Shown piece by piece: positions 1-64,000 of a stretch of DNA of 64,000 nt. A model generated the notes under the pieces. That model made no database searches. It was not told the DNA's origin and was given only the letters and a program-made list of their open reading frames with translations. Origin of the DNA: Micromonospora halotolerans (GTDB taxonomy: Bacteria; Actinomycetota; Actinomycetes; Mycobacteriales; Micromonosporaceae); the NCBI RefSeq assembly GCF_032108445.1, contig NZ_CP134876.1, forward strand, positions 5,456,001 through 5,520,000. The letters run 5' to 3'. Each line of letters begins with the position of its first letter. Within the stretch, counting starts at the first letter, position 1. The position numbers were made by a program, and so were the translations under genes.

Positions 1-664
1 GGGTGAGGAAGACGTCGCACATCGGCGCCGACGTGAACCACTTGTGCCCGACGAGCCGGTAGGCGCCGTCCGGGTCGGGATGGGCGACGGTGGTGTTGGC
101 GCGGACGTCCGACCCGCCCTGCTTCTCCGTCATCGACATGCCGGCCAGCAGGCCCCGCTTGGCCAGCGGGGGGCGCAGCCCGAAGTCGTACGCCGTCGCG
201 GTGAGCAGCGGCTCGTACCGCGCGGCCAGGTCCGGGCTGTGCCGCAGCGCGGGCACGGCCGCGTAGGTCATCGAGATGGGGCAGCCGTGGCCGGCGTCGG
301 GTCGCCACACGTAGAACTTGGCCGCCCGGGCCACGTGGGCGCCCGGCCGTTCGTCGGCCCACGGCGCGGCGTGCAGGCCGTGGCCGACGGCCGTGCGCAT
401 CAGCTCGTGCCAGGCCGGGTGGAACTCCACCTCGTCGATCCGGTGGCCGTAGCGGTCGTGGGTGCGCAGCACCGGCGGGTGCTCGTTCGCCAGCCGCCCG
501 TGCTCGATCGCCGGCGCCGAGCCGCCGAGCCGGCCGAGCTCGTGCACCTCGGCGGCGGCCCAGCCGGCGCCCTCCCGGTCCAGCCCGTCGAGCAGCGCCG
601 GGTCGTCCGCCGCGTCGTGGTCGGCCAGCGGGGGAACCTGGTTGAACACCTCGTGTGTCGTCAC
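1..664 (-). CDS. AidB-type acyl-CoA dehydrogenase, N-terminal part (cut by window start)
   Basis: Flavin-dependent acyl-CoA dehydrogenase-fold protein of the AidB branch. About 221 N-terminal residues are visible, starting from GTG at 664; the C-terminal half lies outside the window. Seen: FNQVPPL near the N-terminus, a DREGAGW stretch, ELGRLGGSAPAIEHGRLAN, FHPAWHELM, and the block KRGLLAGMSMTEKQGGSDVR followed by a HKWFTSAP-like stretch. These match E. coli AidB almost motif for motif. AidB binds FAD and DNA and is linked to the alkylation response; other members work as isovaleryl-CoA dehydrogenases. The start codon overlaps the stop of the upstream TetR gene by four bases, so the two are co-transcribed and the regulator probably controls this gene. 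Which AidB activity applies here cannot be told. Confidence 0.88.
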   Translation of the reverse strand, partial: MTTHEVFNQVPPLADHDAADDPALLDGLDREGAGWAAAEVHELGRLGGSAPAIEHGRLANEHPPVLRTHDRYGHRIDEVEFHPAWHELMRTAVGHGLHAAPWADERPGAHVARAAKFYVWRPDAGHGCPISMTYAAVPALRHSPDLAARYEPLLTATAYDFGLRPPLAKRGLLAGMSMTEKQGGSDVRANTTVAHPDPDGAYRLVGHKWFTSAPMCDVFLT

Positions 665-1260
665 GGCGATACTCCCAGCGCGCGGTGGATGAACCGGATC
701 AGGTCGGGGATGGTGCCCGGGCCGGCGACCCCGGCGGCCAGCGGGCCGACCATGGCCTCGGCCAGGGCGCCGACCAGCGCGGTCGCGGTCAACTCGGTGT
801 CCTGCGCGGGCAGTTCGCCGCTCGCCACGCCCGCCGCCACGTGACCGGCGATCAGGTCGGCGTAGGCGCGGCGGAAGGTGAGCCGCTCGGCGTCGACCGC
901 CGGGTCGACCGGCTCGGCGAGCAGCGCGTACGCCAGCCGGGGGGACTGCAGGGCGCGGCCGGCGAACGTCTCGACGACGGCCGACATCCGCGCGGCGACG
1001 GTGGCCCGCTGCGCCGCGGCGCGCGCCACGGCGTCCACCTCCCGCTGGGAGGCGGTGCGGAACACCTCGGCGAAGAGGTCGGCCTTGGTGGGGAAGTGGC
1101 GGTAGACGGTGCCCGTCGCGACGCCGGCCCGCTCGGCGACGGCCGCGACCGAGCAGCCCGCGTAGCCGTGGCCGGCCATGATCTCCAGCGCGGCCGTGAT
1201 GATCCGCTGCCGGGAGGCGCTCAGCCGGGCCTTCACCCGCTCGGTGCTCCGGTACGCCAC
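661..1260 (-). CDS. TetR family transcriptional regulator
   Basis: 199-residue repressor with the usual N-terminal helix-turn-helix: IITAALEIMAGHGYAGCSVAAVAERAGVATGTVYRHF covers residues about 20-56, with the TGTVYRHFPTKADL recognition-helix signature. The C-terminal ligand domain is not recognisable in detail. The GTG start at 1260 has no clear Shine-Dalgarno sequence. Its stop overlaps the AidB-like start by four bases. A short imperfect palindrome 9-22 bases upstream of the start (1269-1282) could be its operator. The ligand is unknown; pairing with an acyl-CoA dehydrogenase suggests an acyl-CoA or alkylation signal, but that is inference. Confidence 0.9.
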   Translation of the reverse strand: MAYRSTERVKARLSASRQRIITAALEIMAGHGYAGCSVAAVAERAGVATGTVYRHFPTKADLFAEVFRTASQREVDAVARAAAQRATVAARMSAVVETFAGRALQSPRLAYALLAEPVDPAVDAERLTFRRAYADLIAGHVAAGVASGELPAQDTELTATALVGALAEAMVGPLAAGVAGPGTIPDLIRFIHRALGVSP

Positions 1261-1268
1261 TGAAGAAG

Positions 1269-1282
1269 TGAACCATCATTCA
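1269..1282. promoter_or_regulatory. candidate TetR operator
   Basis: TGAACCATCATTCA: imperfect palindrome (10 of 14 positions symmetric) just upstream of the tetR start at 1260. Size and place fit an autoregulatory TetR site. There is no experimental basis. Confidence 0.35.
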
Positions 1283-1473
1283 ATCCTTGTGCGCAAGGTC
1301 CGTCCGGTTGCGTCCCGCGTGCCGGGATCAGTCGGCCGAATCGGTCACAGCTTGGGCGCGGTCGCCCGTCATGATCTTGGTGTGACTCCACCGATCGGGT
1401 ACCGTCCCCTGTCACACCGTCGTGCACCAGCCCTGGCTGGCTGTCATACCAGGGTCGAACGGAGGGAACTGCC

Positions 1474-2292
1474 GTGACGTTCCAGAGCGCAGTCCGCAGG
1501 GCTGGCATCGTCGTGGCGATCGCCGCCCTCGCGGCGAGCGCGGGATGCGCCAAGAAGGAGGACGGCGAGACCCAGGCGAGCGGGGTCAAGCTCGTCGAGA
1601 AGGGCAAGCTCACCGTCTGCACCCACCTGCCCTACGCGCCGTTCCAGTCCAAGGACGCGAGCGGCAAGGTGATCGGTTTCGACGTCGACCTCATGGACCT
1701 GGTCGCCAAGGACCTGGGCGTCGAGCAGAAGATCGTCGACACGCCGTTCGAGGGGATCAAGTCCGGCCAGGACCTGAACACCGGCAAGTGCGACGCCGCC
1801 GCCGCCGGCATGACGATCACCGAGGAACGGCAGAAGGTCATGAACTTCTCCGACCCGTACTTCGACGCGACCCAGGCCATGCTGGTCAAGACCGGCAAGG
1901 CGTACAAGACGCTCGACGACCTGCGGGGCAAGAAGCTCGGCGTCCAGGCCGCGACGACCGGCCGCGACTACGCCAAGAAGGTCGCCGAGGAGAAGGGCCT
2001 GCAGCTCGTCGAGTTCGAGGACCTCGCCGCCGAGCAGCAGGCGCTGGCCAACGGCCAGATCGAGGCCGCCATCAACGACCTGCCGGTCTGGACCGAGTAC
2101 ATCAAGGAGCACCAGGGCGGCTTCGAGGTGGCGGCCGAGTTCGACACCGGTGAGCAGTACGGCTTCTCGGTGAAGAAGGACGGCAACCCGGAGCTGCTCA
2201 AGAAGATCAACGACGCGCTCGCCAAGGCGAAGCAGGACGGCACCTACAACACGATCTACGAGAAGTGGATCGGGAAGAAGCCGACCGCCTGA
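1474..2292 (+). CDS. polar amino-acid ABC transporter substrate-binding lipoprotein
   Basis: 272-residue family 3 solute-binding protein (glutamine/cystine/His-Arg type). The signal peptide ends in a lipobox ASAGC with the lipidated Cys at residue 25, so the protein is anchored outside the membrane. The mature part starts LTVCTHLPYAPFQ and has the diagnostic GFDVDLMDLVAKDLG, a middle segment GMTITEERQKVMNFSDPYFD, and ends IYEKWIG. GTG start at 1474 with GGAGG at 1461-1465. It is the first gene of a three-gene importer with the permease at 2372 and the ATPase at 3171. A strong hairpin follows the stop, which is common where a binding protein is made in excess over its permease. The exact amino acid cannot be read from the sequence. 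Confidence 0.93.
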   Translation: MTFQSAVRRAGIVVAIAALAASAGCAKKEDGETQASGVKLVEKGKLTVCTHLPYAPFQSKDASGKVIGFDVDLMDLVAKDLGVEQKIVDTPFEGIKSGQDLNTGKCDAAAAGMTITEERQKVMNFSDPYFDATQAMLVKTGKAYKTLDDLRGKKLGVQAATTGRDYAKKVAEEKGLQLVEFEDLAAEQQALANGQIEAAINDLPVWTEYIKEHQGGFEVAAEFDTGEQYGFSVKKDGNPELLKKINDALAKAKQDGTYNTIYEKWIGKKPTA

Positions 2293-2306
2293 GCCACCCA
2301 CCCGGC

Positions 2307-2333
2307 CGGAGGGCGCGCCCGGCGCGCCCTCCG
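2307..2333 (+). terminator. intercistronic hairpin between binding-protein and permease genes
   Basis: A 12-bp perfect stem (2307-2318 with 2322-2333) closes on a 3-base loop, 14 bases after the binding-protein stop and 38 bases before the permease start. There is no U-tract. It probably stabilises the 3' end of the upstream message or partly terminates transcription, giving excess binding protein. Confidence 0.7.
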
Positions 2334-2371
2334 CCCCGGCACCCCTCCGCACCTCCCAAGGAGCGCCGAAC

Positions 2372-3166
2372 GTGAAGCTGCGACGCCGCCAGCGAGAGCG
2401 GCTGTCCCTCTGGCTCCAGTACCTGGCCTTCGTGGCCGTCATCGCCGTGGTGATCCTCGCGGCGGACTGGGGCCGGCTGCGGGAGGCGTTCTTCCGCGTC
2501 GACATCATCGAGTCGATGTTCCCGACGGTCATCACCGTCGCGCTGCGCAACACGATCCTCTACACGCTGGGCGCGTTCGCCTTCGGCCTGGTCTTCGGCA
2601 CCATCCTGGCGCTGATGCGGCTGTCCCGGGTCGCCCCGTACCGGTGGGTGGCGACCGCGTACATCGAGCTGTTCCGCGGCCTGCCCGCGCTGCTCGTGCT
2701 CTTCCTGGTCGGCTACGGCATCCCGATCGCCTTCCCCGAGCGGGAGATCCCCGGCGGCGTGTTCGGCTCGATCGCGATCGGCCTCGGGCTCACCGCGGCC
2801 GCGTACATGGCCGAGACCATCCGGGCCGGCATCCAGGCCGTGCCGAAGGGGCAGATGGAGGCCGCGCGCACCCTCGGCATGTCGCACTTCACGGCCATGC
2901 GCACGATCGTCATCCCGCAGGCGTTCCGGATCGTGATCCCGCCGCTGACCAACGAGCTGATCCTGCTCACCAAGGACTCGTCGCTGGCCTACGTGCTCGG
3001 CGTGACCGCGCAGACCATCGAGGTCACGAAGTTCGGCCGGGACACGCTCAACGACCGGGTGAACGCCACCCCGCTGCTGGTGGCCGGGCTCACCTACCTG
3101 ATCATCACCCTGCCGCTCTCCCAGGTGGTGCGCCGCCTCGAACTCCGCTACGCCAAGGCTCGGTGA
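2372..3166 (+). CDS. amino-acid ABC transporter permease
   Basis: 264-residue integral membrane protein of the His/Glu/Gln/Arg permease family. Hydrophobic segments start at about residues 15, 58, 95 and 130. The EAA loop that docks the ATPase is clear: [30 protein letters not shown] (about residues 162-191), followed by [15 protein letters not shown], typical of GlnP/HisM. Start GTG with AAGGAG at 2358-2363. Only one permease gene is present, so a homodimer is expected. The stop is four bases before the ATPase start, indicating co-translation. Confidence 0.93.
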
Positions 3167-3170
3167 CCCC

Positions 3171-4010
3171 ATGACGTCCAGCCCGTCCCAGCCCGCCGTC
3201 GAGATCCGCGACCTGCACAAGTCCTTCGGGCCGCTCGAAGTCCTCAAGGGCATCGACTTCGAGGTCGGCCACGGCGAGGTGGTCTGCGTCATCGGCCCGT
3301 CCGGGTCCGGCAAGTCCACCCTGCTGCGGTGCGTCAACCTGCTGGAGGAGCCGACCGCCGGCCGGATCTGGGTGAACGGCACCGAGATGACCGACCCGGA
3401 CGTCGAGATCGACGCCGTACGCCGCGGCATCGGCATGGTCTTCCAGTCGTTCAACCTCTTCCCGCACCTCACCGTGCTCGACAACCTCACCATCGCCCAG
3501 CGCCGGGTGCTGCGGCGCGGCCGCGCCGAGTCCGAGCGGGTCGCGCGGGCCAACCTGGACCGGGTCGGCCTGAGCGACAAGGCCGCCGCGTTCCCGGCCC
3601 AGCTCTCCGGTGGGCAGCAGCAGCGCGTGGCCATCGCCCGGTCGCTGTCGATGGACCCCGAGCTGATGCTCTTCGACGAGCCGACCTCCGCGCTCGACCC
3701 CGAGCTCGTCGGCGACGTCCTCACCGTCATGCGGAAGCTGGCCGAGGACGGCATGACCATGATGGTGGTGACCCACGAGATGGCGTTCGCCCGGGACGTC
3801 GCCGACCGGGTCGTGTTCATGGACGGTGGCGTCGTGGTGGAGCAGGGCCCGCCGGAGGAGGTGCTGGGCGCGCCGCGGCACGAGCGGACCCGCTCGTTCC
3901 TCTCCCGGGTCCTCGACCCGACCCACGTCGCGCAGCTCGGCCGGCCCGGCGAGTCCGCCGAGCCGCTCGAGGCGCCTGGCCTGCCGGCCGACGACCGCCA
4001 CCAGCTGTGA
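3171..4010 (+). CDS. amino-acid ABC transporter ATP-binding protein
   Basis: 279-residue cytoplasmic ATPase of the GlnQ/HisP class that powers the importer at 1474-3166. Walker A is GPSGSGKST (residues 42-50), the Q-loop [13 protein letters not shown], the signature [15 protein letters not shown] from residue 145, Walker [13 protein letters not shown] and the H-switch VVTHEM. All catalytic motifs are intact. The C-terminus runs about 35 residues beyond the family core (after [10 protein letters not shown]) with low-complexity Pro/Glu content. Start ATG at 3171. Confidence 0.95.
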
Positions 4011-4037
4011 CCGCCGCGGCGGTGTCGTACCCCTGGC

Positions 4038-4043
4038 TAGGCT
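4038..4043 (+). promoter_or_regulatory. -10 box for leaderless thioesterase mRNA
   Basis: TAGGCT lies 7 bases before the ATG at 4051. No Shine-Dalgarno sequence intervenes, so the transcript probably begins at or within a base or two of the start codon. Confidence 0.5.
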
Positions 4044-4050
4044 CGACCCC

Positions 4051-4473
4051 ATGGGAGATCCGTTCCGGGTGCGCGTCACCGTCCGCGGCTACGAACTCGA
4101 CACGCAGGGCCACCTGAACCAGGCCGTCTACCTCCAGTACGGCGAGCACGCCCGGTGGGAGTGCCTGCGGGCGGCCGGCATCCCGCAGGACCGGCTCCTC
4201 GCCGGCGGCGTGGGGCCGGTGGCCCTGGAGGTCACCCTGCGCTACCTGCGGGAGCTGCGCGGCGGCGACGAGGTGGACGTGTCCTGCGAGTTCCGCTGGG
4301 GCGAGGGGAAGACGTTCCAGATCGTGCAGGACCTGACCCGCCCGGACGGCACCCCCGTCGCCACCATCACCGGGGTGGGTGGCCTGCTGGACCTGGCCTC
4401 CCGGCGGCTGGTGCCCGACCCCCGTGTGCGGTTCCGCCAGCTGGCCAGCGACCCGGCGCCGCTGAACCTCTGA
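4051..4473 (+). CDS. acyl-CoA thioesterase, 4HBT hotdog fold
   Basis: 140-residue single-hotdog thioesterase. The signature YELDTQGHLNQAVYLQYGEHARWE carries the catalytic Asp (D17 from this start) and the GHLN turn of 4-hydroxybenzoyl-CoA thioesterase relatives. A second half, LEVTLRYLRELRGGDEVDVSCEF, fits the YbgC-like pattern. An open frame extends upstream, but ATG 4051 gives the family length and has a promoter-like TAGGCT just before it. Converges with the response regulator at 4479, five bases away. Substrate unknown; probably a cytoplasmic acyl-CoA. Confidence 0.82.
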   Translation: MGDPFRVRVTVRGYELDTQGHLNQAVYLQYGEHARWECLRAAGIPQDRLLAGGVGPVALEVTLRYLRELRGGDEVDVSCEFRWGEGKTFQIVQDLTRPDGTPVATITGVGGLLDLASRRLVPDPRVRFRQLASDPAPLNL

Positions 4474-4478
4474 GCCGC

Positions 4479-5129
4479 CTAGCGGCCGGCCCGCAGGTAG
4501 GCGAGCACGGCCAGCACCCGCCGGTTGGTGTCGTCGGCGGGCGGCAGGTCGAGCTTGGTGAGGATGTTCCCGACGTGCTTGCCGACCGCCGCCTCGGTGA
4601 CGTGCAGCCGCGCCGCGATCGCCCCGTTGGAGTGGCCCTCGGCGACCAGCGCCAGCACCTCCCGCTCCCGCGGCGACAGGGCCGCCAGGGGATCGCGGGG
4701 GCGGCGCAGCAGGTGCCGCACCACGTCGGGGTCGACCGCCGTGCCGCCGGCCGCCACCCGGCGCAGGGTGTCGGCGAACTCGGCGACGTCGGCGACCCGG
4801 TCCTTGAGCAGGTAGCCGACCCGCCGGCCGTCGCCGCTGTCGAGCAGCGCGGCCGCGTACCCGCTCTGCACGTGCTGGCTGAGCACCACCACGGCCAGGT
4901 CGGGTCGCTCCGCGCGCAGCGTGACGGCCGCGCGCAGCCCGTCGTCGCGGTGCTCGGGCGGCATGCGGATGTCGGTCACCAGCAGCTCCGGCCGGTGGGC
5001 GCGGGCCGCGTCGAGCAACTCGGGCGCCGTGCCCACGGCGGCGACCACGGCGAAGCCGAACCGGGTCAGCAGCCCGACCAGGCCCTCCCGCAGGAGGACC
5101 TCGTCCTCGGCGAGCACCACGCGGGTCAC
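4479..5129 (-). CDS. NarL/LuxR-type response regulator
   Basis: 216-residue DNA-binding response regulator. Receiver domain at residues 1-120 with acidic pocket AEDE (8-10), phospho-acceptor D53 in TDIRMP and conserved Lys in LLKDR. The C-terminal LuxR helix-turn-helix runs LSPREREVLALVAEGHSNGAIAARLHVTEAAVGKHVGNIL. The GTG start at 5129 overlaps the stop of the kinase gene by four bases, so this is the partner of the kinase at 5126-6415. The target genes are not evident; the pair's own promoter is the best guess. Confidence 0.92.
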   Translation of the reverse strand: MTRVVLAEDEVLLREGLVGLLTRFGFAVVAAVGTAPELLDAARAHRPELLVTDIRMPPEHRDDGLRAAVTLRAERPDLAVVVLSQHVQSGYAAALLDSGDGRRVGYLLKDRVADVAEFADTLRRVAAGGTAVDPDVVRHLLRRPRDPLAALSPREREVLALVAEGHSNGAIAARLHVTEAAVGKHVGNILTKLDLPPADDTNRRVLAVLAYLRAGR

Positions 5130-6415
5130 GGGCGGCACGGCAGCTCCACCCGGACGAGGGTAGGGCCACCGGGCGGGCTGGCGAGCAGCAACCGCCCGTC
5201 CACCGCGGCGACCCGGTCGGCCAGCCCGGTCAACCCGGTGCCCCGGGCCGGGTCGGCCCCGCCCCTGCCGTCGTCCTCCACCTCCACGACCAGGCGCCGG
5301 TCCGGGCGGGTGAGCCGCACCTCGGCGCGGGTGGCCCCGGCGTGCCGGGCGACGTTGCCCAGCGCCTCGGAGACCACGTACCAGGCGGTGGTCTCGACCA
5401 GCTCCGGGACTGGCCGGGTGAGCTCGGCGCGCACCGTGACCGGCACGGTGGCCCGGGCGGCCAGCTCGCCGACGGCGCCGGCCAGACCCAGCTCGGCGAG
5501 CTGCTGCGGGCGGATGCCCTGCACGATCCGCCGCAGCGTGACCATGAGCTCCTTGGCCTGCTCGTGGGCGATCGCCAGCGGCTTCGCGGCGGGGGAGTCC
5601 TCGGGCACGTCGAGCCGGGCCAGGCCGAGCTGGAGGGTGAGGCTGGTCAGCCGCGGCTGGGCCCCGTCGTGCACGTCCCGCTCGATCCGGCGGCGTTCCG
5701 CCTCGTACGCGCCGACCAGCCGGGCACGGGAGCGGGTGACCTCGCGCAGCGCCGGCCCGTCGGACGGGGCGCCGAGCAGCCAGCGGGCCACCCCGGCCTG
5801 GGCCGCGACGAGCAAACCCGCCAGATAGCCCAGCCCCGGCACGGCGAGCAGCGCCGCGACGGCGTACGGAACCGCCGCGCGCGGGCTGTCCACGGTGGTC
5901 CACCCGAGCACGATCCGGTCGGTGCCGCCGGCCACCCACGGACCCGCGAGCAGGAGGACGTCGAGCAGGACGAGCAGGGCGAACATCCCGTACGCCAGCG
6001 GCACGGCGCCGCCCAGCCAGGCCGCGTACGCCACCTCGCGCCACGCCGCGCCGGTGGTGTACCGGGCGGCCAGCCCGCGCACCCCGGGTCCCGGCAGCGG
6101 GCGCCCGTCGACCAGGCCCAGCCGCCAGCGGTCGACCACGGCCAGCGGGGCGCTCACCAGCGGGGCGACGGCCACCGCGGCCAGGGCGACGACGGTGAGC
6201 ACGACGACGAGGGGGAGGGCCACGGGGCGGCCCCGCTGCGCCGCGGTCACCACCGCGAGCAGCGGCGCCCCCACCACGAACAACCCGACCGCGAGGACGC
6301 CGGCCAGCGGCACGGTGGTGACGGCGTACGCCAGCGCGCGCCACGGCCAGGCGGAGATCAGGTAGCGGCGCCGGCGCAGGGCCTCCGCCAGGTGCCGGGG
6401 TTCGTCCAAGGTCAT
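5126..6415 (-). CDS. sensor histidine kinase with membrane sensor domain (NarL/DesK class)
   Basis: 429-residue inner-membrane kinase. The N-terminal 200 residues hold about six hydrophobic segments and resemble the Sensor domain (PF13796) found in actinobacterial kinases. HisKA_3 dimerisation motif ERDVHDGAQPRLTSLTLQLG has phospho-acceptor H249. The HATPase domain carries the N-box SEALGNVARHAGA, then EDDGRGG and GTGLTGLADRV. The last 50 residues are the ATP lid and end PCRP. Start ATG 6415; TAGCGT lies 6 bases upstream (6422-6427), suggesting a leaderless message. Overlaps its regulator gene by four bases. Signal unknown. Confidence 0.9.
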   Translation of the reverse strand: MTLDEPRHLAEALRRRRYLISAWPWRALAYAVTTVPLAGVLAVGLFVVGAPLLAVVTAAQRGRPVALPLVVVLTVVALAAVAVAPLVSAPLAVVDRWRLGLVDGRPLPGPGVRGLAARYTTGAAWREVAYAAWLGGAVPLAYGMFALLVLLDVLLLAGPWVAGGTDRIVLGWTTVDSPRAAVPYAVAALLAVPGLGYLAGLLVAAQAGVARWLLGAPSDGPALREVTRSRARLVGAYEAERRRIERDVHDGAQPRLTSLTLQLGLARLDVPEDSPAAKPLAIAHEQAKELMVTLRRIVQGIRPQQLAELGLAGAVGELAARATVPVTVRAELTRPVPELVETTAWYVVSEALGNVARHAGATRAEVRLTRPDRRLVVEVEDDGRGGADPARGTGLTGLADRVAAVDGRLLLASPPGGPTLVRVELPCRP

Positions 6416-6421
6416 GTCGTC

Positions 6422-6427
6422 ACGCTA
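6422..6427 (-). promoter_or_regulatory. -10 box for leaderless kinase/regulator mRNA
   Basis: TAGCGT on the minus strand ends 6 bases before the kinase ATG at 6415, with no Shine-Dalgarno sequence between. Confidence 0.5.
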
Positions 6428-6548
6428 GCCAGGCGGCGTCCGCGCAGCCCAGCCGTCTGGACCCCCTCCCGGGGTAGGCCTGGCCCTACCCTCATCCGGC
6501 CCGTCACGCCCCGTGCGCCGGTCGCCCCCCGCACGCTGGACTGGACGC

Positions 6549-7196
6549 ATGGATCGTGACCGTCTCGGCGCCGCCTGCTGGCTGCTCGCCGCACCCCTGT
6601 TCCTGGCCGCGAACGTGGTCGTCGGGCTGGCCTGGCGCCAGCCGCCGTTCAGCTGGGCCACCAACAACATCAGCGACCTCGGCAACGTGACCTGCGGGCT
6701 GTGGGACAGCACCCGGCCCCGCCCGGTCTGCTCGCCCTGGCACGGCGTGATGAACGGCGCGACGGCCGCCACCGCCGCCCTGCTCGCGCTCGGGGTGCTG
6801 CTCACCTGGCCGGCGCTCGGCCGCGGGGCCGCCGCCACGGCGTCGCGGCTGCTCACCCTCGCGGCCGCGGGCGGGTACGCCCTGGCCGCCGCCGCCCCGG
6901 CCGACGTCGACGAGAACCGGCACTTCCTGGCCGCACTGCTGATCTTCGTGCTGGGCAACCTCGGGATGCTGGTGGCGGCGCTGGCCCGGCGGTCGTCGGT
7001 GCTCGGCGGGATGCGGGCGGCCAGCCTGGTCCTCGGGTCCACCGGGGTGGCCGGCGTGGTGCTCTTCCTCGCGCAGGTCGACCTGGGCATCGGCGTCGGG
7101 GGCATGGAACGGGTGGCCGTCTTCCCGCTGCTGGTGTGGACCGTGCTGGTCGCCGTGCGGATGGTGCGGGCGGGGCGGGATCGACGCCTATCCTGA
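6549..7196 (+). CDS. DUF998 membrane protein
   Basis: 215-residue multi-pass membrane protein. It matches the DUF998 pattern: a first helix, then the conserved NNISDLG segment (here ATNNISDLGNVTCG) and the SPWHGVMNGATA stretch, followed by five more hydrophobic segments. Function of the family is unknown. ATG 6549 was preferred to an in-frame GTG at 6513, because the first hydrophobic segment follows immediately and the shorter start leaves room for the divergent promoters facing the kinase gene. Stop is four bases before the next gene. Confidence 0.72.
   Translation: MDRDRLGAACWLLAAPLFLAANVVVGLAWRQPPFSWATNNISDLGNVTCGLWDSTRPRPVCSPWHGVMNGATAATAALLALGVLLTWPALGRGAAATASRLLTLAAAGGYALAAAAPADVDENRHFLAALLIFVLGNLGMLVAALARRSSVLGGMRAASLVLGSTGVAGVVLFLAQVDLGIGVGGMERVAVFPLLVWTVLVAVRMVRAGRDRRLS
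7189..7194 (+). promoter_or_regulatory. -10 box for leaderless mRNA of the DUF1905 gene
   Basis: TATCCT sits 6 bases before the GTG at 7201 and overlaps the end of the previous gene. A separate start of transcription here is likely. Confidence 0.45.
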
Positions 7197-7200
7197 GCGG

Positions 7201-7488
7201 GTGGAGCTGGAGTTCAGCGGCGAGGTGTGGTTCTGGCGGGGGCCCGCGCCCTGGCACTTCGTCACGGTGCCCGACGAGCTGTGCGGGGAACTGGAGGCGG
7301 CCTCGGCGTCGGTCACCTACGGCTGGGGGATGATCCCGGTGACCGCGCGGATCGGCGGGACCGGATGGGCGACGTCGCTCTGGCCGAAGGACGGGCGCTA
7401 CGTCGTGCCGGTGAAGACCGCGGTCCGCCGGGCCGAAGGGATCGCGCTGGGCGACCGGGTGGACGTCCACCTGACCGTCACCCGGTGA
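7201..7488 (+). CDS. DUF1905 domain protein
   Basis: 95-residue cytoplasmic beta-barrel protein. It shows the DUF1905 landmarks: a start of LEFSGEVWFWRGPAPWHFVTVP, then YGWGMIPVTARIGGTGWATSLWPKDGRYVVPVKTAVRRAEGI, ending GDRVDVHLTV. Biochemical role unknown; family members occur alone or fused to YdeI-like domains. GTG start. Confidence 0.85.
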   Translation: MELEFSGEVWFWRGPAPWHFVTVPDELCGELEAASASVTYGWGMIPVTARIGGTGWATSLWPKDGRYVVPVKTAVRRAEGIALGDRVDVHLTVTR

Positions 7489-7503
7489 CGGACGGCGACG
7501 GAC

Positions 7504-8733
7504 GTGGCGCGGGACGGGGAACGGCGAGGTCCGGTCTGGCCACGCCCGCCCGCTCCGGCGCCGGCCGGGCGCCGGGTGACGCCGTTCGAGATCTTCTTCG
7601 ACCTCGTCTTCGTCTTCGCCCTCACCCGCATCATGTCGCTGATCGGGCAGCGGCCCACCCCGACCACCATGGTGCAGGGGCTGATCCTGCTCGTGCTGCT
7701 CTGGATCGCCTGGTCCTCGTACACCTGGTTGGGCAACCACACGCGGGCCGAGGTCGGCGTGGTCCGCGGCGGGTTCCTGATCGCGATGGCGGCGCTGTTC
7801 GTGGCGGCGCTGGCCATGCCGGAGGCCTGGACACCGGGCCCGGGCCTGGACGGGCCGCTGCTCGTCGCGCTCGCCTACGTGGTGCTCCGCGTCGTCCACC
7901 TGGGGCTCTACCACTGGGCGGCGGCCGGTGTGCCGGGGCTGCGGGCGCGGATCCGGTTCTTCGCGGCGGTCAGCGCCGTCGGTTGGGTGCCGCTGCTGCT
8001 CGGCGCGCTGCTGAGCGGGACGGCGCACGCGGTGCTGTGGGTGATGGCCTTCGTCATCGAGATCGGCGGGCAACGTCTGTCGTACGCGCGCCGTGGCACC
8101 TGGCCGCTGCGCAGCGCCAGCCACTTCACCGAGCGGCACGGCCTGGTGCTGATCATCGCGCTCGGTGAGTCGCTGGTCGCCGCCGGGGTGGGCGCCGCGT
8201 CGGCGGTGACCGCGCTGCCGGTCCTCGGCGTGGCGCTGATCGGCTTCGTGGTCACCGCCTGCCTGTGGTGGCTGTACTTCGACCGGGCCGGGCCGGCCGC
8301 CGCCCGCGTCCTCGCCGCGGCGACGGGGGACCGGCGGGACCGGATCGCCTCGGACGCCTACAGCCAGACCCACCTGCTGCTGATCACCGGGGTCATCTAC
8401 CTGGCCCTCGGCGTCGAGCAGGTGCTCGGCCTCGTCGCCGGGGTGCACGGCGGCGACGAGCACGGCGGCGCCACCAGGCTGACCTGGTCCGCCTCGGTCG
8501 CGCTGCACGGGGGCGCCGCGCTCTTCCTGGGCGGCCGGCTGCTCTTCCTGCGGCTCACCGGGCAGCCGGTCCCGCCGGCGCAGCCGGCCGTCGTCGTGCT
8601 GGTCGCGCTCCTGCTCCCACTCGGTGTGCTGCTGCCGCCCGCTGCGGCGCTCGGCGTGCTCGGCCTGCTCCTGCTCACCGCGGTCGCCGTCGAGCGGCTG
8701 TCCGGGCGGCGCGTCCCGTCCGCCGACTCCTGA
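7504..8733 (+). CDS. low temperature requirement protein A (LtrA) family membrane protein
   Basis: 409-residue protein with about 11 hydrophobic segments. The family hallmark VTPFEIFFDLVFVFALTRI is at residues about 25-43, and the second conserved block GQRLSYARRGTWPLRSASHFTERHGLVLIIALGESLVA is central. LtrA was named from a Listeria cold-growth mutant; its molecular role is unknown. GTG start with no strong Shine-Dalgarno sequence, 15 bases after the DUF1905 gene. Length is normal for the family. Confidence 0.9.
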   Translation: MARDGERRGPVWPRPPAPAPAGRRVTPFEIFFDLVFVFALTRIMSLIGQRPTPTTMVQGLILLVLLWIAWSSYTWLGNHTRAEVGVVRGGFLIAMAALFVAALAMPEAWTPGPGLDGPLLVALAYVVLRVVHLGLYHWAAAGVPGLRARIRFFAAVSAVGWVPLLLGALLSGTAHAVLWVMAFVIEIGGQRLSYARRGTWPLRSASHFTERHGLVLIIALGESLVAAGVGAASAVTALPVLGVALIGFVVTACLWWLYFDRAGPAAARVLAAATGDRRDRIASDAYSQTHLLLITGVIYLALGVEQVLGLVAGVHGGDEHGGATRLTWSASVALHGGAALFLGGRLLFLRLTGQPVPPAQPAVVVLVALLLPLGVLLPPAAALGVLGLLLLTAVAVERLSGRRVPSADS

Positions 8734-8785
8734 CGTACCGCCGCTCCGGCCGCGCGGAGCCGCCACCGGACGGCGGCCGGTACCG

Positions 8786-8838
8786 GTTGATCAACGACTT
8801 CTCCGCCCGGGTTTGAAATTCCCGCGAACCGGAGAAGT
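8786..8838. promoter_or_regulatory. palindromes upstream of the sugar-importer operon
   Basis: Two symmetric elements lie in the 151-base gap before the binding-protein gene: a perfect 10-bp palindrome GTTGATCAAC (8786-8795) and an inverted repeat of 9-bp arms, ACTTCTCCG at 8797-8805 and CGGAGAAGT at 8830-8838. They are candidates for operator sites of an unlinked sugar regulator, since no regulator gene adjoins the operon. Confidence 0.4.
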
Positions 8839-8884
8839 GCAGGTCGCGCGGGCAGGGTGGCCCGCGTGACTACGGGAGGTGGCC

Positions 8885-10237
8885 ATGTCACGGAGACTGC
8901 GGGCGACCGCGTTGGCCGGGGCGCTGACCCTGGCGATGAGCGGCTGCGGCGGAGTGGGCGGCGGGGGCGACTCCGGCGGCGGCAGCAGCAAGGGCAGCGG
9001 CGCCCTGAGCACCATGGGATTCGGTTTCTCGGACGAGATCGCCAAGACGCGGGTGGACGCCTTCAAGAAGGACCACCCGGACGTCCAGCTGAGCATCACC
9101 GAGGGCGCCTTCGACGAACAGCAGTTCCTCTCCGCGGTGGCCTCGGGCAATCCGCCGGACCTCGTGTACATGGACCGCAAGCTGATCGGCACGTACGCCA
9201 AGCGCGGCTCGATCCAGCCACTGACCGACTGCGTCGAGAAGCAGCAGATCGACATGGGGCAGTACCGGCAGGCCGCCAAGGACCAGGTCACCCTCGACGG
9301 CACGGTCTACGGCATCCCCGAGTTCTCCCAGGTGCGGGTGCTCTACCTCAACGAGACGGTGCTCAAGCAGGCCGGCCTCACCGCTGACGACGTGAACCTC
9401 GCCGACTGGGCGAGCCTCCCGGCGGTCAACACGAAGCTCACCAAGGTCTCCGGCGGGCGGCTCAGCCGGATCGGCATCGACCCGAAGATCCCGGAGTTCC
9501 TGCCGATGTGGGCCAAGGCCGACGGCGCCGAGATGATCTCGGCGGACGGCGCCAAGGCCAACCTGACCGACCCGAAGGTGGTCGAGGCGCTGACCACCGG
9601 CATCAAGCTCATCCAGGACCAGGGCGGTTGGGGCAAGTTCAAGTCCTTCCGGGACACGTTCGACTTCTTCGGCGCCGAGAACCCGCTCGCCAAGAACCAG
9701 ATCGCCGCGTGGCCCATGGAGGACTGGTTCCTCAACCAGGCCGCCAAGAACAGCCCCAAGGCCGAGCTGGTGGTGAAGCCCTTCGTGGACCGGCAGGGCA
9801 AGCCGCTGACCATGTCCTCCGGCCAGGCTTGGGTGCTCACCAAGGGGGCGAAGAACCCGGAGGCGGCCTGCGCCTTCGTCAAGCAGATGACCGCCACCGA
9901 CACGTGGTTCGCCGCCGCCAAGGCGCGGGCCGAGGCGCGCAAGGCCGCCAACCTGCCGTTCACCGGCGTCTGGACCGGCAACACCGCCGCCGACAAGAAG
10001 ATCTTCGACGAGCTGTACCGGCCGACCGGCAACAAGCGCTTCGACGACGCGGTGGCCACCATCCGGGCGGCCCAGGACACCGCGTTCGCCATCCCCGCTT
10101 CGCCGGCCGGCGCCGAGTTCGACAAGGCCTGGACCGACGCGGTGAACCGGGTGCTCTCCGGCCAGGCGCAGCCGGCCGAGGCGCTGGCCCGGGCCCAGCA
10201 GGAGGCGACCGCCGCGCTGGACAAGGCCGCGGGCTGA
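8885..10237 (+). CDS. sugar ABC transporter substrate-binding lipoprotein
   Basis: 450-residue family 1 solute-binding protein. Signal peptide with lipobox AMSGC (Cys at residue 21), then a Gly/Ser linker. Features of carbohydrate binders: VDAFKKDHPDVQLSI near the N-terminus, AVASGNPPDLVYMDR, YGIPEFSQVRVLYLNE, and a C-terminal GGKPL/WVLTKGAKNPEAA-like region. ATG 8885 follows GGGAGG at 8874-8879 at good spacing; an in-frame GTG at 8879 overlaps that site and was rejected. It heads a three-gene operon with two permeases. Sugar specificity cannot be read. Confidence 0.9.
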   Translation: MSRRLRATALAGALTLAMSGCGGVGGGGDSGGGSSKGSGALSTMGFGFSDEIAKTRVDAFKKDHPDVQLSITEGAFDEQQFLSAVASGNPPDLVYMDRKLIGTYAKRGSIQPLTDCVEKQQIDMGQYRQAAKDQVTLDGTVYGIPEFSQVRVLYLNETVLKQAGLTADDVNLADWASLPAVNTKLTKVSGGRLSRIGIDPKIPEFLPMWAKADGAEMISADGAKANLTDPKVVEALTTGIKLIQDQGGWGKFKSFRDTFDFFGAENPLAKNQIAAWPMEDWFLNQAAKNSPKAELVVKPFVDRQGKPLTMSSGQAWVLTKGAKNPEAACAFVKQMTATDTWFAAAKARAEARKAANLPFTGVWTGNTAADKKIFDELYRPTGNKRFDDAVATIRAAQDTAFAIPASPAGAEFDKAWTDAVNRVLSGQAQPAEALARAQQEATAALDKAAG

Positions 10238-10245
10238 GCCCCGCC

Positions 10246-11196
10246 ATGGCCACCACCGTCACCCCTTCCGTCCCGGGCCGGCGGCGCCGCACGCCGCTGG
10301 CCCGGCGGGAGGCCCGCTGGGCGTACGTCTTCCTGGCGCCCTGGATCGTCGGGTTCCTGGTGCTCACCGCCGGCCCGATGGTCGCGAGCCTCTGGCTCAG
10401 CTTCACCGAGTACGACGTCATCAACGCGCCGCGCTGGAGCGGGCTGGACAACTACCGGCAGCTCGTGTCGGACCCCCAGGTGGCCCGCAGCCTCGGCAAC
10501 ACCGTCTACTACACGGCGCTGCACGTGCCGCTGGTGATGCTGATCTCGCTGGGGCTGGCGCTGCTGCTCAAGCGGGTCGGCCGCTGGCAGGGCTTCTTCC
10601 GTACCGTGTTCTACCTGCCGGTGATGACCCCGGCGGTGGCGGTCGGCATCCTCTTCCTGCTGCTGCTCAACACCCAGGACGGCCTGATCAACCGCGGCCT
10701 GGCGCTGCTCGGGATCGACGGTCCGAGCTGGACCACCGACCCGGACTGGGTGATGCCCGGGATCGTGCTGATGAGCCTCTGGAGCCTCGGCTCCACGGTG
10801 ATCATCTACCTGGCCGCGTTGCAGAACGTACCCCGGGACCTGTACGAGGCCGCCGACCTCGACGGGGCCGGCGCGTGGGCGCGGTTCCGCCACGTGACCC
10901 TGCCGATGATCTCCGGGTCGCTCTTCTTCACGTTGATCGTCAACACCATCGCCTCGCTGCAGATGTTCACCGAGGTCTACACCATGTACTTCGGGAACCG
11001 GCAGACCCAGAACTCGTTCGACAGCGACGCGGCCTCGTTCTACGTGATCTATCTGTTCCAGCAGGCGTTCCAGTTCCTGCACATGGGCTTCGCCTCGGCG
11101 ATGGCCTGGCTGCTCTTCCTGATCATCCTGATCATCACGGCCGTGCAGGTGAAGCTGAGCAACCGGTTCGTCTACTACGAGGGGGAGGACCGGTGA
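10246..11196 (+). CDS. sugar ABC transporter permease, MalF type
   Basis: 316-residue membrane protein with six predicted helices. The first is AYVFLAPWIVGFLVLTAGPM, with the usual LSFTEYD following. The EAA docking loop reads LYEAADLDGAGAWARFRHVTLPMISGSLFF. The ATG at 10246 is nine bases after the binding-protein stop. The stop overlaps the next permease start by four bases. It forms a heterodimer with that permease. No ATPase gene is in this operon; CUT1 systems in streptomycetes share the MsiK ATPase, and the same is likely here. Confidence 0.93.
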   Translation: MATTVTPSVPGRRRRTPLARREARWAYVFLAPWIVGFLVLTAGPMVASLWLSFTEYDVINAPRWSGLDNYRQLVSDPQVARSLGNTVYYTALHVPLVMLISLGLALLLKRVGRWQGFFRTVFYLPVMTPAVAVGILFLLLLNTQDGLINRGLALLGIDGPSWTTDPDWVMPGIVLMSLWSLGSTVIIYLAALQNVPRDLYEAADLDGAGAWARFRHVTLPMISGSLFFTLIVNTIASLQMFTEVYTMYFGNRQTQNSFDSDAASFYVIYLFQQAFQFLHMGFASAMAWLLFLIILIITAVQVKLSNRFVYYEGEDR

Positions 11197-12116
11197 CCAC
11201 GACGAGTCAGCCGGTGGGCACCGGCGTCACGAGCACGGTGGTGGCGCCGGTGGCGGCGCCCCGGCCGGCCGCCGAGGACGAGAGCGGGCGGCCGCGCTGG
11301 CAGCGGATCCTGTTCGTCGTCGCCCTGGTGGGCGCGGCGGTGATCTTCATGCTGCCGTTCGTCTGGCTGGTCAGTGCCTCGCTGCGCCCCCGGGAGTACG
11401 TCTTCGCCCCCGGCTTCCTGCCCACGCCGTTCGCCCCGGACAACTACGCCGAGGCCTGGCAGGCCATGCCGCTGCTCACCTGGCTGTTCAACAGCGTGGT
11501 CGTCGGTGTGGCGGCGGCCGCCGCGGCGACGCTGTCCAGCGCCTGGGTGGCGTTCGGGTTCGCGTACTTCCGCTTCCCCGGCCGGAACCTGCTCTTCGGC
11601 CTGGTACTCGCCACCATGATGCTGCCGTTCGCGGTCACCATGATCCCGACCTACCTGATCTGGAACCGCCTCGGCTTCATCGACACCCAGGTGCCGCTCT
11701 GGGCCGGCAACCTCTTCGGCTCGGCGTTCTACATCTTCCTGCTGCGGCAGTTCTTCCTGTCCCTGCCCCGGGAGTACTTCGAGGCGGCCCGGGTGGACGG
11801 GGCGAGCTACCCGCAGCTGTTCTGGCGGATGGCCTTCCCGCTGATCCGCCCGGCGCTGCTGGTGGCGTTCGTCTTCGAGTTCAAGGCGAGCTGGACGGAC
11901 CTGATCAAGCCGCTCATCTACCTGCGCAACGAGCAGCTCTACACCCTGCCCCGCGGGCTCAAGGTGATCCTCGACCGGTTCGGGTACGGCGGCGAGCAGC
12001 AGTGGGAGATCGTCCTCGCCGGCAGCGTGATCGCCACCGTACCCATGATCGTTCTGTTCTTCCTGGCCCAGCGGCACTTCGTGGAGGGCATCGCCACCAC
12101 CGGCCGCAAGGGATGA
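11193..12116 (+). CDS. sugar ABC transporter permease, MalG type
   Basis: 307-residue partner permease starting at GTG within the GTGA overlap. An N-terminal cytoplasmic tail of about 35 residues is rich in Thr/Ala/Pro. The first helix is ILFVVALVGAAVIFMLPFVWLVSASL, then LRPREYVF. EAA loop: YFEAARVDGASYPQLFWRMAFPLIRPALL. C-terminus ends with AQRHFVEGIATTGRKG, a standard MalG-like end. Converges with the alpha/beta hydrolase gene six bases away. Confidence 0.93.
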   Translation: MTTTSQPVGTGVTSTVVAPVAAPRPAAEDESGRPRWQRILFVVALVGAAVIFMLPFVWLVSASLRPREYVFAPGFLPTPFAPDNYAEAWQAMPLLTWLFNSVVVGVAAAAAATLSSAWVAFGFAYFRFPGRNLLFGLVLATMMLPFAVTMIPTYLIWNRLGFIDTQVPLWAGNLFGSAFYIFLLRQFFLSLPREYFEAARVDGASYPQLFWRMAFPLIRPALLVAFVFEFKASWTDLIKPLIYLRNEQLYTLPRGLKVILDRFGYGGEQQWEIVLAGSVIATVPMIVLFFLAQRHFVEGIATTGRKG

Positions 12117-12122
12117 CCGACC

Positions 12123-12956
12123 TCAGCCCGCCGGTTCGTCGAGGAACGCGAGGGTGACCGCGGCGAACAGCGGCGAGCTGAAGATGCTGTAGTGGGTCAG
12201 CCCGGGCAGGATGGCCAGCGCGTGCCCACCCTTGGGCCGGCCCTCGTTCCCCCAGCCGCCGTCGCGCAGGCCGCCGTCGAGCAGCTTGAAGACCTCCACG
12301 TAGTGGCTCGGCGGCGCCATGTCGGCGTCGGCGGCGACGATCAGCGTCGGCACCCGCAGGTTGCGGACCTCCTCGGTGAGGTCGAAGTCCTCCGCCATCA
12401 GCGCGCCGATCTTGTCGAGCAGCCGGGGGAAGTCCTCCGGGCGCGGCGCCACCCGCTGGTAGAGCTGGTACATCGGGGTGTCCTTCATGAACTCCGCGGC
12501 GGCGCCGGTCACCTGGCCCTGCTGCGCGCGCATCTCGGCGTAGATGGCGTCCGACCGGACGTGCGCGGACGCCGCGACGAGCCGGCCGAGCTTCTCCGGG
12601 TGGGCCACGGCGGCGCGCAGCGCCACCCCGCCGCCGAGCGAGTAGCCCACCAGGTCGGGCCGGTCCAGCCCGAGGTGGTCGATGAGCGCGGCGATGTCGT
12701 CGCCCATCGTCCGCAGGTCGAGCGGGCGGTCGACGTCGGCGGTGCGGCCGTGACCCTGCAGGTCGACGGCGATGACCTGGTGCCGGGCGGCCAGCGCGGG
12801 CAGCACCGGCCCGAACATCTCGCCCGACCCGAGCCCGCCGTGCAACAGGATCAGCGGGTGCCCGGTGCCGTGCGTCTCGTAGTAGAGGTTGATGCCGTTG
12901 ACCTCGGCGTATTGGCCGATGCCCGCGGCGTCGGTGGTCCAGTCGGTGGCGGTCAC
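12123..12956 (-). CDS. alpha/beta hydrolase
   Basis: 277-residue cytoplasmic hydrolase of the epoxide-hydrolase/haloperoxidase-like group. Oxyanion-hole motif LILLHGGLGSGEMF (residues 36-49), nucleophile elbow GYSLGG with Ser106, Asp probably in LIVAADADMAPP, and His in LPGLTHYSIF. All triad positions are present. GTG start at 12956 preceded by GGGAGGAG. Monocistronic, convergent with the sugar permease. Substrate unknown. Confidence 0.88.
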   Translation of the reverse strand: MTATDWTTDAAGIGQYAEVNGINLYYETHGTGHPLILLHGGLGSGEMFGPVLPALAARHQVIAVDLQGHGRTADVDRPLDLRTMGDDIAALIDHLGLDRPDLVGYSLGGGVALRAAVAHPEKLGRLVAASAHVRSDAIYAEMRAQQGQVTGAAAEFMKDTPMYQLYQRVAPRPEDFPRLLDKIGALMAEDFDLTEEVRNLRVPTLIVAADADMAPPSHYVEVFKLLDGGLRDGGWGNEGRPKGGHALAILPGLTHYSIFSSPLFAAVTLAFLDEPAG

Positions 12957-13078
12957 GGTGGCGCTCCTCCCGTCCGGGGATGGTGGCGGGTGGACCCCGA
13001 CGGCACCGGCCGCGAGGTCACGACTGCGGCCTCACCCTATGCAGCCGGAGCGGCCCCTCGCTGCCCCGCCGCGCCGGG

Positions 13079-13843
13079 TCAGGAGAAGTGCGTCCGCGGC
13101 CGGGCGAGGCGTTCCCCGTCCACGACCAGGTCGACCTTCTCGTTGTAGAAGGCCACCAGCCCGGCGATCGGCAGCAGTGCCGCGGTGGGGAAGTCGTACG
13201 ACCAGGCCAGGTCCGGGTGGACCCGGTCCCCGGCGCGCACCGACCAGTAGCCGCTGGTGCGGCCCTTGTACGGGCAGGCCGTCCGGGTCTGCGACGGCAC
13301 CAGGTGTCGGAAGCGCACGTCCGTGCGGCTCAGGTAGTAGCGGGTCGGCAGGCCGGTCTCGAAGACCAGCACCGGCGAGGTCGACTCGGCCAGCACCGTC
13401 CCGTCCAGTTCGACCCGGACGTGCCGGGTGGAGCGCAGCGCGTCCACCCGGGAGTACGGGCTGCGCGGGTGCACGAAGACCTCCTCGTCCTCCTCGAACC
13501 AGGCGTCCAGCGCCGACCAGTCGAAGCGGATCGTGTCCGCCAGCCCGGGCGGCGCGTCGGCGCCGTACCACCGGGCGCAGCCGGCCCGGGTGACCTCGCC
13601 GACCCGCAGTCCGTGCAGCCGCGCGGCGCCACGCCGGGTCTCCTCGGTGCGTCCCTCGTCGACCAGCAGGCCCGGGCGCACGTCGGCCGCCGGCACGTAG
13701 TACTGCGGATAGGGCGGCCACTCCCAGACGTACCGGGCGCGGGTGGTGTCCAGCACCAGCTCGCCGGCCAGGAAGGCGCGGATCCGGCGGGGCGCCGGCT
13801 CGATCCGGCCGACCTCGGCGGCCGGCCGCGGGTAGTCGGACAC
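13079..13843 (-). CDS. DUF427 domain protein (two tandem repeats)
   Basis: 254-residue cytoplasmic protein made of two DUF427 units. Unit 1 (about 10-125) has RIRAFLAGELVLDTTRARYVWEWPPYPQYYVP. Unit 2 (about 135-250) has VRVELDGTVLAESTSPVLVFETGLPTRYYLSR, then TACPYKGRTSGYWSV and the closing GLVAFYNEKVDLVVDGERL. The second unit is the better conserved one. The fold is a small beta-barrel, function unknown. GTG start with GGGAGGAG upstream. Confidence 0.85.
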   Translation of the reverse strand: MSDYPRPAAEVGRIEPAPRRIRAFLAGELVLDTTRARYVWEWPPYPQYYVPAADVRPGLLVDEGRTEETRRGAARLHGLRVGEVTRAGCARWYGADAPPGLADTIRFDWSALDAWFEEDEEVFVHPRSPYSRVDALRSTRHVRVELDGTVLAESTSPVLVFETGLPTRYYLSRTDVRFRHLVPSQTRTACPYKGRTSGYWSVRAGDRVHPDLAWSYDFPTAALLPIAGLVAFYNEKVDLVVDGERLARPRTHFS

Positions 13844-13956
13844 GGTGTCTCCTCCCGGTGAAAATGTGCGGCGGACGGTTCAACGAGCCGATGTGACCTG
13901 GGGCACCTTCGGTGGCGGCGGGAATGAGATCGGCCGTCGGGGATTTGCTGCCAGGT

Positions 13957-15234
13957 GTGACCACTGCGCAGTCCACACCCGCCCCGACCGTCGAGACACC
14001 CGGTGACCTGATGAGCCGCGGGCAGCAGCTGCGCCTCGTGCTGGTGCTCGGCTCACTCATCGCGATCGGGCCGCTGACCATCGACATGTACCTGCCCGCG
14101 CTGCCCGCCATCACCGCCGACCTGGAGACCACCTCGGCGGCCGTGCAGCTCACCCTCACCGGCACCCTCGCCGGGCTGGCCCTCGGTCAACTGCTGATCG
14201 GCCCGCTCTCCGACGCGGTGGGCCGGCGCCTGCCGCTGCTCGCCGGGATCGCGCTGCACATCCTGGCCTCGCTGCTCTGCGTGGTCGCGCCGACCGTCCA
14301 GGTGGTGGGCGTGCTCCGGGTGCTCCAGGGGCTGGGCGTGGCGGCCACCTCGGTGGTCGCGATGGCCGTGGTCCGCGACCTGTTCAGCGGCGCCGCCTTC
14401 GCCCGGCTGTTCTCCCGGCTCATGCTGGTGATGGGCGCGGCGCCGATCCTCGCGCCCACCCTCGGCTCCGCGCTGCTCCGCTGGTCGGACTGGCGGGGCG
14501 TGTTCGTGGCCCTCGCCGTCTTCGGGCTCCTGCTGGTCGTGGTCGCGGCGGTCGGGCTCCGGGAGACCCTGCCGCCGGAGCGCCGCCGGCACGGCGGCGT
14601 CGCCGCCGTCGGCCGGGACTACCGTGCGCTGCTGCGGGACCGGACGTTCGTCGGACTCGTGCTGGTCGCCGGGCTCGCCATGGCGGCGCTGTTCGCGTAC
14701 GTGGCCGGGTCGTCGTTCGTCTTCCAGCAGCGGTACGGGCTGGACGAGCAGCAGTTCGGGCTGGCGTTCGGCGCCGGCGCGGTCGGGCTCATCACCGCCA
14801 CCCAGCTCAACGTGCGACTGCTGCGCCGGTACACCCCGCAGCGGATCCTGGTCGCCGCGCTCACCGTCGGCACCGGGGCCGGGCTGGTGCTGGTGAGCTT
14901 CGCCGCCACCGGCGTCGGCGGCCTGCCGGCCGTGCTGGCCTCCCTCTGGGTGGTGCTCGCCGCGGCCGGACTCGCCATGCCGAACGCGCCGGCCCTGGCG
15001 CTGTCCCGGCACGGCGAGGCGGCCGGCACCGCCGCCGCGTTGCTGGGCGCCGTCCAGTTCGGCGTCGGCGCGCTCGCCGCTCCGCTGGTGGGGGTGCTCG
15101 GCACCGGCAGCGTGGCGATGGCCGCGGTGGTCGCCGGTGGCATGGCGGTGGCCCTGGTCGTGCTGCTCACCGTGGTCCGGCCGGCGCGCCTGGCCGAGAT
15201 CGAGCCGGCTGCGGTCGCCGTCGCCGTGCACTGA
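13957..15234 (+). CDS. Bcr/CflA family multidrug efflux MFS transporter
   Basis: 425-residue, 12-helix major facilitator. The Bcr/CflA signature TIDMYLPALPAITADLETTSAAVQLTLTGTLAGLALGQLLIGPLSDAVGRRLPL covers helices 1-2 and the A-motif loop. A second conserved block is GVLRVLQGLGVAATSVVAMAVVRDL. Proton-driven drug export at the inner membrane is the family role. GTG 13957 was chosen; the open frame reaches 13912 and another possible start is ATG 14011 just before the first helix. Followed by a hairpin at 15245-15276. Confidence 0.88.
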   Translation: MTTAQSTPAPTVETPGDLMSRGQQLRLVLVLGSLIAIGPLTIDMYLPALPAITADLETTSAAVQLTLTGTLAGLALGQLLIGPLSDAVGRRLPLLAGIALHILASLLCVVAPTVQVVGVLRVLQGLGVAATSVVAMAVVRDLFSGAAFARLFSRLMLVMGAAPILAPTLGSALLRWSDWRGVFVALAVFGLLLVVVAAVGLRETLPPERRRHGGVAAVGRDYRALLRDRTFVGLVLVAGLAMAALFAYVAGSSFVFQQRYGLDEQQFGLAFGAGAVGLITATQLNVRLLRRYTPQRILVAALTVGTGAGLVLVSFAATGVGGLPAVLASLWVVLAAAGLAMPNAPALALSRHGEAAGTAAALLGAVQFGVGALAAPLVGVLGTGSVAMAAVVAGGMAVALVVLLTVVRPARLAEIEPAAVAVAVH

Positions 15235-15244
15235 CCCCGAGCGG

Positions 15245-15276
15245 CGGCCCGCCGTTGCCACTGCGGCGGCGGGCCG
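15245..15276 (+). terminator. hairpin after the MFS gene
   Basis: Perfect 10-bp inverted repeat CGGCCCGCCG/CGGCGGGCCG with a 12-base loop, 10 bases after the MFS stop. No U-tract. It probably marks the 3' end of that message and separates it from the kinase gene, which has its own -10 box at 15282-15287. Confidence 0.55.
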
Positions 15277-15281
15277 ACGGA

Positions 15282-15287
15282 TAGGGT
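15282..15287 (+). promoter_or_regulatory. -10 box for leaderless lipid-kinase mRNA
   Basis: TAGGGT ends 7 bases before the GTG at 15295, with no Shine-Dalgarno sequence between. Confidence 0.5.
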
Positions 15288-15294
15288 CGGGACC

Positions 15295-16224
15295 GTGCGG
15301 ACCAAGCAGGAGCTGGGGGCGGCGATCCGGGAGCGGCGGCGGGCGGCGCTGGTCGTCAACGCGCACTCCCGCCGGGGCCGGCGGCTCTACGACACCGTCC
15401 ACTCCCGACTGCTCGCGGCGGGCTTCGCACTGCTCGGCGCGTATCCGGTGCACCGGCCCGGCGAGCTGGACCGGGTGCTCGCCGAGGCCGCCGACCTCGG
15501 GCCGGACCTGCTGGTCGCGGGCGGCGGTGACGGCACCATCGGCGCGGCCGCCCGGCTGCTCGCCCACCGGGACATGGCGCTGGGCCTCCTGCCGCTGGGC
15601 ACCACCAACAACTTCGCCCGCACCGTCGGCGTCCCGCTCGACCTCGACGCCGCCGTCGGCCTGTTCACCGACGGCAAGGTGATCGACGTCGACCTGGGGC
15701 TCATCGGCGACACCCGGTTCACCAACCACGTCGGGATCGGGCTGTCGGCCGACATCATGCTGACCGCGCCGCCCCGGCTGAAACGGGTGGTCGGGCGACT
15801 CGCGTACCCGCTGACCGCGCTGGGGCTGCTGGCCCGGCACCGGCCGCTGCGGGTCACCGTGCGCGCCGAGGGGCGGGAGCACGGCTTCGACACCCACCAG
15901 GTGTACGTCGCCAACGGCGGCTTCCACGCCGGCCGGCCGATCACCGCGGACGCCAACGCCGACGACCGGCTGCTGGTCGCGTACCCGGTGGGCGGGCCGA
16001 CCCGGCGTGGCCTGCTGCGCGAGACGGCGCGCAACGCGGCCGCCGGGCACCGCCGGACCCTCGGTGACGAGCCGTTCCTGGCGGTCCGCCAGCTCTGGCT
16101 GGAGACGGACCGGCCCGCGCGGATCGAGGTCGACGGCGAGCCCTACGGTCAGACGCCGGTGCGCATCGGGCTCGACCCGAACGCGCTGCGCCTCATGGCC
16201 GCGGCGGACAGCCCGGACCACTGA
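15295..16224 (+). CDS. diacylglycerol/lipid kinase family protein (YegS-like)
   Basis: 309-residue cytoplasmic lipid kinase. The nucleotide-binding motif GGGDGT (residues 76-81) follows LVVNAHSRRGRRLYD, the N-terminal phosphate loop. The second motif LPLGTTNNFARTVGVP is present. The C-terminal beta-sandwich carries NGGFHAGRPITADANADDRLL and IEVDGEPYGQTPV, as in YegS and DgkB. Phosphorylates diacylglycerol or a related lipid; specificity unknown. Leaderless-type promoter upstream. Confidence 0.9.
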   Translation: MRTKQELGAAIRERRRAALVVNAHSRRGRRLYDTVHSRLLAAGFALLGAYPVHRPGELDRVLAEAADLGPDLLVAGGGDGTIGAAARLLAHRDMALGLLPLGTTNNFARTVGVPLDLDAAVGLFTDGKVIDVDLGLIGDTRFTNHVGIGLSADIMLTAPPRLKRVVGRLAYPLTALGLLARHRPLRVTVRAEGREHGFDTHQVYVANGGFHAGRPITADANADDRLLVAYPVGGPTRRGLLRETARNAAAGHRRTLGDEPFLAVRQLWLETDRPARIEVDGEPYGQTPVRIGLDPNALRLMAAADSPDH

Positions 16225-16228
16225 ACGG

Positions 16229-16498
16229 TCAGTCCCGGCGGTCCTCGTCCGGGGTCGGGATCTCCTGGTTCTGCTCCACCGCGTCGGCGGCCGTGAGGTC
16301 GCCGCGCACCGCGTCGGGCAGGCCGGTGGCGTCGCTGGGCGGGACCAGCACGCCCTGCTCGGCCAGGTCCGCCTCGGTCGCCTCGGGCACCGCGTCCGCG
16401 ATCGTGTCCGGCGGGCCGACCACCGTCTCGTCCTGCCGCTGCTCCTGCGCGTCGGCCTCCGGGGGCCGGCGCAGCGGATCCTCGTCGCCGATGCTCAT
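16229..16498 (-). CDS. small acidic hypothetical protein
   Basis: 89-residue, strongly acidic (Asp/Glu/Pro rich) protein with no membrane segment and no recognised domain; probably disordered. It reads in one frame with Micromonosporaceae codon use, ATG start, and stops four bases from the convergent lipid kinase. Same strand as the DUF2267 gene, 16 bases downstream of it, so probably co-transcribed. No function can be assigned. Confidence 0.6.
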   Translation of the reverse strand: MSIGDEDPLRRPPEADAQEQRQDETVVGPPDTIADAVPEATEADLAEQGVLVPPSDATGLPDAVRGDLTAADAVEQNQEIPTPDEDRRD

Positions 16499-16514
16499 CG
16501 CGGTCCCCGGCCCG

Positions 16515-16913
16515 TCACCGGCTGCGCTGGACGTACGGCGCGGTCTGGTCGGCCACCTCGCCGTACTCGGTGGGAAGCTGGGCGACCACGTCCTCGTAGC
16601 CGGCGGGGTCGACGGCGTCGCGGAGCACGTCGAACACGGCGGTCACCCCGTCCTTGGCCCGGTCCACGTCGACGTCGGCGCGCTCGCTGACCCGCTCCAC
16701 GAACGCGTCGAGCCCGAACCGCTCGCCGGTCTCGCTGCCGCCGAACGCGTACGCCCGCAGCGCCTCGGGGAGCCGGTCGGCCAGGTCCCGGGCCTCCCCG
16801 CCGTCGATCCGTTCCGCCAGTGTGGTCAACGTGGCTCTCGTGACGGCCGTGGCCTGCTCCGACGACATGCCGCAGCGCTTCGCCACCGCGCCGATGAACT
16901 CGTCCTGGTTCAC
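16515..16913 (-). CDS. DUF2267 domain protein
   Basis: 132-residue all-alpha protein. DUF2267 features: an N-terminal DEFIGAVAKRCGMSSEQATAVTRATLTTLAERI, followed by RDLADRLPEALRAY and a second half-repeat FVERVSERADVDVDRAKDGVTAVFDVLRDAV with AQLPTEY near the end. Function unknown; family genes often lie by stress-response genes. GTG 16913 chosen because GAGGGAGG sits 7 bases upstream; the frame is open far beyond it but that part overlaps the L,D-transpeptidase gene. Confidence 0.82.
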   Translation of the reverse strand: MNQDEFIGAVAKRCGMSSEQATAVTRATLTTLAERIDGGEARDLADRLPEALRAYAFGGSETGERFGLDAFVERVSERADVDVDRAKDGVTAVFDVLRDAVDPAGYEDVVAQLPTEYGEVADQTAPYVQRSR

Positions 16914-16976
16914 CTCGACGCCTCCCTCTCGGCTGGAAGATGCCGTCTTCCCGCGCTCCGCCGCCGCAAACGATCC

Positions 16977-17002
16977 GGCGGCCCCGGCGCACCGGGGCCG
17001 CC
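16977..17002 (-). terminator. strong hairpin after the L,D-transpeptidase gene
   Basis: Perfect 11-bp stem (16977-16987 with 16992-17002), 4-base loop, starting 12 bases after the transpeptidase stop on the minus strand. No run of U. Likely terminator. Confidence 0.65.
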
Positions 17003-17014
17003 GTCGACCGACCG

Positions 17015-17764
17015 TCAGCGGTAGACGTGCACCGGCGTGCCGATGCGGATGGTGGCCCAGAGCCGGTCCATCGCGGGGACGGGCACCCGGACGCACCCGT
17101 GGCTGGCCGGGTAGGTGGGCACGGAGGTGGCGCCGTGCACCGCGTAGCCCCGGTAGAAGTAGTTCGGCCGCCACAGCAGGCCGAGGTCGCTCTGCCGCCA
17201 GCCGTCGATGCGCCGCTGCACCGTCCAGTTGCCGGTCGGCGTGGGGGTGCTGGCCTTGCCGCTGGAGGCGTCCAGGATGCGGACCACCACCCCGTTCCTG
17301 GCCAGGTAGACCACCTGCCGGGCGAGGTTGGCCTCCACCGAGTAGCCGGGGTGGGTGTACTTCGGTTTCGGGACGACCGGACGGTCGAGCGCCGCCCAGG
17401 TGCGCGGCCCCACGATGCCGTCGCGGGCCAGGCCGTTGACCTTCTGGAAGGCGACGACCGCGTGGTGCGTGGACGGCCCGAAGATGCCGTCCACCCCGCC
17501 CACGTCGTAGCGCAGGGCGGTGAGCCGCGCCTGCAGCGTGGTGACCGCGGCGCCCCGGGAGCCCTGCCGCAGGGTCGGCCTGCTGGTGGCGGCGAGCGTG
17601 ACGGCCGTGGCGGTGACCGGGGCGGCCGACGCGGCCGGGGCGGCCGACGCCGGGGCGGCGGTGGCCGGGCCGGCCGCGCCGGCCAGGCCGGCGGCGACCA
17701 GGAGGGCCGTCCCGAACACGGCGGGATGGCGGTGGCGCCTGGTGTGTGACGAGACGGGAATCAT
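17015..17764 (-). CDS. L,D-transpeptidase with peptidoglycan-binding domain
   Basis: 249-residue exported cell-wall enzyme that forms 3-3 cross-links or anchors proteins to peptidoglycan. Signal peptide with hydrophobic FGTALLVAAGLAGAAG and cleavage near ATAAPA (about residue 36). A PG_binding_1 repeat (RQGSRGAAVTTLQARLTALRYDVGGVDGIFG, about 65-110) is followed by the YkuD catalytic domain. The active site is complete: HGATSVPTY then SHGCVRVP, with H210, H222 and catalytic Cys224. ATG start at 17764; GGGAGGG lies upstream. A strong hairpin follows the gene. Confidence 0.93.
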   Translation of the reverse strand: MIPVSSHTRRHRHPAVFGTALLVAAGLAGAAGPATAAPASAAPAASAAPVTATAVTLAATSRPTLRQGSRGAAVTTLQARLTALRYDVGGVDGIFGPSTHHAVVAFQKVNGLARDGIVGPRTWAALDRPVVPKPKYTHPGYSVEANLARQVVYLARNGVVVRILDASSGKASTPTPTGNWTVQRRIDGWRQSDLGLLWRPNYFYRGYAVHGATSVPTYPASHGCVRVPVPAMDRLWATIRIGTPVHVYR

Positions 17765-17845
17765 CGTCCCTCCCTTCCGAACTCCTACCCGGAAGGTAGT
17801 TCGCGGAAGGGGAAAAGTCTGCGCCTTCGTCCGGTTCCGGCCCGA

Positions 17846-18178
17846 TCAGGCGACCCGGGGCGCCGGCAGGGACGGCAGGGCCACGCGCCGGGCCGTACCC
17901 GAGACGTCGCCCGTGCGTTCGACGGACGGCTCCGGGGCCACGCCCTCGACGGCGACCGTTCCCGGCCCGGCCGGGTCGCTCCCGTCGCCGGCGGCGCGGA
18001 CGGCGGTGAGCAGCGCGACCAGCCGGTCCACGTCGTCGGCGGGCATCCGGAACGAGCCGCGGCACGTCGTGCCGCTCCACAGCGACAGCACCACGGCGCC
18101 ACGGTCGGGGTGGTAGCTGACCCGCAGCGTCCGGTCCTCGCCGCGCAGGTCGGTGAACAGGTCCCCGAAGCTGGGCAT
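17846..18178 (-). CDS. hypothetical protein
   Basis: 110-residue soluble protein without a recognised domain. The N-terminal 70 residues look like a small beta-rich fold (SFGDLFTDLRGEDRTLRVSYHP, then GAVVLSLWSGTTCRGSFRMPADDVDRLVALLTAV), similar in feel to actinobacterial proteins of about 100 residues with a fixed MPADD-V-L pattern. The tail is disordered. ATG 18178 preferred to ATG 18196, because GAGAGGTG lies 6 bases before it. Function unknown. Confidence 0.6.
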   Translation of the reverse strand: MPSFGDLFTDLRGEDRTLRVSYHPDRGAVVLSLWSGTTCRGSFRMPADDVDRLVALLTAVRAAGDGSDPAGPGTVAVEGVAPEPSVERTGDVSGTARRVALPSLPAPRVA

Positions 18179-18306
18179 CGGTCGCACCTCTCCCATCCAC
18201 CCAGGATGCCCCGTCGCGGAGCCCGGTGGAAGGGCTCGCCGTGCCGGCCGCCGGGGGCGGGGGTAGCGTGCAGCGCGGAAACGCGCAGCGCAGGGAGGTC
18301 CGGACA

Positions 18307-19059
18307 GTGCAGACGACGACCGTGGACGTGCCGACCGGCGACGGGGTGGCGGACGCCCTCCTCGCCCGACCCGACGGGGACGGGCCCTTCCCGGCGGTCC
18401 TGATCTTCATGGACGCGTTCGGGCTCCGGCCCAGGATGGCCGAGATGGCCGAGACGATCGCCGCCCGCGGCTACGTGGTGCTGGTGCCGAACCTGTTCCA
18501 CCGCTTCGGCCGCGCCCCGCTGGTCGACCTCTCCGGCCTGCACGACGAGAACCGGCGCGGCGAGCTGTTCGAGAAGATCTCCCCGATGATCGGCGCGCTG
18601 ACTCCGGACGTCATCGCCCGGGACACCACCGCCTACCTGGACTTCCTCGCCGCGCAGCCCGGCGTCGCGCCCGGCCCCGCGGCCGTCACCGGCTACTGCA
18701 TGGGCGGCACCAACGCCCTGCGGGCCGCCGAGGCGCATCCGGACCGGATCGCCGCGGTGGCCGCCTTCCACGCCGGGCGCGTGGTGACCGACGCCCCGGA
18801 CAGCCCGCACCTGGGTGTCGGCGCGGTCACCGGCGAGCTGTACTTCGGCCACGCCGACCAGGACCCGTCGATGACCGCCGAGCAGATCGCCACCCTGGAG
18901 AAGGCCCTGGACGCGGCCGGCGTCACCTACCGCTCGGAGGTCTACGCCGGGGCTCGCCACGGCTACACCCAGGCCGACACGCCGATGTACGACGAGGCGG
19001 CCACCGAGCGGCACTGGGCCGCCCTGTTCGACCTGCTCGACCGCACCTTCCGGCGCTGA
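18307..19059 (+). CDS. dienelactone hydrolase family protein
   Basis: 250-residue cytoplasmic alpha/beta hydrolase with a cysteine nucleophile: GYCMGG with Cys131, Asp in FGHADQDPSM and His in ARHGYT, the complete Cys-Asp-His triad of dienelactone hydrolases. N-terminal FPAVLIFMDAFGLRPRM replaces the usual oxyanion segment. GTG 18307 has AGGGAGG at 18292-18298. The family opens dienelactones in aromatic degradation, but many members act on other esters. Upstream open frame to 18226 was not used. Confidence 0.88.
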   Translation: MQTTTVDVPTGDGVADALLARPDGDGPFPAVLIFMDAFGLRPRMAEMAETIAARGYVVLVPNLFHRFGRAPLVDLSGLHDENRRGELFEKISPMIGALTPDVIARDTTAYLDFLAAQPGVAPGPAAVTGYCMGGTNALRAAEAHPDRIAAVAAFHAGRVVTDAPDSPHLGVGAVTGELYFGHADQDPSMTAEQIATLEKALDAAGVTYRSEVYAGARHGYTQADTPMYDEAATERHWAALFDLLDRTFRR

Positions 19060-19103
19060 CCCCGGCCGCCGGCGGGGTGGCGGCCGGCGGCCAGAATGGT
19101 GCG

Positions 19104-19739
19104 GTGGACACCGATCTGCTGCCGATGATCGCCGCCGAGCGGCGCCGGACCGCCGACCTGATCGACTCGCTCACTCCGGCGCAGCTGGACACCCCGAGCC
19201 TCTGCGGCTCGTGGACGGTGCGGGAGGTCGCCGGGCACCTGGTGTCGCCGCTTGTCGGGTCACCGTGGACGCTCCTGCCGCTGGTGCTGCGCGCCGGTTT
19301 CCGGCTGCACGTGGCCAACGCGCGGCTGGCCCAGCAGGTGGCCCGGAGACCCGCCGCCGAGCTGGCCGCGGCCCTCCGCGAGCACGCGGAGCACCGGTTC
19401 CGGCCGCCCGTCGTCGGATACTTCGGCCAGCTCACCGACCTCCAGGTGCACGGGCTCGACATCCGCCGGCCGCTCGGCCTCCCCGCCGACCTGGACCCCG
19501 ACCGGGTGCGCACCTCGCTGGACTTCCTGGCCGGTGGCCGGGCGGTCGGCTTCGTCGACCGGCGCCGGGTGGCCGGGCTGCGGTTCGAGGCCACCGACCT
19601 GGGCTGGGCGTCCGGGACCGGGCCGGTGGTGCGGGGCACCGGCGAGGCGATGCTGCTGACGCTGACCGGTCGCCGGGTGGCCCTGCCGGAACTGGACGGT
19701 GACGGCGTCGCGGTGCTGGCCGGCCGCTGGGCCGGCTGA
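19104..19739 (+). CDS. maleylpyruvate isomerase/DinB-fold protein (TIGR03083)
   Basis: 211-residue protein of the mycothiol-dependent maleylpyruvate isomerase N-terminal fold. Typical block: IAAERRRTADLIDSLTPAQLDTPSLCGSWTVREVAGHLV with the metal-binding His of GHL; two further metal-ligand regions are REHAEHRF and the LQVHGLDIRRPLGLP segment, as in TIGR03083 proteins. Likely a mycothiol-dependent transferase or isomerase; substrate unknown. GTG 19104 has a CAGAAT box 6 bases upstream (leaderless type). Confidence 0.78.
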   Translation: MDTDLLPMIAAERRRTADLIDSLTPAQLDTPSLCGSWTVREVAGHLVSPLVGSPWTLLPLVLRAGFRLHVANARLAQQVARRPAAELAAALREHAEHRFRPPVVGYFGQLTDLQVHGLDIRRPLGLPADLDPDRVRTSLDFLAGGRAVGFVDRRRVAGLRFEATDLGWASGTGPVVRGTGEAMLLTLTGRRVALPELDGDGVAVLAGRWAG

Positions 19740-19818
19740 CGACGCGCAGAACCGGCCGGCGGCGCACCCGCGCCGCAACGCGGACGATTCACCCGCGCCG
19801 CGCCGGGTAACCGCCGCC

Positions 19819-21138
19819 ATGGCCGACGAGCGTCCCGACACCGCCCGCTCGCCTCTCGACCAGGCTGCCGAGCGCGCCGGGCGGGAGCTGGCCCACGTCC
19901 GCGCCGAGGGCTTCGCGGCGGGCCGGCAGCGGCTGCGCCAGTTGGAGGTCACCATCGTGATCGCCGTCCAGGCCGGGCTGGCCGCGGCGCTCGCCGCGCT
20001 GCTCGCCCAGCGCCTGCTCGGTCCCGGCGCGCACGTCTTCGCACCGGCCGCCGCGGTCGGCACCATCGCCACCGCCATCGGCCAGCGGGCCCGGCGCACC
20101 TTCGAGCTGCTGATCGGGGTGGGGCTCGGCATCGTGGTCGGCGACGTGCTGCGCGACCTGCTCGGCTCCGGGTACTGGCAGACCGGCCTGGTGGTGACCC
20201 TGGCCATCGCGACCGCGCTGCTGGTCGCCGGGCGCGGCGGCGCCCTGGTCGGCCAGGCCGGCGGTACGGCCGTGCTGATCGCCACCCTCGCCCCGGTCGA
20301 ACCCGGTCTGGAGCTGCCCCGGATCTTCGACGCGCTGGTCGGCGGCCTGGTCGGCCTGTTCGTGGTGGCGCTGCTGCTGCCGGTCAACCCGCTGCGCGTG
20401 CTGGACCGGGCGACCGGGCCGGTCGTCACCGCGCTCACCACCGAACTCGACGCCGTCGCCCGGGCGCTGGCCACCCGGGACGCCGACGCGGCCGTCCGCT
20501 CGCTGGAGCGGATGCGGGGCCTCGACGCCGACGTGGGGCGGCTCAACGACGCGCTCAGCGGGGCCGAGGAGGTGGTCACCCTGGCGCCGGTCCGCTGGCG
20601 CCGGCGCGCCCAGTTCCACCGGTACGCGACCGCCGCGCAACACCTGGAGCGGGTGATCCTCTACGCCCGCTCGGTGGCCCGCCGCTCCGCCACCGCCCTG
20701 CAGTACGGCGAGCCCATCCCGCCGACCCTGGCCCACGCCGTGAGCCGCCTCAGCGAGGCCGTCCGCGTGATGCGCCGCGAGTGCCGGGACGGCGAGGACC
20801 TGACCGACACCCGCCGGCTGGTCCGGGAGAGCGCCGAGCTGGCCGGCCGGGCCTGGGCGCGGGGGGTCCGCTCCTACGGCGACGGTGTCGTCACCGACCT
20901 GCGTACCGCCGACAGCGAGGTGCTGCGGGCCACCGGGTGCGACCCGGACGACGCCAACCGGATGGTGCGCACGGCCGCCGGGGCGGGCGAGGCGGAACTG
21001 CGCCCGCCGCTGCGGGCCCGCATGGCCCGGGCGGTTCCCCGTGACGCGCGGGCCCGGCGGCGAACCCGGGTGGCCCGGCGTCGCCGTAACAACCCCGACG
21101 CGCTCCACCCGCCGACGCGCACACCCCACCCGACCTGA
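19819..21138 (+). CDS. FUSC/aromatic acid exporter family membrane protein
   Basis: 439-residue membrane protein. Six hydrophobic segments are packed in residues about 35-180 (VTIVIAVQAGLAAALAALLAQRLLG, then VFAPAAAVGTIATAIGQRARRTFELLIGVGLGIVVGDVLRDLLG and others), followed by a long cytoplasmic helical domain with heptad-like Leu/Ala, matching ArAE/FUSC proteins. The C-terminus is Arg-rich. The family exports aromatic acids or other toxic anions in some bacteria. Start ATG 19819 at the beginning of homology. Confidence 0.82.
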   Translation: MADERPDTARSPLDQAAERAGRELAHVRAEGFAAGRQRLRQLEVTIVIAVQAGLAAALAALLAQRLLGPGAHVFAPAAAVGTIATAIGQRARRTFELLIGVGLGIVVGDVLRDLLGSGYWQTGLVVTLAIATALLVAGRGGALVGQAGGTAVLIATLAPVEPGLELPRIFDALVGGLVGLFVVALLLPVNPLRVLDRATGPVVTALTTELDAVARALATRDADAAVRSLERMRGLDADVGRLNDALSGAEEVVTLAPVRWRRRAQFHRYATAAQHLERVILYARSVARRSATALQYGEPIPPTLAHAVSRLSEAVRVMRRECRDGEDLTDTRRLVRESAELAGRAWARGVRSYGDGVVTDLRTADSEVLRATGCDPDDANRMVRTAAGAGEAELRPPLRARMARAVPRDARARRRTRVARRRRNNPDALHPPTRTPHPT

Positions 21139-21206
21139 TACCGACCTGCGGCGAACCGGAGCCACCGGCCGGGAAGTGGCCGCTCCCACGCACCGCTCCC
21201 GCTGGC

Positions 21207-21212
21207 TAGCGT
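21207..21212 (+). promoter_or_regulatory. -10 box for leaderless mRNA of the RraA-like gene
   Basis: TAGCGT ends 6 bases before the ATG at 21219; no Shine-Dalgarno sequence. Confidence 0.5.
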
Positions 21213-21218
21213 CGGCCC

Positions 21219-21932
21219 ATGAGCATCGACCGCGCAGAGCTGCCCCGGCGCTTCGCCGCGCTGACCACGGCCCACGTGGCCGACGCCTGCCTGCGGGCCT
21301 CCGTCCCGGTGCGCTGCGCACCGGCCGGCGTCCGTCCCGTGCTGTCCGGCGGCCGGCTGGCCGGCCGGGTGCTGCCGTCCCGGCACGTCGGCAGCGTCGA
21401 CATCTTCCTCGAGGCGATCGATCGGGCCGCGCCTGGCGACGTGCTGGTGGTGGACAACGACGGGCGCACCGACGAGGCGTGCGTCGGCGACCTCGTGGTG
21501 CTGGAGGCGCGGGCCGCCGGGCTGGCCGGCCTGGTGGTCTGGGGCCTGCACCGGGACACCGCCGACATCCGGGCGGTCGGGCTGCCGGTGTTCAGCCTGG
21601 GCGCCACGCCCACCGGCCCACAGCGGCTGGACCCGCGGCCGGTCGAGGCGCTGGCCTCGGCGCGGGTCGGGCGGTGGACGGTCGACCCCGGCGACGTGGC
21701 CCTGGCCGACGAGGACGGGGTGCTGTTCGTGCCGGCCGGCCGGGCCGGCGAGCTGTTCGACCTCGCCGAGTCCATCCGGGACACCGAGCGGCGGCAGGCC
21801 GACCGGATCCGGGCCGGTGAGCCGCTGCGGGCGCAGGTCGGGTTCGGGGCGTACCTGGCGGGCCGGGCGGACAACCCGGTGCTGACCTTCCGGGAGCACC
21901 TGCGCGCGGTGGGCGGCGCCATCGAGGAGTGA
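21219..21932 (+). CDS. RraA-like protein (HMG/CHA aldolase superfamily)
   Basis: 237-residue cytoplasmic protein of the RraA / 4-hydroxy-4-methyl-2-oxoglutarate aldolase fold. Shown by LTTAHVADACLRA at the N-terminus, PGDVLVVDN, and the active-site strand GLVVWGLHRDTADIRAVGLPVFSLGATP, whose Arg-Asp pair matches the substrate and metal ligands of class II HMG aldolases. Then GDVALADEDGVLFVP. Either a retro-aldolase or oxaloacetate decarboxylase, or an RNase E inhibitor-like protein; the conserved RD pair favours an enzyme. Confidence 0.86.
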   Translation: MSIDRAELPRRFAALTTAHVADACLRASVPVRCAPAGVRPVLSGGRLAGRVLPSRHVGSVDIFLEAIDRAAPGDVLVVDNDGRTDEACVGDLVVLEARAAGLAGLVVWGLHRDTADIRAVGLPVFSLGATPTGPQRLDPRPVEALASARVGRWTVDPGDVALADEDGVLFVPAGRAGELFDLAESIRDTERRQADRIRAGEPLRAQVGFGAYLAGRADNPVLTFREHLRAVGGAIEE

Positions 21933-21945
21933 GACCGGCCGGCGC

Positions 21946-22572
21946 TCAGGCGCCGCGGGCCCACAGGGCCAGGCGTACCCGGTTGGGGCTGTCCGTCTTG
22001 GTCATGAGGCTGGTGATGTGGGTCTTGACCGTGGTGACGCCGATGTGCAGCCGGTCGGCGATCTCGGTGTTGGACAGGCCCTCGGCCACCAGGTTCAGCA
22101 CGTCCCGCTCGCGGGTGGTCAGGCCGTGCGCCGGCCGCGGCGCGTCGGCGCGGGCGTGCACCGCCCGCTGGACCAGCCGCCGCAGCACCTCCGGGCTGAA
22201 CGGGCTGTCCCCGGCGGCCGCCCGGCGGATGCCGTCGAGCAGGTCGGCGGGGGGTGCGTCCTTGAGCAGGAACCCGCAGGCGCCCGCGGTCAGCGCGGGG
22301 TAGAGGTGGTCGTCGTCGCCGAACGTGGTGAGCACCAGCACCCGGGTGGCGGGACGCTCGGCGAGGATCCGGCTGGTCGCCGTGATGCCGTCGACACCGG
22401 GCATCCGCAGGTCCATCACGACCACGTCGGGCAGCAGCCGCGCGGCGAGGTTGATCGCGTCCCGGCCGTTGTCGGCCTCGCCGACCACCGCCAGGTCGGG
22501 CTGGGCGTCGCAGAGCATGCGCAGGCCGGCGCGGATGAGGTGCTGGTCGTCGACCAGCAGGACGCGGATCAC
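21946..22572 (-). CDS. NarL/LuxR-type response regulator
   Basis: 208-residue DNA-binding response regulator: acidic pair VDDQ at residues 7-9, phospho-acceptor D54 in VMDLRMPGVDG, Lys in LLKDAPP, and C-terminal LuxR domain LTTRERDVLNLVAEGLSNTEIADRLHIGVTTVKTHITSLM. Start overlaps the upstream kinase stop by four bases; cognate pair. Confidence 0.93.
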   Translation of the reverse strand: MIRVLLVDDQHLIRAGLRMLCDAQPDLAVVGEADNGRDAINLAARLLPDVVVMDLRMPGVDGITATSRILAERPATRVLVLTTFGDDDHLYPALTAGACGFLLKDAPPADLLDGIRRAAAGDSPFSPEVLRRLVQRAVHARADAPRPAHGLTTRERDVLNLVAEGLSNTEIADRLHIGVTTVKTHITSLMTKTDSPNRVRLALWARGA

Positions 22573-23831
22573 GCCGGCTCCGGCGCGTGCGGGCCGGCGG
22601 GCCGCGGGCGGGGCGCCACCGGATCCGGCGGGCGGGCCGCTGAGTCGGGCGGCCCCTCCGGTGCGGGGACCCCGGCCGGCAGGACCGTCCGGACCCGCCA
22701 GCCGGCGCCGCTGGGGCCGGCCTCCAGCCGCCCGCCCAGCACCTCGACCCGTTCCCGCATCCCGGTGAGGCCGTGGCCGCCGCCGGCCGGCACCGCGGCG
22801 GGCGCCGGCCCCCGACCGTCGTCGGACACCTCCCAGTGGACGGCGCCGTCGACCACCGCCACGGTCAGCCGGGCCTGCGCCGCGGTGCCGGCGTGCTTGG
22901 CCACGTTGGTCAGCGCCTCCTGGGTCAGGCGCAGGACCGCCTGGCCGCGCACCGCGTCCAGCGTCCCGACCGCCGGGTCGACGTCGGCCTCGACGGTGAC
23001 GCCCGCCTGCCGGGCCCGGTCCACCGCCGCGCCCAGCGCCGCCGGGACCGCCGACGGCTCGATCGCGGTCAGCGCGGCGTCGCGGACCCCGGCGGGGTCG
23101 CGCAGCACCGCCACCAGGCGCCGCAGGTCGTCCAGCGCGGCCGCCCCGGTGCCGTGCACGTCGTCGAACACCTCGCTCACCCGCGGATCCAGGTCCGGGA
23201 GCACGTGCCGGGCCACGCCGACCCGCAGCACCATCGACGCGACGTGGTGCGCCACCACGTCGTGCAGTTCCCGGGCGATGGCGCTGCGCTCGTCGGCGCG
23301 GGCGGCGCGGCTCTCCGACTCCCGGCGGCGCTGCTCCGCGGCGGCCCGCTCCTCGGCCTGCCGGGCCAGCTCCCGGCTGGTGCGGATGAGCAGGCCGAGA
23401 AGCAGCGGCACGCCGACCTCGACGGTCAGCCCGAACACCCCGGACAGCATCCGGCGGACCGGGTCACCGATCGAGTCGGTCAGGTCGACCGCGACCAGCA
23501 GCCCGGCCGCCAGCCAGATGGTGCGGGACCGCTCGGCCCGCATGACCAGCTCCAGCAGCGCCCAGCTGGCGCCGACCTGGTTGATCGTCGTGTCGTCGAC
23601 CAGCGTGAAGGCGACCGCCAGCAGCGCGGCCTGCGCCACCAGGTTCACCAGCGGCCGACGGTGGAACAGCGGGGCGGCGGCGAACGCGGTCAGGGCCAGC
23701 GCCCACTGCGTGGTCGTCGGCGACTGGTGGCCCTGGGCGCCGACCACCAGGTAACCCAGGCCGCTGAGATCCAGCAGCAGCATCCGCGCGAGCGTGTCCC
23801 GCGTATCGAACAGCCGACTGACCGAGCCCAC
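22569..23831 (-). CDS. sensor histidine kinase (NarL/DesK class)
   Basis: 420-residue membrane kinase. About five hydrophobic segments in the first 150 residues, then a short coiled stretch rich in Arg/Glu/Ala. HisKA_3 motif ERSAIARELHDVVAHHVASMV holds the phospho-acceptor His; HATPase domain with LTQEALTNVAKHAG, DDGRG and GGHGLTGMRERVE. The C-terminal 40 residues are Pro-rich. GTG start at 23831 has TAGGCT 6 bases upstream (23838-23843), again a leaderless arrangement. Confidence 0.9.
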   Translation of the reverse strand: MGSVSRLFDTRDTLARMLLLDLSGLGYLVVGAQGHQSPTTTQWALALTAFAAAPLFHRRPLVNLVAQAALLAVAFTLVDDTTINQVGASWALLELVMRAERSRTIWLAAGLLVAVDLTDSIGDPVRRMLSGVFGLTVEVGVPLLLGLLIRTSRELARQAEERAAAEQRRRESESRAARADERSAIARELHDVVAHHVASMVLRVGVARHVLPDLDPRVSEVFDDVHGTGAAALDDLRRLVAVLRDPAGVRDAALTAIEPSAVPAALGAAVDRARQAGVTVEADVDPAVGTLDAVRGQAVLRLTQEALTNVAKHAGTAAQARLTVAVVDGAVHWEVSDDGRGPAPAAVPAGGGHGLTGMRERVEVLGGRLEAGPSGAGWRVRTVLPAGVPAPEGPPDSAARPPDPVAPRPRPAGPHAPEPA

Positions 23832-23837
23832 GACGCC

Positions 23838-23843
23838 AGCCTA
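23838..23843 (-). promoter_or_regulatory. -10 box for leaderless kinase/regulator mRNA
   Basis: TAGGCT on the minus strand ends 6 bases before the kinase GTG at 23831. Confidence 0.5.
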
Positions 23844-23926
23844 GGCGGTGCGGCCGGCGGCCGGCGGGGCCGCCCGCCGGGCCCACGCGGCGCGCGGTCC
23901 GCGGCGGACGGCCGGGCCGGTGCCGG

Positions 23927-24862
23927 TCATGCGACCACCACCACCGGCTCCGGCCGGCGCTGCGCACGGGCCAGGACCGCGCCGGCGGCGGTCGCCGTCG
24001 CCGCCACCAGGGCCGCCGCAACGGCCAGGGTGAGCGCGTCCGGGCGCAGCAGCGGCTGGCCGCGCAGCGCCTGCCAGGTGAGCAGGAGCGTGGCCCCGCC
24101 GTACGCCACGCCGGCGACGAGCACCAGGCGGGCGCGGGCCCGCTCGTCCAGCCGGGTGCGGAGGAAGCGGTTGAGCAGGATGGCCAGCAGCGGCAGCGCC
24201 TGGAGGGCGTGCAGCCCGACGAAGTGCCCGATCCGCAGGTCACCGCCGGTGGTGCTCCAGCCGACCAGCGGCAGCCCCGGCCCGCCGTCCGCCACGCCGA
24301 CGCTGTGCGCCCCGCTGATCCCCTCGGCCGCCGAGTCGGGCGTGCGGGTCACCATCGGCACGGCCACCAGCATGCCGAGCAGGGACAGGCCGAGGCCCAG
24401 CCGGACGGCGTACCCGGCGGCCCGGTCCGCCGCGCGTCCCAGGAGCGCCACGATCCCGATCACCAGCTGGGCGACGAAGAGCACCATGATCGCCGCGCCC
24501 ATGGCCGAAAAAAGGGCGGCGTTCAGCGGGGTGGTGCCGTTGAAGTGGCTGGTGGTGCCGCGCAGCACCTGCATGACGATGATCGCCATCTCCACCACGG
24601 CCACCGCGACGATCAGGGTGGCCGCCCACTCGGCGACCCGGCTGCGGCGCGGCAGCAGGGTGAGCATCCAGGCGAGGGTGATGCCGTACAGCACGAACGA
24701 GACGGCGAACTTCAGGGGCTTGAGCCAGATCGGCGCGCCGGTGAGCACCCGCGGGTCGGCCACGACGCCGACCGCCGCGACGACGGTGAGCGCCGCCATC
24801 GCCACGACGAAGAGCACGAGGGGGCGGTGCCAGCGGGCCGCCCGGTTCAACACGGTAGTCAT
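23927..24862 (-). CDS. multi-pass membrane protein of unknown function
   Basis: 311-residue protein with about eight hydrophobic segments. Recognisable stretches include LTGAPIWLKPLKFAVSFVLYGITLAWMLTLLPRRSRVAEW near the N-terminus, RGTTSHFNGTTPLN between helices 3 and 4, and DLRIGHFVGLHALQALPLLAILL towards the C-terminus; the latter two contain His residues that could bind a cofactor. Similar proteins occur widely in actinobacteria without known role. ATG 24862 starts at the first helix; the open frame upstream overlaps the next gene. Confidence 0.75.
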   Translation of the reverse strand: MTTVLNRAARWHRPLVLFVVAMAALTVVAAVGVVADPRVLTGAPIWLKPLKFAVSFVLYGITLAWMLTLLPRRSRVAEWAATLIVAVAVVEMAIIVMQVLRGTTSHFNGTTPLNAALFSAMGAAIMVLFVAQLVIGIVALLGRAADRAAGYAVRLGLGLSLLGMLVAVPMVTRTPDSAAEGISGAHSVGVADGGPGLPLVGWSTTGGDLRIGHFVGLHALQALPLLAILLNRFLRTRLDERARARLVLVAGVAYGGATLLLTWQALRGQPLLRPDALTLAVAAALVAATATAAGAVLARAQRRPEPVVVVA

Positions 24863-24944
24863 GCCTGTAGATGCTGGTGGCCCGGCCGCCCGGTCGCGCC
24901 CGACCGGAGGCCCCGATGCCGGCCGCAGGTCGGAGGCGCGCCTC

Positions 24945-25754
24945 CTACCCGGGGAGGAGGCGGCGCGCGAACGCCGCGTACGTGGGCCCGTCGGCCCGGT
25001 CGAGGACGGCGAAGGTGACCTGGTCGAACCAACCCGGCGCGTCGGCCAGGGCGGTCGCGAACGCGTCGGCCACGGTGCCGGGGTCGTTGCGGAACACCCC
25101 GCAGCCCCAGGCGCCGAGCACGAGCCGCCGGTGCCCGTGCGCGGCCGCGACGGCGAGCACCCGTCGTGCCCGGGTACGCAGCGCGGGCGCCACCCGGTCG
25201 GCGTCGGCGGGCTGCTGGCGCAGCAGGGCACCGCGGTTCGGCGCGGCCGCGATCAGGAACGACACCTCGTGGACGGCGTCGAGCAGTCGCCCCCGGTCGT
25301 CGCGGAACACCGGCACCCGGGGCGAATGGATCACCCGGTCGCTGTAGAGCAGGTCCCGCTGCTCCCGGTGGTACGCGTAGAACTCGGGGACGGCCGTCAG
25401 GCAGGGGTACAGCGCCGAGGCGCGGGCGACGCTCTCCTCCTGCGCCTGCGCCCCGGTGCGGAAGCCGCCGCCCGGGTTCTTCGCGGAGGCGAAGACCAGC
25501 GCGGCCACCGCGCCGTCGGCGGCCAGCCGGCGGGCGGCCGCGAGGGTGCTCTCGCCGGTCACCTCGACCTTCGGGGTGCCACCGCGGGGCGCGGGGGCGG
25601 GCAGCGGCTCGTCGGGCAGGTGCAGCCGGGTGCCGGCGACGGCGGCCCGCACCGGCTCGGCGAGCGGGACGGTCCGGCCCTGGCCGTCGACGTACCCGCC
25701 GGCGTCGAGGACGGCCAGCGTGTCCGCGGCGAGCGCCCGCAGCCGGGCGCTCAC
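24945..25754 (-). CDS. TIGR02452 family poly(ADP-ribose) glycohydrolase-like protein
   Basis: 269-residue macrodomain-type hydrolase. The catalytic signature of bacterial PARG is complete: GGG at residues 95-97 and QEE at 105-107 with seven residues between (in AKNPGGGFRTGAQAQEES), preceded by the VFASAKNP strand. The TIGR02452 N-terminal cap and the C-terminal GAWGCGVFRNDP loop are present. The family removes ADP-ribose chains or bound ADP-ribose from proteins. Start overlaps the VOC gene stop by four bases, in a row with dinB, which places it with a DNA-damage gene. Length is normal. Confidence 0.88.
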   Translation of the reverse strand: MSARLRALAADTLAVLDAGGYVDGQGRTVPLAEPVRAAVAGTRLHLPDEPLPAPAPRGGTPKVEVTGESTLAAARRLAADGAVAALVFASAKNPGGGFRTGAQAQEESVARASALYPCLTAVPEFYAYHREQRDLLYSDRVIHSPRVPVFRDDRGRLLDAVHEVSFLIAAAPNRGALLRQQPADADRVAPALRTRARRVLAVAAAHGHRRLVLGAWGCGVFRNDPGTVADAFATALADAPGWFDQVTFAVLDRADGPTYAAFARRLLPG

Positions 25755-26152
25755 GCCGGGTCGGCGGGCAGGTGCTGGACGAGCTGGACCGGGTTGCCGT
25801 CCGGGTCGGCCGTCCAGGCGATGAGCAGCCGGCCCAGCCAGACGTGGGGGGCGGCGAGCGCCGGCGCGCCCGCGGCGGTCAGCGTCGCGTACGCGGCCGC
25901 GGTGTCGTCGGTCCAGAGGATCACGGCGGCGCGCTGCCCGCTCGGCACCGGGTCGAGCCCGTGGTCGTCGCGGGTGGACGCCACCGAGGCGATGCCGATC
26001 CGGTAGCGGTCCAGTGTCAGGTCGACGTGGATCGGCGTGCCTTCGGCGGGCACCCGGAATGTCTCGGTGAAGCCCAGCCCGGCGTAGAAGGCGGCGGCCC
26101 GGGGCACGTCCTCGCTGAACAGGATCACCTGCGGGGTGCGGAACATGGACAC
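25751..26152 (-). CDS. VOC (glyoxalase/bleomycin resistance) family protein
   Basis: 133-residue single-subunit VOC protein with two beta-alpha-beta-beta-beta modules: PQVILFSEDVPRAAAFYAGLGFTETFR in the first and AAYATLTAAGAPALAAPHVWLGRLLIAWTADPDGNPVQLVQH in the second. Could bind a metal and detoxify or modify a small molecule; substrate unknown. Lies 15 bases downstream of dinB and overlaps the PARG-like gene, so all three are probably one message. Confidence 0.85.
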   Translation of the reverse strand: MSMFRTPQVILFSEDVPRAAAFYAGLGFTETFRVPAEGTPIHVDLTLDRYRIGIASVASTRDDHGLDPVPSGQRAAVILWTDDTAAAYATLTAAGAPALAAPHVWLGRLLIAWTADPDGNPVQLVQHLPADPA

Positions 26153-26167
26153 CGGTGGACCGTACCG

Positions 26168-27361
26168 TCAGTCGGGCAGCATGGGCATCTCCAATCCGGG
26201 GTCGCGGCCGAGCAGCACCCCGCGGGTCAGCGCCCGCGACCCGAACCGGTCCCGGACCGCGTCCACGGCGGCGTCCAACGCCGGCCCGGCGTCGCGGGCG
26301 AACGGCAGGGTGAGCTGCACGTGCCCGTCGTCCAGGTTGCCGACGGCGACCCCGATGAGGGTGACGCCCCGGGTCTCGATCTCCGGGAGCGCGGCCCGCA
26401 GCAGCGACCGGGCGGTGGCCCGCAGCGGCCCGGTCTGGGCGGTCGGCTTGTCCAGGGTGTGCGCGCGGGTGGCCCGCGTGTAGTCGGCGAACCGCAGCCG
26501 CAGGGTCACCGTGCGGCCGGTGCGCCGGGCCGCCCGCAGCCGCCCGGTCACCCGGTCGACCAGGCCGGCCAGCACGGCGTCCAGCTCGGCGGGGGAGTGC
26601 GGCTCCCGGCCCAGCGCGTGCTGCGCGCCCATCGAGGAGCGCCGCCGCCCGACCTGCACGGCGCGCGGGTCCCGGTTGTGGGCGAGGGCGTGCAGGTGGC
26701 GGCCGGCGCCAGCGCCGAGCAGCGACACCAGGGTCGGCTCGTCGAGGCGGGCCACCTGCCCGACGGTGCGCAGGCCCCGCTCGCGCAGCTTCGCGGCGGT
26801 GACCGGGCCGACGCCCCAGAGCCGCTCCACCGGCAGCGGGTGCAGGAAGGCCAGCTCGCCCTCGGGCGCGACGACCAGCAGCCCGTCCGGCTTGGCCACC
26901 CCGCTGGCCACCTTGGCGAGGAACTTGGTCCGGGCCACCCCGACGGTGATCGGCAGGCCGACCTGCCGGCGTACCTCCCGGCGCAGCTCGGCCGCGATCC
27001 CGGCGGGTGGGCCGACGAGCCGGCGCAGCCCGCCCACGTCGAGGAACGCCTCGTCGATGCTGAGCCCCTCGACCAGCGGCGTGGTGCGCCGGAAGATCTC
27101 GAACACCGCCCGGCTGGCCGCGGTGTAGGCCGCCATCCGGGGCGGCACCACGACGGCGTCCGGGCAGAGCCGCCGGGCCTGCCGGCCACCCATGGCGCTG
27201 TGCACCCCGCGCGCCTTGGCCTCGTAGCTGGCGGCGAGGACCACGCCGCCGCCGACGATCACCGGCCGGCCCCGCAGCCGGGGGTCGTCACGCTGCTCGA
27301 CGGAGGCGTAGAACGCGTCCAGGTCGGCGTGCAGGATGGTGGCCTCGCTCGACACCAGCAC
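26168..27361 (-). CDS. dinB: DNA polymerase IV (Y-family translesion polymerase)
   Basis: 397-residue translesion DNA polymerase. Palm-domain metal ligands lie in ILHADLDAFYASVEQ at the N-terminus and GLSIDEAFLDV (about residues 100-110). Finger motif YEAKARGVHSAMGG, thumb helix-hairpin-helix LWGVGPVTAAKLRERGL, and little-finger domain from about 240. The C-terminus lacks a clear beta-clamp peptide. GTG 27361 is used; GTG 27355 is equally possible. A LexA-like box occupies the short gap before the start, which fits SOS induction. Confidence 0.94.
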   Translation of the reverse strand: MLVSSEATILHADLDAFYASVEQRDDPRLRGRPVIVGGGVVLAASYEAKARGVHSAMGGRQARRLCPDAVVVPPRMAAYTAASRAVFEIFRRTTPLVEGLSIDEAFLDVGGLRRLVGPPAGIAAELRREVRRQVGLPITVGVARTKFLAKVASGVAKPDGLLVVAPEGELAFLHPLPVERLWGVGPVTAAKLRERGLRTVGQVARLDEPTLVSLLGAGAGRHLHALAHNRDPRAVQVGRRRSSMGAQHALGREPHSPAELDAVLAGLVDRVTGRLRAARRTGRTVTLRLRFADYTRATRAHTLDKPTAQTGPLRATARSLLRAALPEIETRGVTLIGVAVGNLDDGHVQLTLPFARDAGPALDAAVDAVRDRFGSRALTRGVLLGRDPGLEMPMLPD

Positions 27362-27365
27362 ATGT

Positions 27366-27381
27366 TCGCACAGATGTTCGA
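27366..27381 (-). promoter_or_regulatory. candidate LexA (SOS) box upstream of dinB
   Basis: On the minus strand the site reads TCGAAC-ATCT-GTGCGA, one mismatch from the actinobacterial LexA box TCGAAC-N4-GTTCGA. It lies in the 32-base gap between the oxidoreductase stop and the dinB start. A weaker second half-site (GCGAAC) overlaps the start codon. Confidence 0.6.
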
Positions 27382-27393
27382 ACGCCGGGCCGG

Positions 27394-28311
27394 TCAGGGC
27401 ATGCTGACCGCGAGTTTGCCCAGGGCGCCGGAGAACTCGGTCAGGGCCCGGGGCGCCTCGTCCAGCTCGTAGCGGCGGTCGACCGGCATCCGGACCCGGC
27501 CGGCCAGCACGTCGTCGGCGAGCCGGTCGAGCGTCCCGCGCTCCGGCCTGCCGAAGATCGAGATGGCCGCCGGGTGCTGGTCGGGGCCGAAGCCGATGGT
27601 GGAGGCCAGCCGCCCGCCGGCGGCGAGCAGCCCCGCCAGCGGCGCGCCCTCGCCGGCCAGGTGCGCCACCGCCGAGACGCCGTCCGGGGCGAGCGCCCGC
27701 ACCTGCCCGGTCAGGTCGCCGGTGTAGTCGACCACCTCGGCGGCGCCCAGGTCGCGGACGAAGTCGGTGGCCGGGCCCGGGCGGGCCGTCGCGACGACCC
27801 GGGCGCCGGCGAGCCGGGCGTACTGCACGGCCAGCGCGCCGACGCCCCCGGTCGCCCCGGCCACCAGCACCGTGTCGCCGGGCCGGACGGCCAGCGCGTC
27901 GAGCGTGTCGAGGGCGGTGGCGCCGGCCAGGCCGAGCACGCCCGCCGTGGCGAGCTCGATGCCGTCGGGGACGCGGGCGATGCCGTCCCCACCGCCGGCC
28001 GTCACGTACTCGGCCCAGGTGCCGTCGCCCAGGTAGGAGCGCATGAGCACCCCGAACACCGGGTCGCCGACCCGGAACTCGCTGGTGCCGCCAATCGCCT
28101 CGACCTCGCCGGCGAAATCCTTGCCGAGCACCACCGGGTACCGGTAGTCCATGGACCCGCGCAGCGCCCCGTCCGCCGCCTTGCGGTCGAAGCCGTTGAC
28201 CGAGGACGCCCGCACCCGGATGAGCACCTCGTCCGGGCCGGGACTGGGCCGGGCCAGGTCGTCCCGGGCGGTCGGCGCCGCCCCGTCCCGGTCGAGAGTG
28301 ATCGCCCGCAT
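27394..28311 (-). CDS. NADP-dependent zinc-less alcohol dehydrogenase/quinone oxidoreductase
   Basis: 305-residue medium-chain reductase. GroES-like domain (residues 25-110: EVLIRVRASSVNGFDRKAADG, YPVVLGKDFAGEVEAIG) and Rossmann domain with VLVAGATGGVGALAVQYARLAGARVVAT. No structural or catalytic zinc ligands are visible, as in quinone-oxidoreductase types. ATG start with GGAGGAGGGAC upstream. Precedes dinB on the same strand by 32 bases; they may share a message, but dinB seems to have its own damage-controlled promoter. Confidence 0.88.
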   Translation of the reverse strand: MRAITLDRDGAAPTARDDLARPSPGPDEVLIRVRASSVNGFDRKAADGALRGSMDYRYPVVLGKDFAGEVEAIGGTSEFRVGDPVFGVLMRSYLGDGTWAEYVTAGGGDGIARVPDGIELATAGVLGLAGATALDTLDALAVRPGDTVLVAGATGGVGALAVQYARLAGARVVATARPGPATDFVRDLGAAEVVDYTGDLTGQVRALAPDGVSAVAHLAGEGAPLAGLLAAGGRLASTIGFGPDQHPAAISIFGRPERGTLDRLADDVLAGRVRMPVDRRYELDEAPRALTEFSGALGKLAVSMP

Positions 28312-28410
28312 CGGCTCGTCCCTCCTCCGGCGCCCGTCGGCGCCCGTCGGCCGCCCCGGCCGGGGCGGGTCCCCGGCGCGCCGGCGGCTACACCCGGCCT
28401 GCGCGGCGGG

Positions 28411-28905
28411 TCAGGCCCCGCGGGCGCGGGGCCGGCGGGACAGCGAACTCGGCGCGTTCACGCCGGCGTCGTCACTCACGCTCATCCCCAGCCGCTCGAC
28501 CAGCTCCCCGCCCAGCCAGCCGGTGAAGCCGGCCAGCACGATGCCGGCGAAGCTGCAGATCAACGCGCCGGCGTTCGGCTCCCAGTTGTCCGCTCCCAGG
28601 CGCAGCAGCCAGCTGATCGCGAACAGCACCACCACGACGACGTTGCCCAGGCCGTGCGTCGCGCCGACCCGCTTGGCGCGGGTGCCGGCCGGGATGGCCC
28701 GCCAGTCGATCAGGCCGAACACCGCCGCGACCAGCCCGCCGATGACGCCGGCGGCGATGGTGTACGCGGCGGAGACCTGGAAGCCCGTCCGGTCGGTGAT
28801 CAGGTACAGGATGTCGAAGATCACCGCGGTGGCGAGCAGGCCGAGCGGGAACACGATCAGGGTGGGATGGATGGCGTGCCCCATCGCCTTCGCGCGACTC
28901 TCCAT
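28411..28905 (-). CDS. DUF2231 membrane protein
   Basis: 164-residue protein with four hydrophobic helices. DUF2231 signature: GHAIHPTLIVFPLGLLATAVIFDILYLIT with the conserved HP, then GLIDWRAIPAGTRAKRVGATHGLGNVVVVVLF, and the end GWLGGELVERLGM. The family is suspected to bind haem through its His residues; role unknown. ATG start with AAGGAAGGA upstream. The C-terminal tail is basic. Confidence 0.88.
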   Translation of the reverse strand: MESRAKAMGHAIHPTLIVFPLGLLATAVIFDILYLITDRTGFQVSAAYTIAAGVIGGLVAAVFGLIDWRAIPAGTRAKRVGATHGLGNVVVVVLFAISWLLRLGADNWEPNAGALICSFAGIVLAGFTGWLGGELVERLGMSVSDDAGVNAPSSLSRRPRARGA

Positions 28906-28959
28906 GCCGGTCCTTCCTTGTCGGCCCCAGGCGCGCCCGGTTTCCCCGTCCGGCGCCGC

Positions 28960-31110
28960 CTACACCTGCCGGCGGGCCAGTTCGATCGCCTGCCGGGACG
29001 GGCGGCGCACCACGGCGAGCCGGTCGCCCCGCACCCGCACGGAGGTACGCCCGCCGCGCCGCCGCCGCACCGTCAGGTCCACCGTCGCCCCGCCCACCCG
29101 TACGCCCTCCAGCCGCAGGTCGGGCAGCCACTCGGGCAGGTGCGGGTCGACGAGGACCGCGCGCAGCGGCGCGGCCGGGCGCAGCGCCAGCAGGGCCTGG
29201 ACCAGGGCAACCACGGAGCTGGCCGACCAGGCCTGCGGGGAGCACGAGTTCGGGTAGACGCCCGGATGGGGGTGGGCCGCGTCCCGGGGCAGGCCGCTGA
29301 GCACCTCCGGCAGCCGGTGTTCGCTGAACGTCGCCGCGACGGCGAACATGCCCTCGGCCAGCCGGTGCAGGTGCGGCCAGCAGCCGTACCGGGCCAGCCC
29401 CAGGCCGATGGTCCCCGCCTCCACCGGCCAGACGCTGCCCCGGTGGTAGCTGAACGGGTTGTAGGCCGGGTGCTCCGCGGACAGGGTCCGCACCCCCCAG
29501 CCGCTGAACATGTCCGGGGCCAGCAGCCGGTCGGCCACCCGCTCGGCGACCCGGGCCGGCACGATGCCCGTGGCGAGCAGGTGACCGTCGTTGGAATTGG
29601 TCGACCGGACCGAGCGCCGGTCCGGCCCCAGCGCCATGGCGTAGCAGCCCCGGTCGGGCAGCCAGTACGCCCGGTGGAACCGCCGGCGCAGCGCCCGTGC
29701 CCGGGCCAGCAGGGCGGCGCCCCGCGCCGGGTGCCCGGTGACGGCGAAGACGACGGCGGCGTGCCGGAGGGCGGCGTACCAGTAGCCCTGCAGCTCGCTG
29801 CTGGCGATCGGGTCGGGCACCACCTCGCCCCGCTCGTCGACGATCGCCGTGTCCGAGTCCTTCCAGCCCTGGTTCTTCAGCCCGCCGGGGGAGCGGCAGT
29901 GGTAGTCGAGGAAGCCGTCGCCGTCCGGGTCGCCGTACCGGTCGATCCACTTCAGCGCCCGGCCCGCGGCGGGCAGCAGGTCGCGCACGGTGTCCAGGTC
30001 GCCGGTCCAGGCCAGGTACTGGCCGAGGAACACCAGGAAGTCCGGCGCCGTGGACCAGTCGCCGTAGTAGCCGCTGAAGGGGTTCAGCCCGAGCAGCGAG
30101 ACCGGTCCCTGCCGGGCCTCGTGCAGTGGCTTGCCGGGTTCCTCGTCCCGCCAGTCGTCCAGCCGCCGGCCCAGGTGCTCGGCGTTGAGCCGAAGGCTGT
30201 CAGCCAGCATGGTGGGGCCGGCCAGCAGCGCCTGCCAGGAGGCGGTCATCGTGTCCCGGCCGAAGATCTCCTGGTAGATGGGGAGGCCGGCGATCGGCGC
30301 CGTCGGGCCGGCCGGCTCGCCGAGCGGCAGCACGGCCAGGTCGCGTACGGCGCACCGCCAGGCCGCGGTGACGTCGAAGTTGCTGCTGGACAGCCGGGCC
30401 AGCTCGGCGTCCAGCCGGGTCCGGGCCCGGGCGGCCGGGTCGTCGGGCTCGGCGAACGTGGCCGGCGGAGCGGGCAGCCGGGTCCCGTCGAAGACCGGCT
30501 CGACGAGCAGTTCGGCGCCGGCGCTGCCGCCCGGAGGCACCGCCAGCTCGACGGTGAACCCGCCCTCGTCGTACGCCACCGGGGCGTCGGCGCACAGCCG
30601 GACCGCCACGGCCCGGTCCAGGCCCTCGTGCCGGTAGGTGAGGAGCAACTCGGCCGAGTCCGGGTCCCACCCGGTGCGCACCTCGCCGACCTGGAGCCGG
30701 CGGCCCGCCTCGGCCTCGCTGGTGTCGGCGAAGTCCGCCTCGACCGTCAACCCCAGCCGGAACCGCAGCGTCCGGGCGGCGTAGCTGACCACGGTGAACC
30801 GGCTCCGCAGCCCGGGGCCGACGAACCGCTCGACGGTCAGGTACGCGGCGCGCGACGGCAGCACCTCCCCGTCGCCCAGCTCCGCGTAGGAGAGCTGGGC
30901 GTGCCCCCGCACGTTGGCGGTGGCGAACGGCACCGGCTCCCGGCCGTCCACGGTGATCCGCTCCCGGCTGAGCACCCGGGTGTTGCGGGCGAAAAAGCCC
31001 TGCGGGTCGGCCCCGGCGATCCGGCCCCGGACGTCGGTGACCAGGGTGCTCCACCCGCTCGCCACGTAGAGCAGGTCGGGCCGGACGCGCAGGTTGCGGA
31101 CCCAGGTCAT
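28960..31110 (-). CDS. amylo-alpha-1,6-glucosidase/glycogen-debranching-like protein
   Basis: 716-residue cytoplasmic protein. The N-terminal GDE_N_bis domain (about 12-200; GWSTLVTDVRGRIAGADPQGFFARNTRVLSRERI) is followed by an (alpha/alpha)6 barrel (about 260-650) with GLPIYQEIFGRDTMTASWQALL, SGYYGDWSTAPDFLVFLGQY and YHCRSPGGLKNQGWKDSDTAI. The latter contains acidic residues expected for catalysis. Ends with a small beta-domain. Such proteins are annotated as glycogen debranching enzymes, but most are uncharacterised. ATG 31110 fits the domain; the open frame upstream overlaps the next gene's end. Confidence 0.85.
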   Translation of the reverse strand: MTWVRNLRVRPDLLYVASGWSTLVTDVRGRIAGADPQGFFARNTRVLSRERITVDGREPVPFATANVRGHAQLSYAELGDGEVLPSRAAYLTVERFVGPGLRSRFTVVSYAARTLRFRLGLTVEADFADTSEAEAGRRLQVGEVRTGWDPDSAELLLTYRHEGLDRAVAVRLCADAPVAYDEGGFTVELAVPPGGSAGAELLVEPVFDGTRLPAPPATFAEPDDPAARARTRLDAELARLSSSNFDVTAAWRCAVRDLAVLPLGEPAGPTAPIAGLPIYQEIFGRDTMTASWQALLAGPTMLADSLRLNAEHLGRRLDDWRDEEPGKPLHEARQGPVSLLGLNPFSGYYGDWSTAPDFLVFLGQYLAWTGDLDTVRDLLPAAGRALKWIDRYGDPDGDGFLDYHCRSPGGLKNQGWKDSDTAIVDERGEVVPDPIASSELQGYWYAALRHAAVVFAVTGHPARGAALLARARALRRRFHRAYWLPDRGCYAMALGPDRRSVRSTNSNDGHLLATGIVPARVAERVADRLLAPDMFSGWGVRTLSAEHPAYNPFSYHRGSVWPVEAGTIGLGLARYGCWPHLHRLAEGMFAVAATFSEHRLPEVLSGLPRDAAHPHPGVYPNSCSPQAWSASSVVALVQALLALRPAAPLRAVLVDPHLPEWLPDLRLEGVRVGGATVDLTVRRRRGGRTSVRVRGDRLAVVRRPSRQAIELARRQV

Positions 31111-31151
31111 CCGCCCGCCGTTACCCGCTGGCGCTCCCGCTACGCCCCCGG

Positions 31152-31898
31152 TCAGGGCGCGGTGCGGGCGCGGTCCCGGACCAGCAGCTCGACGGCCACC
31201 GCGATGGCCACCGCCTCCACGGCCAGCAGGGTGAGCAGGATCAGCAGCTGGGTGGCCCCGGCGCGGACCGGCCCGGCGCCGCCGAGCAGCACCCCGACGA
31301 ACGCGCCGGGCAGGGTGACCAGCCCGACCGTGCGGGTCTGGTCGAGCGCCGGGACGAGGGCCTGCCCGGCGGCCGGGCGGCAGATCTCCAGCGCGGCGTC
31401 GCGGGGGAGCAGCCCCAGGGCCAGCCCGGCCTCGTACTCGCCGTGCCGGATGCGCAGCTCGTCGAGGGTGCGCCGGCCGGCCAGGCTGGTCGCGGTCATC
31501 GCCCCGCCGATCAGGATGCCGGCGGTGGGCAGCACCACGAGCGGGGTCGCCGGCAGGGCCCGGCTCGCCAGGAGCACGGCCAGGCTGGGCGCCACCCCGG
31601 CCGCGATGGCCAGCGGCGCGACCCGGGCCGGCGCCTCCGCGCCGATCCGGCGGCGGGCGGTGAGCGCCGCGACGACGTACATGAGCAGGACGAACGCGGC
31701 GGTGCTCCACCAGGCGTGGAGCACCGCGACGATGACCACGGAGACGGCGCCGAGCTGGACGGTGGCCCGGGCGGCCGCGGTGAGCACGGTCCGGGCCCGG
31801 CCGAGCCCGGTGACCCGCAGCACGGCGGCGCCGGCCAGGGTGAGCGCGGTGAGCGCGACGACCAGAGCCGGGCCGATCGGTACGGTGCCGCCGCTCAC
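31152..31898 (-). CDS. ABC transporter permease of the FetB/UPF0014 family
   Basis: 248-residue protein with seven hydrophobic segments. UPF0014 landmarks: RTVLTAAARATVQLGAVSVVI, AALTARRRIGAEAP, PTAGILIGGAMTATSLAGRRTLDELR, and TRTVGLVTLPGAFVGVLLGGAGPVRAG. E. coli FetAB exports iron. No FetA-like ATPase gene is next to it, so it works with an ATPase from elsewhere or is not an ABC exporter here. GTG 31898 has TACGAT 6 bases upstream, a leaderless type. Confidence 0.85.
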   Translation of the reverse strand: MSGGTVPIGPALVVALTALTLAGAAVLRVTGLGRARTVLTAAARATVQLGAVSVVIVAVLHAWWSTAAFVLLMYVVAALTARRRIGAEAPARVAPLAIAAGVAPSLAVLLASRALPATPLVVLPTAGILIGGAMTATSLAGRRTLDELRIRHGEYEAGLALGLLPRDAALEICRPAAGQALVPALDQTRTVGLVTLPGAFVGVLLGGAGPVRAGATQLLILLTLLAVEAVAIAVAVELLVRDRARTAP

Positions 31899-31904
31899 CC
31901 GATG

Positions 31905-31910
31905 ATCGTA
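31905..31910 (-). promoter_or_regulatory. -10 box for leaderless FetB-like mRNA
   Basis: TACGAT on the minus strand ends 6 bases before the GTG at 31898; no Shine-Dalgarno sequence. Confidence 0.45.
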
Positions 31911-31959
31911 TGCCGGTGGCCGGCCGGCGGGTGCGGTCCCGCCGGCCGGCCGACCGGTG

Positions 31960-34900
31960 TCACCGGCCGTAGACCTCGAACTCGTAGAGCGAGAAGCCGT
32001 ACGAGGTGGCCCGCTTGACGCCGTACACCCGCACGTAGCGGGCGGTGACCGGGGCGAGGGTCACGTTGTCCGTCCCGCCATTGCCGGCGGTGGTGCTGAA
32101 CACCGGCTGCCAGGTGCCGCCGTCCGCGGAGACCTCGATCCGGTACGCGCTGCCGTACGCGGCCTCCCAGCGCAGCACCACCCGGCTCACGGTGCGGGCC
32201 GAGCCGAGGTCGACCCGGATCCACTGGTTGTCGTTGTAGCTGCTGGCCCAGCGGCTGCCCAGGCTGCCGTCGACCGCCTTGTCCGGGGTGTGGCTGGTGA
32301 GGAACTGCGTGCTCGACGCGGTCGCCGCGCGCCCCTGGGCCAGGTTGGTCACGTCGTCGCCGCGGCGCGCCGGGAACGAGACGACCTGCTGGTAGGTGGG
32401 GCGGTTCTGCCAGGCGATCAGCGGGTGGGTGATGCCGCCGAGCCCGGACTGGGCGATGGCGTCGGCGCACCACTGGTCGCCCGCCCCGCACGACTTGTCG
32501 CCGGGGTAGACGGTGGCGACCGGCACCGCGGCCACCTGCGCGAGGGTGTCGAGCAGGCTCTGCCGGCAGGCGCCGAGGTTGCCGTTGCCGCAGTACGGTC
32601 GGCCCAGCCCGCCGGCCACCGGGTCGCCGAGCACGGTGCGGATGTCCTTGTCGACGTAGCCCCACCAGCCGTACTGGAAGGAGGAGCCCTTGTGCGGCTG
32701 GCCCTGCAGGGCCCACACGGCGCTGCCGTCGCGGCCGCCGTTCTGGCCGCCCGACGGCGCCTCGTTGACCTCGATGGCGTCCACCAGCGCGGCGTAGAGG
32801 TCGGGGCCGAGGCCGGGCCGGAACTCCGCGGCGGCCAGCAGCGGCCACCAGGCGTCGAAGATCCGGATGGCGTCGGCGTGCTGGTAGACCTTGGAGCCCG
32901 GGGCGGTCTCCACCCGGCGGGCGCCGGCCTGCTGCCAGGCCCGCAGCTTGGTCACCGCGTCGGCCAGCGCCGGGTCGGTGACCGGCGCGCTGCCGAGCAC
33001 CCGGAGCAGGTCGCCGAGGACCTGCTGGCTCCGCAGGTCGGTGACCGCCGCATCGGCCATGATCCGCACGACGTCGGCGCGGCCCAGCTTGCGCTGCGCG
33101 ATCGCGGCGCGCACCGGGCCGTCGAGGAGCTGGGCCCGGTGCACCGCGCCGAAGCTGAAGTTGCCGTCGGCCGCGCCGAAGTCGCGGGCCTGCTTGTTGT
33201 TCCAGCTGACGTAGTAGTCCTGGTTCACCGACTGCGGGTGGGCGGCGGCCGGTGTGTAGGTGGCGGTGTTGGTGTCCGGGTTCCAGCCGACCCACTCGTT
33301 GGCCGCCTCGGCGCGGGTGGGCAGGTTGGGGTCGGCCGTCGACGGCCGGACCGGGTTGGACCCGGAGTTGAAGTAGGCGGCCTCGGTCGAGTTGACGTAG
33401 AACCAGTTGAACGCGTAGCCGACGTTCGCGGCGGACTGCTGGAACGCGGCCGCCGACCCCATCGCGGCCGGGTCGTTGTACGCCTGGAAGCCGATCGCCG
33501 AGTCGGCCTCGTGCCGGTAGGTCGAGCGCAGCTTGGTGAAGGCGGTCGGCTGCCCGTTCACCAGCCCCCGGTACGCGACCAGCCCGTAGCGGGTGCGCAG
33601 GGCGCGCAGCGTGTACGAGCCGGCCGGGGTGGAGTCGGCCAGCGTCGGCGACCAGGAGTTGCGGTGTTCGATGACCTCCATGGCCACGCACTGCCCGTGC
33701 CACAGGTAGCGGGTGGACGCGAGCGTCGGGGCGCTGCCGTCGGTGGTGCACAGCGGCACCGCGTACGTGTCGGTGAGGTCCTGGCTGGCGGAGGTGGCGC
33801 TCCACGCGTAGTCCTGGCCCCGGCCCAGCAGCACGTACAGGTTCAGCCCGGCGAAGGCGGCGCCGCGGGCGCTCACCCCCGGCCCCTGGAGTTCCTGGAG
33901 CATGAGCAGTTGCGGCGCGAAGTAGCCGGTCTGCGGGCCGAAGACGGCGATGGGGTTGCCGGTGGTGGTGTGCCGGCCGGAGACCACCACGGCGTTGGAC
34001 ATGCCGTGCGACCGCAGCCCGGCGAGGCCGCTGAGCAGCCCCTGGGTGGTGGCGCCGCTGGCGCCGGTCCGGGTGGCGGCGGCCCCGCCGGTCTGGTCGT
34101 AGGCGAGCGGCTCGGCGACGACGCTGCCGGCGTCGGGGAGCACGGCGCCGGTCGCGCCGGCCGGGGTGGCGCCGTACGGGAAGCTCTGTCCGTCGTGGAG
34201 GGTGAGCACGGTCTCCGGGTCGTTCTGGGACCGGAACGCCTGCCAGACCCGGTCGCCCTCGGCGGCGCCGAACTTCGCCCGGGCGGCCACCCGGACCAGG
34301 GCGGACTGGATCTCGGAGCCGCCGCCCCCGCCGAACAGGCCGCCGATGACGCCGGCCGTGGCGATCAGGTCGGTCATGGTGAAGTGCTTCGGTTTGCCGG
34401 CTCCGGCCAGCACGTACTCGCCGGGGTAGTTGTCGGCGCTGATGGACTGGTCGATGTAGGCGTTGACGCCGGCGATGTAGTCGGTGACGTCGTCGTAGAG
34501 CTGCTGGCCGCGGGCGCCCTTCTGGCGCAGCGCGTCGACCTGGGCCTGCAGGTCCGCCTCGGTGTAGGGCGAGTTGGCCCAGATGCTCTGCTCCAGCTCC
34601 CGGTTGCCGGGGGCGCCGCCGGCGAAGGAGGTGAGGGTGCCGCGGCCGGCGTGCCGCAGCAGGTCCATCACCCAGAGCCGGTCCTGGGCCCCGGCGTAGC
34701 CGGCGCCGAACATGGTGCCCGAGCGGGTGGTGCCGGTGACGTGCGGCACGCCGGTCGCCCGGTCGCGCACGATGGTGACGTCCGCGCGGGGCCGCACGGT
34801 GCTCTCCACCTGCCCGTCGGGCACGCCGAACGAGGCGTCGTTGTAGAACTGCGCGATCTGCTCGTCGGTGAGCCCGGCGTAGCCGTAGACCAGGTTCGCG

Positions 34901-35154
34901 TACTCGTCGAGCTGGTCGCTGGAGTGCGCGGGGCGGGTGCCGAGCGCCTGGTGGGCGAGGATCGCGGCGAGGGTGGCGTTGCCGTTCTCGCCGGGCGGCA
35001 GGATGTCGGCGCACTGGCCGAGGCAGTAGTCGTTGGGAGCGAACATGGTGGCGGCGAGCGCCGGTGACGGTGGGACGACCGTCAGGGCGCTCGCCGCCGC
35101 GGTGAGGGTCGCGGCGAGGGCCGCGAGCCGGGCACGGGTGGTGGGACGGGGCAT
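31960..35154 (-). CDS. secreted penicillin acylase family protein with C-terminal F5/8 type C domain
   Basis: 1064-residue exported Ntn-hydrolase. Sec signal peptide (about 34 residues, ending SPALAAT). The alpha-chain region has PRADVTIVRDRATGVPHVTGTT and AGAQDRLWVMDLLRHAGRG. The beta-chain begins at Ser386 in GMSNAVVVSGRHTTTGNPI, the expected autocatalytic cleavage site, with FAGLNLYVLLGRGQDYAWSATSASQDLTD after it. Residues about 930-1064 form a discoidin domain (ATASSTQF, NDNQWIRVDLGSARTVSRVVLRWEAAYGSAYRIEVS). The family cleaves amides such as penicillins or acyl-homoserine lactones; the extra domain probably binds carbohydrate. ATG start at 35154. Confidence 0.93.
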   Translation of the reverse strand: MPRPTTRARLAALAATLTAAASALTVVPPSPALAATMFAPNDYCLGQCADILPPGENGNATLAAILAHQALGTRPAHSSDQLDEYANLVYGYAGLTDEQIAQFYNDASFGVPDGQVESTVRPRADVTIVRDRATGVPHVTGTTRSGTMFGAGYAGAQDRLWVMDLLRHAGRGTLTSFAGGAPGNRELEQSIWANSPYTEADLQAQVDALRQKGARGQQLYDDVTDYIAGVNAYIDQSISADNYPGEYVLAGAGKPKHFTMTDLIATAGVIGGLFGGGGGSEIQSALVRVAARAKFGAAEGDRVWQAFRSQNDPETVLTLHDGQSFPYGATPAGATGAVLPDAGSVVAEPLAYDQTGGAAATRTGASGATTQGLLSGLAGLRSHGMSNAVVVSGRHTTTGNPIAVFGPQTGYFAPQLLMLQELQGPGVSARGAAFAGLNLYVLLGRGQDYAWSATSASQDLTDTYAVPLCTTDGSAPTLASTRYLWHGQCVAMEVIEHRNSWSPTLADSTPAGSYTLRALRTRYGLVAYRGLVNGQPTAFTKLRSTYRHEADSAIGFQAYNDPAAMGSAAAFQQSAANVGYAFNWFYVNSTEAAYFNSGSNPVRPSTADPNLPTRAEAANEWVGWNPDTNTATYTPAAAHPQSVNQDYYVSWNNKQARDFGAADGNFSFGAVHRAQLLDGPVRAAIAQRKLGRADVVRIMADAAVTDLRSQQVLGDLLRVLGSAPVTDPALADAVTKLRAWQQAGARRVETAPGSKVYQHADAIRIFDAWWPLLAAAEFRPGLGPDLYAALVDAIEVNEAPSGGQNGGRDGSAVWALQGQPHKGSSFQYGWWGYVDKDIRTVLGDPVAGGLGRPYCGNGNLGACRQSLLDTLAQVAAVPVATVYPGDKSCGAGDQWCADAIAQSGLGGITHPLIAWQNRPTYQQVVSFPARRGDDVTNLAQGRAATASSTQFLTSHTPDKAVDGSLGSRWASSYNDNQWIRVDLGSARTVSRVVLRWEAAYGSAYRIEVSADGGTWQPVFSTTAGNGGTDNVTLAPVTARYVRVYGVKRATSYGFSLYEFEVYGR

Positions 35155-35241
35155 GGCGGATCCTCCGGATGCGCGGAGTCGGGCCGGGACTGCGCCCGGC
35201 TACCGCTTGCCGACGTCTCGCCCTCCGTGCCCGGGCGTCAC

Positions 35242-35278
35242 ACCCGGAGGTGAGAGTGACTCATGTCTACCTCCGGGT
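35242..35278. promoter_or_regulatory. inverted repeat between the nuclease-fold and acylase genes
   Basis: Perfect 10-bp arms ACCCGGAGGT (35242-35251) and ACCTCCGGGT (35269-35278), 17 bases apart, in the 196-base gap upstream of the acylase gene, which reads leftwards from 35154. Either an operator for a dimeric regulator of the acylase or the 3' hairpin of the upstream gene. Nothing else is seen in this gap. Confidence 0.45.
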
Positions 35279-35350
35279 AATGATTGATGGCGTTCCATGC
35301 GTGGGGATAGGTGCCGTTCACCACGCGCGAATGCCGACCTTTCGCCTCGA

Positions 35351-36436
35351 TCACGGCAGCGCGAGCACGGCCTGGTGACCCAGGTGGTCCGACGCCCACC
35401 GGCCGGCTGGCGTCTGCCGCTCGGTGCCGAAGACCTCACTGGACACCGGCGCCACCGCGCCGCGGACCAGCACCATGTCGATCCGGTGCTCGACGCTGCC
35501 GGCCGGCTCGGTCAGGTCGTCGCCCAGCCCGGCGGTGTAGCCGGGGTCGCCGGGGTGCAGGATCGGCCAGGTGTCGACCATCCCGCCGGCGACGAGAGCG
35601 AGGTACGCGAGCCGGTTGGTCGGGTCGGGCAGCGCGGGACCGCTGTTCAGGTCACCGACGAGGATCAGCCGGCCGGGCACGCTCAGCGGGCCGCGCAGCA
35701 GCTCCTGCGCCTGCAGCAGACGGAAGCCCGGGTGGAACGCCTCCAGGTGGGTGTTGACGAACCGGAAGCCGCGGCCGCCCAGCGTGGCGTCCACCGCCGT
35801 CCAACCGCGCGTGCTCGTGGCGGTGCCGCCCGTGGCGGCGAGCGGGAAGACCAGGTTGTTGACGAAGTTGCCCGACGAGGTGGCGTGCACCTTGACCCGG
35901 CCGCCGTGCCGCACCAGGATCACGTCCCGCATGGTGAGCCGGACGTCCCGCAGGTGCGGCGCCCCGGCCGGGGCCTCCAGGTCCGCCTCGTCGCGCACCA
36001 CGACGACGTCGTACCGGTGGCCGGATCCGGCCAGCTGCGCCATCAGCAGTGCCAGGTAGTCGTAGCGGACCTCGGTGGCCGGGGCCGGGTCGCCGAGCGG
36101 GCCGGTGCGCCAGAGTGCCACCTCCTGCAGGCCGACCAGGTCGGGCTTGCGCTCGCGGATCTCGTCGGCGATCAGCGCCGCCCGGGCCGGGAAATCGACC
36201 AGGTCCACGTGGCTCAGCAGGGCGGCGTTCGCGGCCAGGAACGCCGGCAGGGTCGGCGACCCGATCGACGGCGTGAGATCCCCGCCCAGGTAGAGGTTGC
36301 GGGTCAGCACGGACACCTTGGGCCCGGCTTCCGCGTGTGCCGGCGGGGCGACGAGCCCCAGGCCGGCCACCGCGAGTGCGGCCGCGGTGGCCAGCCTGGC
36401 CAGGTGTCTGAGGTGTGCGCGAAGGGTGCCGTCCAT
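35351..36436 (-). CDS. secreted endonuclease/exonuclease/phosphatase family protein
   Basis: 361-residue exported enzyme of the EEP (DNase I-like) fold. Signal peptide ends PPAHAEA (about residue 36). Metal- and phosphate-binding motifs: LTRNLYLGGD (Asn), KPDLVGLQEV (Glu), RGFRFVNTHLEAF, LILVGDLNSGP (Asp, Asn) and ASDHLG (Asp, His) at the C-terminus. All catalytic positions are present. Extracellular nuclease, sphingomyelinase- or phosphatase-like; substrate unclear. ATG start at 36436. Confidence 0.9.
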   Translation of the reverse strand: MDGTLRAHLRHLARLATAAALAVAGLGLVAPPAHAEAGPKVSVLTRNLYLGGDLTPSIGSPTLPAFLAANAALLSHVDLVDFPARAALIADEIRERKPDLVGLQEVALWRTGPLGDPAPATEVRYDYLALLMAQLAGSGHRYDVVVVRDEADLEAPAGAPHLRDVRLTMRDVILVRHGGRVKVHATSSGNFVNNLVFPLAATGGTATSTRGWTAVDATLGGRGFRFVNTHLEAFHPGFRLLQAQELLRGPLSVPGRLILVGDLNSGPALPDPTNRLAYLALVAGGMVDTWPILHPGDPGYTAGLGDDLTEPAGSVEHRIDMVLVRGAVAPVSSEVFGTERQTPAGRWASDHLGHQAVLALP

Positions 36437-36533
36437 GACTGTCGTCCTTCCCGGCGGGATGCGTTGATCGGCGCAGGCTAACGCCGCTCACACCACCGTG
36501 GACACCGCCGTTCGGGCCACCTCCGCCCGGCGG

Positions 36534-36947
36534 TCAGGCCTGGGACCCCGCGATGTTGACCATCCAGCCGATGCCGAACCGGTCCACGCACATGCCGAAC
36601 TCGTCGCCCCACATCTGCTTCTCCAGCGGGACCGCGACCGTGCCGCCCTCGGCGAGCTGCTGCCAGTAGCCGCGCAGCTCGTCGGCGTCGTCGCCGCTGA
36701 GGCTGATCGAGATGTTGGTGCCGGGCCGGTATTCCATCTCCGGCGGCGTGTCGGAGGCCATCAGCGTGAAGCCGCGGTCGGTCTCCAGTTGCGCGTGCAT
36801 GACGTTGTCGGCGACCCCCGGATCCGGGTTGCCGAACTCGCCGAAGGTGCTCAGCGTCAGGTTGCCGCCGAACACCTTCTGGTAGAACTCCATGGCCTGC
36901 CGCGCGTTGTCGCGGAAGCTGATGTAGGGATTGAGCCGAGACGCCAT
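36534..36947 (-). CDS. VOC family protein, PhnB-like
   Basis: 137-residue VOC-fold protein of the PhnB/3-demethylubiquinone methyltransferase-like set: LNPYISFRDNARQAMEFYQKVFGGNLTLSTFGEFG at the N-terminus, DNVMHAQLETDRGFTLMASDTPP in the middle, and the closing MWGDEFGMCVDRFGIGWMVNI. Role unknown; probably a small-molecule binder. ATG 36947 chosen over upstream starts because AAGGAGG sits 8 bases before it and homology begins there. Confidence 0.9.
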   Translation of the reverse strand: MASRLNPYISFRDNARQAMEFYQKVFGGNLTLSTFGEFGNPDPGVADNVMHAQLETDRGFTLMASDTPPEMEYRPGTNISISLSGDDADELRGYWQQLAEGGTVAVPLEKQMWGDEFGMCVDRFGIGWMVNIAGSQA

Positions 36948-37048
36948 TGTGCGACCCTCCTTCGTCCTTGGACGAGGGCCATCGTCGCAGCCAGGTAGGA
37001 CAGCCACAACGACGCGTGACCGGTGAGTCGCAGCGGGTACGACGGCAG

Positions 37049-37080
37049 CGGTGGAGATGGCGCCGTTGCCACCTCCACCG
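37049..37080 (-). terminator. hairpin after the amidase gene
   Basis: Arms CGGTGGAG and CTCCACCG, extended inward by four more pairs after one mismatch, closing on a 6-base loop. It starts 22 bases past the amidase stop on the minus strand. No U-tract; likely terminator of the amidase message. Confidence 0.6.
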
Positions 37081-37101
37081 CCTTTCCCCGCCGGTGCGCC
37101 G

Positions 37102-38235
37102 TCAGTTCTTCTGGAACGACTGGCGCACCACACCCCCCACCAGGGCGCACCAGGTGGTGGTGCTGACCTTGCCGTTCGGCGCCAGTCCGTGCAGGCGCTG
37201 CAGGTCCTGGAGGGCCGTCTTGGTCGGGTGGTCGTACACGCCGGTGATCGTCACGTCGGCGTAGCCCTTGAGGTTGAGCATGAACTGCACCGCCTGCACC
37301 GGGATGCCGGTGGCGTCCTTGTCCAGCTCGGGCGCGAGGGTCTCCCAGGTCGGCGCCGTGAGGGTGGCGTCGATGTCGACCGGGATGCCGTTGCGCGCCT
37401 GCCAGTCCGCCACGGCCGCCACGGTGGCGGCGTCGAACACGCCGGTGACCGGGACGGTGTAGCCGCGGAAGGTGAGCAGGTACTGCGCGACCTGCACCAC
37501 CGGGCCGCCGACGAAGCGCCAGATGTCCGGCCAGCGGCGGGCCGGCACGTCGGCCAGGTCGGTGCCGAGCTTGGCGAAGACCCGGCGGCGCAGCCTCGGG
37601 AACTCGCGGTAGAACATCGCGCCCGGGCACTGCGTCGCCCGGAAGTCCCAGTGGCCGAAGATGTCGTGCGCGTGCAGCCCGTACTGCCGGCAGATGGTGG
37701 TGCAGAGCTTCACCAGCGAGTCGAACAGCTCCTCGGGCGGCGTCTCGGTGACGTAGGTACCCTCGTTCTCGATGCCGATGGCCCGGCCGTTCTCGCCGGG
37801 GCAGTGCGCCGAGATCATCTGCCGGTCGCCGGCCTGCAACCGCTCCAGGCTGCCGTGCCGGCCCTCCAGCACGTGGCCGCCCCGGCTGACCGTGAAGTGC
37901 TGCCCGGTGTCCGACCAGCCGTTGGTGTCCATGTGCAGGTCCTGGCAGTCGCGCGCGAGCTGCTTGGCGTGTTCCTCGGAGTAGTCCGTGCTGTTCGGGA
38001 ACGCCATGTGGTGCACGATGATCTTGTTGGTCGCGATCGCGCTGATCGACAGCGGGTCCGCCGGCGGGCGGGCGCCCCACTCGTCGCAGCTGATGATCCA
38101 GTCGAGGTCCGCGCCCGGCGCGGCCTGCGCGGCGGCCGGGAAGGCGATCTCGCTCCCGACGACCGCGACCGCGGCGGCGCCGAGGCCGGCCCGCAGCAGG
38201 GTACGACGGTCCAGCTCAGGGTGGTCGAAGTGCAT
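37102..38235 (-). CDS. Tat-exported N-acetylmuramoyl-L-alanine amidase (PGRP type) with peptidoglycan-binding repeats
   Basis: 377-residue cell-wall hydrolase. Tat signal: DRRTLLRAGLGAAAVAVVG with cleavage near AQAAPG (about residue 40). The Amidase_2/PGRP domain (about 45-205) carries zinc ligands in KIIVHHMAFP and FGHWDFRATQCPGAMF, and YSEEHAKQLARDCQDLH. Two C-terminal PG_binding_1-like repeats follow (YLLTFRGYTVPVTGVFDAATVAAVADWQ and FMLNLKGYADVTITGVYDHPTKTALQDLQ). Cuts the amide bond between MurNAc and L-Ala in peptidoglycan. ATG with GAGGAG upstream. Confidence 0.92.
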   Translation of the reverse strand: MHFDHPELDRRTLLRAGLGAAAVAVVGSEIAFPAAAQAAPGADLDWIISCDEWGARPPADPLSISAIATNKIIVHHMAFPNSTDYSEEHAKQLARDCQDLHMDTNGWSDTGQHFTVSRGGHVLEGRHGSLERLQAGDRQMISAHCPGENGRAIGIENEGTYVTETPPEELFDSLVKLCTTICRQYGLHAHDIFGHWDFRATQCPGAMFYREFPRLRRRVFAKLGTDLADVPARRWPDIWRFVGGPVVQVAQYLLTFRGYTVPVTGVFDAATVAAVADWQARNGIPVDIDATLTAPTWETLAPELDKDATGIPVQAVQFMLNLKGYADVTITGVYDHPTKTALQDLQRLHGLAPNGKVSTTTWCALVGGVVRQSFQKN

Positions 38236-38428
38236 GGCATCTCCTCAATGGCCCGACGGGTGGGCGGGCATGTAAAGGAACTCCAACTGCTGCGCGCGAA
38301 GTGGAGAATATTGCCAGGGACGGTGGGAGCGCCAGAGGACAAATGCGACGACGGCCGATTGCCGGACCCGCGCCGATCGGCCCCCGGCCCGTCCGGCTCG
38401 GCCCGTCCGGCCCAGCTCAGCCCCGGTT

Positions 38429-38440
38429 GGAAACGTTTTC
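38429..38440. promoter_or_regulatory. LacI-family operator 1
   Basis: GGAAACGTTTTC: AAACGTTT core, centre at about 38434.5, just upstream of a TTGACC -35-like box (38452-38457). The central CG step and A/T flanks are those of LacI/GalR-family sites. Confidence 0.7.
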
Positions 38441-38451
38441 GTAACGAGCCC

Positions 38452-38481
38452 TTGACCGGACCGTCGGGACGGGCGCAGACT
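38452..38481 (+). promoter_or_regulatory. candidate promoter of the lacI operon
   Basis: TTGACC (38452-38457) and CAGACT (38476-38481) with an 18-base spacer. The pair lies exactly between operators 1 and 2, so the repressor would flank it. Confidence 0.45.
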
Positions 38482-38484
38482 CCC

Positions 38485-38498
38485 GGAAACGTTTACAG
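38485..38498. promoter_or_regulatory. LacI-family operator 2
   Basis: GGAAACGTTTACAG: same AAACGTTT core, centre at 38490.5, directly after the putative -10 box. Centre distance to operator 1 is 56 bases and to operator 3 is 43 bases. Confidence 0.75.
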
Positions 38499-38520
38499 CA
38501 AGCAGCTGGAGGTGCGGGGC

Positions 38521-39612
38521 GTGGGTCGTAAACGTTTACAGGAGTCGGCCGACGGCCGGCCCACCGTCCACACCGTCGCCGCCCGCGCCGGTGTCTCCAT
38601 CGCCTCCGCCTCGCGCGTGCTCAACGGCGTCGGCGGCAGCCCGGAGACCGTGCGCAAGGTGCGCGAGGCGGCGGCCGAGGTCGGCTACGTGCCCAACGCC
38701 ATCGCCCGCTCGCTCCAGTCGCAGCGCACCGGCCTCGTCGCGCTCGCCGTCGAGGACATCGGCAACCCGGTGTACGTCGAGATGATGCGCGCCATCGAGT
38801 CCGTGGTCGCCGCGTCCGGGCGGCAGCTCCTGGTGCACGCCACCGGCGGGCGGATCGACAACGAGACCGCGCTGCTGCGCCGGCTGGCCCACCGCTACGT
38901 CGACGGGATGATCGTCTCGCCGATCCGGGTCACCGGCGACCACCTCGCCGCGCTGGTCGACAGCCCGGTGCCGGTGGTCGTGGTCGGGCAGCTCCCCGCC
39001 GACGCGCCGGTGGACAACGTCCGCACCGACTCGCGTACCGGCGTGGGCCTGGCCGTCGACCACCTGGTCGCGGCCGGCCGGCGGCGGATCGGCTTCGTCA
39101 ACGGCCCGCTGGACACGGTGCCCGGCGCGGCCCGCGACGCCGGCTTCCGGGCCGCCCTCGCCCGGCACGGCATCGCGCTCGACGAGCGCCTCGTCGAGGT
39201 CGGCGACTTCCGGTACGCGGCCGGCCGGGCCGCCACCGAGCGCCTCCTGGCCCGCGCCGAGCCCGACGCGCTGGTCTGCGCCAACGACCTGATCGCCGTC
39301 GGCGCGCTGCACGCCCTGCTCGCCGCCGGCCGGCGCGTCCCCGACGACGTGGCGCTGGTCGGTATGGACGACACCGAGCTGGCCCGGATGATGTTCCCGC
39401 AGCTCTCCAGCGTCTCCCTCGGCTCGGCCGAGCGCGGACGCCGCGCCGCCGAACTGCTGCTGTCGCGCATCGCCGACCCGAGCCTGCCGCCGCGCCGCGA
39501 GCAGGTCGCCCCCAGCCTCGCCGTGCGCGCCTCCAGCGCCACGACGCCGCTGTCCGTTCCCGCGCCGGCCGGGCCGGCGCCCGCGCCGCGTACCCCGGAG
39601 GTGACGGCATGA
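38521..39612 (+). CDS. LacI family transcriptional regulator
   Basis: 363-residue repressor. The N-terminal helix-turn-helix PTVHTVAARAGVSIASASRVLNGVGGSPETVRKVREAAAEVGYVPNAIARSLQSQRTG (residues about 15-70) is followed by a periplasmic-binding-protein-like core with ALAVEDIGNPVYVEM, VDNVRTDSRTGVGLAVDHLVAAGRRRIGFVNGP and DALVCANDLIAVGALHAL. GTG 38521 has GGAGG at 38508-38512; no other start fits before the HTH. Codon 6 is TTA, created by the third operator inside codons 3-7. First gene of an 11-gene operon and its likely autorepressor; the C-terminal 30 residues are Pro/Ala-rich. Confidence 0.93.
   Translation: MGRKRLQESADGRPTVHTVAARAGVSIASASRVLNGVGGSPETVRKVREAAAEVGYVPNAIARSLQSQRTGLVALAVEDIGNPVYVEMMRAIESVVAASGRQLLVHATGGRIDNETALLRRLAHRYVDGMIVSPIRVTGDHLAALVDSPVPVVVVGQLPADAPVDNVRTDSRTGVGLAVDHLVAAGRRRIGFVNGPLDTVPGAARDAGFRAALARHGIALDERLVEVGDFRYAAGRAATERLLARAEPDALVCANDLIAVGALHALLAAGRRVPDDVALVGMDDTELARMMFPQLSSVSLGSAERGRRAAELLLSRIADPSLPPRREQVAPSLAVRASSATTPLSVPAPAGPAPAPRTPEVTA
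38528..38539. promoter_or_regulatory. LacI-family operator 3, inside the lacI coding start
   Basis: GTAAACGTTTAC: perfect 12-bp palindrome, centre 38533.5, lying within codons 3-7 of lacI. Same core as operators 1 and 2 and the most symmetric of the three. Confidence 0.8.
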
Positions 39613-40541
39613 CCACGGTGGCCGAACGGCCCGACGTCGGCCGCGCCGACGGGCCTCGCAAGGCCCGGTCCCGCTCCGACCGGCTGGGCATCTACCTGCT
39701 GCTGCTCCCGTCGCTGCTGCCCATCGTGGTGCTGTCCGTCTTCCCGCTGCTGCGGGGCATCTGGCTCGGCTTCACCGACGCCCGGGCCGGCCGCAACGTC
39801 GAGATCAGCTTCACCGGGCTGGAGAACTACCGGGAACTGCTCGGCGACGAGCTGTTCTGGAACTCGTTCAAGATCGGCCTGCTCTGGGCGGTCGGGGTGA
39901 CCGTGCTCCAGTTCGTGCTCGCCCTGGGCCTCGCACTCCTGCTCAACCAGCAACTGCGCTTCCGCGGGCTGGCCCGAGTGCTGGCCGTGGTCCCCTGGGC
40001 GATGCCCCCCGTGGTGGTCGGCATCCTGTGGAAGCTGGTCTACCACCCGGACGCCGGCCTGCTGAACGAGTTCTTCCACCGGGTCGGCGCGGACGGGCTG
40101 CGCACCAACTGGCTCGGCGACTTCAGCACCGCCCTGCCCGCGGTCATCATCGTCGGCGTCTGGGCCGGCATGCCGCAGACCACCGTCGTGCTCCTCGCCG
40201 GACTGCAGGGCGTGCCCCGCGAGCTGCACGAGGCGGCCGCCGTGGACGGCGCGAGCACCTGGCACCGGTTCCGCAACGTCACGCTGCCCGCCATCGCGCC
40301 GGTCGTCGTGGCGATCACCTCGCTGGACTTCATCTGGAACTTCAACTCGTTCGGCCTGGTCTACGTGCTCACCGCGGGCGGGCCGGGCGGCAAGACCATG
40401 CTGCCGATGCTCTTCGCCTACGAGGAGGCGTTCCGCTACGGCAACTACGGCTACGCCGCCGCCCTCGGCAACGTCATGGTCGTGATCATCGTCGCGCTGC
40501 TCGCGGTCTACCTGCGGCGCCGACTCCGGGAGGCGAACTGA
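39609..40541 (+). CDS. sugar ABC transporter permease, MalF type
   Basis: 310-residue membrane protein, six helices. First helix LGIYLLLLPSLLPIVVLSVFPLL, then WLGFTDARAG; EAA loop LHEAAAVDGASTWHRFRNVTLPAIAPVVV; later WNFNSFGLVYVLTAGGPGGKTMLPMLFAYEEAFR, classic for CUT1 permeases. The ATG overlaps the lacI stop by four bases. Works with the next permease and the lipoprotein at 41423; no ATPase gene is in the operon. Confidence 0.94.
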   Translation: MTTVAERPDVGRADGPRKARSRSDRLGIYLLLLPSLLPIVVLSVFPLLRGIWLGFTDARAGRNVEISFTGLENYRELLGDELFWNSFKIGLLWAVGVTVLQFVLALGLALLLNQQLRFRGLARVLAVVPWAMPPVVVGILWKLVYHPDAGLLNEFFHRVGADGLRTNWLGDFSTALPAVIIVGVWAGMPQTTVVLLAGLQGVPRELHEAAAVDGASTWHRFRNVTLPAIAPVVVAITSLDFIWNFNSFGLVYVLTAGGPGGKTMLPMLFAYEEAFRYGNYGYAAALGNVMVVIIVALLAVYLRRRLREAN

Positions 40542-40542
40542 C

Positions 40543-41382
40543 ATGTTCGGAAAGCCGAGCCGCACCGGGCGGACCCTCCAGTACGTCGCGCTGACCGGCT
40601 ACCTGATCTTCCTCGGGTTCCCGCTGGTCTGGCTGCTCTCCACCGCGTTCAAGCCGCCGCGCGAACTGGTGCGGCTGCACCCCACGCTCATCCCCAGCAA
40701 CCCCACCGTGCAGAACTTCGTGCAGGCCTTCACCGAGCAGCAGCTCGGCCGGGCCGCGCTGAACAGCCTCCAGGTGTCGCTCGCCTCGGCGGTGCTCACC
40801 GTGCTGGTCGCGCTGCCCGCCTCGTACGCGCTCGCCCGGTTCCGGACCAAGCTGGGCACCGTGGCGCTGGGCTGGGTGCTGCTGTCGCAGCTCTTCCCGT
40901 TCGTGCTGCTGATCATCCCGATCTTCCTGATCCTGCGGCAGGTCGGGCTGGCCAACACGCACGCCGGCCTGGTGCTGATCTACGTGGTCTGGGCGCTGCC
41001 GTTCGCGCTGTGGATGCTGCAGGGCTTCGTCCGCAACATCCCGCGCGAGCTGGAGGAGGCGGCCAGCGTCGACGGCGCCAGCCGGCTGCAGGTGCTGCGT
41101 CGGGTGGTCTTCCCGCTGCTCGCGCCGGGCATCGTGGCGACCGCGCTGTTCTCCTTCATCTCCGCCTGGAACGAGTTCTTCTTCGCGCTGGTGCTGGTCA
41201 AGACGCCCGAGCTGGCGACCCTGCCGGTCGCCCTGGCCCGGTTCGTCGGCATCGAGGGCACCGCCCGCCTGGGTCCCCTGGCGGCCGGTTCGCTGCTGGC
41301 CACCCTGCCGAGCCTGATCTTCTTCGCGGTCATGCAACGCCGCCTCTCGTCCGGGTCGCTCGCCGGCGCGGTCAAGGGCTGA
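40543..41382 (+). CDS. sugar ABC transporter permease, MalG type
   Basis: 279-residue partner permease. First helix ALTGYLIFLGFPLVWLLSTAF followed by KPPRELV; EAA loop LEEAASVDGASRLQVLRRVVFPLLAPGIVATALFSFISAWNEFFFALVL is textbook MalG. ATG start one base after the stop of the previous permease. The stop is 40 bases before the lipoprotein gene. Confidence 0.94.
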   Translation: MFGKPSRTGRTLQYVALTGYLIFLGFPLVWLLSTAFKPPRELVRLHPTLIPSNPTVQNFVQAFTEQQLGRAALNSLQVSLASAVLTVLVALPASYALARFRTKLGTVALGWVLLSQLFPFVLLIIPIFLILRQVGLANTHAGLVLIYVVWALPFALWMLQGFVRNIPRELEEAASVDGASRLQVLRRVVFPLLAPGIVATALFSFISAWNEFFFALVLVKTPELATLPVALARFVGIEGTARLGPLAAGSLLATLPSLIFFAVMQRRLSSGSLAGAVKG

Positions 41383-41422
41383 CCACATCCCCCCCACAAC
41401 CACCACCAAGGAGGAAACCCCC

Positions 41423-42718
41423 ATGCTCCGTAGCAGGTTCCGCCGACTCGCCGCGGCCGCCGCGGTCGCGGTCGTCGGGCTCGGCGCCCTCACCGCGTGC
41501 GGTGACGGCGGCGGCGAGGACGAGAACTCGTCCGGTCCGGTCAAGCTGCGCTTCCTCAGCCTCGCCTGGCAGAAGGAGTCGCTGCAGGCGAACAAGGACC
41601 TGGTCGCCAAGTGGAACGCCGAGCACCCGGACATCCAGGTCGAGTACGTCCAGGGCGACTGGAACTCGATCCACGACCAGCTCGTCACCTCGTTCGAGGG
41701 CGGCGACGTGGCCGACATCGTGCACTACGAGGCCTCGGCGATCGGCGAGTTCAGCAAGCAGGGCTACCTGGCCGACGTCTCGAAGCTGCTGAGTGACGAC
41801 TTCAAGGGCCAGATCGACCCGGGCGTCTGGGACACCGCCACCTTCGACGGCAAGGTCACCGGCGTGCCGTTCCTGCTGGAGTCGCAGGTCGTCATCGCCA
41901 ACAAGAAGCTGCTCGACGCCGCCGGCGTCACCGTTCCGCCCGCCGACGGCGGCTGGACCTGGGACGAGTTCCAGGCCAACGCGCAGAAGCTCACCAAGCC
42001 CGGCCAGTACGGCGCCGCGTGGGCACTCAAGTCGCCCACCAACCGGGTGCTGAACCTGGCGCTGAACTACGACGGCAAGTTCTTCTACGGCGACGGCGGC
42101 AAGACCGAGGTCAAGGTCGGCGACGCGGAGAAGGAGGTGCCGAAGCGGATCCACGACATGATCTACACAACCAAGTCGGCCTCCCCGGAGGCGCTGGGCA
42201 TGAGCGGCGCGGACACCCTGCCGGGCTTCTTCGGCGGCAAGTACGCGATGCTCCCCGGCTCGGTCTCGCTGCGCCAGCAGATGGTCGAGCAGGCCCCCGC
42301 CGGCTTCGAGTGGGTGACCCTCCCGCCGGTCAAGGGCCTCTCCGCCAAGCAGGCGGCCAACCCGCAGACCCTGTCCATCGCCGAGGACAGCAAGCACAAG
42401 AAGCAGGCCGCGCAGTTCCTGGAGTGGTTCCTGAACCCGACCAACATGGCCGCCCTGGCCAAGGGTGACTGGCTGGTGCCCACCGGCAAGCAGGCCAACC
42501 AGGAGCTGGTCAAGCTCACCGGCGGCAAGCAGGGCTGGGACGTCGCCGCGAACAGCGCCGCCGACCTGACCGTCGCCCCGTTCCAGAAGGCCGACGGCTA
42601 CCCGGAGTGGAAGACCAAGTACGCCACCCCGGCCCTCCAGCAGTACTTCGCCAACAAGATCACCCTGGACCAGCTCGCCACGCAGCTGGTCGACGGTGGC
42701 AAGCAGGTTCTGAGGTAA
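41423..42718 (+). CDS. sugar-type ABC transporter substrate-binding lipoprotein
   Basis: 431-residue family 1 binding protein. Lipobox LTAC with Cys26. Mature part: KLRFLSLAWQKESLQANKDLVAKWNAEHPDIQVEYVQGDW, FEGGDVADIVHYEAS, then YLADVSKLL and a C-terminal helical lobe ending LVDGGKQVLR. AAGGAGG precedes the ATG at ideal spacing, the strongest ribosome site of the operon, which fits the need for excess binding protein. The ligand is unknown, but the following catabolic genes point to a glycosyl or ribosyl compound. Confidence 0.92.
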   Translation: MLRSRFRRLAAAAAVAVVGLGALTACGDGGGEDENSSGPVKLRFLSLAWQKESLQANKDLVAKWNAEHPDIQVEYVQGDWNSIHDQLVTSFEGGDVADIVHYEASAIGEFSKQGYLADVSKLLSDDFKGQIDPGVWDTATFDGKVTGVPFLLESQVVIANKKLLDAAGVTVPPADGGWTWDEFQANAQKLTKPGQYGAAWALKSPTNRVLNLALNYDGKFFYGDGGKTEVKVGDAEKEVPKRIHDMIYTTKSASPEALGMSGADTLPGFFGGKYAMLPGSVSLRQQMVEQAPAGFEWVTLPPVKGLSAKQAANPQTLSIAEDSKHKKQAAQFLEWFLNPTNMAALAKGDWLVPTGKQANQELVKLTGGKQGWDVAANSAADLTVAPFQKADGYPEWKTKYATPALQQYFANKITLDQLATQLVDGGKQVLR

Positions 42719-42720
42719 CC

Positions 42721-43854
42721 ATGTCACTCTTGCTCGACACGTCGGTCGGTTGCCTGGTCGGCGCCGCGGTGGGCGACGCCCTCGGCGGGGCCACCGAGAC
42801 GGCACTCCCGGAGCAGATCCGCGCCCGCTTCGGCGGCTGGGTCGAGGGGATCGTCCCCCCGTACCACGCCGACTGGGCCACCGCGCGGCCACTCGCGCCG
42901 TACCACAAGGGCGACGGGCACATCACCGACGACACGTTGATGACCCACGCGCTGGTGCGGGCGTACGCGGCCAAGCGGGACCACCTCGACGCGTACGACG
43001 TGGTGGAACTGCTCGTCCCCGACCTGATCGAGCGGGTGGTGTACATCCCGGACCTGGAGCGGGAGGGGGTGACCTTCCACCGCCTGGCCGCGGCCGAGCG
43101 GTGGTTGGTCACCCGCCTGCACCACGCCCACGCCGACCCGCGCGAGGCGGGCGTGGGCAACATCGTGAACTGCGGCGCCGCCATGTACATGGCCCCGGTC
43201 GGCATCGTCAACGCCGGCGACCCGGCCGGCGCGTACGCCGAGGCCGTGGAGATCGCCGGGGCGCACCAGCACAGCTACGGGCGGGAGGCCGCGGCGGTGT
43301 TCGCCGCCGCGGTCGCCGCGGCCGCGACCCCCGGCGCGAGCGTCGACGACGTCGTGGCCGCCGCCCTGGACCTGGCCCGCGACGGCACCCGCGCCGCCAT
43401 CGACGCGGTGGTCAAGGAGGCCCGCGGGCACGACGACTGGAAGGCCGCCATTCCGGCGCTGCGCGCCGCCGTGGCCCCCTACGACACGGTGGGGGAGGAG
43501 TACCGCAGCCCCGGGCTGGGCGCCCGCCGCCCGAGCCGGCTGCACGCCATCGAGGAGCTGCCGGTGGCGCTGGGCATGCTCGTGGTGGCCGGCGGCGACT
43601 ACCGGGCGGCCGTGCTCGGCTCGGTCAACTACGGCCGGGACGCCGACTCCACGGCCACGATGGCCGGCGCGATCGCCGGGGCGCTCGGCGGCGCGGCCGC
43701 GGTGCCGGCCGAGTGGTCGGAGGTGGTCGCCACCGCGTCCCGCACCGACCTGGTCGAACCCGCCCGGGTCCTCGCCCGGGTCGCCACCGAGGTGTTCGAC
43801 CGCGACCGGGAGCGCTTCGCCCGGCGCGCCGAACGGTTCGGCGGGCTGGCATGA
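42721..43854 (+). CDS. ADP-ribosylglycohydrolase family protein (first of two)
   Basis: 377-residue all-alpha DraG/ARH-fold hydrolase. N-terminal GAAVGDALGG (residues 14-23), metal-binding TDDT at 69-72, and the C-terminal metal site in NYGRDADST (D307, D309). These are the di-magnesium ligands of the family, so it should be active. Known members remove ADP-ribose from proteins or hydrolyse related N- and O-ribosyl compounds. Here it is between a sugar importer and a ribokinase-like gene, which points to a small ribosylated metabolite rather than a protein target. ATG two bases after the lipoprotein stop. No signal peptide. Confidence 0.88.
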   Translation: MSLLLDTSVGCLVGAAVGDALGGATETALPEQIRARFGGWVEGIVPPYHADWATARPLAPYHKGDGHITDDTLMTHALVRAYAAKRDHLDAYDVVELLVPDLIERVVYIPDLEREGVTFHRLAAAERWLVTRLHHAHADPREAGVGNIVNCGAAMYMAPVGIVNAGDPAGAYAEAVEIAGAHQHSYGREAAAVFAAAVAAAATPGASVDDVVAAALDLARDGTRAAIDAVVKEARGHDDWKAAIPALRAAVAPYDTVGEEYRSPGLGARRPSRLHAIEELPVALGMLVVAGGDYRAAVLGSVNYGRDADSTATMAGAIAGALGGAAAVPAEWSEVVATASRTDLVEPARVLARVATEVFDRDRERFARRAERFGGLA

Positions 43855-45254
43855 GCGCTGCGGGCGCCGTGGCCGCCGGCCGGCCGAGGGGGACGGCCGG
43901 CGGACTGCGGCTGACCTGGGTGCAGCCGGAGGACCTGCTGCCGCACGAGCTGGCCGCCAGCGGCGACGAGGGCCGCGACGTCACCGCCCTGGCCGACCGC
44001 TGGGCGGCGGCGGGCGGCGACGTCACGGCACCGGTCAGCGGGGCGTCGCCGGTGCCGGCGCCGCCGGCGCTGCGGGCCCTCGCCGTCGACCTGCTCGACG
44101 CCGCCGACGCGCTGCCCGGACCGGACAGCGCGGACGAGCCCGACGACCTCGACGCGGTCCGCGCGACCTGGCCGAGCGCCTGGGACCTGCCGACCACCGT
44201 CGAGCGGGACCGGCTGCACGGCGCCTGGCTCGGCCGGGCGGCCGGCTGCCTGCTCGGCAAGCCGGTGGAGAAGATTCCCCGCCACGGGATCCGGGAGATC
44301 CTCACCGCCACCGGCCGGTGGCCGCTGCGCGACTGGTTCACGGCGCGCGGTCTGCCGGCCGACGTGGCCGCCCGCTGGCCGTGGAACCGGCGCAGCGCCC
44401 CGACCAGCCTCGCCGAGAACATCGCCGGCATGCCGGAGGACGACGACCTCAACTTCCCGCTGCTGGCGCTGCGCGTCCTGGAGACCCACGGACCCGGCTT
44501 CACCAGCGCCCACGTGGCCCAGGCGTGGCTGGACTGGCTGCCCGCCGGGCGGGTCTTCACCGCCGAGCGGGTCGCCTACCGCAACCTGCTGCTCGGCCTC
44601 ACCCCGCCGGACACCGCCCGCCGGCACAACCCGTTCCGGGAGTGGATCGGCGCGCAGATCCGCGCCGACGTGTACGGCTGGACCAACCCCGGCCGCCCCG
44701 ACCGGGCCGCCGAGGCCGCCTGGCGCGACGCGGCCGTGAGCCACGTCCGGGCCGGCGCGTACGGGGCGATCTGGGTGGCCGCCATGGCCGCGGCCGCACC
44801 GGTGGCCGGCGACGTCGACGCGGTGCTGGACGCGGGCGAGTCGGTGCTGCCCCCGGGCAGCCGGTTCACCGCGGCCGTCCGCGAGGCGCGCGCCCTCGGC
44901 GCCGCCGGTGACGACTGGGAGAGCATCGTGGACACCCTCTACGCGCGGCACGGCCACCTGCACTGGGTGCACGTCCGCAACAACGCCGCCCTGGTCGCGG
45001 CGGCCCTGGCGTACGGGCGGGGCGACCTGGAACGCTCCATCTGCGCGGTCGTCGCCGGCGGCTGGGACACCGACTCCAACGGCGCCACCGTCGGCGCGGT
45101 CACCGGGGCGCTCACCGGCGCCGCCCGGCTGCCCGGCCGCTGGGTCGCGCCGCTGCGCAACCGGCTGGCCAGCAGCATCGCCGGCTTCGACGGCATCGGC
45201 TTCGACGAGCTGGCCGACCGTACCCTCGCTCTGGCCCACGGGAGCCTGGCATGA
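43851..45254 (+). CDS. ADP-ribosylglycohydrolase family protein (second of two)
   Basis: 467-residue protein of the same superfamily but a different branch. An N-terminal extension of about 115 residues precedes the core. Core motifs: GAWLGRAAGCLLGKPVEKI (GCLLGKP from residue 132), AGMPEDDDLNF (D197-D199), HVRNNAALVAAALAYG and the C-terminal metal site GGWDTDSNGATVGAVTGAL (D406, D408). Both metal-binding sites are kept. The tandem with 42721 is not a recent duplication, since lengths and motifs differ. ATG overlaps the preceding stop by four bases; the stop overlaps the PfkB start likewise. Confidence 0.88.
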   Translation: MSAAGAVAAGRPRGTAGGLRLTWVQPEDLLPHELAASGDEGRDVTALADRWAAAGGDVTAPVSGASPVPAPPALRALAVDLLDAADALPGPDSADEPDDLDAVRATWPSAWDLPTTVERDRLHGAWLGRAAGCLLGKPVEKIPRHGIREILTATGRWPLRDWFTARGLPADVAARWPWNRRSAPTSLAENIAGMPEDDDLNFPLLALRVLETHGPGFTSAHVAQAWLDWLPAGRVFTAERVAYRNLLLGLTPPDTARRHNPFREWIGAQIRADVYGWTNPGRPDRAAEAAWRDAAVSHVRAGAYGAIWVAAMAAAAPVAGDVDAVLDAGESVLPPGSRFTAAVREARALGAAGDDWESIVDTLYARHGHLHWVHVRNNAALVAAALAYGRGDLERSICAVVAGGWDTDSNGATVGAVTGALTGAARLPGRWVAPLRNRLASSIAGFDGIGFDELADRTLALAHGSLA

Positions 45255-46183
45255 GCGCCCGCGTGGCGGTGGTCGGCAGCGCCAACCTGGACCTCGTGGT
45301 GACCGCGCCGCAGCTGCCCCGCCCCGGCGAGACGGTGCTCGGCGACGACTTCCGGATGGTGCCCGGCGGCAAGGGCGCCAACCAGGCGGTCGCCGCCGCC
45401 CGGGCCGGCGCCGACTGCGCCTTCGTGGGCGCCATCGGCGGCGACGGGTTCGGCGGGCTGCTGCGGGACAACCTGGCCGCGGCCGGCGTCGACGTCGCCG
45501 GCCTGCGCACGGTCGACGGGCCGTCCGGGGTCGCGCTGATCGCGGTGGACCACGCGGCGGAGAACTGCATCGTGGTCGCCCCCGGCGCGAACGGCGCGCT
45601 GACCCTCGACGACGCCGACCGCGACGCGGTGGCGGCGGCCGGCGTGCTGCTGCTGCAACTGGAGGTGCCGCTGTCGGAGGTGACCCGGGCCGCCGGCTGG
45701 GCCCGGGCCGGCGGCGCCGCCGTGGTGCTCAACGCCGCCCCGGCCCGGCCGCTGCCCACCGAGCTGCTCGACCTGGTCGACGTGCTGGTGGTCAACGAGC
45801 ACGAGGCCGCCGTCGTCGCCGGGGTGTTCACCGACGAGCCGGCGGCCCTGCTCGACGCGCTGGTCGGCCTGGTGCCGCGGGTGGTACTCACCCTCGGCGC
45901 GCGCGGCGCCGCCTACGCCGACCGGGACGGCGCCCGGATCGAGGTGCCGGCCCCGACGATCGACGCGGTGGACACCACGGCCGCCGGCGACGCGTTCACC
46001 GGCGCGCTCGCGGTCGCCCTGGCCGAACGCGGCGGGCTCACCGGCGACACCGCCACCGGCGTGCTGCGCTGGGCGTGCGCCGCCGGCGCGGCCTGCGCCC
46101 AACGCCCCGGCGCGTCCACCGCCCTGCCCGAGCGGGACGCCATCGACGCGCTCGCCGCCGCCACCTACGGAGAGGTCCAGTGA
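45251..46183 (+). CDS. PfkB family carbohydrate kinase, ribokinase-like
   Basis: 310-residue cytoplasmic sugar kinase. Signature 1 is PGGKGANQAVAAARAGA (about residues 37-53) and signature 2 DTTAAGDAFTGALAVAL, with the catalytic Asp in AAGDAF. The N-terminus VAVVGSANLDLVVTAPQLPRPGETVLGDDF is the ribokinase form. It would phosphorylate ribose or another pentose released by the glycohydrolases upstream. Overlaps both neighbours by four bases. Confidence 0.92.
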   Translation: MSARVAVVGSANLDLVVTAPQLPRPGETVLGDDFRMVPGGKGANQAVAAARAGADCAFVGAIGGDGFGGLLRDNLAAAGVDVAGLRTVDGPSGVALIAVDHAAENCIVVAPGANGALTLDDADRDAVAAAGVLLLQLEVPLSEVTRAAGWARAGGAAVVLNAAPARPLPTELLDLVDVLVVNEHEAAVVAGVFTDEPAALLDALVGLVPRVVLTLGARGAAYADRDGARIEVPAPTIDAVDTTAAGDAFTGALAVALAERGGLTGDTATGVLRWACAAGAACAQRPGASTALPERDAIDALAAATYGEVQ

Positions 46184-48129
46184 GCTTCAACCCGTACGTG
46201 CCGCGGCCGATCGACCGGCCCACCGAGGTCCCGCTCGGCGGGCACGCCGACCTGACCAGCCTGGACGAGGCGAAGATCTTCGCCGCCCCCGACGACCCGG
46301 CCGACTGGCCGGCCTGGCGGGAGCAGCTCACCCGGTGGCGGGCCGACGCCCGCACCCGGCTCGGCTACACCGGCGCGCACTACGACGAGATCGCCGGCGA
46401 CTGTTTCAGCGTCTGCCTCGCCTGGCTCTGGGACGAGACGCTGTACGACCACGACCGCGGCGTGTTCACCGTCGAGGCGTTCCTCGACGGGGCGCGGCGC
46501 GACTTCGGCGGCTTCGACGGCGTGGTGCTCTGGCACGCGTACCCGGTCATCGGCGTGGACGAGCGCAACCAGTTCGACTGGTACCGGGACGTGCCCGAGC
46601 TGCCCGAGGTGGTCCGCGCGTTCCAGGCCGCCGGGGTCCGGGTGTTCGTCGACTACAACCCGTGGGACACCGGCACACGGCGGGAGGCCGGCGCGGACGC
46701 CGAGGAGGTCGCCGCGCTGGCCGGCCGGCTCGGCGTCGACGGGGTCTTCCTGGACACCCTGAAGGAGGGCGCCGGCGAGCTGCGCAAGGCCCTCGACGCG
46801 GTCCGCCCCGGCCTGGTCCTGGAGGGGGAGAGCCGGGTGCCGCTGGCCCGGATCGCCGACCACGCCATGTCCTGGGCGCAGTGGTTCGCCGACTCGGACA
46901 CCCCCGGCGTGCTGCGCGCCAAGTGGTTCGAACGCCGGCACGTCCTGCACCACACCCGCCGCTGGCACCGCGACCACCTCGACGAGCTGCACTCCGCCTG
47001 GCTCAACGGCTGCGGCGTGCTGGTCTGGGAGAGCGTCTTCGGTGTCTGGGTCGGCTGGAACGAGCGGGACCGGGCCGTGCTGCGGGCCATGCGTCGGGTG
47101 CAGGCCAGCCACGCCGCCTGGCTGCGCGCCGAGGACTGGGTCCCGCTCGCCGACCACCCCGGCGCCGGTCAGGTGTACGCGTCCCGCTGGACCCACGACG
47201 ACCAGCCGCTGTGGACGGTGGTCAACCGGGGCGCCGACCACGACGGCCCCTGGCTGCTCACCGACGCCCGGCCGGGGCGCTTCGTCGACCTGGTCACCGG
47301 CGCCGAGCTGACCGTCACCGAACTCGAGGACGGCCGGGTGGCCGTCGGCGGGCCGCTGCCCGCCGGGGCGATCGCCGCCGTGGTCGCCACCGAGGCGCCG
47401 GCGCCCCGCCACGAGCCGCCGACCGGGGACCCGTCGTTCCCGGCCCGCGTCGCCGTGCGCGCCCGCACCCCGTGGTCACCCCTCGCGGCCCTGCCCGACG
47501 GCATGGTGACCATGGAGGGTGGCCGGCACGAGCTGACCGTGCGCCACCGGGTCCGGGAGACCGGCCTCTACGGCGAGGCCCCGTACGTCGACGAGTGGAA
47601 GCCGCTGCCGCCGCGCCTGCACCACACCGGCACGCTGCGCCGCCAGGTCCGGCTCGGCCGCTTCGCCATCGACACCCACGAGGTCACCCACGGCGAGTAC
47701 GCGCGTTTCCTCGCCGCCACCGGCTACCGGCCGGTCCGGGCGGAACGGTTCACCGCCGGGCAGGGCCCCGCCGACGCCCCGGTCACCGGGGTCGACCTCG
47801 CCGACGCCCGCGCGTACGCCGACTGGGCCGGGCTGCGGCTGCCTACCGAGGACGAGTGGCAGGTGGCCGCCGAGGCGGGCCTGCTGGTCCGGCGGGAACC
47901 GCTGGTGTGGAACCTGACCGAGAGCGAGCACTCCGACGGGCGCACCCGCTTCGTCATCCTCAAGGGCGGCTGCGCCTACCGCGCGGAGGGCTCCGACTGG
48001 TACTTCGACGGCGGCCCGCAGCCGCCGGACGTGTCGGTGAAGCTGCTGCTCACCGGCGCCGGCCTGACCCGCTCCACCTCGATCGGTTTCCGCTGCGCCG
48101 CCGACCTGCCCGAAGGAGCCCTCCGATGA
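46180..48129 (+). CDS. glycosidase-like TIM-barrel protein fused to a SUMF1/FGE-like domain
   Basis: 649-residue cytoplasmic protein with two parts. Residues about 60-330 look like a glycoside hydrolase barrel: FGGFDGVVLWHAYPVIG, VRVFVDYNPWDTG, GVDGVFLDTLKEG (D192, possible nucleophile) and VLEGESRVPL (E215/E217). After a beta-sandwich linker (about 370-425), residues about 475-645 resemble formylglycine-generating enzyme: FAIDTHEVTHGEYARFLAATGYRP, LRLPTEDEWQVAAEAG, VWNLTESE and the final GFRCA. The two active-site Cys of true FGE are not at their usual places, so sulfatase maturation is doubtful. No close family could be named for the barrel. GTG start overlaps the kinase stop by four bases. 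Confidence 0.72.
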   Translation: MSFNPYVPRPIDRPTEVPLGGHADLTSLDEAKIFAAPDDPADWPAWREQLTRWRADARTRLGYTGAHYDEIAGDCFSVCLAWLWDETLYDHDRGVFTVEAFLDGARRDFGGFDGVVLWHAYPVIGVDERNQFDWYRDVPELPEVVRAFQAAGVRVFVDYNPWDTGTRREAGADAEEVAALAGRLGVDGVFLDTLKEGAGELRKALDAVRPGLVLEGESRVPLARIADHAMSWAQWFADSDTPGVLRAKWFERRHVLHHTRRWHRDHLDELHSAWLNGCGVLVWESVFGVWVGWNERDRAVLRAMRRVQASHAAWLRAEDWVPLADHPGAGQVYASRWTHDDQPLWTVVNRGADHDGPWLLTDARPGRFVDLVTGAELTVTELEDGRVAVGGPLPAGAIAAVVATEAPAPRHEPPTGDPSFPARVAVRARTPWSPLAALPDGMVTMEGGRHELTVRHRVRETGLYGEAPYVDEWKPLPPRLHHTGTLRRQVRLGRFAIDTHEVTHGEYARFLAATGYRPVRAERFTAGQGPADAPVTGVDLADARAYADWAGLRLPTEDEWQVAAEAGLLVRREPLVWNLTESEHSDGRTRFVILKGGCAYRAEGSDWYFDGGPQPPDVSVKLLLTGAGLTRSTSIGFRCAADLPEGALR

Positions 48130-50273
48130 GAAGAGCGTGGCGCCCCGGCGCCGCCCTGGTCGCCCTGCTGACCGCCGTCGGGCTCGCCGGCCTCGCCCCG
48201 GAGACCGCCGTCGCCGGCCGGGAGCGGTCCGGCACCCTCGCCACCGCGACCGCACCCTCGCCGGCCCTCGGCGCCGCCATCGACTACACCGTCTACCTCC
48301 CGTACGGCTACGGCGACGCGGCGAACGCCGGCACCCGCTACCCGGTGCTGTACCTGCTGCACGGGCGCGGCGACACCATGCAGGCGTGGACCCGGGTGAA
48401 GAGCGACCTGGACCGGCTCATCGCCGACGGCGAGGTGCCGCCGGTGATCGCCGTGCTGCCCGACGCGCCGTGGAGCGAGCGCGGCAACTGGTACGTCGAC
48501 TCCGCGTACACCGGCGCCGACCGCCCGGGCCGGCCGGTGGAGACCGCGCTGACCCGCGACCTCGTCGCGCACGTCGACGCCACGTACCGCACCGCCCCGC
48601 ACCGCAACGCCCGGCTGGTCGGCGGTTACTCGATGGGCGGGGCCGGCGCGCTGCGCTACGCGCTGGCCCACCAGGACCTCTTCGCCAACGCGCTGGTGCT
48701 CAGCCCGGCCGTCTACCGGCCGCTGCCACCGGCCGACTCGTCGGCCCGCGAGTTCGGCGCGTTCGGCGACGGCGACGAACCCTTCTCCGACGAGGTGTAC
48801 CAGCGGCTGAACTACCCGGCCCTGCTCCCCGGCCTCGACGCCGAGTCGCCGGTGCGGATGTTCATCGCCGTCGGCGACGACGAGTGGGCCAACCCCGACC
48901 CGGCCGACGCCGCGCACGACCTCGACTACGAGGCCGCCACCCTCTACAACACGGTGCGCCGGGCGGACGGCGTCGCCGCCGAGTTCCGTGTCCTGGACGG
49001 CGGGCACGACTGGGACGTCTGGCGGCCCGCGTTCGTCGACGGCCTGAAGCACCTGGCCGCCACGCTGAGCGTCACCCCGCCGGCCGGGCTGCCCGCCCCG
49101 CTGCACGGCACGGCCGGCGCCGACTGGGCCGGCGGGGTCGCCGCCCACCCGGACGGCGACGTCACCCTCGGCTACGCGGCCTCGGGCGCCGTCGCCGGCC
49201 AGCCGTACGCCGGCGGCCTGGACGCCGTGGTCACCCGGCTCGCCGCCGACCGCACGGTCCGCTGGACCAGCCAGTTCGGCACCACCGCCAACGACCGGCT
49301 CTACGGGACCGTGCCGCTGCCCGACGGCGGCGTGCTCACCGCCGGATACACCCGCGGCGACCTCGACGGCCGGCACCCGGCCAGCCCCGCCGACGACGCG
49401 TTCGTGGCGAAGCTGACCGCCGCCGGGCAGCGGGCCTGGCTCACCCAGGCCGGCGACCCCGGCAAGGCCGACCGGTTCTACGCGATCACCGCCGCCCCCG
49501 ACGGGGGCGCGTACGTCGCCGGCTACACCAGCGGCGCCTTCGGCGGGACCAGCGCCGGCGACAAGGACGCCGTCCTCGCCCGGATCGCCCCGGACGGCAC
49601 GCTGGCCTGGACCCGGCAGTTCGGCGGCCCCGGCGAGGACAAGGCGTACGCCGTGGCGGCCGACGCGAACGGGGTCTACGTGGCCGGTGGCACCTCCGGG
49701 GCGCTGCCCGGCACCACGCCGCTCGGCGGCGCCGACGGCTGGCTCGCCCGGTTCACCCCGGACGGCACCCGCGACTGGCTCACCGTGGCCGGCGGCACGG
49801 GCGACGATCTGCTCGGCGGCGTCACGGTCACCGGCTCCGGCCAGGTGGTGGCCACCGGCGCCACGGCCGGGGACGTGCTCACCGTGGCGTACACGGCCAC
49901 GGGCGCGCAGCGCTGGCGGACCGTCACCGGCGGGCGCGGCGCGGACGCCGGCACCGACGTGCTGGCCCTCGCCGACGGCACCGTCGCGGTGGTCGGCTTC
50001 ACGGGCAGCACCCTCGGCGTGCCGGCCGGCGGCGCGGACGTGCTCACCCTGCGCCTCGACGGCAAGGGCCGGCAGGTCGCCGTCGCCCAGTACGGCACCG
50101 CCCGCGACGACGCCGCCGACCCGTTCGGCGAGGAGAACGTCTACGCCACCGTGGGGCCCGGCGGCCGGCTGCTGGTCAGCGGCCGTACCGCCGGCACGCC
50201 CGACGGCGGCGCCGCGCTCGGCGACGGGGACGTGTTCCTCGCCGCCGTCGACCCGGTGAAGGGGACGCCATGA
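48126..50273 (+). CDS. secreted esterase with C-terminal SBBP beta-propeller repeats
   Basis: 715-residue exported protein. Signal peptide with VALLTAVGLAGLAPETAVAG, cleavage near residue 31. The esterase D/PF00756 domain (about 50-320) has YPVLYLLHGRGDTMQAWTR, nucleophile elbow GGYSMGG with Ser169, acid in VGDDEWANPDP and His in DGGHDWDVWRPAF. Residues about 335-710 hold six or so repeats of the SBBP form (WTSQFGTTANDRLYG, AWTRQFGGPGEDKAYAVAADANGVYVAG, VYVAGGTSGAL), a beta-propeller. Likely frees an acyl group outside the cell before import of the rest. ATG overlaps the previous stop by four bases. Confidence 0.88.
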   Translation: MRRAWRPGAALVALLTAVGLAGLAPETAVAGRERSGTLATATAPSPALGAAIDYTVYLPYGYGDAANAGTRYPVLYLLHGRGDTMQAWTRVKSDLDRLIADGEVPPVIAVLPDAPWSERGNWYVDSAYTGADRPGRPVETALTRDLVAHVDATYRTAPHRNARLVGGYSMGGAGALRYALAHQDLFANALVLSPAVYRPLPPADSSAREFGAFGDGDEPFSDEVYQRLNYPALLPGLDAESPVRMFIAVGDDEWANPDPADAAHDLDYEAATLYNTVRRADGVAAEFRVLDGGHDWDVWRPAFVDGLKHLAATLSVTPPAGLPAPLHGTAGADWAGGVAAHPDGDVTLGYAASGAVAGQPYAGGLDAVVTRLAADRTVRWTSQFGTTANDRLYGTVPLPDGGVLTAGYTRGDLDGRHPASPADDAFVAKLTAAGQRAWLTQAGDPGKADRFYAITAAPDGGAYVAGYTSGAFGGTSAGDKDAVLARIAPDGTLAWTRQFGGPGEDKAYAVAADANGVYVAGGTSGALPGTTPLGGADGWLARFTPDGTRDWLTVAGGTGDDLLGGVTVTGSGQVVATGATAGDVLTVAYTATGAQRWRTVTGGRGADAGTDVLALADGTVAVVGFTGSTLGVPAGGADVLTLRLDGKGRQVAVAQYGTARDDAADPFGEENVYATVGPGGRLLVSGRTAGTPDGGAALGDGDVFLAAVDPVKGTP

Positions 50274-51463
50274 CCACGACCGCCCCGCTGCACGGCGTCA
50301 AGGTGGTCGACCTGGCCACCCTCTTCGCCGGCCCGCTGGCCGCCGCGTTCCTCGGCGACTTCGGCGCCGACGTGGTCAAGGTGGAGCATCCCGCCAAGCC
50401 GGACCCGTCCCGGGGCCACGGCCCCGCGAAGGACGGCGTCGGCCTGTGGTGGAAGGTGCTCGGCCGCAACAAGCGGACCGTCACGCTCAACCTCTCCCGG
50501 CCGGAGGGCGCGGACCTGCTGCGCCGGCTGCTCGCCGACGCCGACGTGCTGGTGGAGAACTTCCGCCCCGGCACCCTGGAGCGCTGGGGTCTCGGCCCGG
50601 ACGAGCTGCACGCGGTCAACCCGCGGCTGGTGATCGCCCGGATCAGCGGCTTCGGGCAGGTCGGCCCGTACGCGCCCCGGCCCGGGTTCGGCACCCTGGC
50701 CGAGGCGATGAGCGGCTTCGCGGCGGCCACCGGGGAGCCCGACGGGCCGCCGACCCTGCCCCCGTTCGGGCTGGCCGACTCGGTCACCGCGCTCGCCGCC
50801 GCGTACGCGGTCATGCTGGCCCTGCGCGGCCGCGACCTGACCGGCCGGGGCCAGGTGGTCGACCTGGCCATCATCGAGCCGATCATGGCGATGCTCGGCC
50901 CGCAGATCACCTGGTACGACCAGCTCGGCTACGTCCAGCCCCGGCTGGGCAACCGGTCCAACAACAACGCGCCCCGCAACACCTACCGGTGCGCCGACGG
51001 GCGGTGGGTGGCCGTGTCCACCAGCGCGCAGAGCATCGCCGAGCGGGTGGTCCGGCTCGTCGGCCGCCCGGAACTCGTGGACGAGCCGTGGTTCGCCACC
51101 GGCAGCGGCCGGGCCGCGCACGCCGACGAACTCGACGCGGCGGTCGGCGCGTGGGTGGGCAAGCGGGACCGGGACGAGGTGGTGGCCGCGTTCGAGGCGG
51201 CCCAGGCCGCCGTGGCCCCCGTCTACGACGTGCGCGACATCCTGGCCGACCCGCAGTACGCGGCGCTCGGCACCGTGGTCACCGTGCCCGACGAGGAGTT
51301 GGGGGAGGTGCGGATGCAGAACGTGCCGTTCCGGATGTCGGACAGCCCGGGGGAGATCCGGCACGCCGGCCGCCGCCACGGCCAGGACACCGACGCGGTG
51401 CTCGGCGCGCTCGGCCTGACCGCCGACGAGCTTTCCGCACTGCGCGAGCGCGGGGTGATCTGA
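50270..51463 (+). CDS. CaiB/BaiF family (class III) CoA-transferase
   Basis: 397-residue cytoplasmic CoA-transferase. N-terminal GVKVVDLATLFAGPLAAAFLGDFGADVVKVEHP, then LGRNKRTVTLNLSRPEGADLLRRLLADADVLVENFRPGTLERWGLG, and the strand GQVVDLAIIEP with catalytic Asp198. Class III enzymes move CoA between carboxylic acids (oxalate, malate, citramalate, carnitine and others). With the CitE-like lyase next door, it would activate a hydroxy-dicarboxylic acid for cleavage. ATG overlaps the esterase stop by four bases. Confidence 0.93.
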   Translation: MTTTAPLHGVKVVDLATLFAGPLAAAFLGDFGADVVKVEHPAKPDPSRGHGPAKDGVGLWWKVLGRNKRTVTLNLSRPEGADLLRRLLADADVLVENFRPGTLERWGLGPDELHAVNPRLVIARISGFGQVGPYAPRPGFGTLAEAMSGFAAATGEPDGPPTLPPFGLADSVTALAAAYAVMLALRGRDLTGRGQVVDLAIIEPIMAMLGPQITWYDQLGYVQPRLGNRSNNNAPRNTYRCADGRWVAVSTSAQSIAERVVRLVGRPELVDEPWFATGSGRAAHADELDAAVGAWVGKRDRDEVVAAFEAAQAAVAPVYDVRDILADPQYAALGTVVTVPDEELGEVRMQNVPFRMSDSPGEIRHAGRRHGQDTDAVLGALGLTADELSALRERGVI

Positions 51464-52284
51464 TGCTGCTCACCTGGCTCTACGTGCCCGGCGACCGGCC
51501 CGACCGGTTCGCCAAGGCGGTCGCGGCCGGCGCCGACGCGGTCATCCTCGACCTGGAGGACGCCGTGGTGGCCGGTCGCAAGGCGTACGCCCGCGACGCC
51601 GTCGCCGAGTTCCTCGCCGACCCGCAGCCACTGCCCGTGCAGGTGCGGGTCACCGAGCTGACCGGCCCGGACCTCGACGTCGACCTGGCCGCCGTCGCGG
51701 GCCGGCCGGGGCTGGCCGGGCTGCGACTGCCCAAGGTGGAGTCACCGGCGACGGTGGCCGCGGTGGCCGCCCGGGTCGACACCCCGCTGCACCCGCTGGT
51801 CGAGTCGGCCGTCGGGCTGGAGTCCGCGTACGCCATCGCGGCCGCCCACCCGGCGGTGGCCTCGCTCGGGCTCGGCGAGGCCGACCTCCGCTCCGACCTG
51901 GGCGTCGCCGACGACGACGGCCTGCTCTGGGCGCGCGGCCGGATCGTGGTCGCGGCCCGCGCGGCCGGCCTGCCGCCGCCGGCCATGTCGGTGTACGCCG
52001 ACGTGGCCGACCTCGACGGCCTGGCGGCCTCCTGCGCGGCCGGCCGGCGGCTCGGCTTCCTGGGCCGGGCCGCCATCCACCCGCGCCAGCTGCCGGTGAT
52101 CACCGACGCGTTCCGCCCCGGCGACCGCGAGGTGGACCGGGCCCGCGAGCTGCTCGCCGCGGTCGCCGACGCGCACACCCGCGACTCCGGCACGGTGGTG
52201 CTGCCCGACGGGCGGTTCGCCGACCGGGCCATGGTGGCCGCCGCCCGGCGGGTCGTCGACCTCGCCGCCCGCTACGCCGCCTGA
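51463..52284 (+). CDS. HpcH/HpaI aldolase/citrate lyase beta-subunit-like (CitE-like) lyase
   Basis: 273-residue cytoplasmic TIM-barrel lyase, last gene of the operon. CitE motifs: TWLYVPGDRPDRFAKAVAAGADAVILDLEDAVVAGRKAYARD at the N-terminus, LRLPKVESP with the metal-linked Glu, and SLGLGEADLRSDLGVA, ending LGFLGRAAIHPRQLPVI. Stand-alone members cleave or hydrolyse malyl-CoA, citramalyl-CoA or relatives to acetyl-CoA plus an oxoacid. Pairing with the CoA-transferase gives a two-step cleavage module. ATG shares one base with the preceding stop (TGATG). Confidence 0.92.
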   Translation: MLLTWLYVPGDRPDRFAKAVAAGADAVILDLEDAVVAGRKAYARDAVAEFLADPQPLPVQVRVTELTGPDLDVDLAAVAGRPGLAGLRLPKVESPATVAAVAARVDTPLHPLVESAVGLESAYAIAAAHPAVASLGLGEADLRSDLGVADDDGLLWARGRIVVAARAAGLPPPAMSVYADVADLDGLAASCAAGRRLGFLGRAAIHPRQLPVITDAFRPGDREVDRARELLAAVADAHTRDSGTVVLPDGRFADRAMVAAARRVVDLAARYAA

Positions 52285-52304
52285 CGCCGCGCCCGGCGGC
52301 TGTC

Positions 52305-52703
52305 CTACCGCTGTGCGGTGGCGGGTGGGGTGCGGGTGAGTTGGTCGATCCGGCGCAGCCGGCCGTCGGGCGCCAGCCGGCCGAACATGTGGATCTCGGT
52401 GACGATCGTGCGGCCGCGGGTCACCGCCGTCATGGTGTAGCGGGCGGCGACCCGGTCGCCGCAGATCAGGGTGTCGTGGACGTGGAGGTCGCACCGGGTC
52501 ACGTTCCGGCGGGCCGGGCGCGCGTGCGCGATCAGGCGCGCCCGGTCAAGGTGCAGTCCGTCGGTGAGCCAGGCGATGTCGGGCGTGTGGTAACGATCCA
52601 TCACCAGGTCCGGATCCTCGTCGCCGAAGGCCATCTCCTGCACGTACGACCGCAGGTAGTGGGCCAGGTCGTCGCGGGGAGTGGGACGTGCCTCGCTATG
52701 CAT
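52305..52703 (-). CDS. SnoaL/NTF2-like protein
   Basis: 132-residue cone-shaped alpha+beta barrel protein: LAHYLRSYVQEMAFGDEDPDLVMDRYHTPDIAWLTDG is a typical SnoaL-like start, and VTRCDLHVHDTLICGDRVAARYTMTAV is the sheet. No catalytic set can be read with certainty. It could bind or modify a small hydrophobic molecule. ATG start at 52703. Divergent from a TetR gene, with which it shares a 34-bp palindrome, so TetR probably represses both. Confidence 0.8.
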   Translation of the reverse strand: MHSEARPTPRDDLAHYLRSYVQEMAFGDEDPDLVMDRYHTPDIAWLTDGLHLDRARLIAHARPARRNVTRCDLHVHDTLICGDRVAARYTMTAVTRGRTIVTEIHMFGRLAPDGRLRRIDQLTRTPPATAQR

Positions 52704-52737
52704 GGGGTCCTCCGATCCCGGCTAGCTCTGACATTGC

Positions 52738-52771
52738 TGTCAAGGTTACGGACCCTTAGGTATCCTTGACA
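52738..52771. promoter_or_regulatory. TetR operator between divergent genes
   Basis: 34-bp palindrome with 12-bp arms TGTCAAGGTTAC (52738-52749) and GTATCCTTGACA (52760-52771), one mismatch, 10-base spacer. It covers the TATCCT -10-like box (52761-52766) of the leaderless tetR gene at 52775. Confidence 0.75.
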
Positions 52772-52774
52772 ATC

Positions 52775-53365
52775 GTGTCTGAGCAAAGCCCCCCGGAGCG
52801 GCGCCGCCGGATGCGTGCCGAGGCCCGCCGGAGCGTCGCCGCGATCCTCGACGCCGCGATCCAGGTGCTCGGGGAACGGCCGCAGGCCACCATGGAGGAC
52901 ATCGCCGCCGCCGCCGGCCTGTCCCGGCAGACCGTCTACGCGCACTTCCCGTCGCGGGACGCGCTGGTCGCCGCCGTGTTCCGCCGGATGACGGACGAGG
53001 TCCTCGCCGCGATGGACGCGGCCCGGCTCGACGAGGGGCCCGCGCCGGCGGCGTTGCTGCGCCTGTTGGACGTGAGCTGGCGGACCATCGACCGGTACCC
53101 GCCGCTCCCCGCGCCCGCCGCCGCCGACGACGACGAGCTGCACGAGCCGATCTTCGGCCCGCTCACCCGGCTGATCGTCCGCGGACAGCGGGCCGGTGAG
53201 TTCGACCGGGACGCCGCCCCGGGCTGGCTCATCGCCGCCACCGTCGCGCTCGGCCATGCCGCCTGGGCGCAGGTCACCACCGGCCGGATGCCCGCCACCG
53301 AGGCGCGGGCCGCGCTGCGGGTCGGCGTGCTGCGGCTGTACGGCGCGCAACCGCCCGCCGGCTGA
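52775..53365 (+). CDS. TetR family transcriptional regulator
   Basis: 196-residue repressor. HTH region: RRSVAAILDAAIQVLGERPQATMEDIAAAAGLSRQTVYAHFPSRDALVAAVF (about 18-68). The C-terminal domain is of the common TetR_C type without recognisable ligand motifs. GTG 52775 was chosen over a TTG at 52766, since the -10-like TATCCT ends 8 bases upstream and no Shine-Dalgarno sequence is present. Divergent from the SnoaL-like gene; shares the palindrome at 52738-52771. Confidence 0.9.
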   Translation: MSEQSPPERRRRMRAEARRSVAAILDAAIQVLGERPQATMEDIAAAAGLSRQTVYAHFPSRDALVAAVFRRMTDEVLAAMDAARLDEGPAPAALLRLLDVSWRTIDRYPPLPAPAAADDDELHEPIFGPLTRLIVRGQRAGEFDRDAAPGWLIAATVALGHAAWAQVTTGRMPATEARAALRVGVLRLYGAQPPAG

Positions 53366-53452
53366 CCGGATCGACCGGCACGATCGCCGGATCCCGGGCC
53401 GGCGCCGCCGCCCGTACGCTGGCCCGGGCCGGCACGGGAGCGGGGGAGCGGC

Positions 53453-55231
53453 ATGGGCGATCGGGCGCGGCTGGACCGGCGGAGCCTGCTCGCCGCCGCC
53501 GGTGGCCTCGTGGTCGCCGGGATCGGCGTGCCGGTCGGCCTGGCCGCCACCAGCGATTCGCCGCCCCCGGGGCGCGGACGGCGGCCGATCAGCATGGCCA
53601 TGCACCTGCACGCCTCGTTCAGCGAGGGGATCGCCAGCTACGCCGCCCACCTCGACCAGGCCCGCCGCAACGCCGTCGACGTGCTCTGGTGGACCGACCA
53701 CGACTTCCGCGTGGCCGCCCACGACCACCGCCGCACCGTCCACTTCGACGGCCCCGAGGAGCCGGAGGGCGGCCTGGCCTGGACCTGGACGGCGTCCACC
53801 GAGGGCGCGCTCACCGCGTCCGCCGCCGACTTCGTCGCCGCCCCCGCCGACGACCCCGGCCGGGCGCTGCGGCTCACCGCCGCCGGCGCCGGCACCCTCT
53901 GGTATGCCGGCAAGGCGTGGAACTGGACGCACACCGGGAACATCTCCGACACGACCCTGCACCTCGACGTGCTGCCCGAGGCCGCCGGCCCGGACGCCAC
54001 GCTGATCGTCGAGATCGCGCTGTCCCACCACCCGGCCGGCGCCGGCCGCCCCGCCGGCCAGCTCGTGCTGCGGTACCGCCTCGGGTCGGCGGCCGAGACC
54101 CGGCACCGCGCCGACGGCCGGCACGGCACCGTCGACCTGCCCGCCCCGCCCGGCGCCTGGCGGCGGCACACCCTCGACCTGCTCGCCGATGTGCGGCGGC
54201 TCTGGCCGGACCTGGTCGCCGGGGACAACTCGCTGCGCGGGCTGCGCCTCGGGGTGCAGGTCGCGGCCGGTGCCCGCGGCGCGTACGTGGTCGACCGGCT
54301 GGTCTTCGACCGGGCCCGGCGGGCCGGACAGGCCGGCGAGGAACTGCGCACCGAGGTGCTGCGCGGCTACGCCGGGGCGTACCCGGAGGTCACCCACCAC
54401 CGCGCGTACGAGGTGTCGATGGTCCGGCACCTCAACTGGTTCGGCGGCGACCAGACGCTGCCGAGCTTCCCGTCCCCGCCGTACCGGGACAACGACGCCG
54501 GGGCGACCGAGCGGATGGTCGAGTTCCTGCACGGCCACGGCGGGTTGGTCTGCTGGAACCACCCGCTCGACGTGGAACGGCGCGAGTCCCTGGCCCGGCT
54601 GCTGGTGGAGCGGTACGCACTGGGCGTCGACCTGATCGAGATCGGTCGGAATCCGGTCGACGACCACCTCTGGGCGTACGACGTGGCGGCCCGCAACGCG
54701 ATCCCGCTCACCGCCGTCGGGGTGACCGACGACCACGACGGCACCGACTGGCGCGCCGGGCGGGACCGGCACGTCACGTACGTCTGGGCGGCCTCCACGG
54801 GCCGCGATGACCTGGTGGCGGCGCTGCGCGCCGGGCAGGCCTGGTTCACCGACCTGGCCCGCTACCGGGGCGCCCTCGACCTGGAGATCGGCGGCCGCAG
54901 CGCGATGGGCGCCGTGGTGACCACCGACGCCACCGACCTGACCGTGCGGCTGCGCGCCACCGACCTCCCGGCCGGCACGACCCTTGAGGTGGTCACCGGG
55001 CCGGTCGACCTGGCGGGCGTCGCAGACCCGACACCGGCGATCAGGACCGGACAGGTCCCGTGGCGGCAGTTCCGCCAGGGCTGGCACGACCTGCCGGTGG
55101 AGGTCGGCGCCGGAACGTATCTGCGCACCCAGGTCCGGGGGCGGGACGGCGTGATCATCGGGGCCGGCAACCCGGTCTGGCTGCTGCGTAAGGCCCCACC
55201 GCGCGGCATCCCTCCGGCCCGCCGCTTCTGA
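53453..55231 (+). CDS. Tat-exported PHP-domain phosphoesterase-like protein
   Basis: 592-residue secreted protein. Tat signal LDRRSLLAAAGGLVVAGIGVPVGLAA. The metal-ligand motifs of the PHP fold are split by an insert of roughly 300 residues: SMAMHLHASFSEG and VDVLWWTDHDF near the N-terminus, then GGLVCWNHPL, GVDLIEIGR and VGVTDDHDGTDW in residues about 360-460. The insert (about 100-300) looks like a beta-rich carbohydrate-binding-type domain. The C-terminal 120 residues form another beta-domain. Probably a metal-dependent phosphatase or phosphodiesterase outside the cell. ATG with GGGGGAG upstream. Followed by a long inverted repeat. Confidence 0.85.
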   Translation: MGDRARLDRRSLLAAAGGLVVAGIGVPVGLAATSDSPPPGRGRRPISMAMHLHASFSEGIASYAAHLDQARRNAVDVLWWTDHDFRVAAHDHRRTVHFDGPEEPEGGLAWTWTASTEGALTASAADFVAAPADDPGRALRLTAAGAGTLWYAGKAWNWTHTGNISDTTLHLDVLPEAAGPDATLIVEIALSHHPAGAGRPAGQLVLRYRLGSAAETRHRADGRHGTVDLPAPPGAWRRHTLDLLADVRRLWPDLVAGDNSLRGLRLGVQVAAGARGAYVVDRLVFDRARRAGQAGEELRTEVLRGYAGAYPEVTHHRAYEVSMVRHLNWFGGDQTLPSFPSPPYRDNDAGATERMVEFLHGHGGLVCWNHPLDVERRESLARLLVERYALGVDLIEIGRNPVDDHLWAYDVAARNAIPLTAVGVTDDHDGTDWRAGRDRHVTYVWAASTGRDDLVAALRAGQAWFTDLARYRGALDLEIGGRSAMGAVVTTDATDLTVRLRATDLPAGTTLEVVTGPVDLAGVADPTPAIRTGQVPWRQFRQGWHDLPVEVGAGTYLRTQVRGRDGVIIGAGNPVWLLRKAPPRGIPPARRF

Positions 55232-55261
55232 CCCGACGTCGCCGAGCTTCGGGCGCGGTCT

Positions 55262-55312
55262 CAGATCTTGGCGAGTTTCCGTTCGTCGCTGACGCCAATT
55301 CGCCAAGATCTG
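55262..55312. repeat. long inverted repeat (hairpin or REP-like element)
   Basis: 16-bp arms with one mismatch (55262-55277 and 55297-55312; the outer 13 bp, CAGATCTTGGCGA, are perfect) and a 19-base spacer, 30 bases after the PHP stop. Base composition is richer in A/T than its surroundings. It may be a bidirectional terminator or a copy of a dispersed intergenic palindrome. Confidence 0.65.
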
Positions 55313-55406
55313 CCGCCTGTGGTCGCCGAGGCCGACAGGCGTGAAGGGCGGCGGAGCGGGTAGGCGCGCGGCCGGGAGGCGGGCGCCTCCGGGATCGAGG
55401 GGGACC

Positions 55407-56321
55407 ATGGCAGCCGCCGTCGTCGTCGTGCTGGTCATCGTCGTCGCGCTCGTGGTGCTCGTGGCGTCGCTGAGCATCCGGCTGGTGCAGCAGTACCAGC
55501 GCGGTGTGGTGTTCCGCTTCGGCCGGGTGCTGGAGCACATCCGGCAGCCCGGCTTCCAGGTCATCATCCCGGTGGCCGACCGGATGGTGCGGGTGAGCAT
55601 GCAGACCACGGTGATCGGGGTCCCCGCGCAGGGCGTGATCACCCGGGACAACGTCACGCTCACCGTCGACGCGGTCGTCTACTACCGGGTGGTCGACCCG
55701 GTGAAGGCCCTGGTGAACGTCCGTGACTACCCGTCGGCGGTGCTGCAGGTCGCGCAGACCGCGCTGCGGTCGGTGATCGGCAAGGCGGACCTGGACACGC
55801 TGCTGCGCGACCGGGACCGGATCAACGCGGAGCTGAAGACGGTCATCGACGCGCCCACCGAGAAGCCGTGGGGCCTGCTCATCGAGCGGGTGGAGGTCAA
55901 GGACGTGGCGCTGCCGGAGGGGATGAAGCGGTCGATGTCCCGGCAGGCCGAGGCGGAGCGGGAACGCCGGGCCCGGGTGATCGCGGCGGACGGCGAGTTC
56001 CAGGCGTCGCGGCGGCTCGCCGACGCCTCGCGGGCGATGGCGAACACGCCGGGGGCGTACCAGCTGCGGCTGCTCCAGACCGTGGTGGACGTGGCGGCGG
56101 AGAAGAACAGCACCCTGGTCATGCCGTTCCCGGTGGAACTGCTGCGCTTCTTCGACCGGCTCGCCGGCGGGGGCACCGAGCAGGCCGCACCGGCCGGGCC
56201 GGGCGCGACGGAGCAGGCCGTACCGGGCCCGGCGGAGCAGGCGGGTCCGGCGCTCGGGCCGGTCACGGAGGGCGTCGCCGCGGCCGCCGCCGACGGGGAG
56301 GGGCGGCGGCCGGCGCCATGA
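55407..56321 (+). CDS. slipin/SPFH-Band 7 membrane protein
   Basis: 304-residue stomatin-like protein. One N-terminal helix (VVVVLVIVVALVVLVASLSI, residues 5-24) is followed by the SPFH domain: RLVQQYQRGVVFRFGRVLEHIRQPGFQVIIPVADRMVRVSMQT, ITRDNVTLTVDAVVYYRVVDPVKALVNV and the RQAEAERERRARVIAADGEFQAS coiled coil. It assembles in the membrane as a scaffold; no NfeD partner gene is adjacent. ATG 55407 with GAGGGGG upstream. The last 45 residues are Ala/Pro/Gly-rich and disordered. Confidence 0.92.
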   Translation: MAAAVVVVLVIVVALVVLVASLSIRLVQQYQRGVVFRFGRVLEHIRQPGFQVIIPVADRMVRVSMQTTVIGVPAQGVITRDNVTLTVDAVVYYRVVDPVKALVNVRDYPSAVLQVAQTALRSVIGKADLDTLLRDRDRINAELKTVIDAPTEKPWGLLIERVEVKDVALPEGMKRSMSRQAEAERERRARVIAADGEFQASRRLADASRAMANTPGAYQLRLLQTVVDVAAEKNSTLVMPFPVELLRFFDRLAGGGTEQAAPAGPGATEQAVPGPAEQAGPALGPVTEGVAAAAADGEGRRPAP

Positions 56322-56330
56322 CGGTACTCC

Positions 56331-56355
56331 GTATATACCGATAGCCGGTATATGC
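56331..56355. promoter_or_regulatory. PadR operator and -10 box
   Basis: Inverted repeat GTATATACCG (56331-56340) and CGGTATATGC (56346-56355), 9 of 10 positions complementary, 5-base spacer. The right arm overlaps TATGCT (56351-56356), which lies 7 bases before the padR ATG and looks like a leaderless -10 box. Binding here would block padR transcription. Confidence 0.7.
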
Positions 56356-56363
56356 TCGCCGGC

Positions 56364-56711
56364 ATGACAGAGAGCCCCCTACGGGAACCGACGTTCCTGG
56401 TCCTCACCGCGCTGGCCGAGACACCCCGGCACGGCTACGCGGTCATCGAGGACGTGCTGCGCATCTCCGACGGGCGGGTCCGGTTGCGGGCCGGCACCCT
56501 CTACGCCGCCCTCGACCGGCTGCGCGCCGACGGCCTCATCGAGGTCGAGCGCGAGGAGGTCGTGCAGTCCCGGCTGCGCCGCTACTACCGACTCACCGCG
56601 CTGGGCGCGACCCGGCTCGCCGACGAGGTGGCCCGGCTGCGCCGCAACGCCGACACCGCGGGCCGCCGCCTGCGCGCCGCCGGCCTGCTGCCCGAGGGAG
56701 GGGTGGCGTGA
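56364..56711 (+). CDS. PadR family transcriptional regulator
   Basis: 115-residue winged-helix repressor: PTFLVLTALAETPRHGYAVIEDV at the N-terminus, RVRLRAGTLYAALDRLRADGLIEVEREE for the wing, then a short C-terminal dimer helix. ATG 56364 fits the family start and the leaderless promoter; a TTG/ATG further upstream would lie within the operator. Stop overlaps the next start by four bases; PadR genes followed by a membrane protein gene are a common pair. Confidence 0.92.
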   Translation: MTESPLREPTFLVLTALAETPRHGYAVIEDVLRISDGRVRLRAGTLYAALDRLRADGLIEVEREEVVQSRLRRYYRLTALGATRLADEVARLRRNADTAGRRLRAAGLLPEGGVA

Positions 56712-57784
56712 GCGCCGCCGAGCTGGAGCGCCGCTACCGCCGGCTGCTCGCCGTCCACCCCTGGGAACACCGCCGGGTGTACGAGGAGGAGATGGTGGCC
56801 GTCCTCCTGGCCGGTGCCCGGCCCGGGCAGACCCGGCCGGGGCTGCGGGACACGGTCGACCTGATCGGCGCCGGCCTGCGGGCCCGGCTGCGGGTGGGCG
56901 CACGGGGGTTCACCGAGCCGGCCTGGGCCGACGCCGCCGCCGTCACCGGCGTCCTCGTGGCGCTGGTGCTCTGCGCCGCGGCCGGGCGCAGCCTGCTCGA
57001 CCAGCTTCTGGTCGACCCGTCCCTGCCGCCACCGGTGCGCCCGGCCGGCCCCGACCTGGTCGACTGGCTGCGGGTGGCCGGCTGGGCGGCGGTGGCGGTG
57101 ACCGCCCTGGCCGGGTTGCCCCGCGTGGCCGCCGGCCTGGCCTGGACCGGCGTCGCCGGGTGGCTCGTGCTGGTCGGGCCGGGGGTGACCGACCAGCCGA
57201 CGTACGTGGTCGACACCCTGCCCCAGTTCGCCCTCGCCGTGGTGGCGGCCGCCGCGCTCACCGTGCCCGCCCCGGCCCGCCGGGCCGTCGCGGTCCTCGG
57301 CGTGCGCCGGCTCGTGGTGCTGGTGGCCGCCGGCCTCGCGGTGGTGTCGGTCCTGGCGGTCAGCCGGCTGGCCCGGCCACCCTTCCAGGTCGCCGCCGAC
57401 AGCCGCCCCGTCTACGTCCTCTACGACCTGGAAGCCCGCAGCGAGCTGGTGATCTGGCTCTACGTCGCCGGGCTCGCCGCCGCGGCCCTGGCCGCCGTCG
57501 CCGCCCTGGCGACCCTGGACCGGCCGGTCCGCCGGCGGGTCGCCGTCCTGCTGGCGCCGGTCGCCGCGCTGGCCCTGGTCATCGACACCGCGCTGGCCGG
57601 CTGGGCGGTGTCCACCGTGCACATGGGACACGCCATCGCGCTGGTGCCGGCCCAGTGGCTCCTGCTGGTGCTGGTCCCGCCGGTCACCTTCCTGGCCGGG
57701 GTGCTGCTGGTGCGTCGGCGCGAGGAGACGCTGCGGATGGTGGCGCTGGGCCGGGCCGCCGACCGGGAACGTCCCGCCAGCTGA
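56708..57784 (+). CDS. membrane protein of unknown function, PadR partner
   Basis: 358-residue protein. N-terminal ELERRYRRLLAVHPWEHRRVYEEEMVAVLLAGARPG is the short cytoplasmic motif (YRRLLAVHP...R..YEEEM) seen in many actinobacterial proteins encoded next to PadR regulators. Seven or eight hydrophobic segments follow. Function unknown; the pair may respond to membrane-active compounds. GTG start within a GTGA overlap. Confidence 0.82.
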   Translation: MSAAELERRYRRLLAVHPWEHRRVYEEEMVAVLLAGARPGQTRPGLRDTVDLIGAGLRARLRVGARGFTEPAWADAAAVTGVLVALVLCAAAGRSLLDQLLVDPSLPPPVRPAGPDLVDWLRVAGWAAVAVTALAGLPRVAAGLAWTGVAGWLVLVGPGVTDQPTYVVDTLPQFALAVVAAAALTVPAPARRAVAVLGVRRLVVLVAAGLAVVSVLAVSRLARPPFQVAADSRPVYVLYDLEARSELVIWLYVAGLAAAALAAVAALATLDRPVRRRVAVLLAPVAALALVIDTALAGWAVSTVHMGHAIALVPAQWLLLVLVPPVTFLAGVLLVRRREETLRMVALGRAADRERPAS

Positions 57785-57806
57785 GCCGCCGTCGGTGGCC
57801 TCGCGC

Positions 57807-59417
57807 TCAGGCCGGGGCCACCGGCGTCCGCTCGCCCGCCTGCTCCGGCACGGCGGCCGTGGCGACCGGCCCCGGCAGGGTGAAGACGAACCGGGCGCCG
57901 TCGGCGTAAGCGTCGTCCAGCCGGAGCGTGCCGCCGTGGTACTCGACGATCTTCTTGCAGATGGCCAGCCCGATGCCGGTGCCGTCGTAGGTGCCCCGGG
58001 CGTGCAGCCGCTGGAAGATCAGGAAGATCTTGTCGGCGTACCGGGGGTCGATGCCGATGCCGTTGTCCGCCACGGCGAACTCACAGCCGGCGTCGTCCCC
58101 GGTGACCGCCACCCGGATCCGGGGCGCCCGGTCGGGGTGCCGGAACTTGACGGCGTTGCCGAGCAGGTTCTGCCAGAGCATGGTGAGCAGCGTCGGGTCG
58201 CCGTGCACCACGGGCAGCGGGTCCGCCACGATCTCGGCGCCGGCCTCGGCGATCCGGTCGGAGAGGTTCGACTCGGCCTGGGCGAGTACGGCGGCCAGGT
58301 CCACCTCCCGGTCCTCGCCGTAGACCCGGCCGATCCGGGAGAACGCCAGCAGGTCGTTGATCAGGCTCTGCATCCGGGTCGCCCCGTCCACCGCGTACCC
58401 GATGTACTGCCGGGCCCGGTCGTCGAGCTGGTCGGCGTAGCGGCGGTGCAGCATCTGGCAGAACGACGCGACCTTGCGCAGCGGCTCCTGGAGGTCGTGC
58501 GAGGCCACGTAGGCGAACTGCTCCAGGTCCTCGTTGGACCGGCGCAGCTCGGCCGCCTGCTGTTCGAGGGCGTCCCGGTGCCGGCGGCTGGTGTGCAGCG
58601 CGTCGACCATCCGCTGCCGCATGGTCTCCACGTCAGCGGTGAGCCGGGCGATGTCGGCCGGCCCCTCCGCGGTGAGGCGGTGCTCGAAGTCGCCGCCGGC
58701 CACCCGGCGCACCGAGGCGCCCAGCCGGTCCAGCGGGCTTAGCACCGTGGTGCGGACCAGCACCGAGATGACGATGCTGGACAGCAGCAGGGTGGCCAGG
58801 ATCGCCACGAACAGGAGGTCGCGCAGCGCGCGGGCGTTGTCGAGGTCGGCCCGGCCGGCCGCCTGTTCCCGGTCCAGCCGGGCCTCCAGGCCGGTCAGCG
58901 CGGCCTGCGCGGCGTCGAACGCGACCCCGCCCTGCCGCACCACCGGCGCCAGCTCCGCCGCGCCCGCGCCGGCCCGCCGCGCGGCGATCAGCCGGGCCGG
59001 GTACTCGGCCCGCCAGCGTTCCGCGAGGGCCAGCGCGCCGTCCAGCTCACGGCGCGCGTCCGGCTCACCGGTGAGCAGGTCGCCGGCGCGCCGCGCGGTC
59101 GCGCGCTCGGCGGCCACCCCGTCCTCGTACCGGCGCAGCAGCTCCGGGTCGCCGGTCACCATGTACCCGCGGACCGCCGCCACCTGCTCCAGCAGGCCGC
59201 TCTCCAGCCGGCTCACCGCGGTGCGGGCCGGGGAGATGTGGTCGGCCAGCCGGTTGGAGACCGCGGCGGTGTGGGACAGGGCCGCCGCGCCGATCCCGCC
59301 GCCGGCGAGGACCAGCACCGTCATCCCGAGCATCATGACGCTCAGCCGCCGGCTCGTGGTCATCCCCGCCCGGCGTCCCTTGGTGACGGTCGTGGCCGCC
59401 GTCGCTGCGCTGCTCAC
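57807..59417 (-). CDS. membrane sensor histidine kinase with CHASE3-like, HAMP, HisKA and HATPase domains
   Basis: 536-residue kinase. First helix at about 27-48 (LSVMMLGMTVLVLAGGGIGAAAL), CHASE3-like extracytoplasmic helices (about 50-200), second helix LLFVAILATLLLSSIVISVLV, HAMP (VLSPLDRLGASVRRVAGGDFEHRL), coiled coil, then the phytochrome-type HisKA motif EDLEQFAYVASHDLQEPLRKVASF with phospho-acceptor His. HATPase: WQNLLGNAVKFRHPDR, VADNGIGIDPRYADKIFLIFQRLHARGTYDGTGIGLAICKKIVEYHGG. No response regulator gene is adjacent, so it is an orphan kinase. Confidence 0.93.
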   Translation of the reverse strand: MSSAATAATTVTKGRRAGMTTSRRLSVMMLGMTVLVLAGGGIGAAALSHTAAVSNRLADHISPARTAVSRLESGLLEQVAAVRGYMVTGDPELLRRYEDGVAAERATARRAGDLLTGEPDARRELDGALALAERWRAEYPARLIAARRAGAGAAELAPVVRQGGVAFDAAQAALTGLEARLDREQAAGRADLDNARALRDLLFVAILATLLLSSIVISVLVRTTVLSPLDRLGASVRRVAGGDFEHRLTAEGPADIARLTADVETMRQRMVDALHTSRRHRDALEQQAAELRRSNEDLEQFAYVASHDLQEPLRKVASFCQMLHRRYADQLDDRARQYIGYAVDGATRMQSLINDLLAFSRIGRVYGEDREVDLAAVLAQAESNLSDRIAEAGAEIVADPLPVVHGDPTLLTMLWQNLLGNAVKFRHPDRAPRIRVAVTGDDAGCEFAVADNGIGIDPRYADKIFLIFQRLHARGTYDGTGIGLAICKKIVEYHGGTLRLDDAYADGARFVFTLPGPVATAAVPEQAGERTPVAPA

Positions 59418-59449
59418 GGCAGCACATTAACCGAGTCGCGCGGACGCGC

Positions 59450-60286
59450 TCAGTCGAGCAGCCCGCCCCCGGTGGGCAGCGGCAGCTCGGGCAGCGGCAG
59501 CCCGGACACCGACACCGACGGCAGCGGCAGCGGCAGCCGGGGCAGCGGCAGCAGGGGACTGCCGGCCGGGCTGGGCGGACGGCTCGACCCGGCCCTCGGC
59601 GTGCCGCCCGAGGTGGCGGGGGCCGGCCGGGGCGTACCGGTGACGGTGGGCCTCGGGACGGCGGTGGGCGCGGGGGTGTCCGGGGCCGTGGCGGGCGGCG
59701 CGCCGGTCGGCGGCGCGGTCGCCGCGCGGGCGGCCGCCAGGTCGCGGGCCAGCACGTCGAGAGCGGCGCCCAGCCGGGTGACCGCCGCCGGGTCCTCGAC
59801 CCGGGCGAGGTCGCGGCGGCCCTGCGCGACCAGCGCCTCGGCGTCGTCGAGCCGGCCGGCGTCCAGGGCCGCGCGCGCCTTGTCGACGGTGTCCTCGATG
59901 CCGCGCACCTCGGCCTGCTGCGGGTGCAGCAGCCGCGTCAGCGACCAGAGCGGGCTGCCCGGTCCGGCGTCGCGGCTGCCGATGCCGACCCCCGAGACCA
60001 GGGCCAGCAGCGCCACGGCGGCGGCCGCCAGCCGCAGCGTCCAGGGGCGCGGGCGGCGGACCGGCCGTCGCGCGGGCGCCTCGCCGGCGGGTTCCGGCGC
60101 GCCGGGGCGGACCGCGGTGGCCGGCTCGTCGGCGAGTTCGGCTCGCCAGAGGGCGAGCACCCCGGCGAGCGCGTCGCCCTCGGGTGCGGCCTCGCCGCGG
60201 CCGAGCGCGTCGAGCAGCGCGTCGTCGCGCGCGATGGTCCCCAGGTCCATCGCGTCGTCGCCGTCGCCCGGCATCCGCCCGGTCAT
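59450..60286 (-). CDS. rsdA: anti-sigma factor of the RsdA type (DUF5667)
   Basis: 278-residue single-pass membrane protein. The cytoplasmic N-terminus has the sigma-D binding motif MDLGTIARDDALLDALGRGE and ALWRAELAD (residues 12-55). Membrane helix WTLRLAAAAVALLALVSGVGIG is at about 82-103. The outside part is a DUF5667-like helical region (RGIEDTVDKARAALDAGRLDDAEALVAQGRRDLARV) followed by a Thr/Pro-rich stalk and a Leu-Pro repeat tail. ATG overlaps the sigma gene stop by four bases. It probably holds the sigma factor at the membrane until released by proteolysis. Confidence 0.85.
   Translation of the reverse strand: MTGRMPGDGDDAMDLGTIARDDALLDALGRGEAAPEGDALAGVLALWRAELADEPATAVRPGAPEPAGEAPARRPVRRPRPWTLRLAAAAVALLALVSGVGIGSRDAGPGSPLWSLTRLLHPQQAEVRGIEDTVDKARAALDAGRLDDAEALVAQGRRDLARVEDPAAVTRLGAALDVLARDLAAARAATAPPTGAPPATAPDTPAPTAVPRPTVTGTPRPAPATSGGTPRAGSSRPPSPAGSPLLPLPRLPLPLPSVSVSGLPLPELPLPTGGGLLD
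59471..59556. repeat. Leu-Pro coding repeat
   Basis: Tandem short units of the form GGCAGCGGCAG, encoding the Leu-Pro tail of the anti-sigma protein (RLPLPLP, GLPLPELPLP). Imperfect and in frame. Confidence 0.6.
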
Positions 60287-60861
60287 GCCGCCACCTCGTC
60301 CAGTGAGCCCCCGGCCAGGGTACGGAGCCGCGTCAGGGCCCGGGACTGGGCCATGCGGACCGCGGCCGCGGACATGCCCACGATGCCGCCGACCTCCTCG
60401 GCGGACAGTCCCGCCGCGACCCGCAGCAGGATGATCTCCCGCTGCACGTCGGGGAGCCGGTCGAGCAGCGCGGAGAGCCGCCGGGCCAGGTCGCTCGCCA
60501 CGGCCTGCTGCTCGGGACCGGGGGCGGCGTCCGGCCGGTCGACGGGACTGTCGGTGGGGGTGACCGCGGCGTCGCGGACGGCCGAGCGCTGGGCGTCGGC
60601 CACCTTGTGCGCGGCGATGCCGTAGACGAACGCGGCGAACGGGACGCCCTGCTCGCGGTAGCGGGGGAGGGCGCGCAGCACGGCCACGCACACCTCCTGG
60701 GCCACGTCGTCGGCGGTGGTGTACGCCCCGCCCACCCGGCCCAGCCGCGCCCGGCAGTAGCGGACCAGCCCCGGCCGTACGCCGACGAGCAGCTCCTCGA
60801 CCGCCGCCGGGTCGCCCGCGGCGGCCCGACGGACGAGCTCGGATTCGATCACTGTCGTCAT
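60283..60861 (-). CDS. ECF sigma factor of the SigD/ShbA type
   Basis: 192-residue sigma-70 family factor. Region 2: ELLVGVRPGLVRYCRARLGRVGGAYTTADDVAQEVCVAVLRALPRYREQGVPFAAFVYGIAAHKVADAQR, with the AAHKVADAQR end typical of SigD/ShbA. Region 4: LLDRLPDVQREIILLRVAAGLSAEEVGGIVGMSAAAVRMAQSRALTRLR. In Streptomyces ShbA drives the principal sigma gene; in mycobacteria SigD is bound by RsdA. The adjacent RsdA-like gene gives the assignment. ATG start at 60861. Confidence 0.9.
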   Translation of the reverse strand: MTTVIESELVRRAAAGDPAAVEELLVGVRPGLVRYCRARLGRVGGAYTTADDVAQEVCVAVLRALPRYREQGVPFAAFVYGIAAHKVADAQRSAVRDAAVTPTDSPVDRPDAAPGPEQQAVASDLARRLSALLDRLPDVQREIILLRVAAGLSAEEVGGIVGMSAAAVRMAQSRALTRLRTLAGGSLDEVAA

Positions 60862-61026
60862 GGCGTTCGTGGAACATCCTCATCGCCGGCCGGTTTCCGG
60901 CACGTTATCGACACCTCCGGGGTTTTGCATAGCTCGCCGGTCGTCCCCGAACCGTGACGGAAAGTAGTTGTTGCGTCCGGTCGACCCCGCCCGATGTCCC
61001 AGATGAGACACGAAGGGAGGGGAACG

Positions 61027-61998
61027 ATGGGCGTCGAGGTCGCGGTACGCGGACTGACCAAGTCCTTCGGCGGGCACCCGGTCTGGTCGGACCTCACCCT
61101 GACCCTGCCCGCCGGGGAGATCTCCGTCCTGTTGGGACCCTCCGGCACGGGCAAGTCGGTGTTCCTCAAGACGCTGGTCGGTCTGCTGAGGCCCGACCGG
61201 GGCTCCGTCCTCATCGAGGGCCGGGACCTGCCGAAGCTCTCCGAACGCGAGCTGTACGAGGTGCGCAAGCTGTTCGGCGTGCTGTTCCAGGACGGCGCGC
61301 TGTTCGGCTCGATGACCATCTACGACAACGTGGCGTTCCCGCTGCGCGAGCACACCCGTCGCTCGGAGTCGGAGATCCGGGCCGTGGTCACCGAGAAGCT
61401 GGAGATGGTCGGCCTGGTGGGGGCCGAGCACAAGCTGCCCGGCGAGATCTCCGGCGGGATGCGCAAGCGGGCCGGGCTGGCCCGGGCGCTCGTCCTCGAC
61501 CCCGAGATCATCCTCTTCGACGAGCCGGACTCCGGGCTGGACCCGGTGCGCACCGCCTACCTGAACCAGCTCATCGTCGACCTCAACCAGCGCACCGGGG
61601 CGACCTTCCTGATCGTCACCCACGACATCAACACCGCCCGGACCGTGCCGGACAACATCGGCCTGATCTACCACGGGCACCTGGCCATGTTCGGGCCGCG
61701 GGAGATGCTGCTGTCCAGCACCGAGCCGGTGGTCCGGCAGTTCCTCAACGCCCAGCGGATCGGCCCGATCGGCATGGCCGAGGAAAAGGACGCCGAGGAG
61801 CTCGCGGCCGAGGCGCAGGCCGGCGTGGAACTCCCGCCGCTGCCGCCGATCCCGCTGCAACTGCCCCCGTCGGACGGGCGGCCGCGCCGGGCCGAGCGCC
61901 CGCCGGGCCAGTGGTGCCGCGAGCACGGCGTCACCCCGCCGCCCGGGTCGTTCGAGGGCCGCTGGGCGGCCGACCCGAGCGAGGAGGTGGCCGTGTGA
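61027..61998 (+). CDS. Mce-associated ABC transporter ATP-binding protein (MlaF/Mkl-like)
   Basis: 323-residue cytoplasmic ATPase for lipid import. Walker A GPSGTGKSV, with Val in place of the last Ser/Thr-following hydrophobic; MlaF-like Q-loop VLFQDGALFGSMTIYDNVAFPLRE; signature ISGGMRKRAGLARALVLDPEIILFDEPDSGLDP with the Mla-specific GGMRKR; H-switch VTHDIN. About 65 C-terminal residues beyond the core (Pro-rich) are usual in actinobacterial Mkl. ATG 61027 has GGGAGG upstream; an in-frame start at 60994 lacks one. Head of the mce operon; stop overlaps the next start. Confidence 0.93.
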   Translation: MGVEVAVRGLTKSFGGHPVWSDLTLTLPAGEISVLLGPSGTGKSVFLKTLVGLLRPDRGSVLIEGRDLPKLSERELYEVRKLFGVLFQDGALFGSMTIYDNVAFPLREHTRRSESEIRAVVTEKLEMVGLVGAEHKLPGEISGGMRKRAGLARALVLDPEIILFDEPDSGLDPVRTAYLNQLIVDLNQRTGATFLIVTHDINTARTVPDNIGLIYHGHLAMFGPREMLLSSTEPVVRQFLNAQRIGPIGMAEEKDAEELAAEAQAGVELPPLPPIPLQLPPSDGRPRRAERPPGQWCREHGVTPPPGSFEGRWAADPSEEVAV

Positions 61999-62765
61999 GC
62001 GTCCCCGCCGCCGCCGTCCGGAACACCGGCGAGTTCTTCGCGTTCTGCCTGGACACCCTGCGCGGGCTGGGCCGCCGGCCGGTGCAGGTCCGCGAGTTCG
62101 TGCAGCAGGCCTGGTTCATCAGCTCGGTGTCCATCCTGCCCGCCGCGCTGGTCGCCATCCCGTTCGGCGCGGTCATCGCGCTCCAGCTGGGCTCGCTGGT
62201 CCGCCAGCTCGGCGCGCAGTCGTTCACCGGCGCCGCCTCCGTGCTCGCCGTGGTCCGCGAGGCCGGGCCCATCGTCACCGCGCTCATCATCGCCGGCGCG
62301 GGCGGCTCGGCCATCTGCGCCGACCTCGGCGCCCGGAAGATCCGCGAGGAGCTGGACGCCATGCAGGTGCTCGGGATCGACCCGATCCACCGCCTCGTGG
62401 TGCCCCGGGTGCTCGCCTCGATGCTGGTCGCGGTGCTGCTCAACGGGCTGGTCAGCGTCGTCGGGGTGACCGGCGGGTACGCGTTCAACGTGGTGCTCCA
62501 GGGCGGTACGCCCGGGGCGTACCTGGCCAGCTTCCAGGCCCTCGGCCAGCTGCCCGACCTGCTGGTCGGCGAGATCAAGGCGCTGCTGTTCGGTGCCGCC
62601 GCCGCGCTGGTCGCCAGCCACCAGGGGATGACCGCCAAGGGCGGGCCGAAGGGCGTCGGCGACGCGGTCAACCGCAGCGTGGTGATCACCTTCATGCTGC
62701 TGTTCGCGCTGAACTTCGTGGTCACGGCCGTGTACTTCCAGGTCGTCCCGCAGAAGGGGAGCTGA
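61995..62765 (+). CDS. MlaE/YrbE family permease A
   Basis: 256-residue membrane permease: EFVQQAWFISSVSILPAALVAIPFGAVIALQLGSLVRQLGAQSF, VLAVVREAGPIVTALIIAGAGGSAICADLGARKIREELDAMQVLGIDP (the MlaE ExAxx-like coupling segment with EELDAMQVLG), then three more helices. Forms the lipid-import core with the next permease. GTG overlaps the ATPase stop by four bases. Confidence 0.94.
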   Translation: MSVPAAAVRNTGEFFAFCLDTLRGLGRRPVQVREFVQQAWFISSVSILPAALVAIPFGAVIALQLGSLVRQLGAQSFTGAASVLAVVREAGPIVTALIIAGAGGSAICADLGARKIREELDAMQVLGIDPIHRLVVPRVLASMLVAVLLNGLVSVVGVTGGYAFNVVLQGGTPGAYLASFQALGQLPDLLVGEIKALLFGAAAALVASHQGMTAKGGPKGVGDAVNRSVVITFMLLFALNFVVTAVYFQVVPQKGS

Positions 62766-62766
62766 C

Positions 62767-63570
62767 GTGACGGTCCTGCGGTATCTCGACGACCTGGGCG
62801 GGCAGCTCGCCTTCCACCTGCGCGCCCTGGCCTGGGCGCCGCGCACCCTGCGCCGCTACCGGCGCGAGGTGGTCCGGCTGCTGGCCGAGGTCAGCTTCGG
62901 CACCGGCGCGCTCGCCGTGCTCGGCGGCACCGTCGGCGTCATCTGCTTCCTCACCTTCTTCACCGGCACCGAGGTCGGGCTCCAGGGCTACCAGGCGCTC
63001 GACCAGATCGGCAGCAGCGCCTTCACGGGCTTCGTCTCGGCGTACTTCAACACCCGCGAGATCTCGCCGCTGGTCGCCGCGCTGGCGCTGTCGGCCACCG
63101 TCGGCTGCGGCTTCACGGCCCAGCTGGGCGCCATGCGGATCTCCGAGGAGGTCGACGCGCTGGAGGTGATGGGCGTGCCCTCGCTGCCGTTCCTGGTCAC
63201 CACCCGCATGATCGCCGGCTTCGTCGCCGTCATCCCGCTGTACGTGGTCGGCCTGCTCGCCAGCTACCTGGCCACCCGCACCATCGCGGTCGGCTACTTC
63301 GGACAGTCCGCCGGCACCTACGACTACTACTTCCACCTGTTCCTGCCACCCGAGGACGTGCTCTGGTCCTTCGGCAAGGTGCTGGTGTTCAGCGTGATCG
63401 TGGTGCTCGTGCACTGCTGGTACGGCTACACCGCCCAGGGCGGACCGGCCGCGGTCGGGGTCGCCGTCGGCCGTGCCGTGCGGACCGCGATCGTCGCGGT
63501 CAACGTCGTCGACTTCTTCCTGTCCCTGGCCATCTGGGGCGCCACGACCACCGTCCGGATCGCGGGGTGA
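62767..63570 (+). CDS. MlaE/YrbE family permease B
   Basis: 267-residue second permease: REVVRLLAEVSFGTGALAVLGGTVGVICFLTFFTGTEVGLQGYQAL, VAALALSATVGCGFTAQLGAMRISEEVDALEVMGVPSLPFLVTTRMIAG. The YrbEB-type order after YrbEA is the usual mce gene order. GTG start one base after the previous stop; the stop is two bases before the first mce gene. Confidence 0.94.
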   Translation: MTVLRYLDDLGGQLAFHLRALAWAPRTLRRYRREVVRLLAEVSFGTGALAVLGGTVGVICFLTFFTGTEVGLQGYQALDQIGSSAFTGFVSAYFNTREISPLVAALALSATVGCGFTAQLGAMRISEEVDALEVMGVPSLPFLVTTRMIAGFVAVIPLYVVGLLASYLATRTIAVGYFGQSAGTYDYYFHLFLPPEDVLWSFGKVLVFSVIVVLVHCWYGYTAQGGPAAVGVAVGRAVRTAIVAVNVVDFFLSLAIWGATTTVRIAG

Positions 63571-63572
63571 CC

Positions 63573-64000
63573 ATGCGACACCGTCTTCTCGGCCTCGTCT
63601 TCGTCGCCCTGCTCACCGCGGCGCTGACCGCCGCCGTGCTCCAGTACCGCGGGGCGTTCACCCCGGTCGACCGGGTCACCCTCCGCGCCGACCGCGCCGG
63701 CCTGCACCTCCTGGAAGGCGCCGACGTGAAGGTACGCGGGGTGGTGGTCGGCGCCGTCCGCTCGGTGCGCAGCGACGGCCACGGCGCGGCGATCGGGTTG
63801 GCCCTCGACCCGGCCACCACCGGCCGGATCCCCGCCGACGTGACGGCCCGGCTGCTGCCCAAGACCCTCTTCGGCGAGCGGTACGTGGAACTCGTTCCGC
63901 CGCCGGGCAGCACCGCCGGGCCGATCCGCGACGGCGCGGTCATCACCCAGGACCGCAGCCGCACGGCCGTCGAGCTGGAACGGGTGCTCGACGAGGCGCT
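63573..64000 (+). CDS. MCE family protein, N-terminal part (cut by window end)
   Basis: First 142 residues of a Mce-type lipid-transfer protein. N-terminal membrane anchor LLGLVFVALLTAALTAAVLQ, then the MCE domain: FTPVDRVTLRADRAGLHLLEGADVKVRGVVVGAVRSVRSDG and AAIGLALDPATTGRIPADVTARLLPKTLFGERYVELVPP. It would form part of the hexameric channel fed by the permeases upstream. The rest lies outside. Confidence 0.93.
   Translation, partial: MRHRLLGLVFVALLTAALTAAVLQYRGAFTPVDRVTLRADRAGLHLLEGADVKVRGVVVGAVRSVRSDGHGAAIGLALDPATTGRIPADVTARLLPKTLFGERYVELVPPPGSTAGPIRDGAVITQDRSRTAVELERVLDEA

What the first reader, a model, noticed from the sequence alone, without database searches (positions are those of the whole stretch)
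38521..52284. Eleven-gene LacI operon joining a sugar importer, two ADP-ribosylglycohydrolases, a ribokinase-like kinase, a secreted esterase and a CoA-transferase/CitE lyase pair
Seen: eleven same-strand genes, nearly all joined by ATGA, GTGA or TGATG overlaps, with one regulator and one importer. Known of the families: ARH/DraG proteins cleave ribosyl bonds; PfkB ribokinases phosphorylate pentoses; class III CoA-transferases with CitE-like lyases cleave hydroxy-dicarboxylates (malate, citramalate) to acetyl-CoA and an oxoacid. Inferred: an extracellular ester or glycoside is first trimmed by the exported esterase, imported, cleaved by the glycohydrolases, its sugar phosphorylated, and its acid part broken down. 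I know of no described pathway with this gene set, and ARH proteins in an importer operon point to small ribosylated metabolites rather than proteins.
Basis: partly seen in the sequence, partly recalled or inferred. Interest (0 to 1): 0.85.

Follow-up and report, generated by a model that had tools for sequence, protein, structure and literature searches.

The report
Conserved ribosidase-importer-lyase catabolic operon
A set of about ten genes that travels together through many soil and plant bacteria seems to import an unknown sugar-acid compound, split it with enzymes of a family best known for clipping ADP-ribose off proteins, and feed both halves into central metabolism.

Summary
Confirmed: eleven same-strand genes (38521-52284), 7 of 10 junctions overlapping, one LacI regulator with three operators. 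It is not a local accident. All eight core genes (importer MalF-MalG-SBP, ARH1, ARH2, a GH13-like/FGE fusion enzyme, CoA-transferase, CitE lyase) lie in one locus in 72 of the 80 named relatives kept from a scan with the fusion enzyme; six of the other eight are cut by contig ends. In 298 genomes of the order, all 29 with the fusion enzyme are among the 40 with ARH2. The set reaches Alphaproteobacteria and Deinococcota. The kinase is common but dispensable; the esterase is accessory (29 of 80).
The eighth gene, which the title leaves out, is the most diagnostic. Two sphingomonads have kinase, a divergent fusion enzyme, a GH127-family furanosidase and a CoA-transferase in a row, without ARHs there; this suggests that the ARH pair is an intracellular furanosidase.
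Best explanation: catabolism of an imported, sometimes esterified furanoside, probably ribosyl, of a hydroxy acid: hydrolysis, phosphorylation of the sugar, CoA-activation and cleavage of the acid. Substrate unknown; no biochemistry was possible. No paper describing this gene set turned up in seven searches. New variant of a known kind.

The parts
38431..38438 (.). LacI-type operator core AAACGTTT, copy 1
   Evidence: Only three exact AAACGTTT sites lie in the 64-kb window, all here
38452..38481 (+). Probable promoter: TTGACC (38452-38457), 18-bp spacer, CAGACT (38476-38481)
   Evidence: Read by eye from the stretch printed; TTGACC with CAGACT or CAAACT in 7 of the 8 relatives printed there, and TTGACC alone in the eighth (L092), whose printed stretch ends too early. 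Inferred, not scanned or measured
38487..38494 (.). LacI-type operator core, copy 2
38530..38537 (.). LacI-type operator core, copy 3, inside the first LacI codons
   Evidence: AANCGNTT in the LacI-start region of 76 of 84 loci with room, against 67 of 2880 control windows (some genomes counted twice); named loci only: 55 of 56 against 45 of 1963
38521..39612 (+). LacI-family regulator, GTG start
   Evidence: Pfam LacI and Peripla_BP_3; relative L082 has ATG at the same place
39609..40541 (+). ABC importer permease, MalF-like
   Evidence: ORF; name from position and appearance; conserved in relatives
40543..41382 (+). ABC importer permease, MalG-like
   Evidence: ORF; name from position and appearance; conserved in relatives
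41423..42718 (+). Solute-binding lipoprotein of the importer
   Evidence: Pfam SBP_bac_1 137.5 bits; no close solved relative (best E 5.1e-19); lipoprotein by eye
42721..43854 (+). ARH1: ADP-ribosylglycohydrolase-family hydrolase, 377 aa
   Evidence: Pfam PF03747; TDDT in 104 of 105 (1 gap) and D307, D309, S310 in 105 of 105 cassette sequences, of which 96 are distinct
43851..45254 (+). ARH2: second ARH-family hydrolase, 467 aa, with an extra N-terminal helical part
   Evidence: Pfam PF03747; model pLDDT 90.2, nearest folds MJ1187, DraG-type and ARH3; D197-D199 in 105 of 105, D406 and D408 in 104 of 105 with 1 gap, S409 in 101 of 105
45251..46183 (+). PfkB kinase, ribokinase-like
   Evidence: Closest solved chain ribokinase 6znx, E 1.8e-72
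46180..48129 (+). Fusion enzyme: GH13-like barrel plus C-terminal FGE/EgtB-like domain (GHFGE in the notes)
   Evidence: Only Pfam hit is FGE-sulfatase 78.5 bits at 488-574; model pTM 0.76, pLDDT 72.3, resembles alpha-amylases; D187, D192, E217, H254 in 107 of 107 (98 distinct)
48126..50273 (+). Secreted esterase with beta-propeller repeats (accessory)
   Evidence: Pfam Esterase and SBBP; signal peptide by eye; homologue in 29 of 80 named loci, 25 of them over at least 70% of the query; Ser of GYSMGG in 29 of 29 aligned from both sets
50270..51463 (+). Class III CoA-transferase
   Evidence: Pfam CoA_transf_3 413.9 bits; D170 in 106 of 106
51463..52284 (+). CitE-like C-C lyase
   Evidence: Pfam HpcH_HpaI; best NCBIfam RipC_Ccl 149.8 bits, cut-off 375; E114 and D141 in 106 of 106

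Best explanation
A self-contained catabolic cassette for one small furanoside, most likely a ribofuranoside, joined to or released with a 2-hydroxy acid and sometimes carrying an ester. Proposed steps: (1) outside, the esterase removes an acyl group (only in strains that have it); (2) the binding protein and the MalF-MalG permeases import the glycoside, energised by an ATPase encoded elsewhere; (3) inside, the GH13-like/FGE fusion enzyme opens one glycosidic bond and the ARH1-ARH2 pair, acting as binuclear-metal furanosidase(s), frees the pentose; (4) the ribokinase-like enzyme phosphorylates it into the pentose phosphate pool; (5) the CoA-transferase activates the remaining hydroxy acid and the CitE lyase splits its CoA ester into an acyl-CoA and a 2-oxo acid. 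LacI represses from three operators around one promoter until a sugar appears. Shown: gene set, order, conservation, conserved residues, operators. Inferred: every reaction, the sugar, the acid and the order of steps.
For: 72 of 80 named relatives hold all eight core genes in one locus (the 80 were chosen by the fusion enzyme, so its own 80 of 80 is by construction). In 298 genomes of the order, all 29 with the fusion enzyme are among the 40 with ARH2 (Fisher p about 1e-31, which ignores shared ancestry). Gene order holds across several actinobacterial families while flanks differ. Protein distances of six genes correlate 0.83-0.94 over 70 loci (shared species history would also give this). 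In Devosia the fusion gene is about 150 kb away from the rest of the set. In alphaproteobacteria the ARH2 slot is filled by a 698-699-aa ARH of another type. Sphingopyxis FD7 shows TonB receptor-ribokinase-fusion enzyme-GH127-CoA-transferase, and Sphingomonas ERG5 the same kinase-fusion-GH127-CoA-transferase run with a CitE homologue and a second, closer fusion enzyme within about 13 kb, with no ARH in the stretch. Kinase nearest to ribokinases. A fusion-enzyme paralogue in genome G271, with a signal-like N-terminus by eye, lies beside genes most like allose/ribose/galactofuranose ABC importers. Metal-site and lyase residues conserved.
Against: No substrate is known. CoA-transferase and CitE may serve another molecule: relatives of the pair lie adjacent in Burkholderia stagnalis, Nonomuraea and Streptantibioticus (neighbours there not looked at). 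Importer-ARH1-ARH2 occurs with no CoA-transferase, CitE or fusion-enzyme match in the 25 kb fetched in Phyllobacterium and Nitratireductor, so the cassette may be two modules. L049 has the rest without the fusion enzyme. The kinase is missing in 5 of 72 full clusters. The swap argument is imperfect: the sphingomonad fusion enzyme in the row with GH127 is a distant paralogue (about 32-35% to the window; the 61% one lies apart), the CoA-transferase there is 31% to the window's, GH127 enzymes are not known ribosidases (recalled; best model aceric acid hydrolase, 117.4 of 950 bits), and Sphingomonas ERG5 does have one ARH-family gene on another contig (253.2 bits) although no ARH1-type match.
Confidence: 0.47

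Rival explanations
1. Two pathways under one switch: importer, ARHs, kinase and fusion enzyme break down a glycoside, while CoA-transferase and CitE handle a different organic acid that occurs with it in nature, or work backwards to assimilate glyoxylate or another oxo acid.
For: Both halves occur apart: importer-ARH pair alone in Rhizobiales; adjacent CoA-transferase-CitE relatives elsewhere; a relative of the Sphingopyxis CoA-transferase sits with a CoA ester lyase and a tricarboxylate-transporter binding protein in Variovorax.
Against: The two halves stay together in 72 of 80 loci across distant lineages, and the sphingomonad variant keeps kinase, a fusion enzyme and a CoA-transferase in one run of genes with another furanosidase family.
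Confidence: 0.27
2. Salvage of modified nucleosides or NAD-derived ribosides: the ARHs cut N-ribosyl bonds, and the acid is a side group of the base.
For: ARH enzymes known for N-glycosidic cleavage (recalled); E. coli yegTUV pairs an ARH with a predicted nucleoside symporter and a sugar kinase.
Against: No base-handling gene (deaminase, phosphoribosyltransferase, nucleoside hydrolase) among the eleven genes; the binding protein is of SBP_bac_1 type.
Confidence: 0.1
3. Ordinary alpha-glucoside utilisation: the GH13-like enzyme does the work and the ARHs regulate proteins by de-ADP-ribosylation, as DraG does.
For: Importer and barrel resemble maltose systems.
Against: No ADP-ribosyltransferase family among the eleven genes; ARH1 in 76 and ARH2 in 77 of 80 loci, and four ARH genes in Jiangellaceae and Trueperaceae; CoA-transferase and lyase unexplained.
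Confidence: 0.07
4. Detoxification of a ribosylated antibiotic or plant compound rather than feeding.
For: Patchy distribution: 1 of 396 genomes of the phylum sample, the window's own.
Against: Importer, kinase and acyl-CoA lyase point to carbon use; no efflux or drug-modifying family among the eleven genes.
Confidence: 0.05

Closest known systems
E. coli yegTUV operon (nucleoside symporter, ARH, sugar kinase; repressor GgaR/YegW)
   Same: ARH next to a predicted sugar kinase and a transporter; functions still unknown (passages of PMC10819704)
   Different: One ARH, symporter instead of ABC importer, no CoA-transferase, lyase, fusion enzyme or esterase among its three genes
Bacteroides thetaiotaomicron ribose-scavenging locus (recalled; the paper was not held)
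   Same: ARH and ribokinases in a sugar-uptake locus (recalled)
   Different: SusCD uptake; no CoA-transferase-CitE pair (recalled, not tested)
Itaconate / citramalate degradation (RipA-RipB-RipC, Ccl)
   Same: CitE-like lyase; RipC_Ccl is its best NCBIfam model (149.8 of 375 bits)
   Different: Score far under the cut-off, class III CoA-transferase, no hydratase family among the eleven genes
DraG / ARH3 ADP-ribosyl hydrolases
   Same: Fold and both metal motifs
   Different: ARH2 model has 13-21% identity to the 50 matches listed; paired, in an importer operon
GH13 alpha-amylases, and separately formylglycine-generating-enzyme-like proteins
   Same: Barrel resembles amylases, C-terminus matches FGE-sulfatase Pfam
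   Different: No GH Pfam hit; no FGE-type Cys pair conserved; the two parts are fused

Membership tests
ARH / ADP_ribosyl_GH (PF03747) | Curated Pfam score | tested here: met
   166.8 and 160.7 bits, cut-off 26.2
ARH / ADP_ribosyl_GH (PF03747) | Both acidic metal-binding motifs | tested here: met
   ARH1 TDDT and D-x-DS, ARH2 DDD and D-x-D, in 104-105 of 105 sequences; S409 of ARH2 in 101 of 105 (96 distinct). Role of the motifs recalled
ARH / ADP_ribosyl_GH (PF03747) | Hydrolysis of ADP-ribosyl bonds | not testable with these tools
   Needs an assay; not claimed
Ribokinase (TIGR02152) | NCBIfam equivalog cut-off 299.65 bits | tested here: not met
   267.2 bits; likely works like one but not filed as one
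GH13 | Amylase-like barrel | tested here: inconclusive
   Best Foldseek match E 1.2e-9 but TM 0.34/0.43 and 8.4 A rmsd; model pLDDT 72.3
GH13 | Catalytic Asp (strand 4) and Glu (strand 5) | tested here: inconclusive
   D192 and E217 in 107 of 107, at the ends of the fourth and fifth barrel strands as I count them in the model; not superposed on a known site
Formylglycine-generating enzyme | Conserved catalytic/copper Cys pair (recalled) | tested here: not met
   C598 is Cys in 27 of 107; the columns with Cys in over 30% are only 75, 79 and 639, none invariant
RipC / (S)-citramalyl-CoA lyase | NCBIfam cut-off 375 bits | tested here: not met
   149.8 bits
CitE-like lyase superfamily | Pfam score and Glu/Asp metal ligands | tested here: met
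   98.1 bits, cut-off 25; E114, D141 in 106 of 106; ligand role recalled
MalFG-type ABC sugar importer | Binding protein of SBP_bac_1 type with two permeases | tested here: inconclusive
   Binding protein met; permeases not scanned against a library
MalFG-type ABC sugar importer | ATPase | tested here: not met
   None among the eleven genes; a 57% relative of the alphaproteobacterial cassette ATPase is at G000:C1:4750336

The most novel reading that the evidence does not exclude
The ARH1-ARH2 pair is a class of small-molecule furanosidases working as a two-subunit enzyme, the GH13-like/FGE fusion is an undescribed glycoside hydrolase family, and together with the CoA-transferase and CitE they form a widespread undescribed pathway for a ribofuranosyl hydroxy acid that is abundant enough in soils to be worth a dedicated, horizontally moving cassette.
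Probability: 0.33. Interest if true: 0.75.

Novelty: new variant of a known kind. Interest (0 to 1): 0.57.

Why it matters
The ARH family is studied almost only as erasers of protein and DNA ADP-ribosylation (recalled). A conserved cassette that nearly always holds two ARHs beside an importer and an acyl-CoA lyase says that much of the family in bacteria may be carbohydrate-active, and it gives a ready set of purified-enzyme tests. It also points to an unknown natural product, sugar plus hydroxy acid, apparently used by many soil and plant-associated bacteria.

Tried and rejected
Substrate guesses weighed and dropped for lack of any gene-level support: bacillithiol, thuringiensin, arsenosugars, apiose and apionate, RG-II aceric acid, orchid 2-isobutylmalate esters, malate esters (recalled chemistry only).

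Downstream TetR (52766) and CehA-like hydrolase (53453): found next to the cassette only in Micromonospora relatives, so left out. Kinase as core: rejected, absent in 5 of 72 full clusters. Protein-regulatory ARH role: see rivals.

Solute-binding protein and CoA-transferase searches gave no specific substrate. The second structure aligner was not available. The phylum sample held the fusion enzyme only in the window's own genome (1 of 396), so it gave no new contexts. The genome-contig scan found 316 relatives but kept only the best 80; the 236 others were not seen.

Gene calls in relatives come from a script of my own tuned for GC-rich DNA; it missed genes in some alphaproteobacteria, so counts rest on tblastn, which asks for same-strand matches anywhere in the fetched locus. 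ARH3 and ARH4 labels can also fall on ARH2 copies (ARH3 at L092 and L129 are such), so I use them only for loci whose gene map I saw. The two sets of loci share genomes: of 107 fusion-enzyme sequences 98 are distinct, of 105 ARH1 and of 105 ARH2 96 each.

I lowered the main confidence from 0.50 to 0.47, the novel case from 0.35 to 0.33, and raised the two-pathway rival from 0.25 to 0.27 for it and for the distant kinship of the sphingomonad genes.
Full report
OBSERVATION. The window lies at G000:C1:5456001-5520000 of a complete 6.96-Mb genome. It belongs to Micromonospora by inference: G084, listed as 'same genus', holds the cassette on a contig of 35329 bases, the length of the Micromonospora sp. 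AMSO31t contig behind L076. Eleven + strand genes run from 38521 to 52284. Junctions are -4, +1, +40, +2, -4, -4, -4, -4, -4 and -1 bp.

REGULATION. The only three exact AAACGTTT sites of the 64-kb window sit at 38431, 38487 and 38530, around a likely promoter (TTGACC-18-CAGACT, read by eye) and over the first LacI codons. AANCGNTT occurs in the LacI-start region of 76 of 84 relatives with room, against 67 of 2880 control windows; some genomes are in that set twice, and the named loci alone give 55 of 56 against 45 of 1963. The GTG start at 38521 is backed by an ATG at the same place in L082. Together with the overlaps this argues for one autoregulated transcript; it was not measured.

CONSERVATION. 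ARH2 (P0003) matched in 40 of 298 genomes of the order. 40 regions were fetched: 39 other genomes and a second ARH locus of the window's own. 28 of these 40 hold all eight core genes. Of the twelve others, L049 lacks the fusion enzyme; the other eleven are different ARH settings, among them L065 with a 65% ARH1 on the opposite strand beside a 47% ARH2. The fusion enzyme searched on its own in 298 genomes of the order gives 29, all of them among the 40 with ARH2. A scan of named genomes with the fusion-enzyme alignment found 316 relatives, of which the best 80 were kept, so its own presence there is by construction. All eight core genes (MalF, MalG, SBP, ARH1, ARH2, fusion enzyme, CoA-transferase, CitE) are in one locus in 72 of 80; the kinase in 67 of those 72, LacI in 68, the esterase in 27 (29 of 80 overall, 25 over at least 70% of the query). 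Of the eight incomplete ones, L096, L099, L117, L126, L127 and L130 are cut by contig ends, L119 is Devosia and L122 is Sphingomonas. The commonest order, 33 of 80, is LacI-MalF-MalG-SBP-ARH1-ARH2-kinase-fusion-CoA-transferase-CitE; 18 more have the esterase where the window has it. Outside close relatives the flanking genes are hardly shared. In a broad phylum sample only the window's own genome of 396 matched, so the cassette is patchy.

OTHER PHYLA. Alphaproteobacterial loci L125, L127 and L131 carry ARH1 (41-44% to the window), an ARH2 of another type (698 aa), an ATPase, CoA-transferase, CitE and the fusion enzyme (56-60%), without the kinase; importer genes are seen in L125 and L131. In Devosia the LacI-importer-ARH1-ARH2-CoA-transferase-CitE run (L167, G298:C9 about 410-420 kb) and the fusion gene (C9:262 kb) are about 150 kb apart. 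Trueperaceae (Deinococcota) L133 has part of LacI at the contig edge, importer, four ARH genes, CoA-transferase, CitE and the fusion enzyme. In the fusion-enzyme tree the five Pseudomonadota rows form one group (support 100) beside Jiangellaceae (support 84), which suits transfer; the two Deinococcota rows have long branches and their place is unsure.

SWAPPED FURANOSIDASE. Sphingomonas ERG5 has no ARH1-type match in its genome. It does have one ARH-family gene on another contig (253.2 bits), whose context I did not see. Its cluster holds, in a row, a kinase (50% to the window's), a divergent fusion enzyme (about 32-34%), a GH127-family protein (PF07944 135.6 bits) and a class III CoA-transferase (31%); within about 13 kb lie a CitE homologue (35%), an SSF symporter, TonB receptors and a second fusion enzyme (61%). 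The Sphingopyxis FD7 plasmid has TonB receptor-ribokinase-fusion enzyme (34.6%)-GH127-CoA-transferase in a row, as annotated. GH127 is named as a beta-L-arabinofuranosidase family by Pfam. I read this as one kind of furanosidase standing in for another; the distant kinship of these copies and the unlinked ARH weaken the argument. A paralogue of the fusion enzyme in genome G271 (unnamed; a signal-like N-terminus by eye) is followed by genes whose best NCBIfam models are D-allose binding protein, ribose permease and galactofuranose ATPase, all under their cut-offs.

MODULES. In Phyllobacterium and Nitratireductor plasmids LacI-permeases-binding protein-two ARHs-UgpC stands with no tblastn match to CoA-transferase, CitE or fusion enzyme in the 25 kb fetched; Pseudochrobactrum shows ARH1 only. 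Whether their chromosomes hold the fusion enzyme was not searched. Relatives of CoA-transferase and CitE lie next to each other in Burkholderia stagnalis, Nonomuraea and Streptantibioticus (adjacency from coordinates, neighbours not looked at). So the cassette looks like two or three modules that came together; this is the main evidence against a single pathway.

ENZYMES. ARH1 and ARH2 keep both acidic motifs in practically all cassette copies; the ARH2 model (pLDDT 90.2) is nearest to MJ1187, DraG-type proteins and ARH3. Jiangellaceae add two ARH genes, of which the second has no DxD motif at the usual place in the six actinobacterial copies printed, and in L049 these two are one 676-aa protein with two ARH stretches: a fusion that suggests ARH proteins working as partners. 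The kinase is nearest to ribokinases but under the NCBIfam ribokinase cut-off. The fusion enzyme is predicted as an amylase-like barrel followed by an FGE/EgtB-like domain (pTM 0.76, pLDDT 72.3), with D187, D192, E217 and H254 in 107 of 107 and no conserved FGE-type Cys pair. CitE keeps E114 and D141 in 106 of 106; its best NCBIfam models, RipC and CitE, are far under cut-off.

READING. I propose uptake and stepwise breakdown of a furanoside of a hydroxy acid, as set out in Best explanation, with confidence 0.47. Ribose rests on the kinase, the ARH fold and the sugar importers near the paralogue, none decisive; the acid rests on family knowledge of CitE lyases and class III CoA-transferases (recalled). 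Rivals are given with what would refute them.

PRINT. Seven text searches aimed at the gene set or its parts showed no listed paper that describes it; an eighth only asked about strain ERG5. The listings are capped and the library holds open-licence papers only. The nearest described operon that I saw is yegTUV, whose functions its authors call unknown (passages).

Noticed in passing
L075 (G000:C1:5878001-5898000): The same genome has a second LacI-ribokinase-ARH-importer cluster with a 687-aa ARH (about 33% to the alphaproteobacterial ARH2) and no CoA-transferase or CitE match.
   Followed up: partly
L118:4538-6558, L133:3343-5351, L049:11874-13901: Two extra ARH genes in Jiangellaceae and Trueperaceae, fused into one two-domain protein in L049; the second has lost the second metal motif in the six actinobacterial copies printed.
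   Followed up: partly
L180:5462-10454: Fusion-enzyme paralogue with a signal-like N-terminus beside a ribose/allose-type ABC importer and a LacI gene.
   Followed up: partly
L185, L187: LacI-importer-ARH1-ARH2-UgpC operons on Rhizobiales plasmids without the lyase genes.
   Followed up: partly
window 53453-55231: CehA/McbA-like metallohydrolase (NCBIfam 64.3 bits, cut-off 80) downstream of the operon, next to the cassette only in Micromonospora relatives.
   Followed up: no
L181:19860-22031: Spirosoma plasmid with a 30% relative of the fusion enzyme among Gfo/Idh/MocA oxidoreductases, a GH28 and a GH36: a different sugar context for this enzyme family.
   Followed up: no
window 42721-43851, residues 150-156 of ARH1: ARH1 reads NCGAAMY where the solved MJ1187 reads SCGAAMR; Y156 is invariant in the 14 aligned ARH1 rows. 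It may mark a changed ligand site.
   Followed up: no
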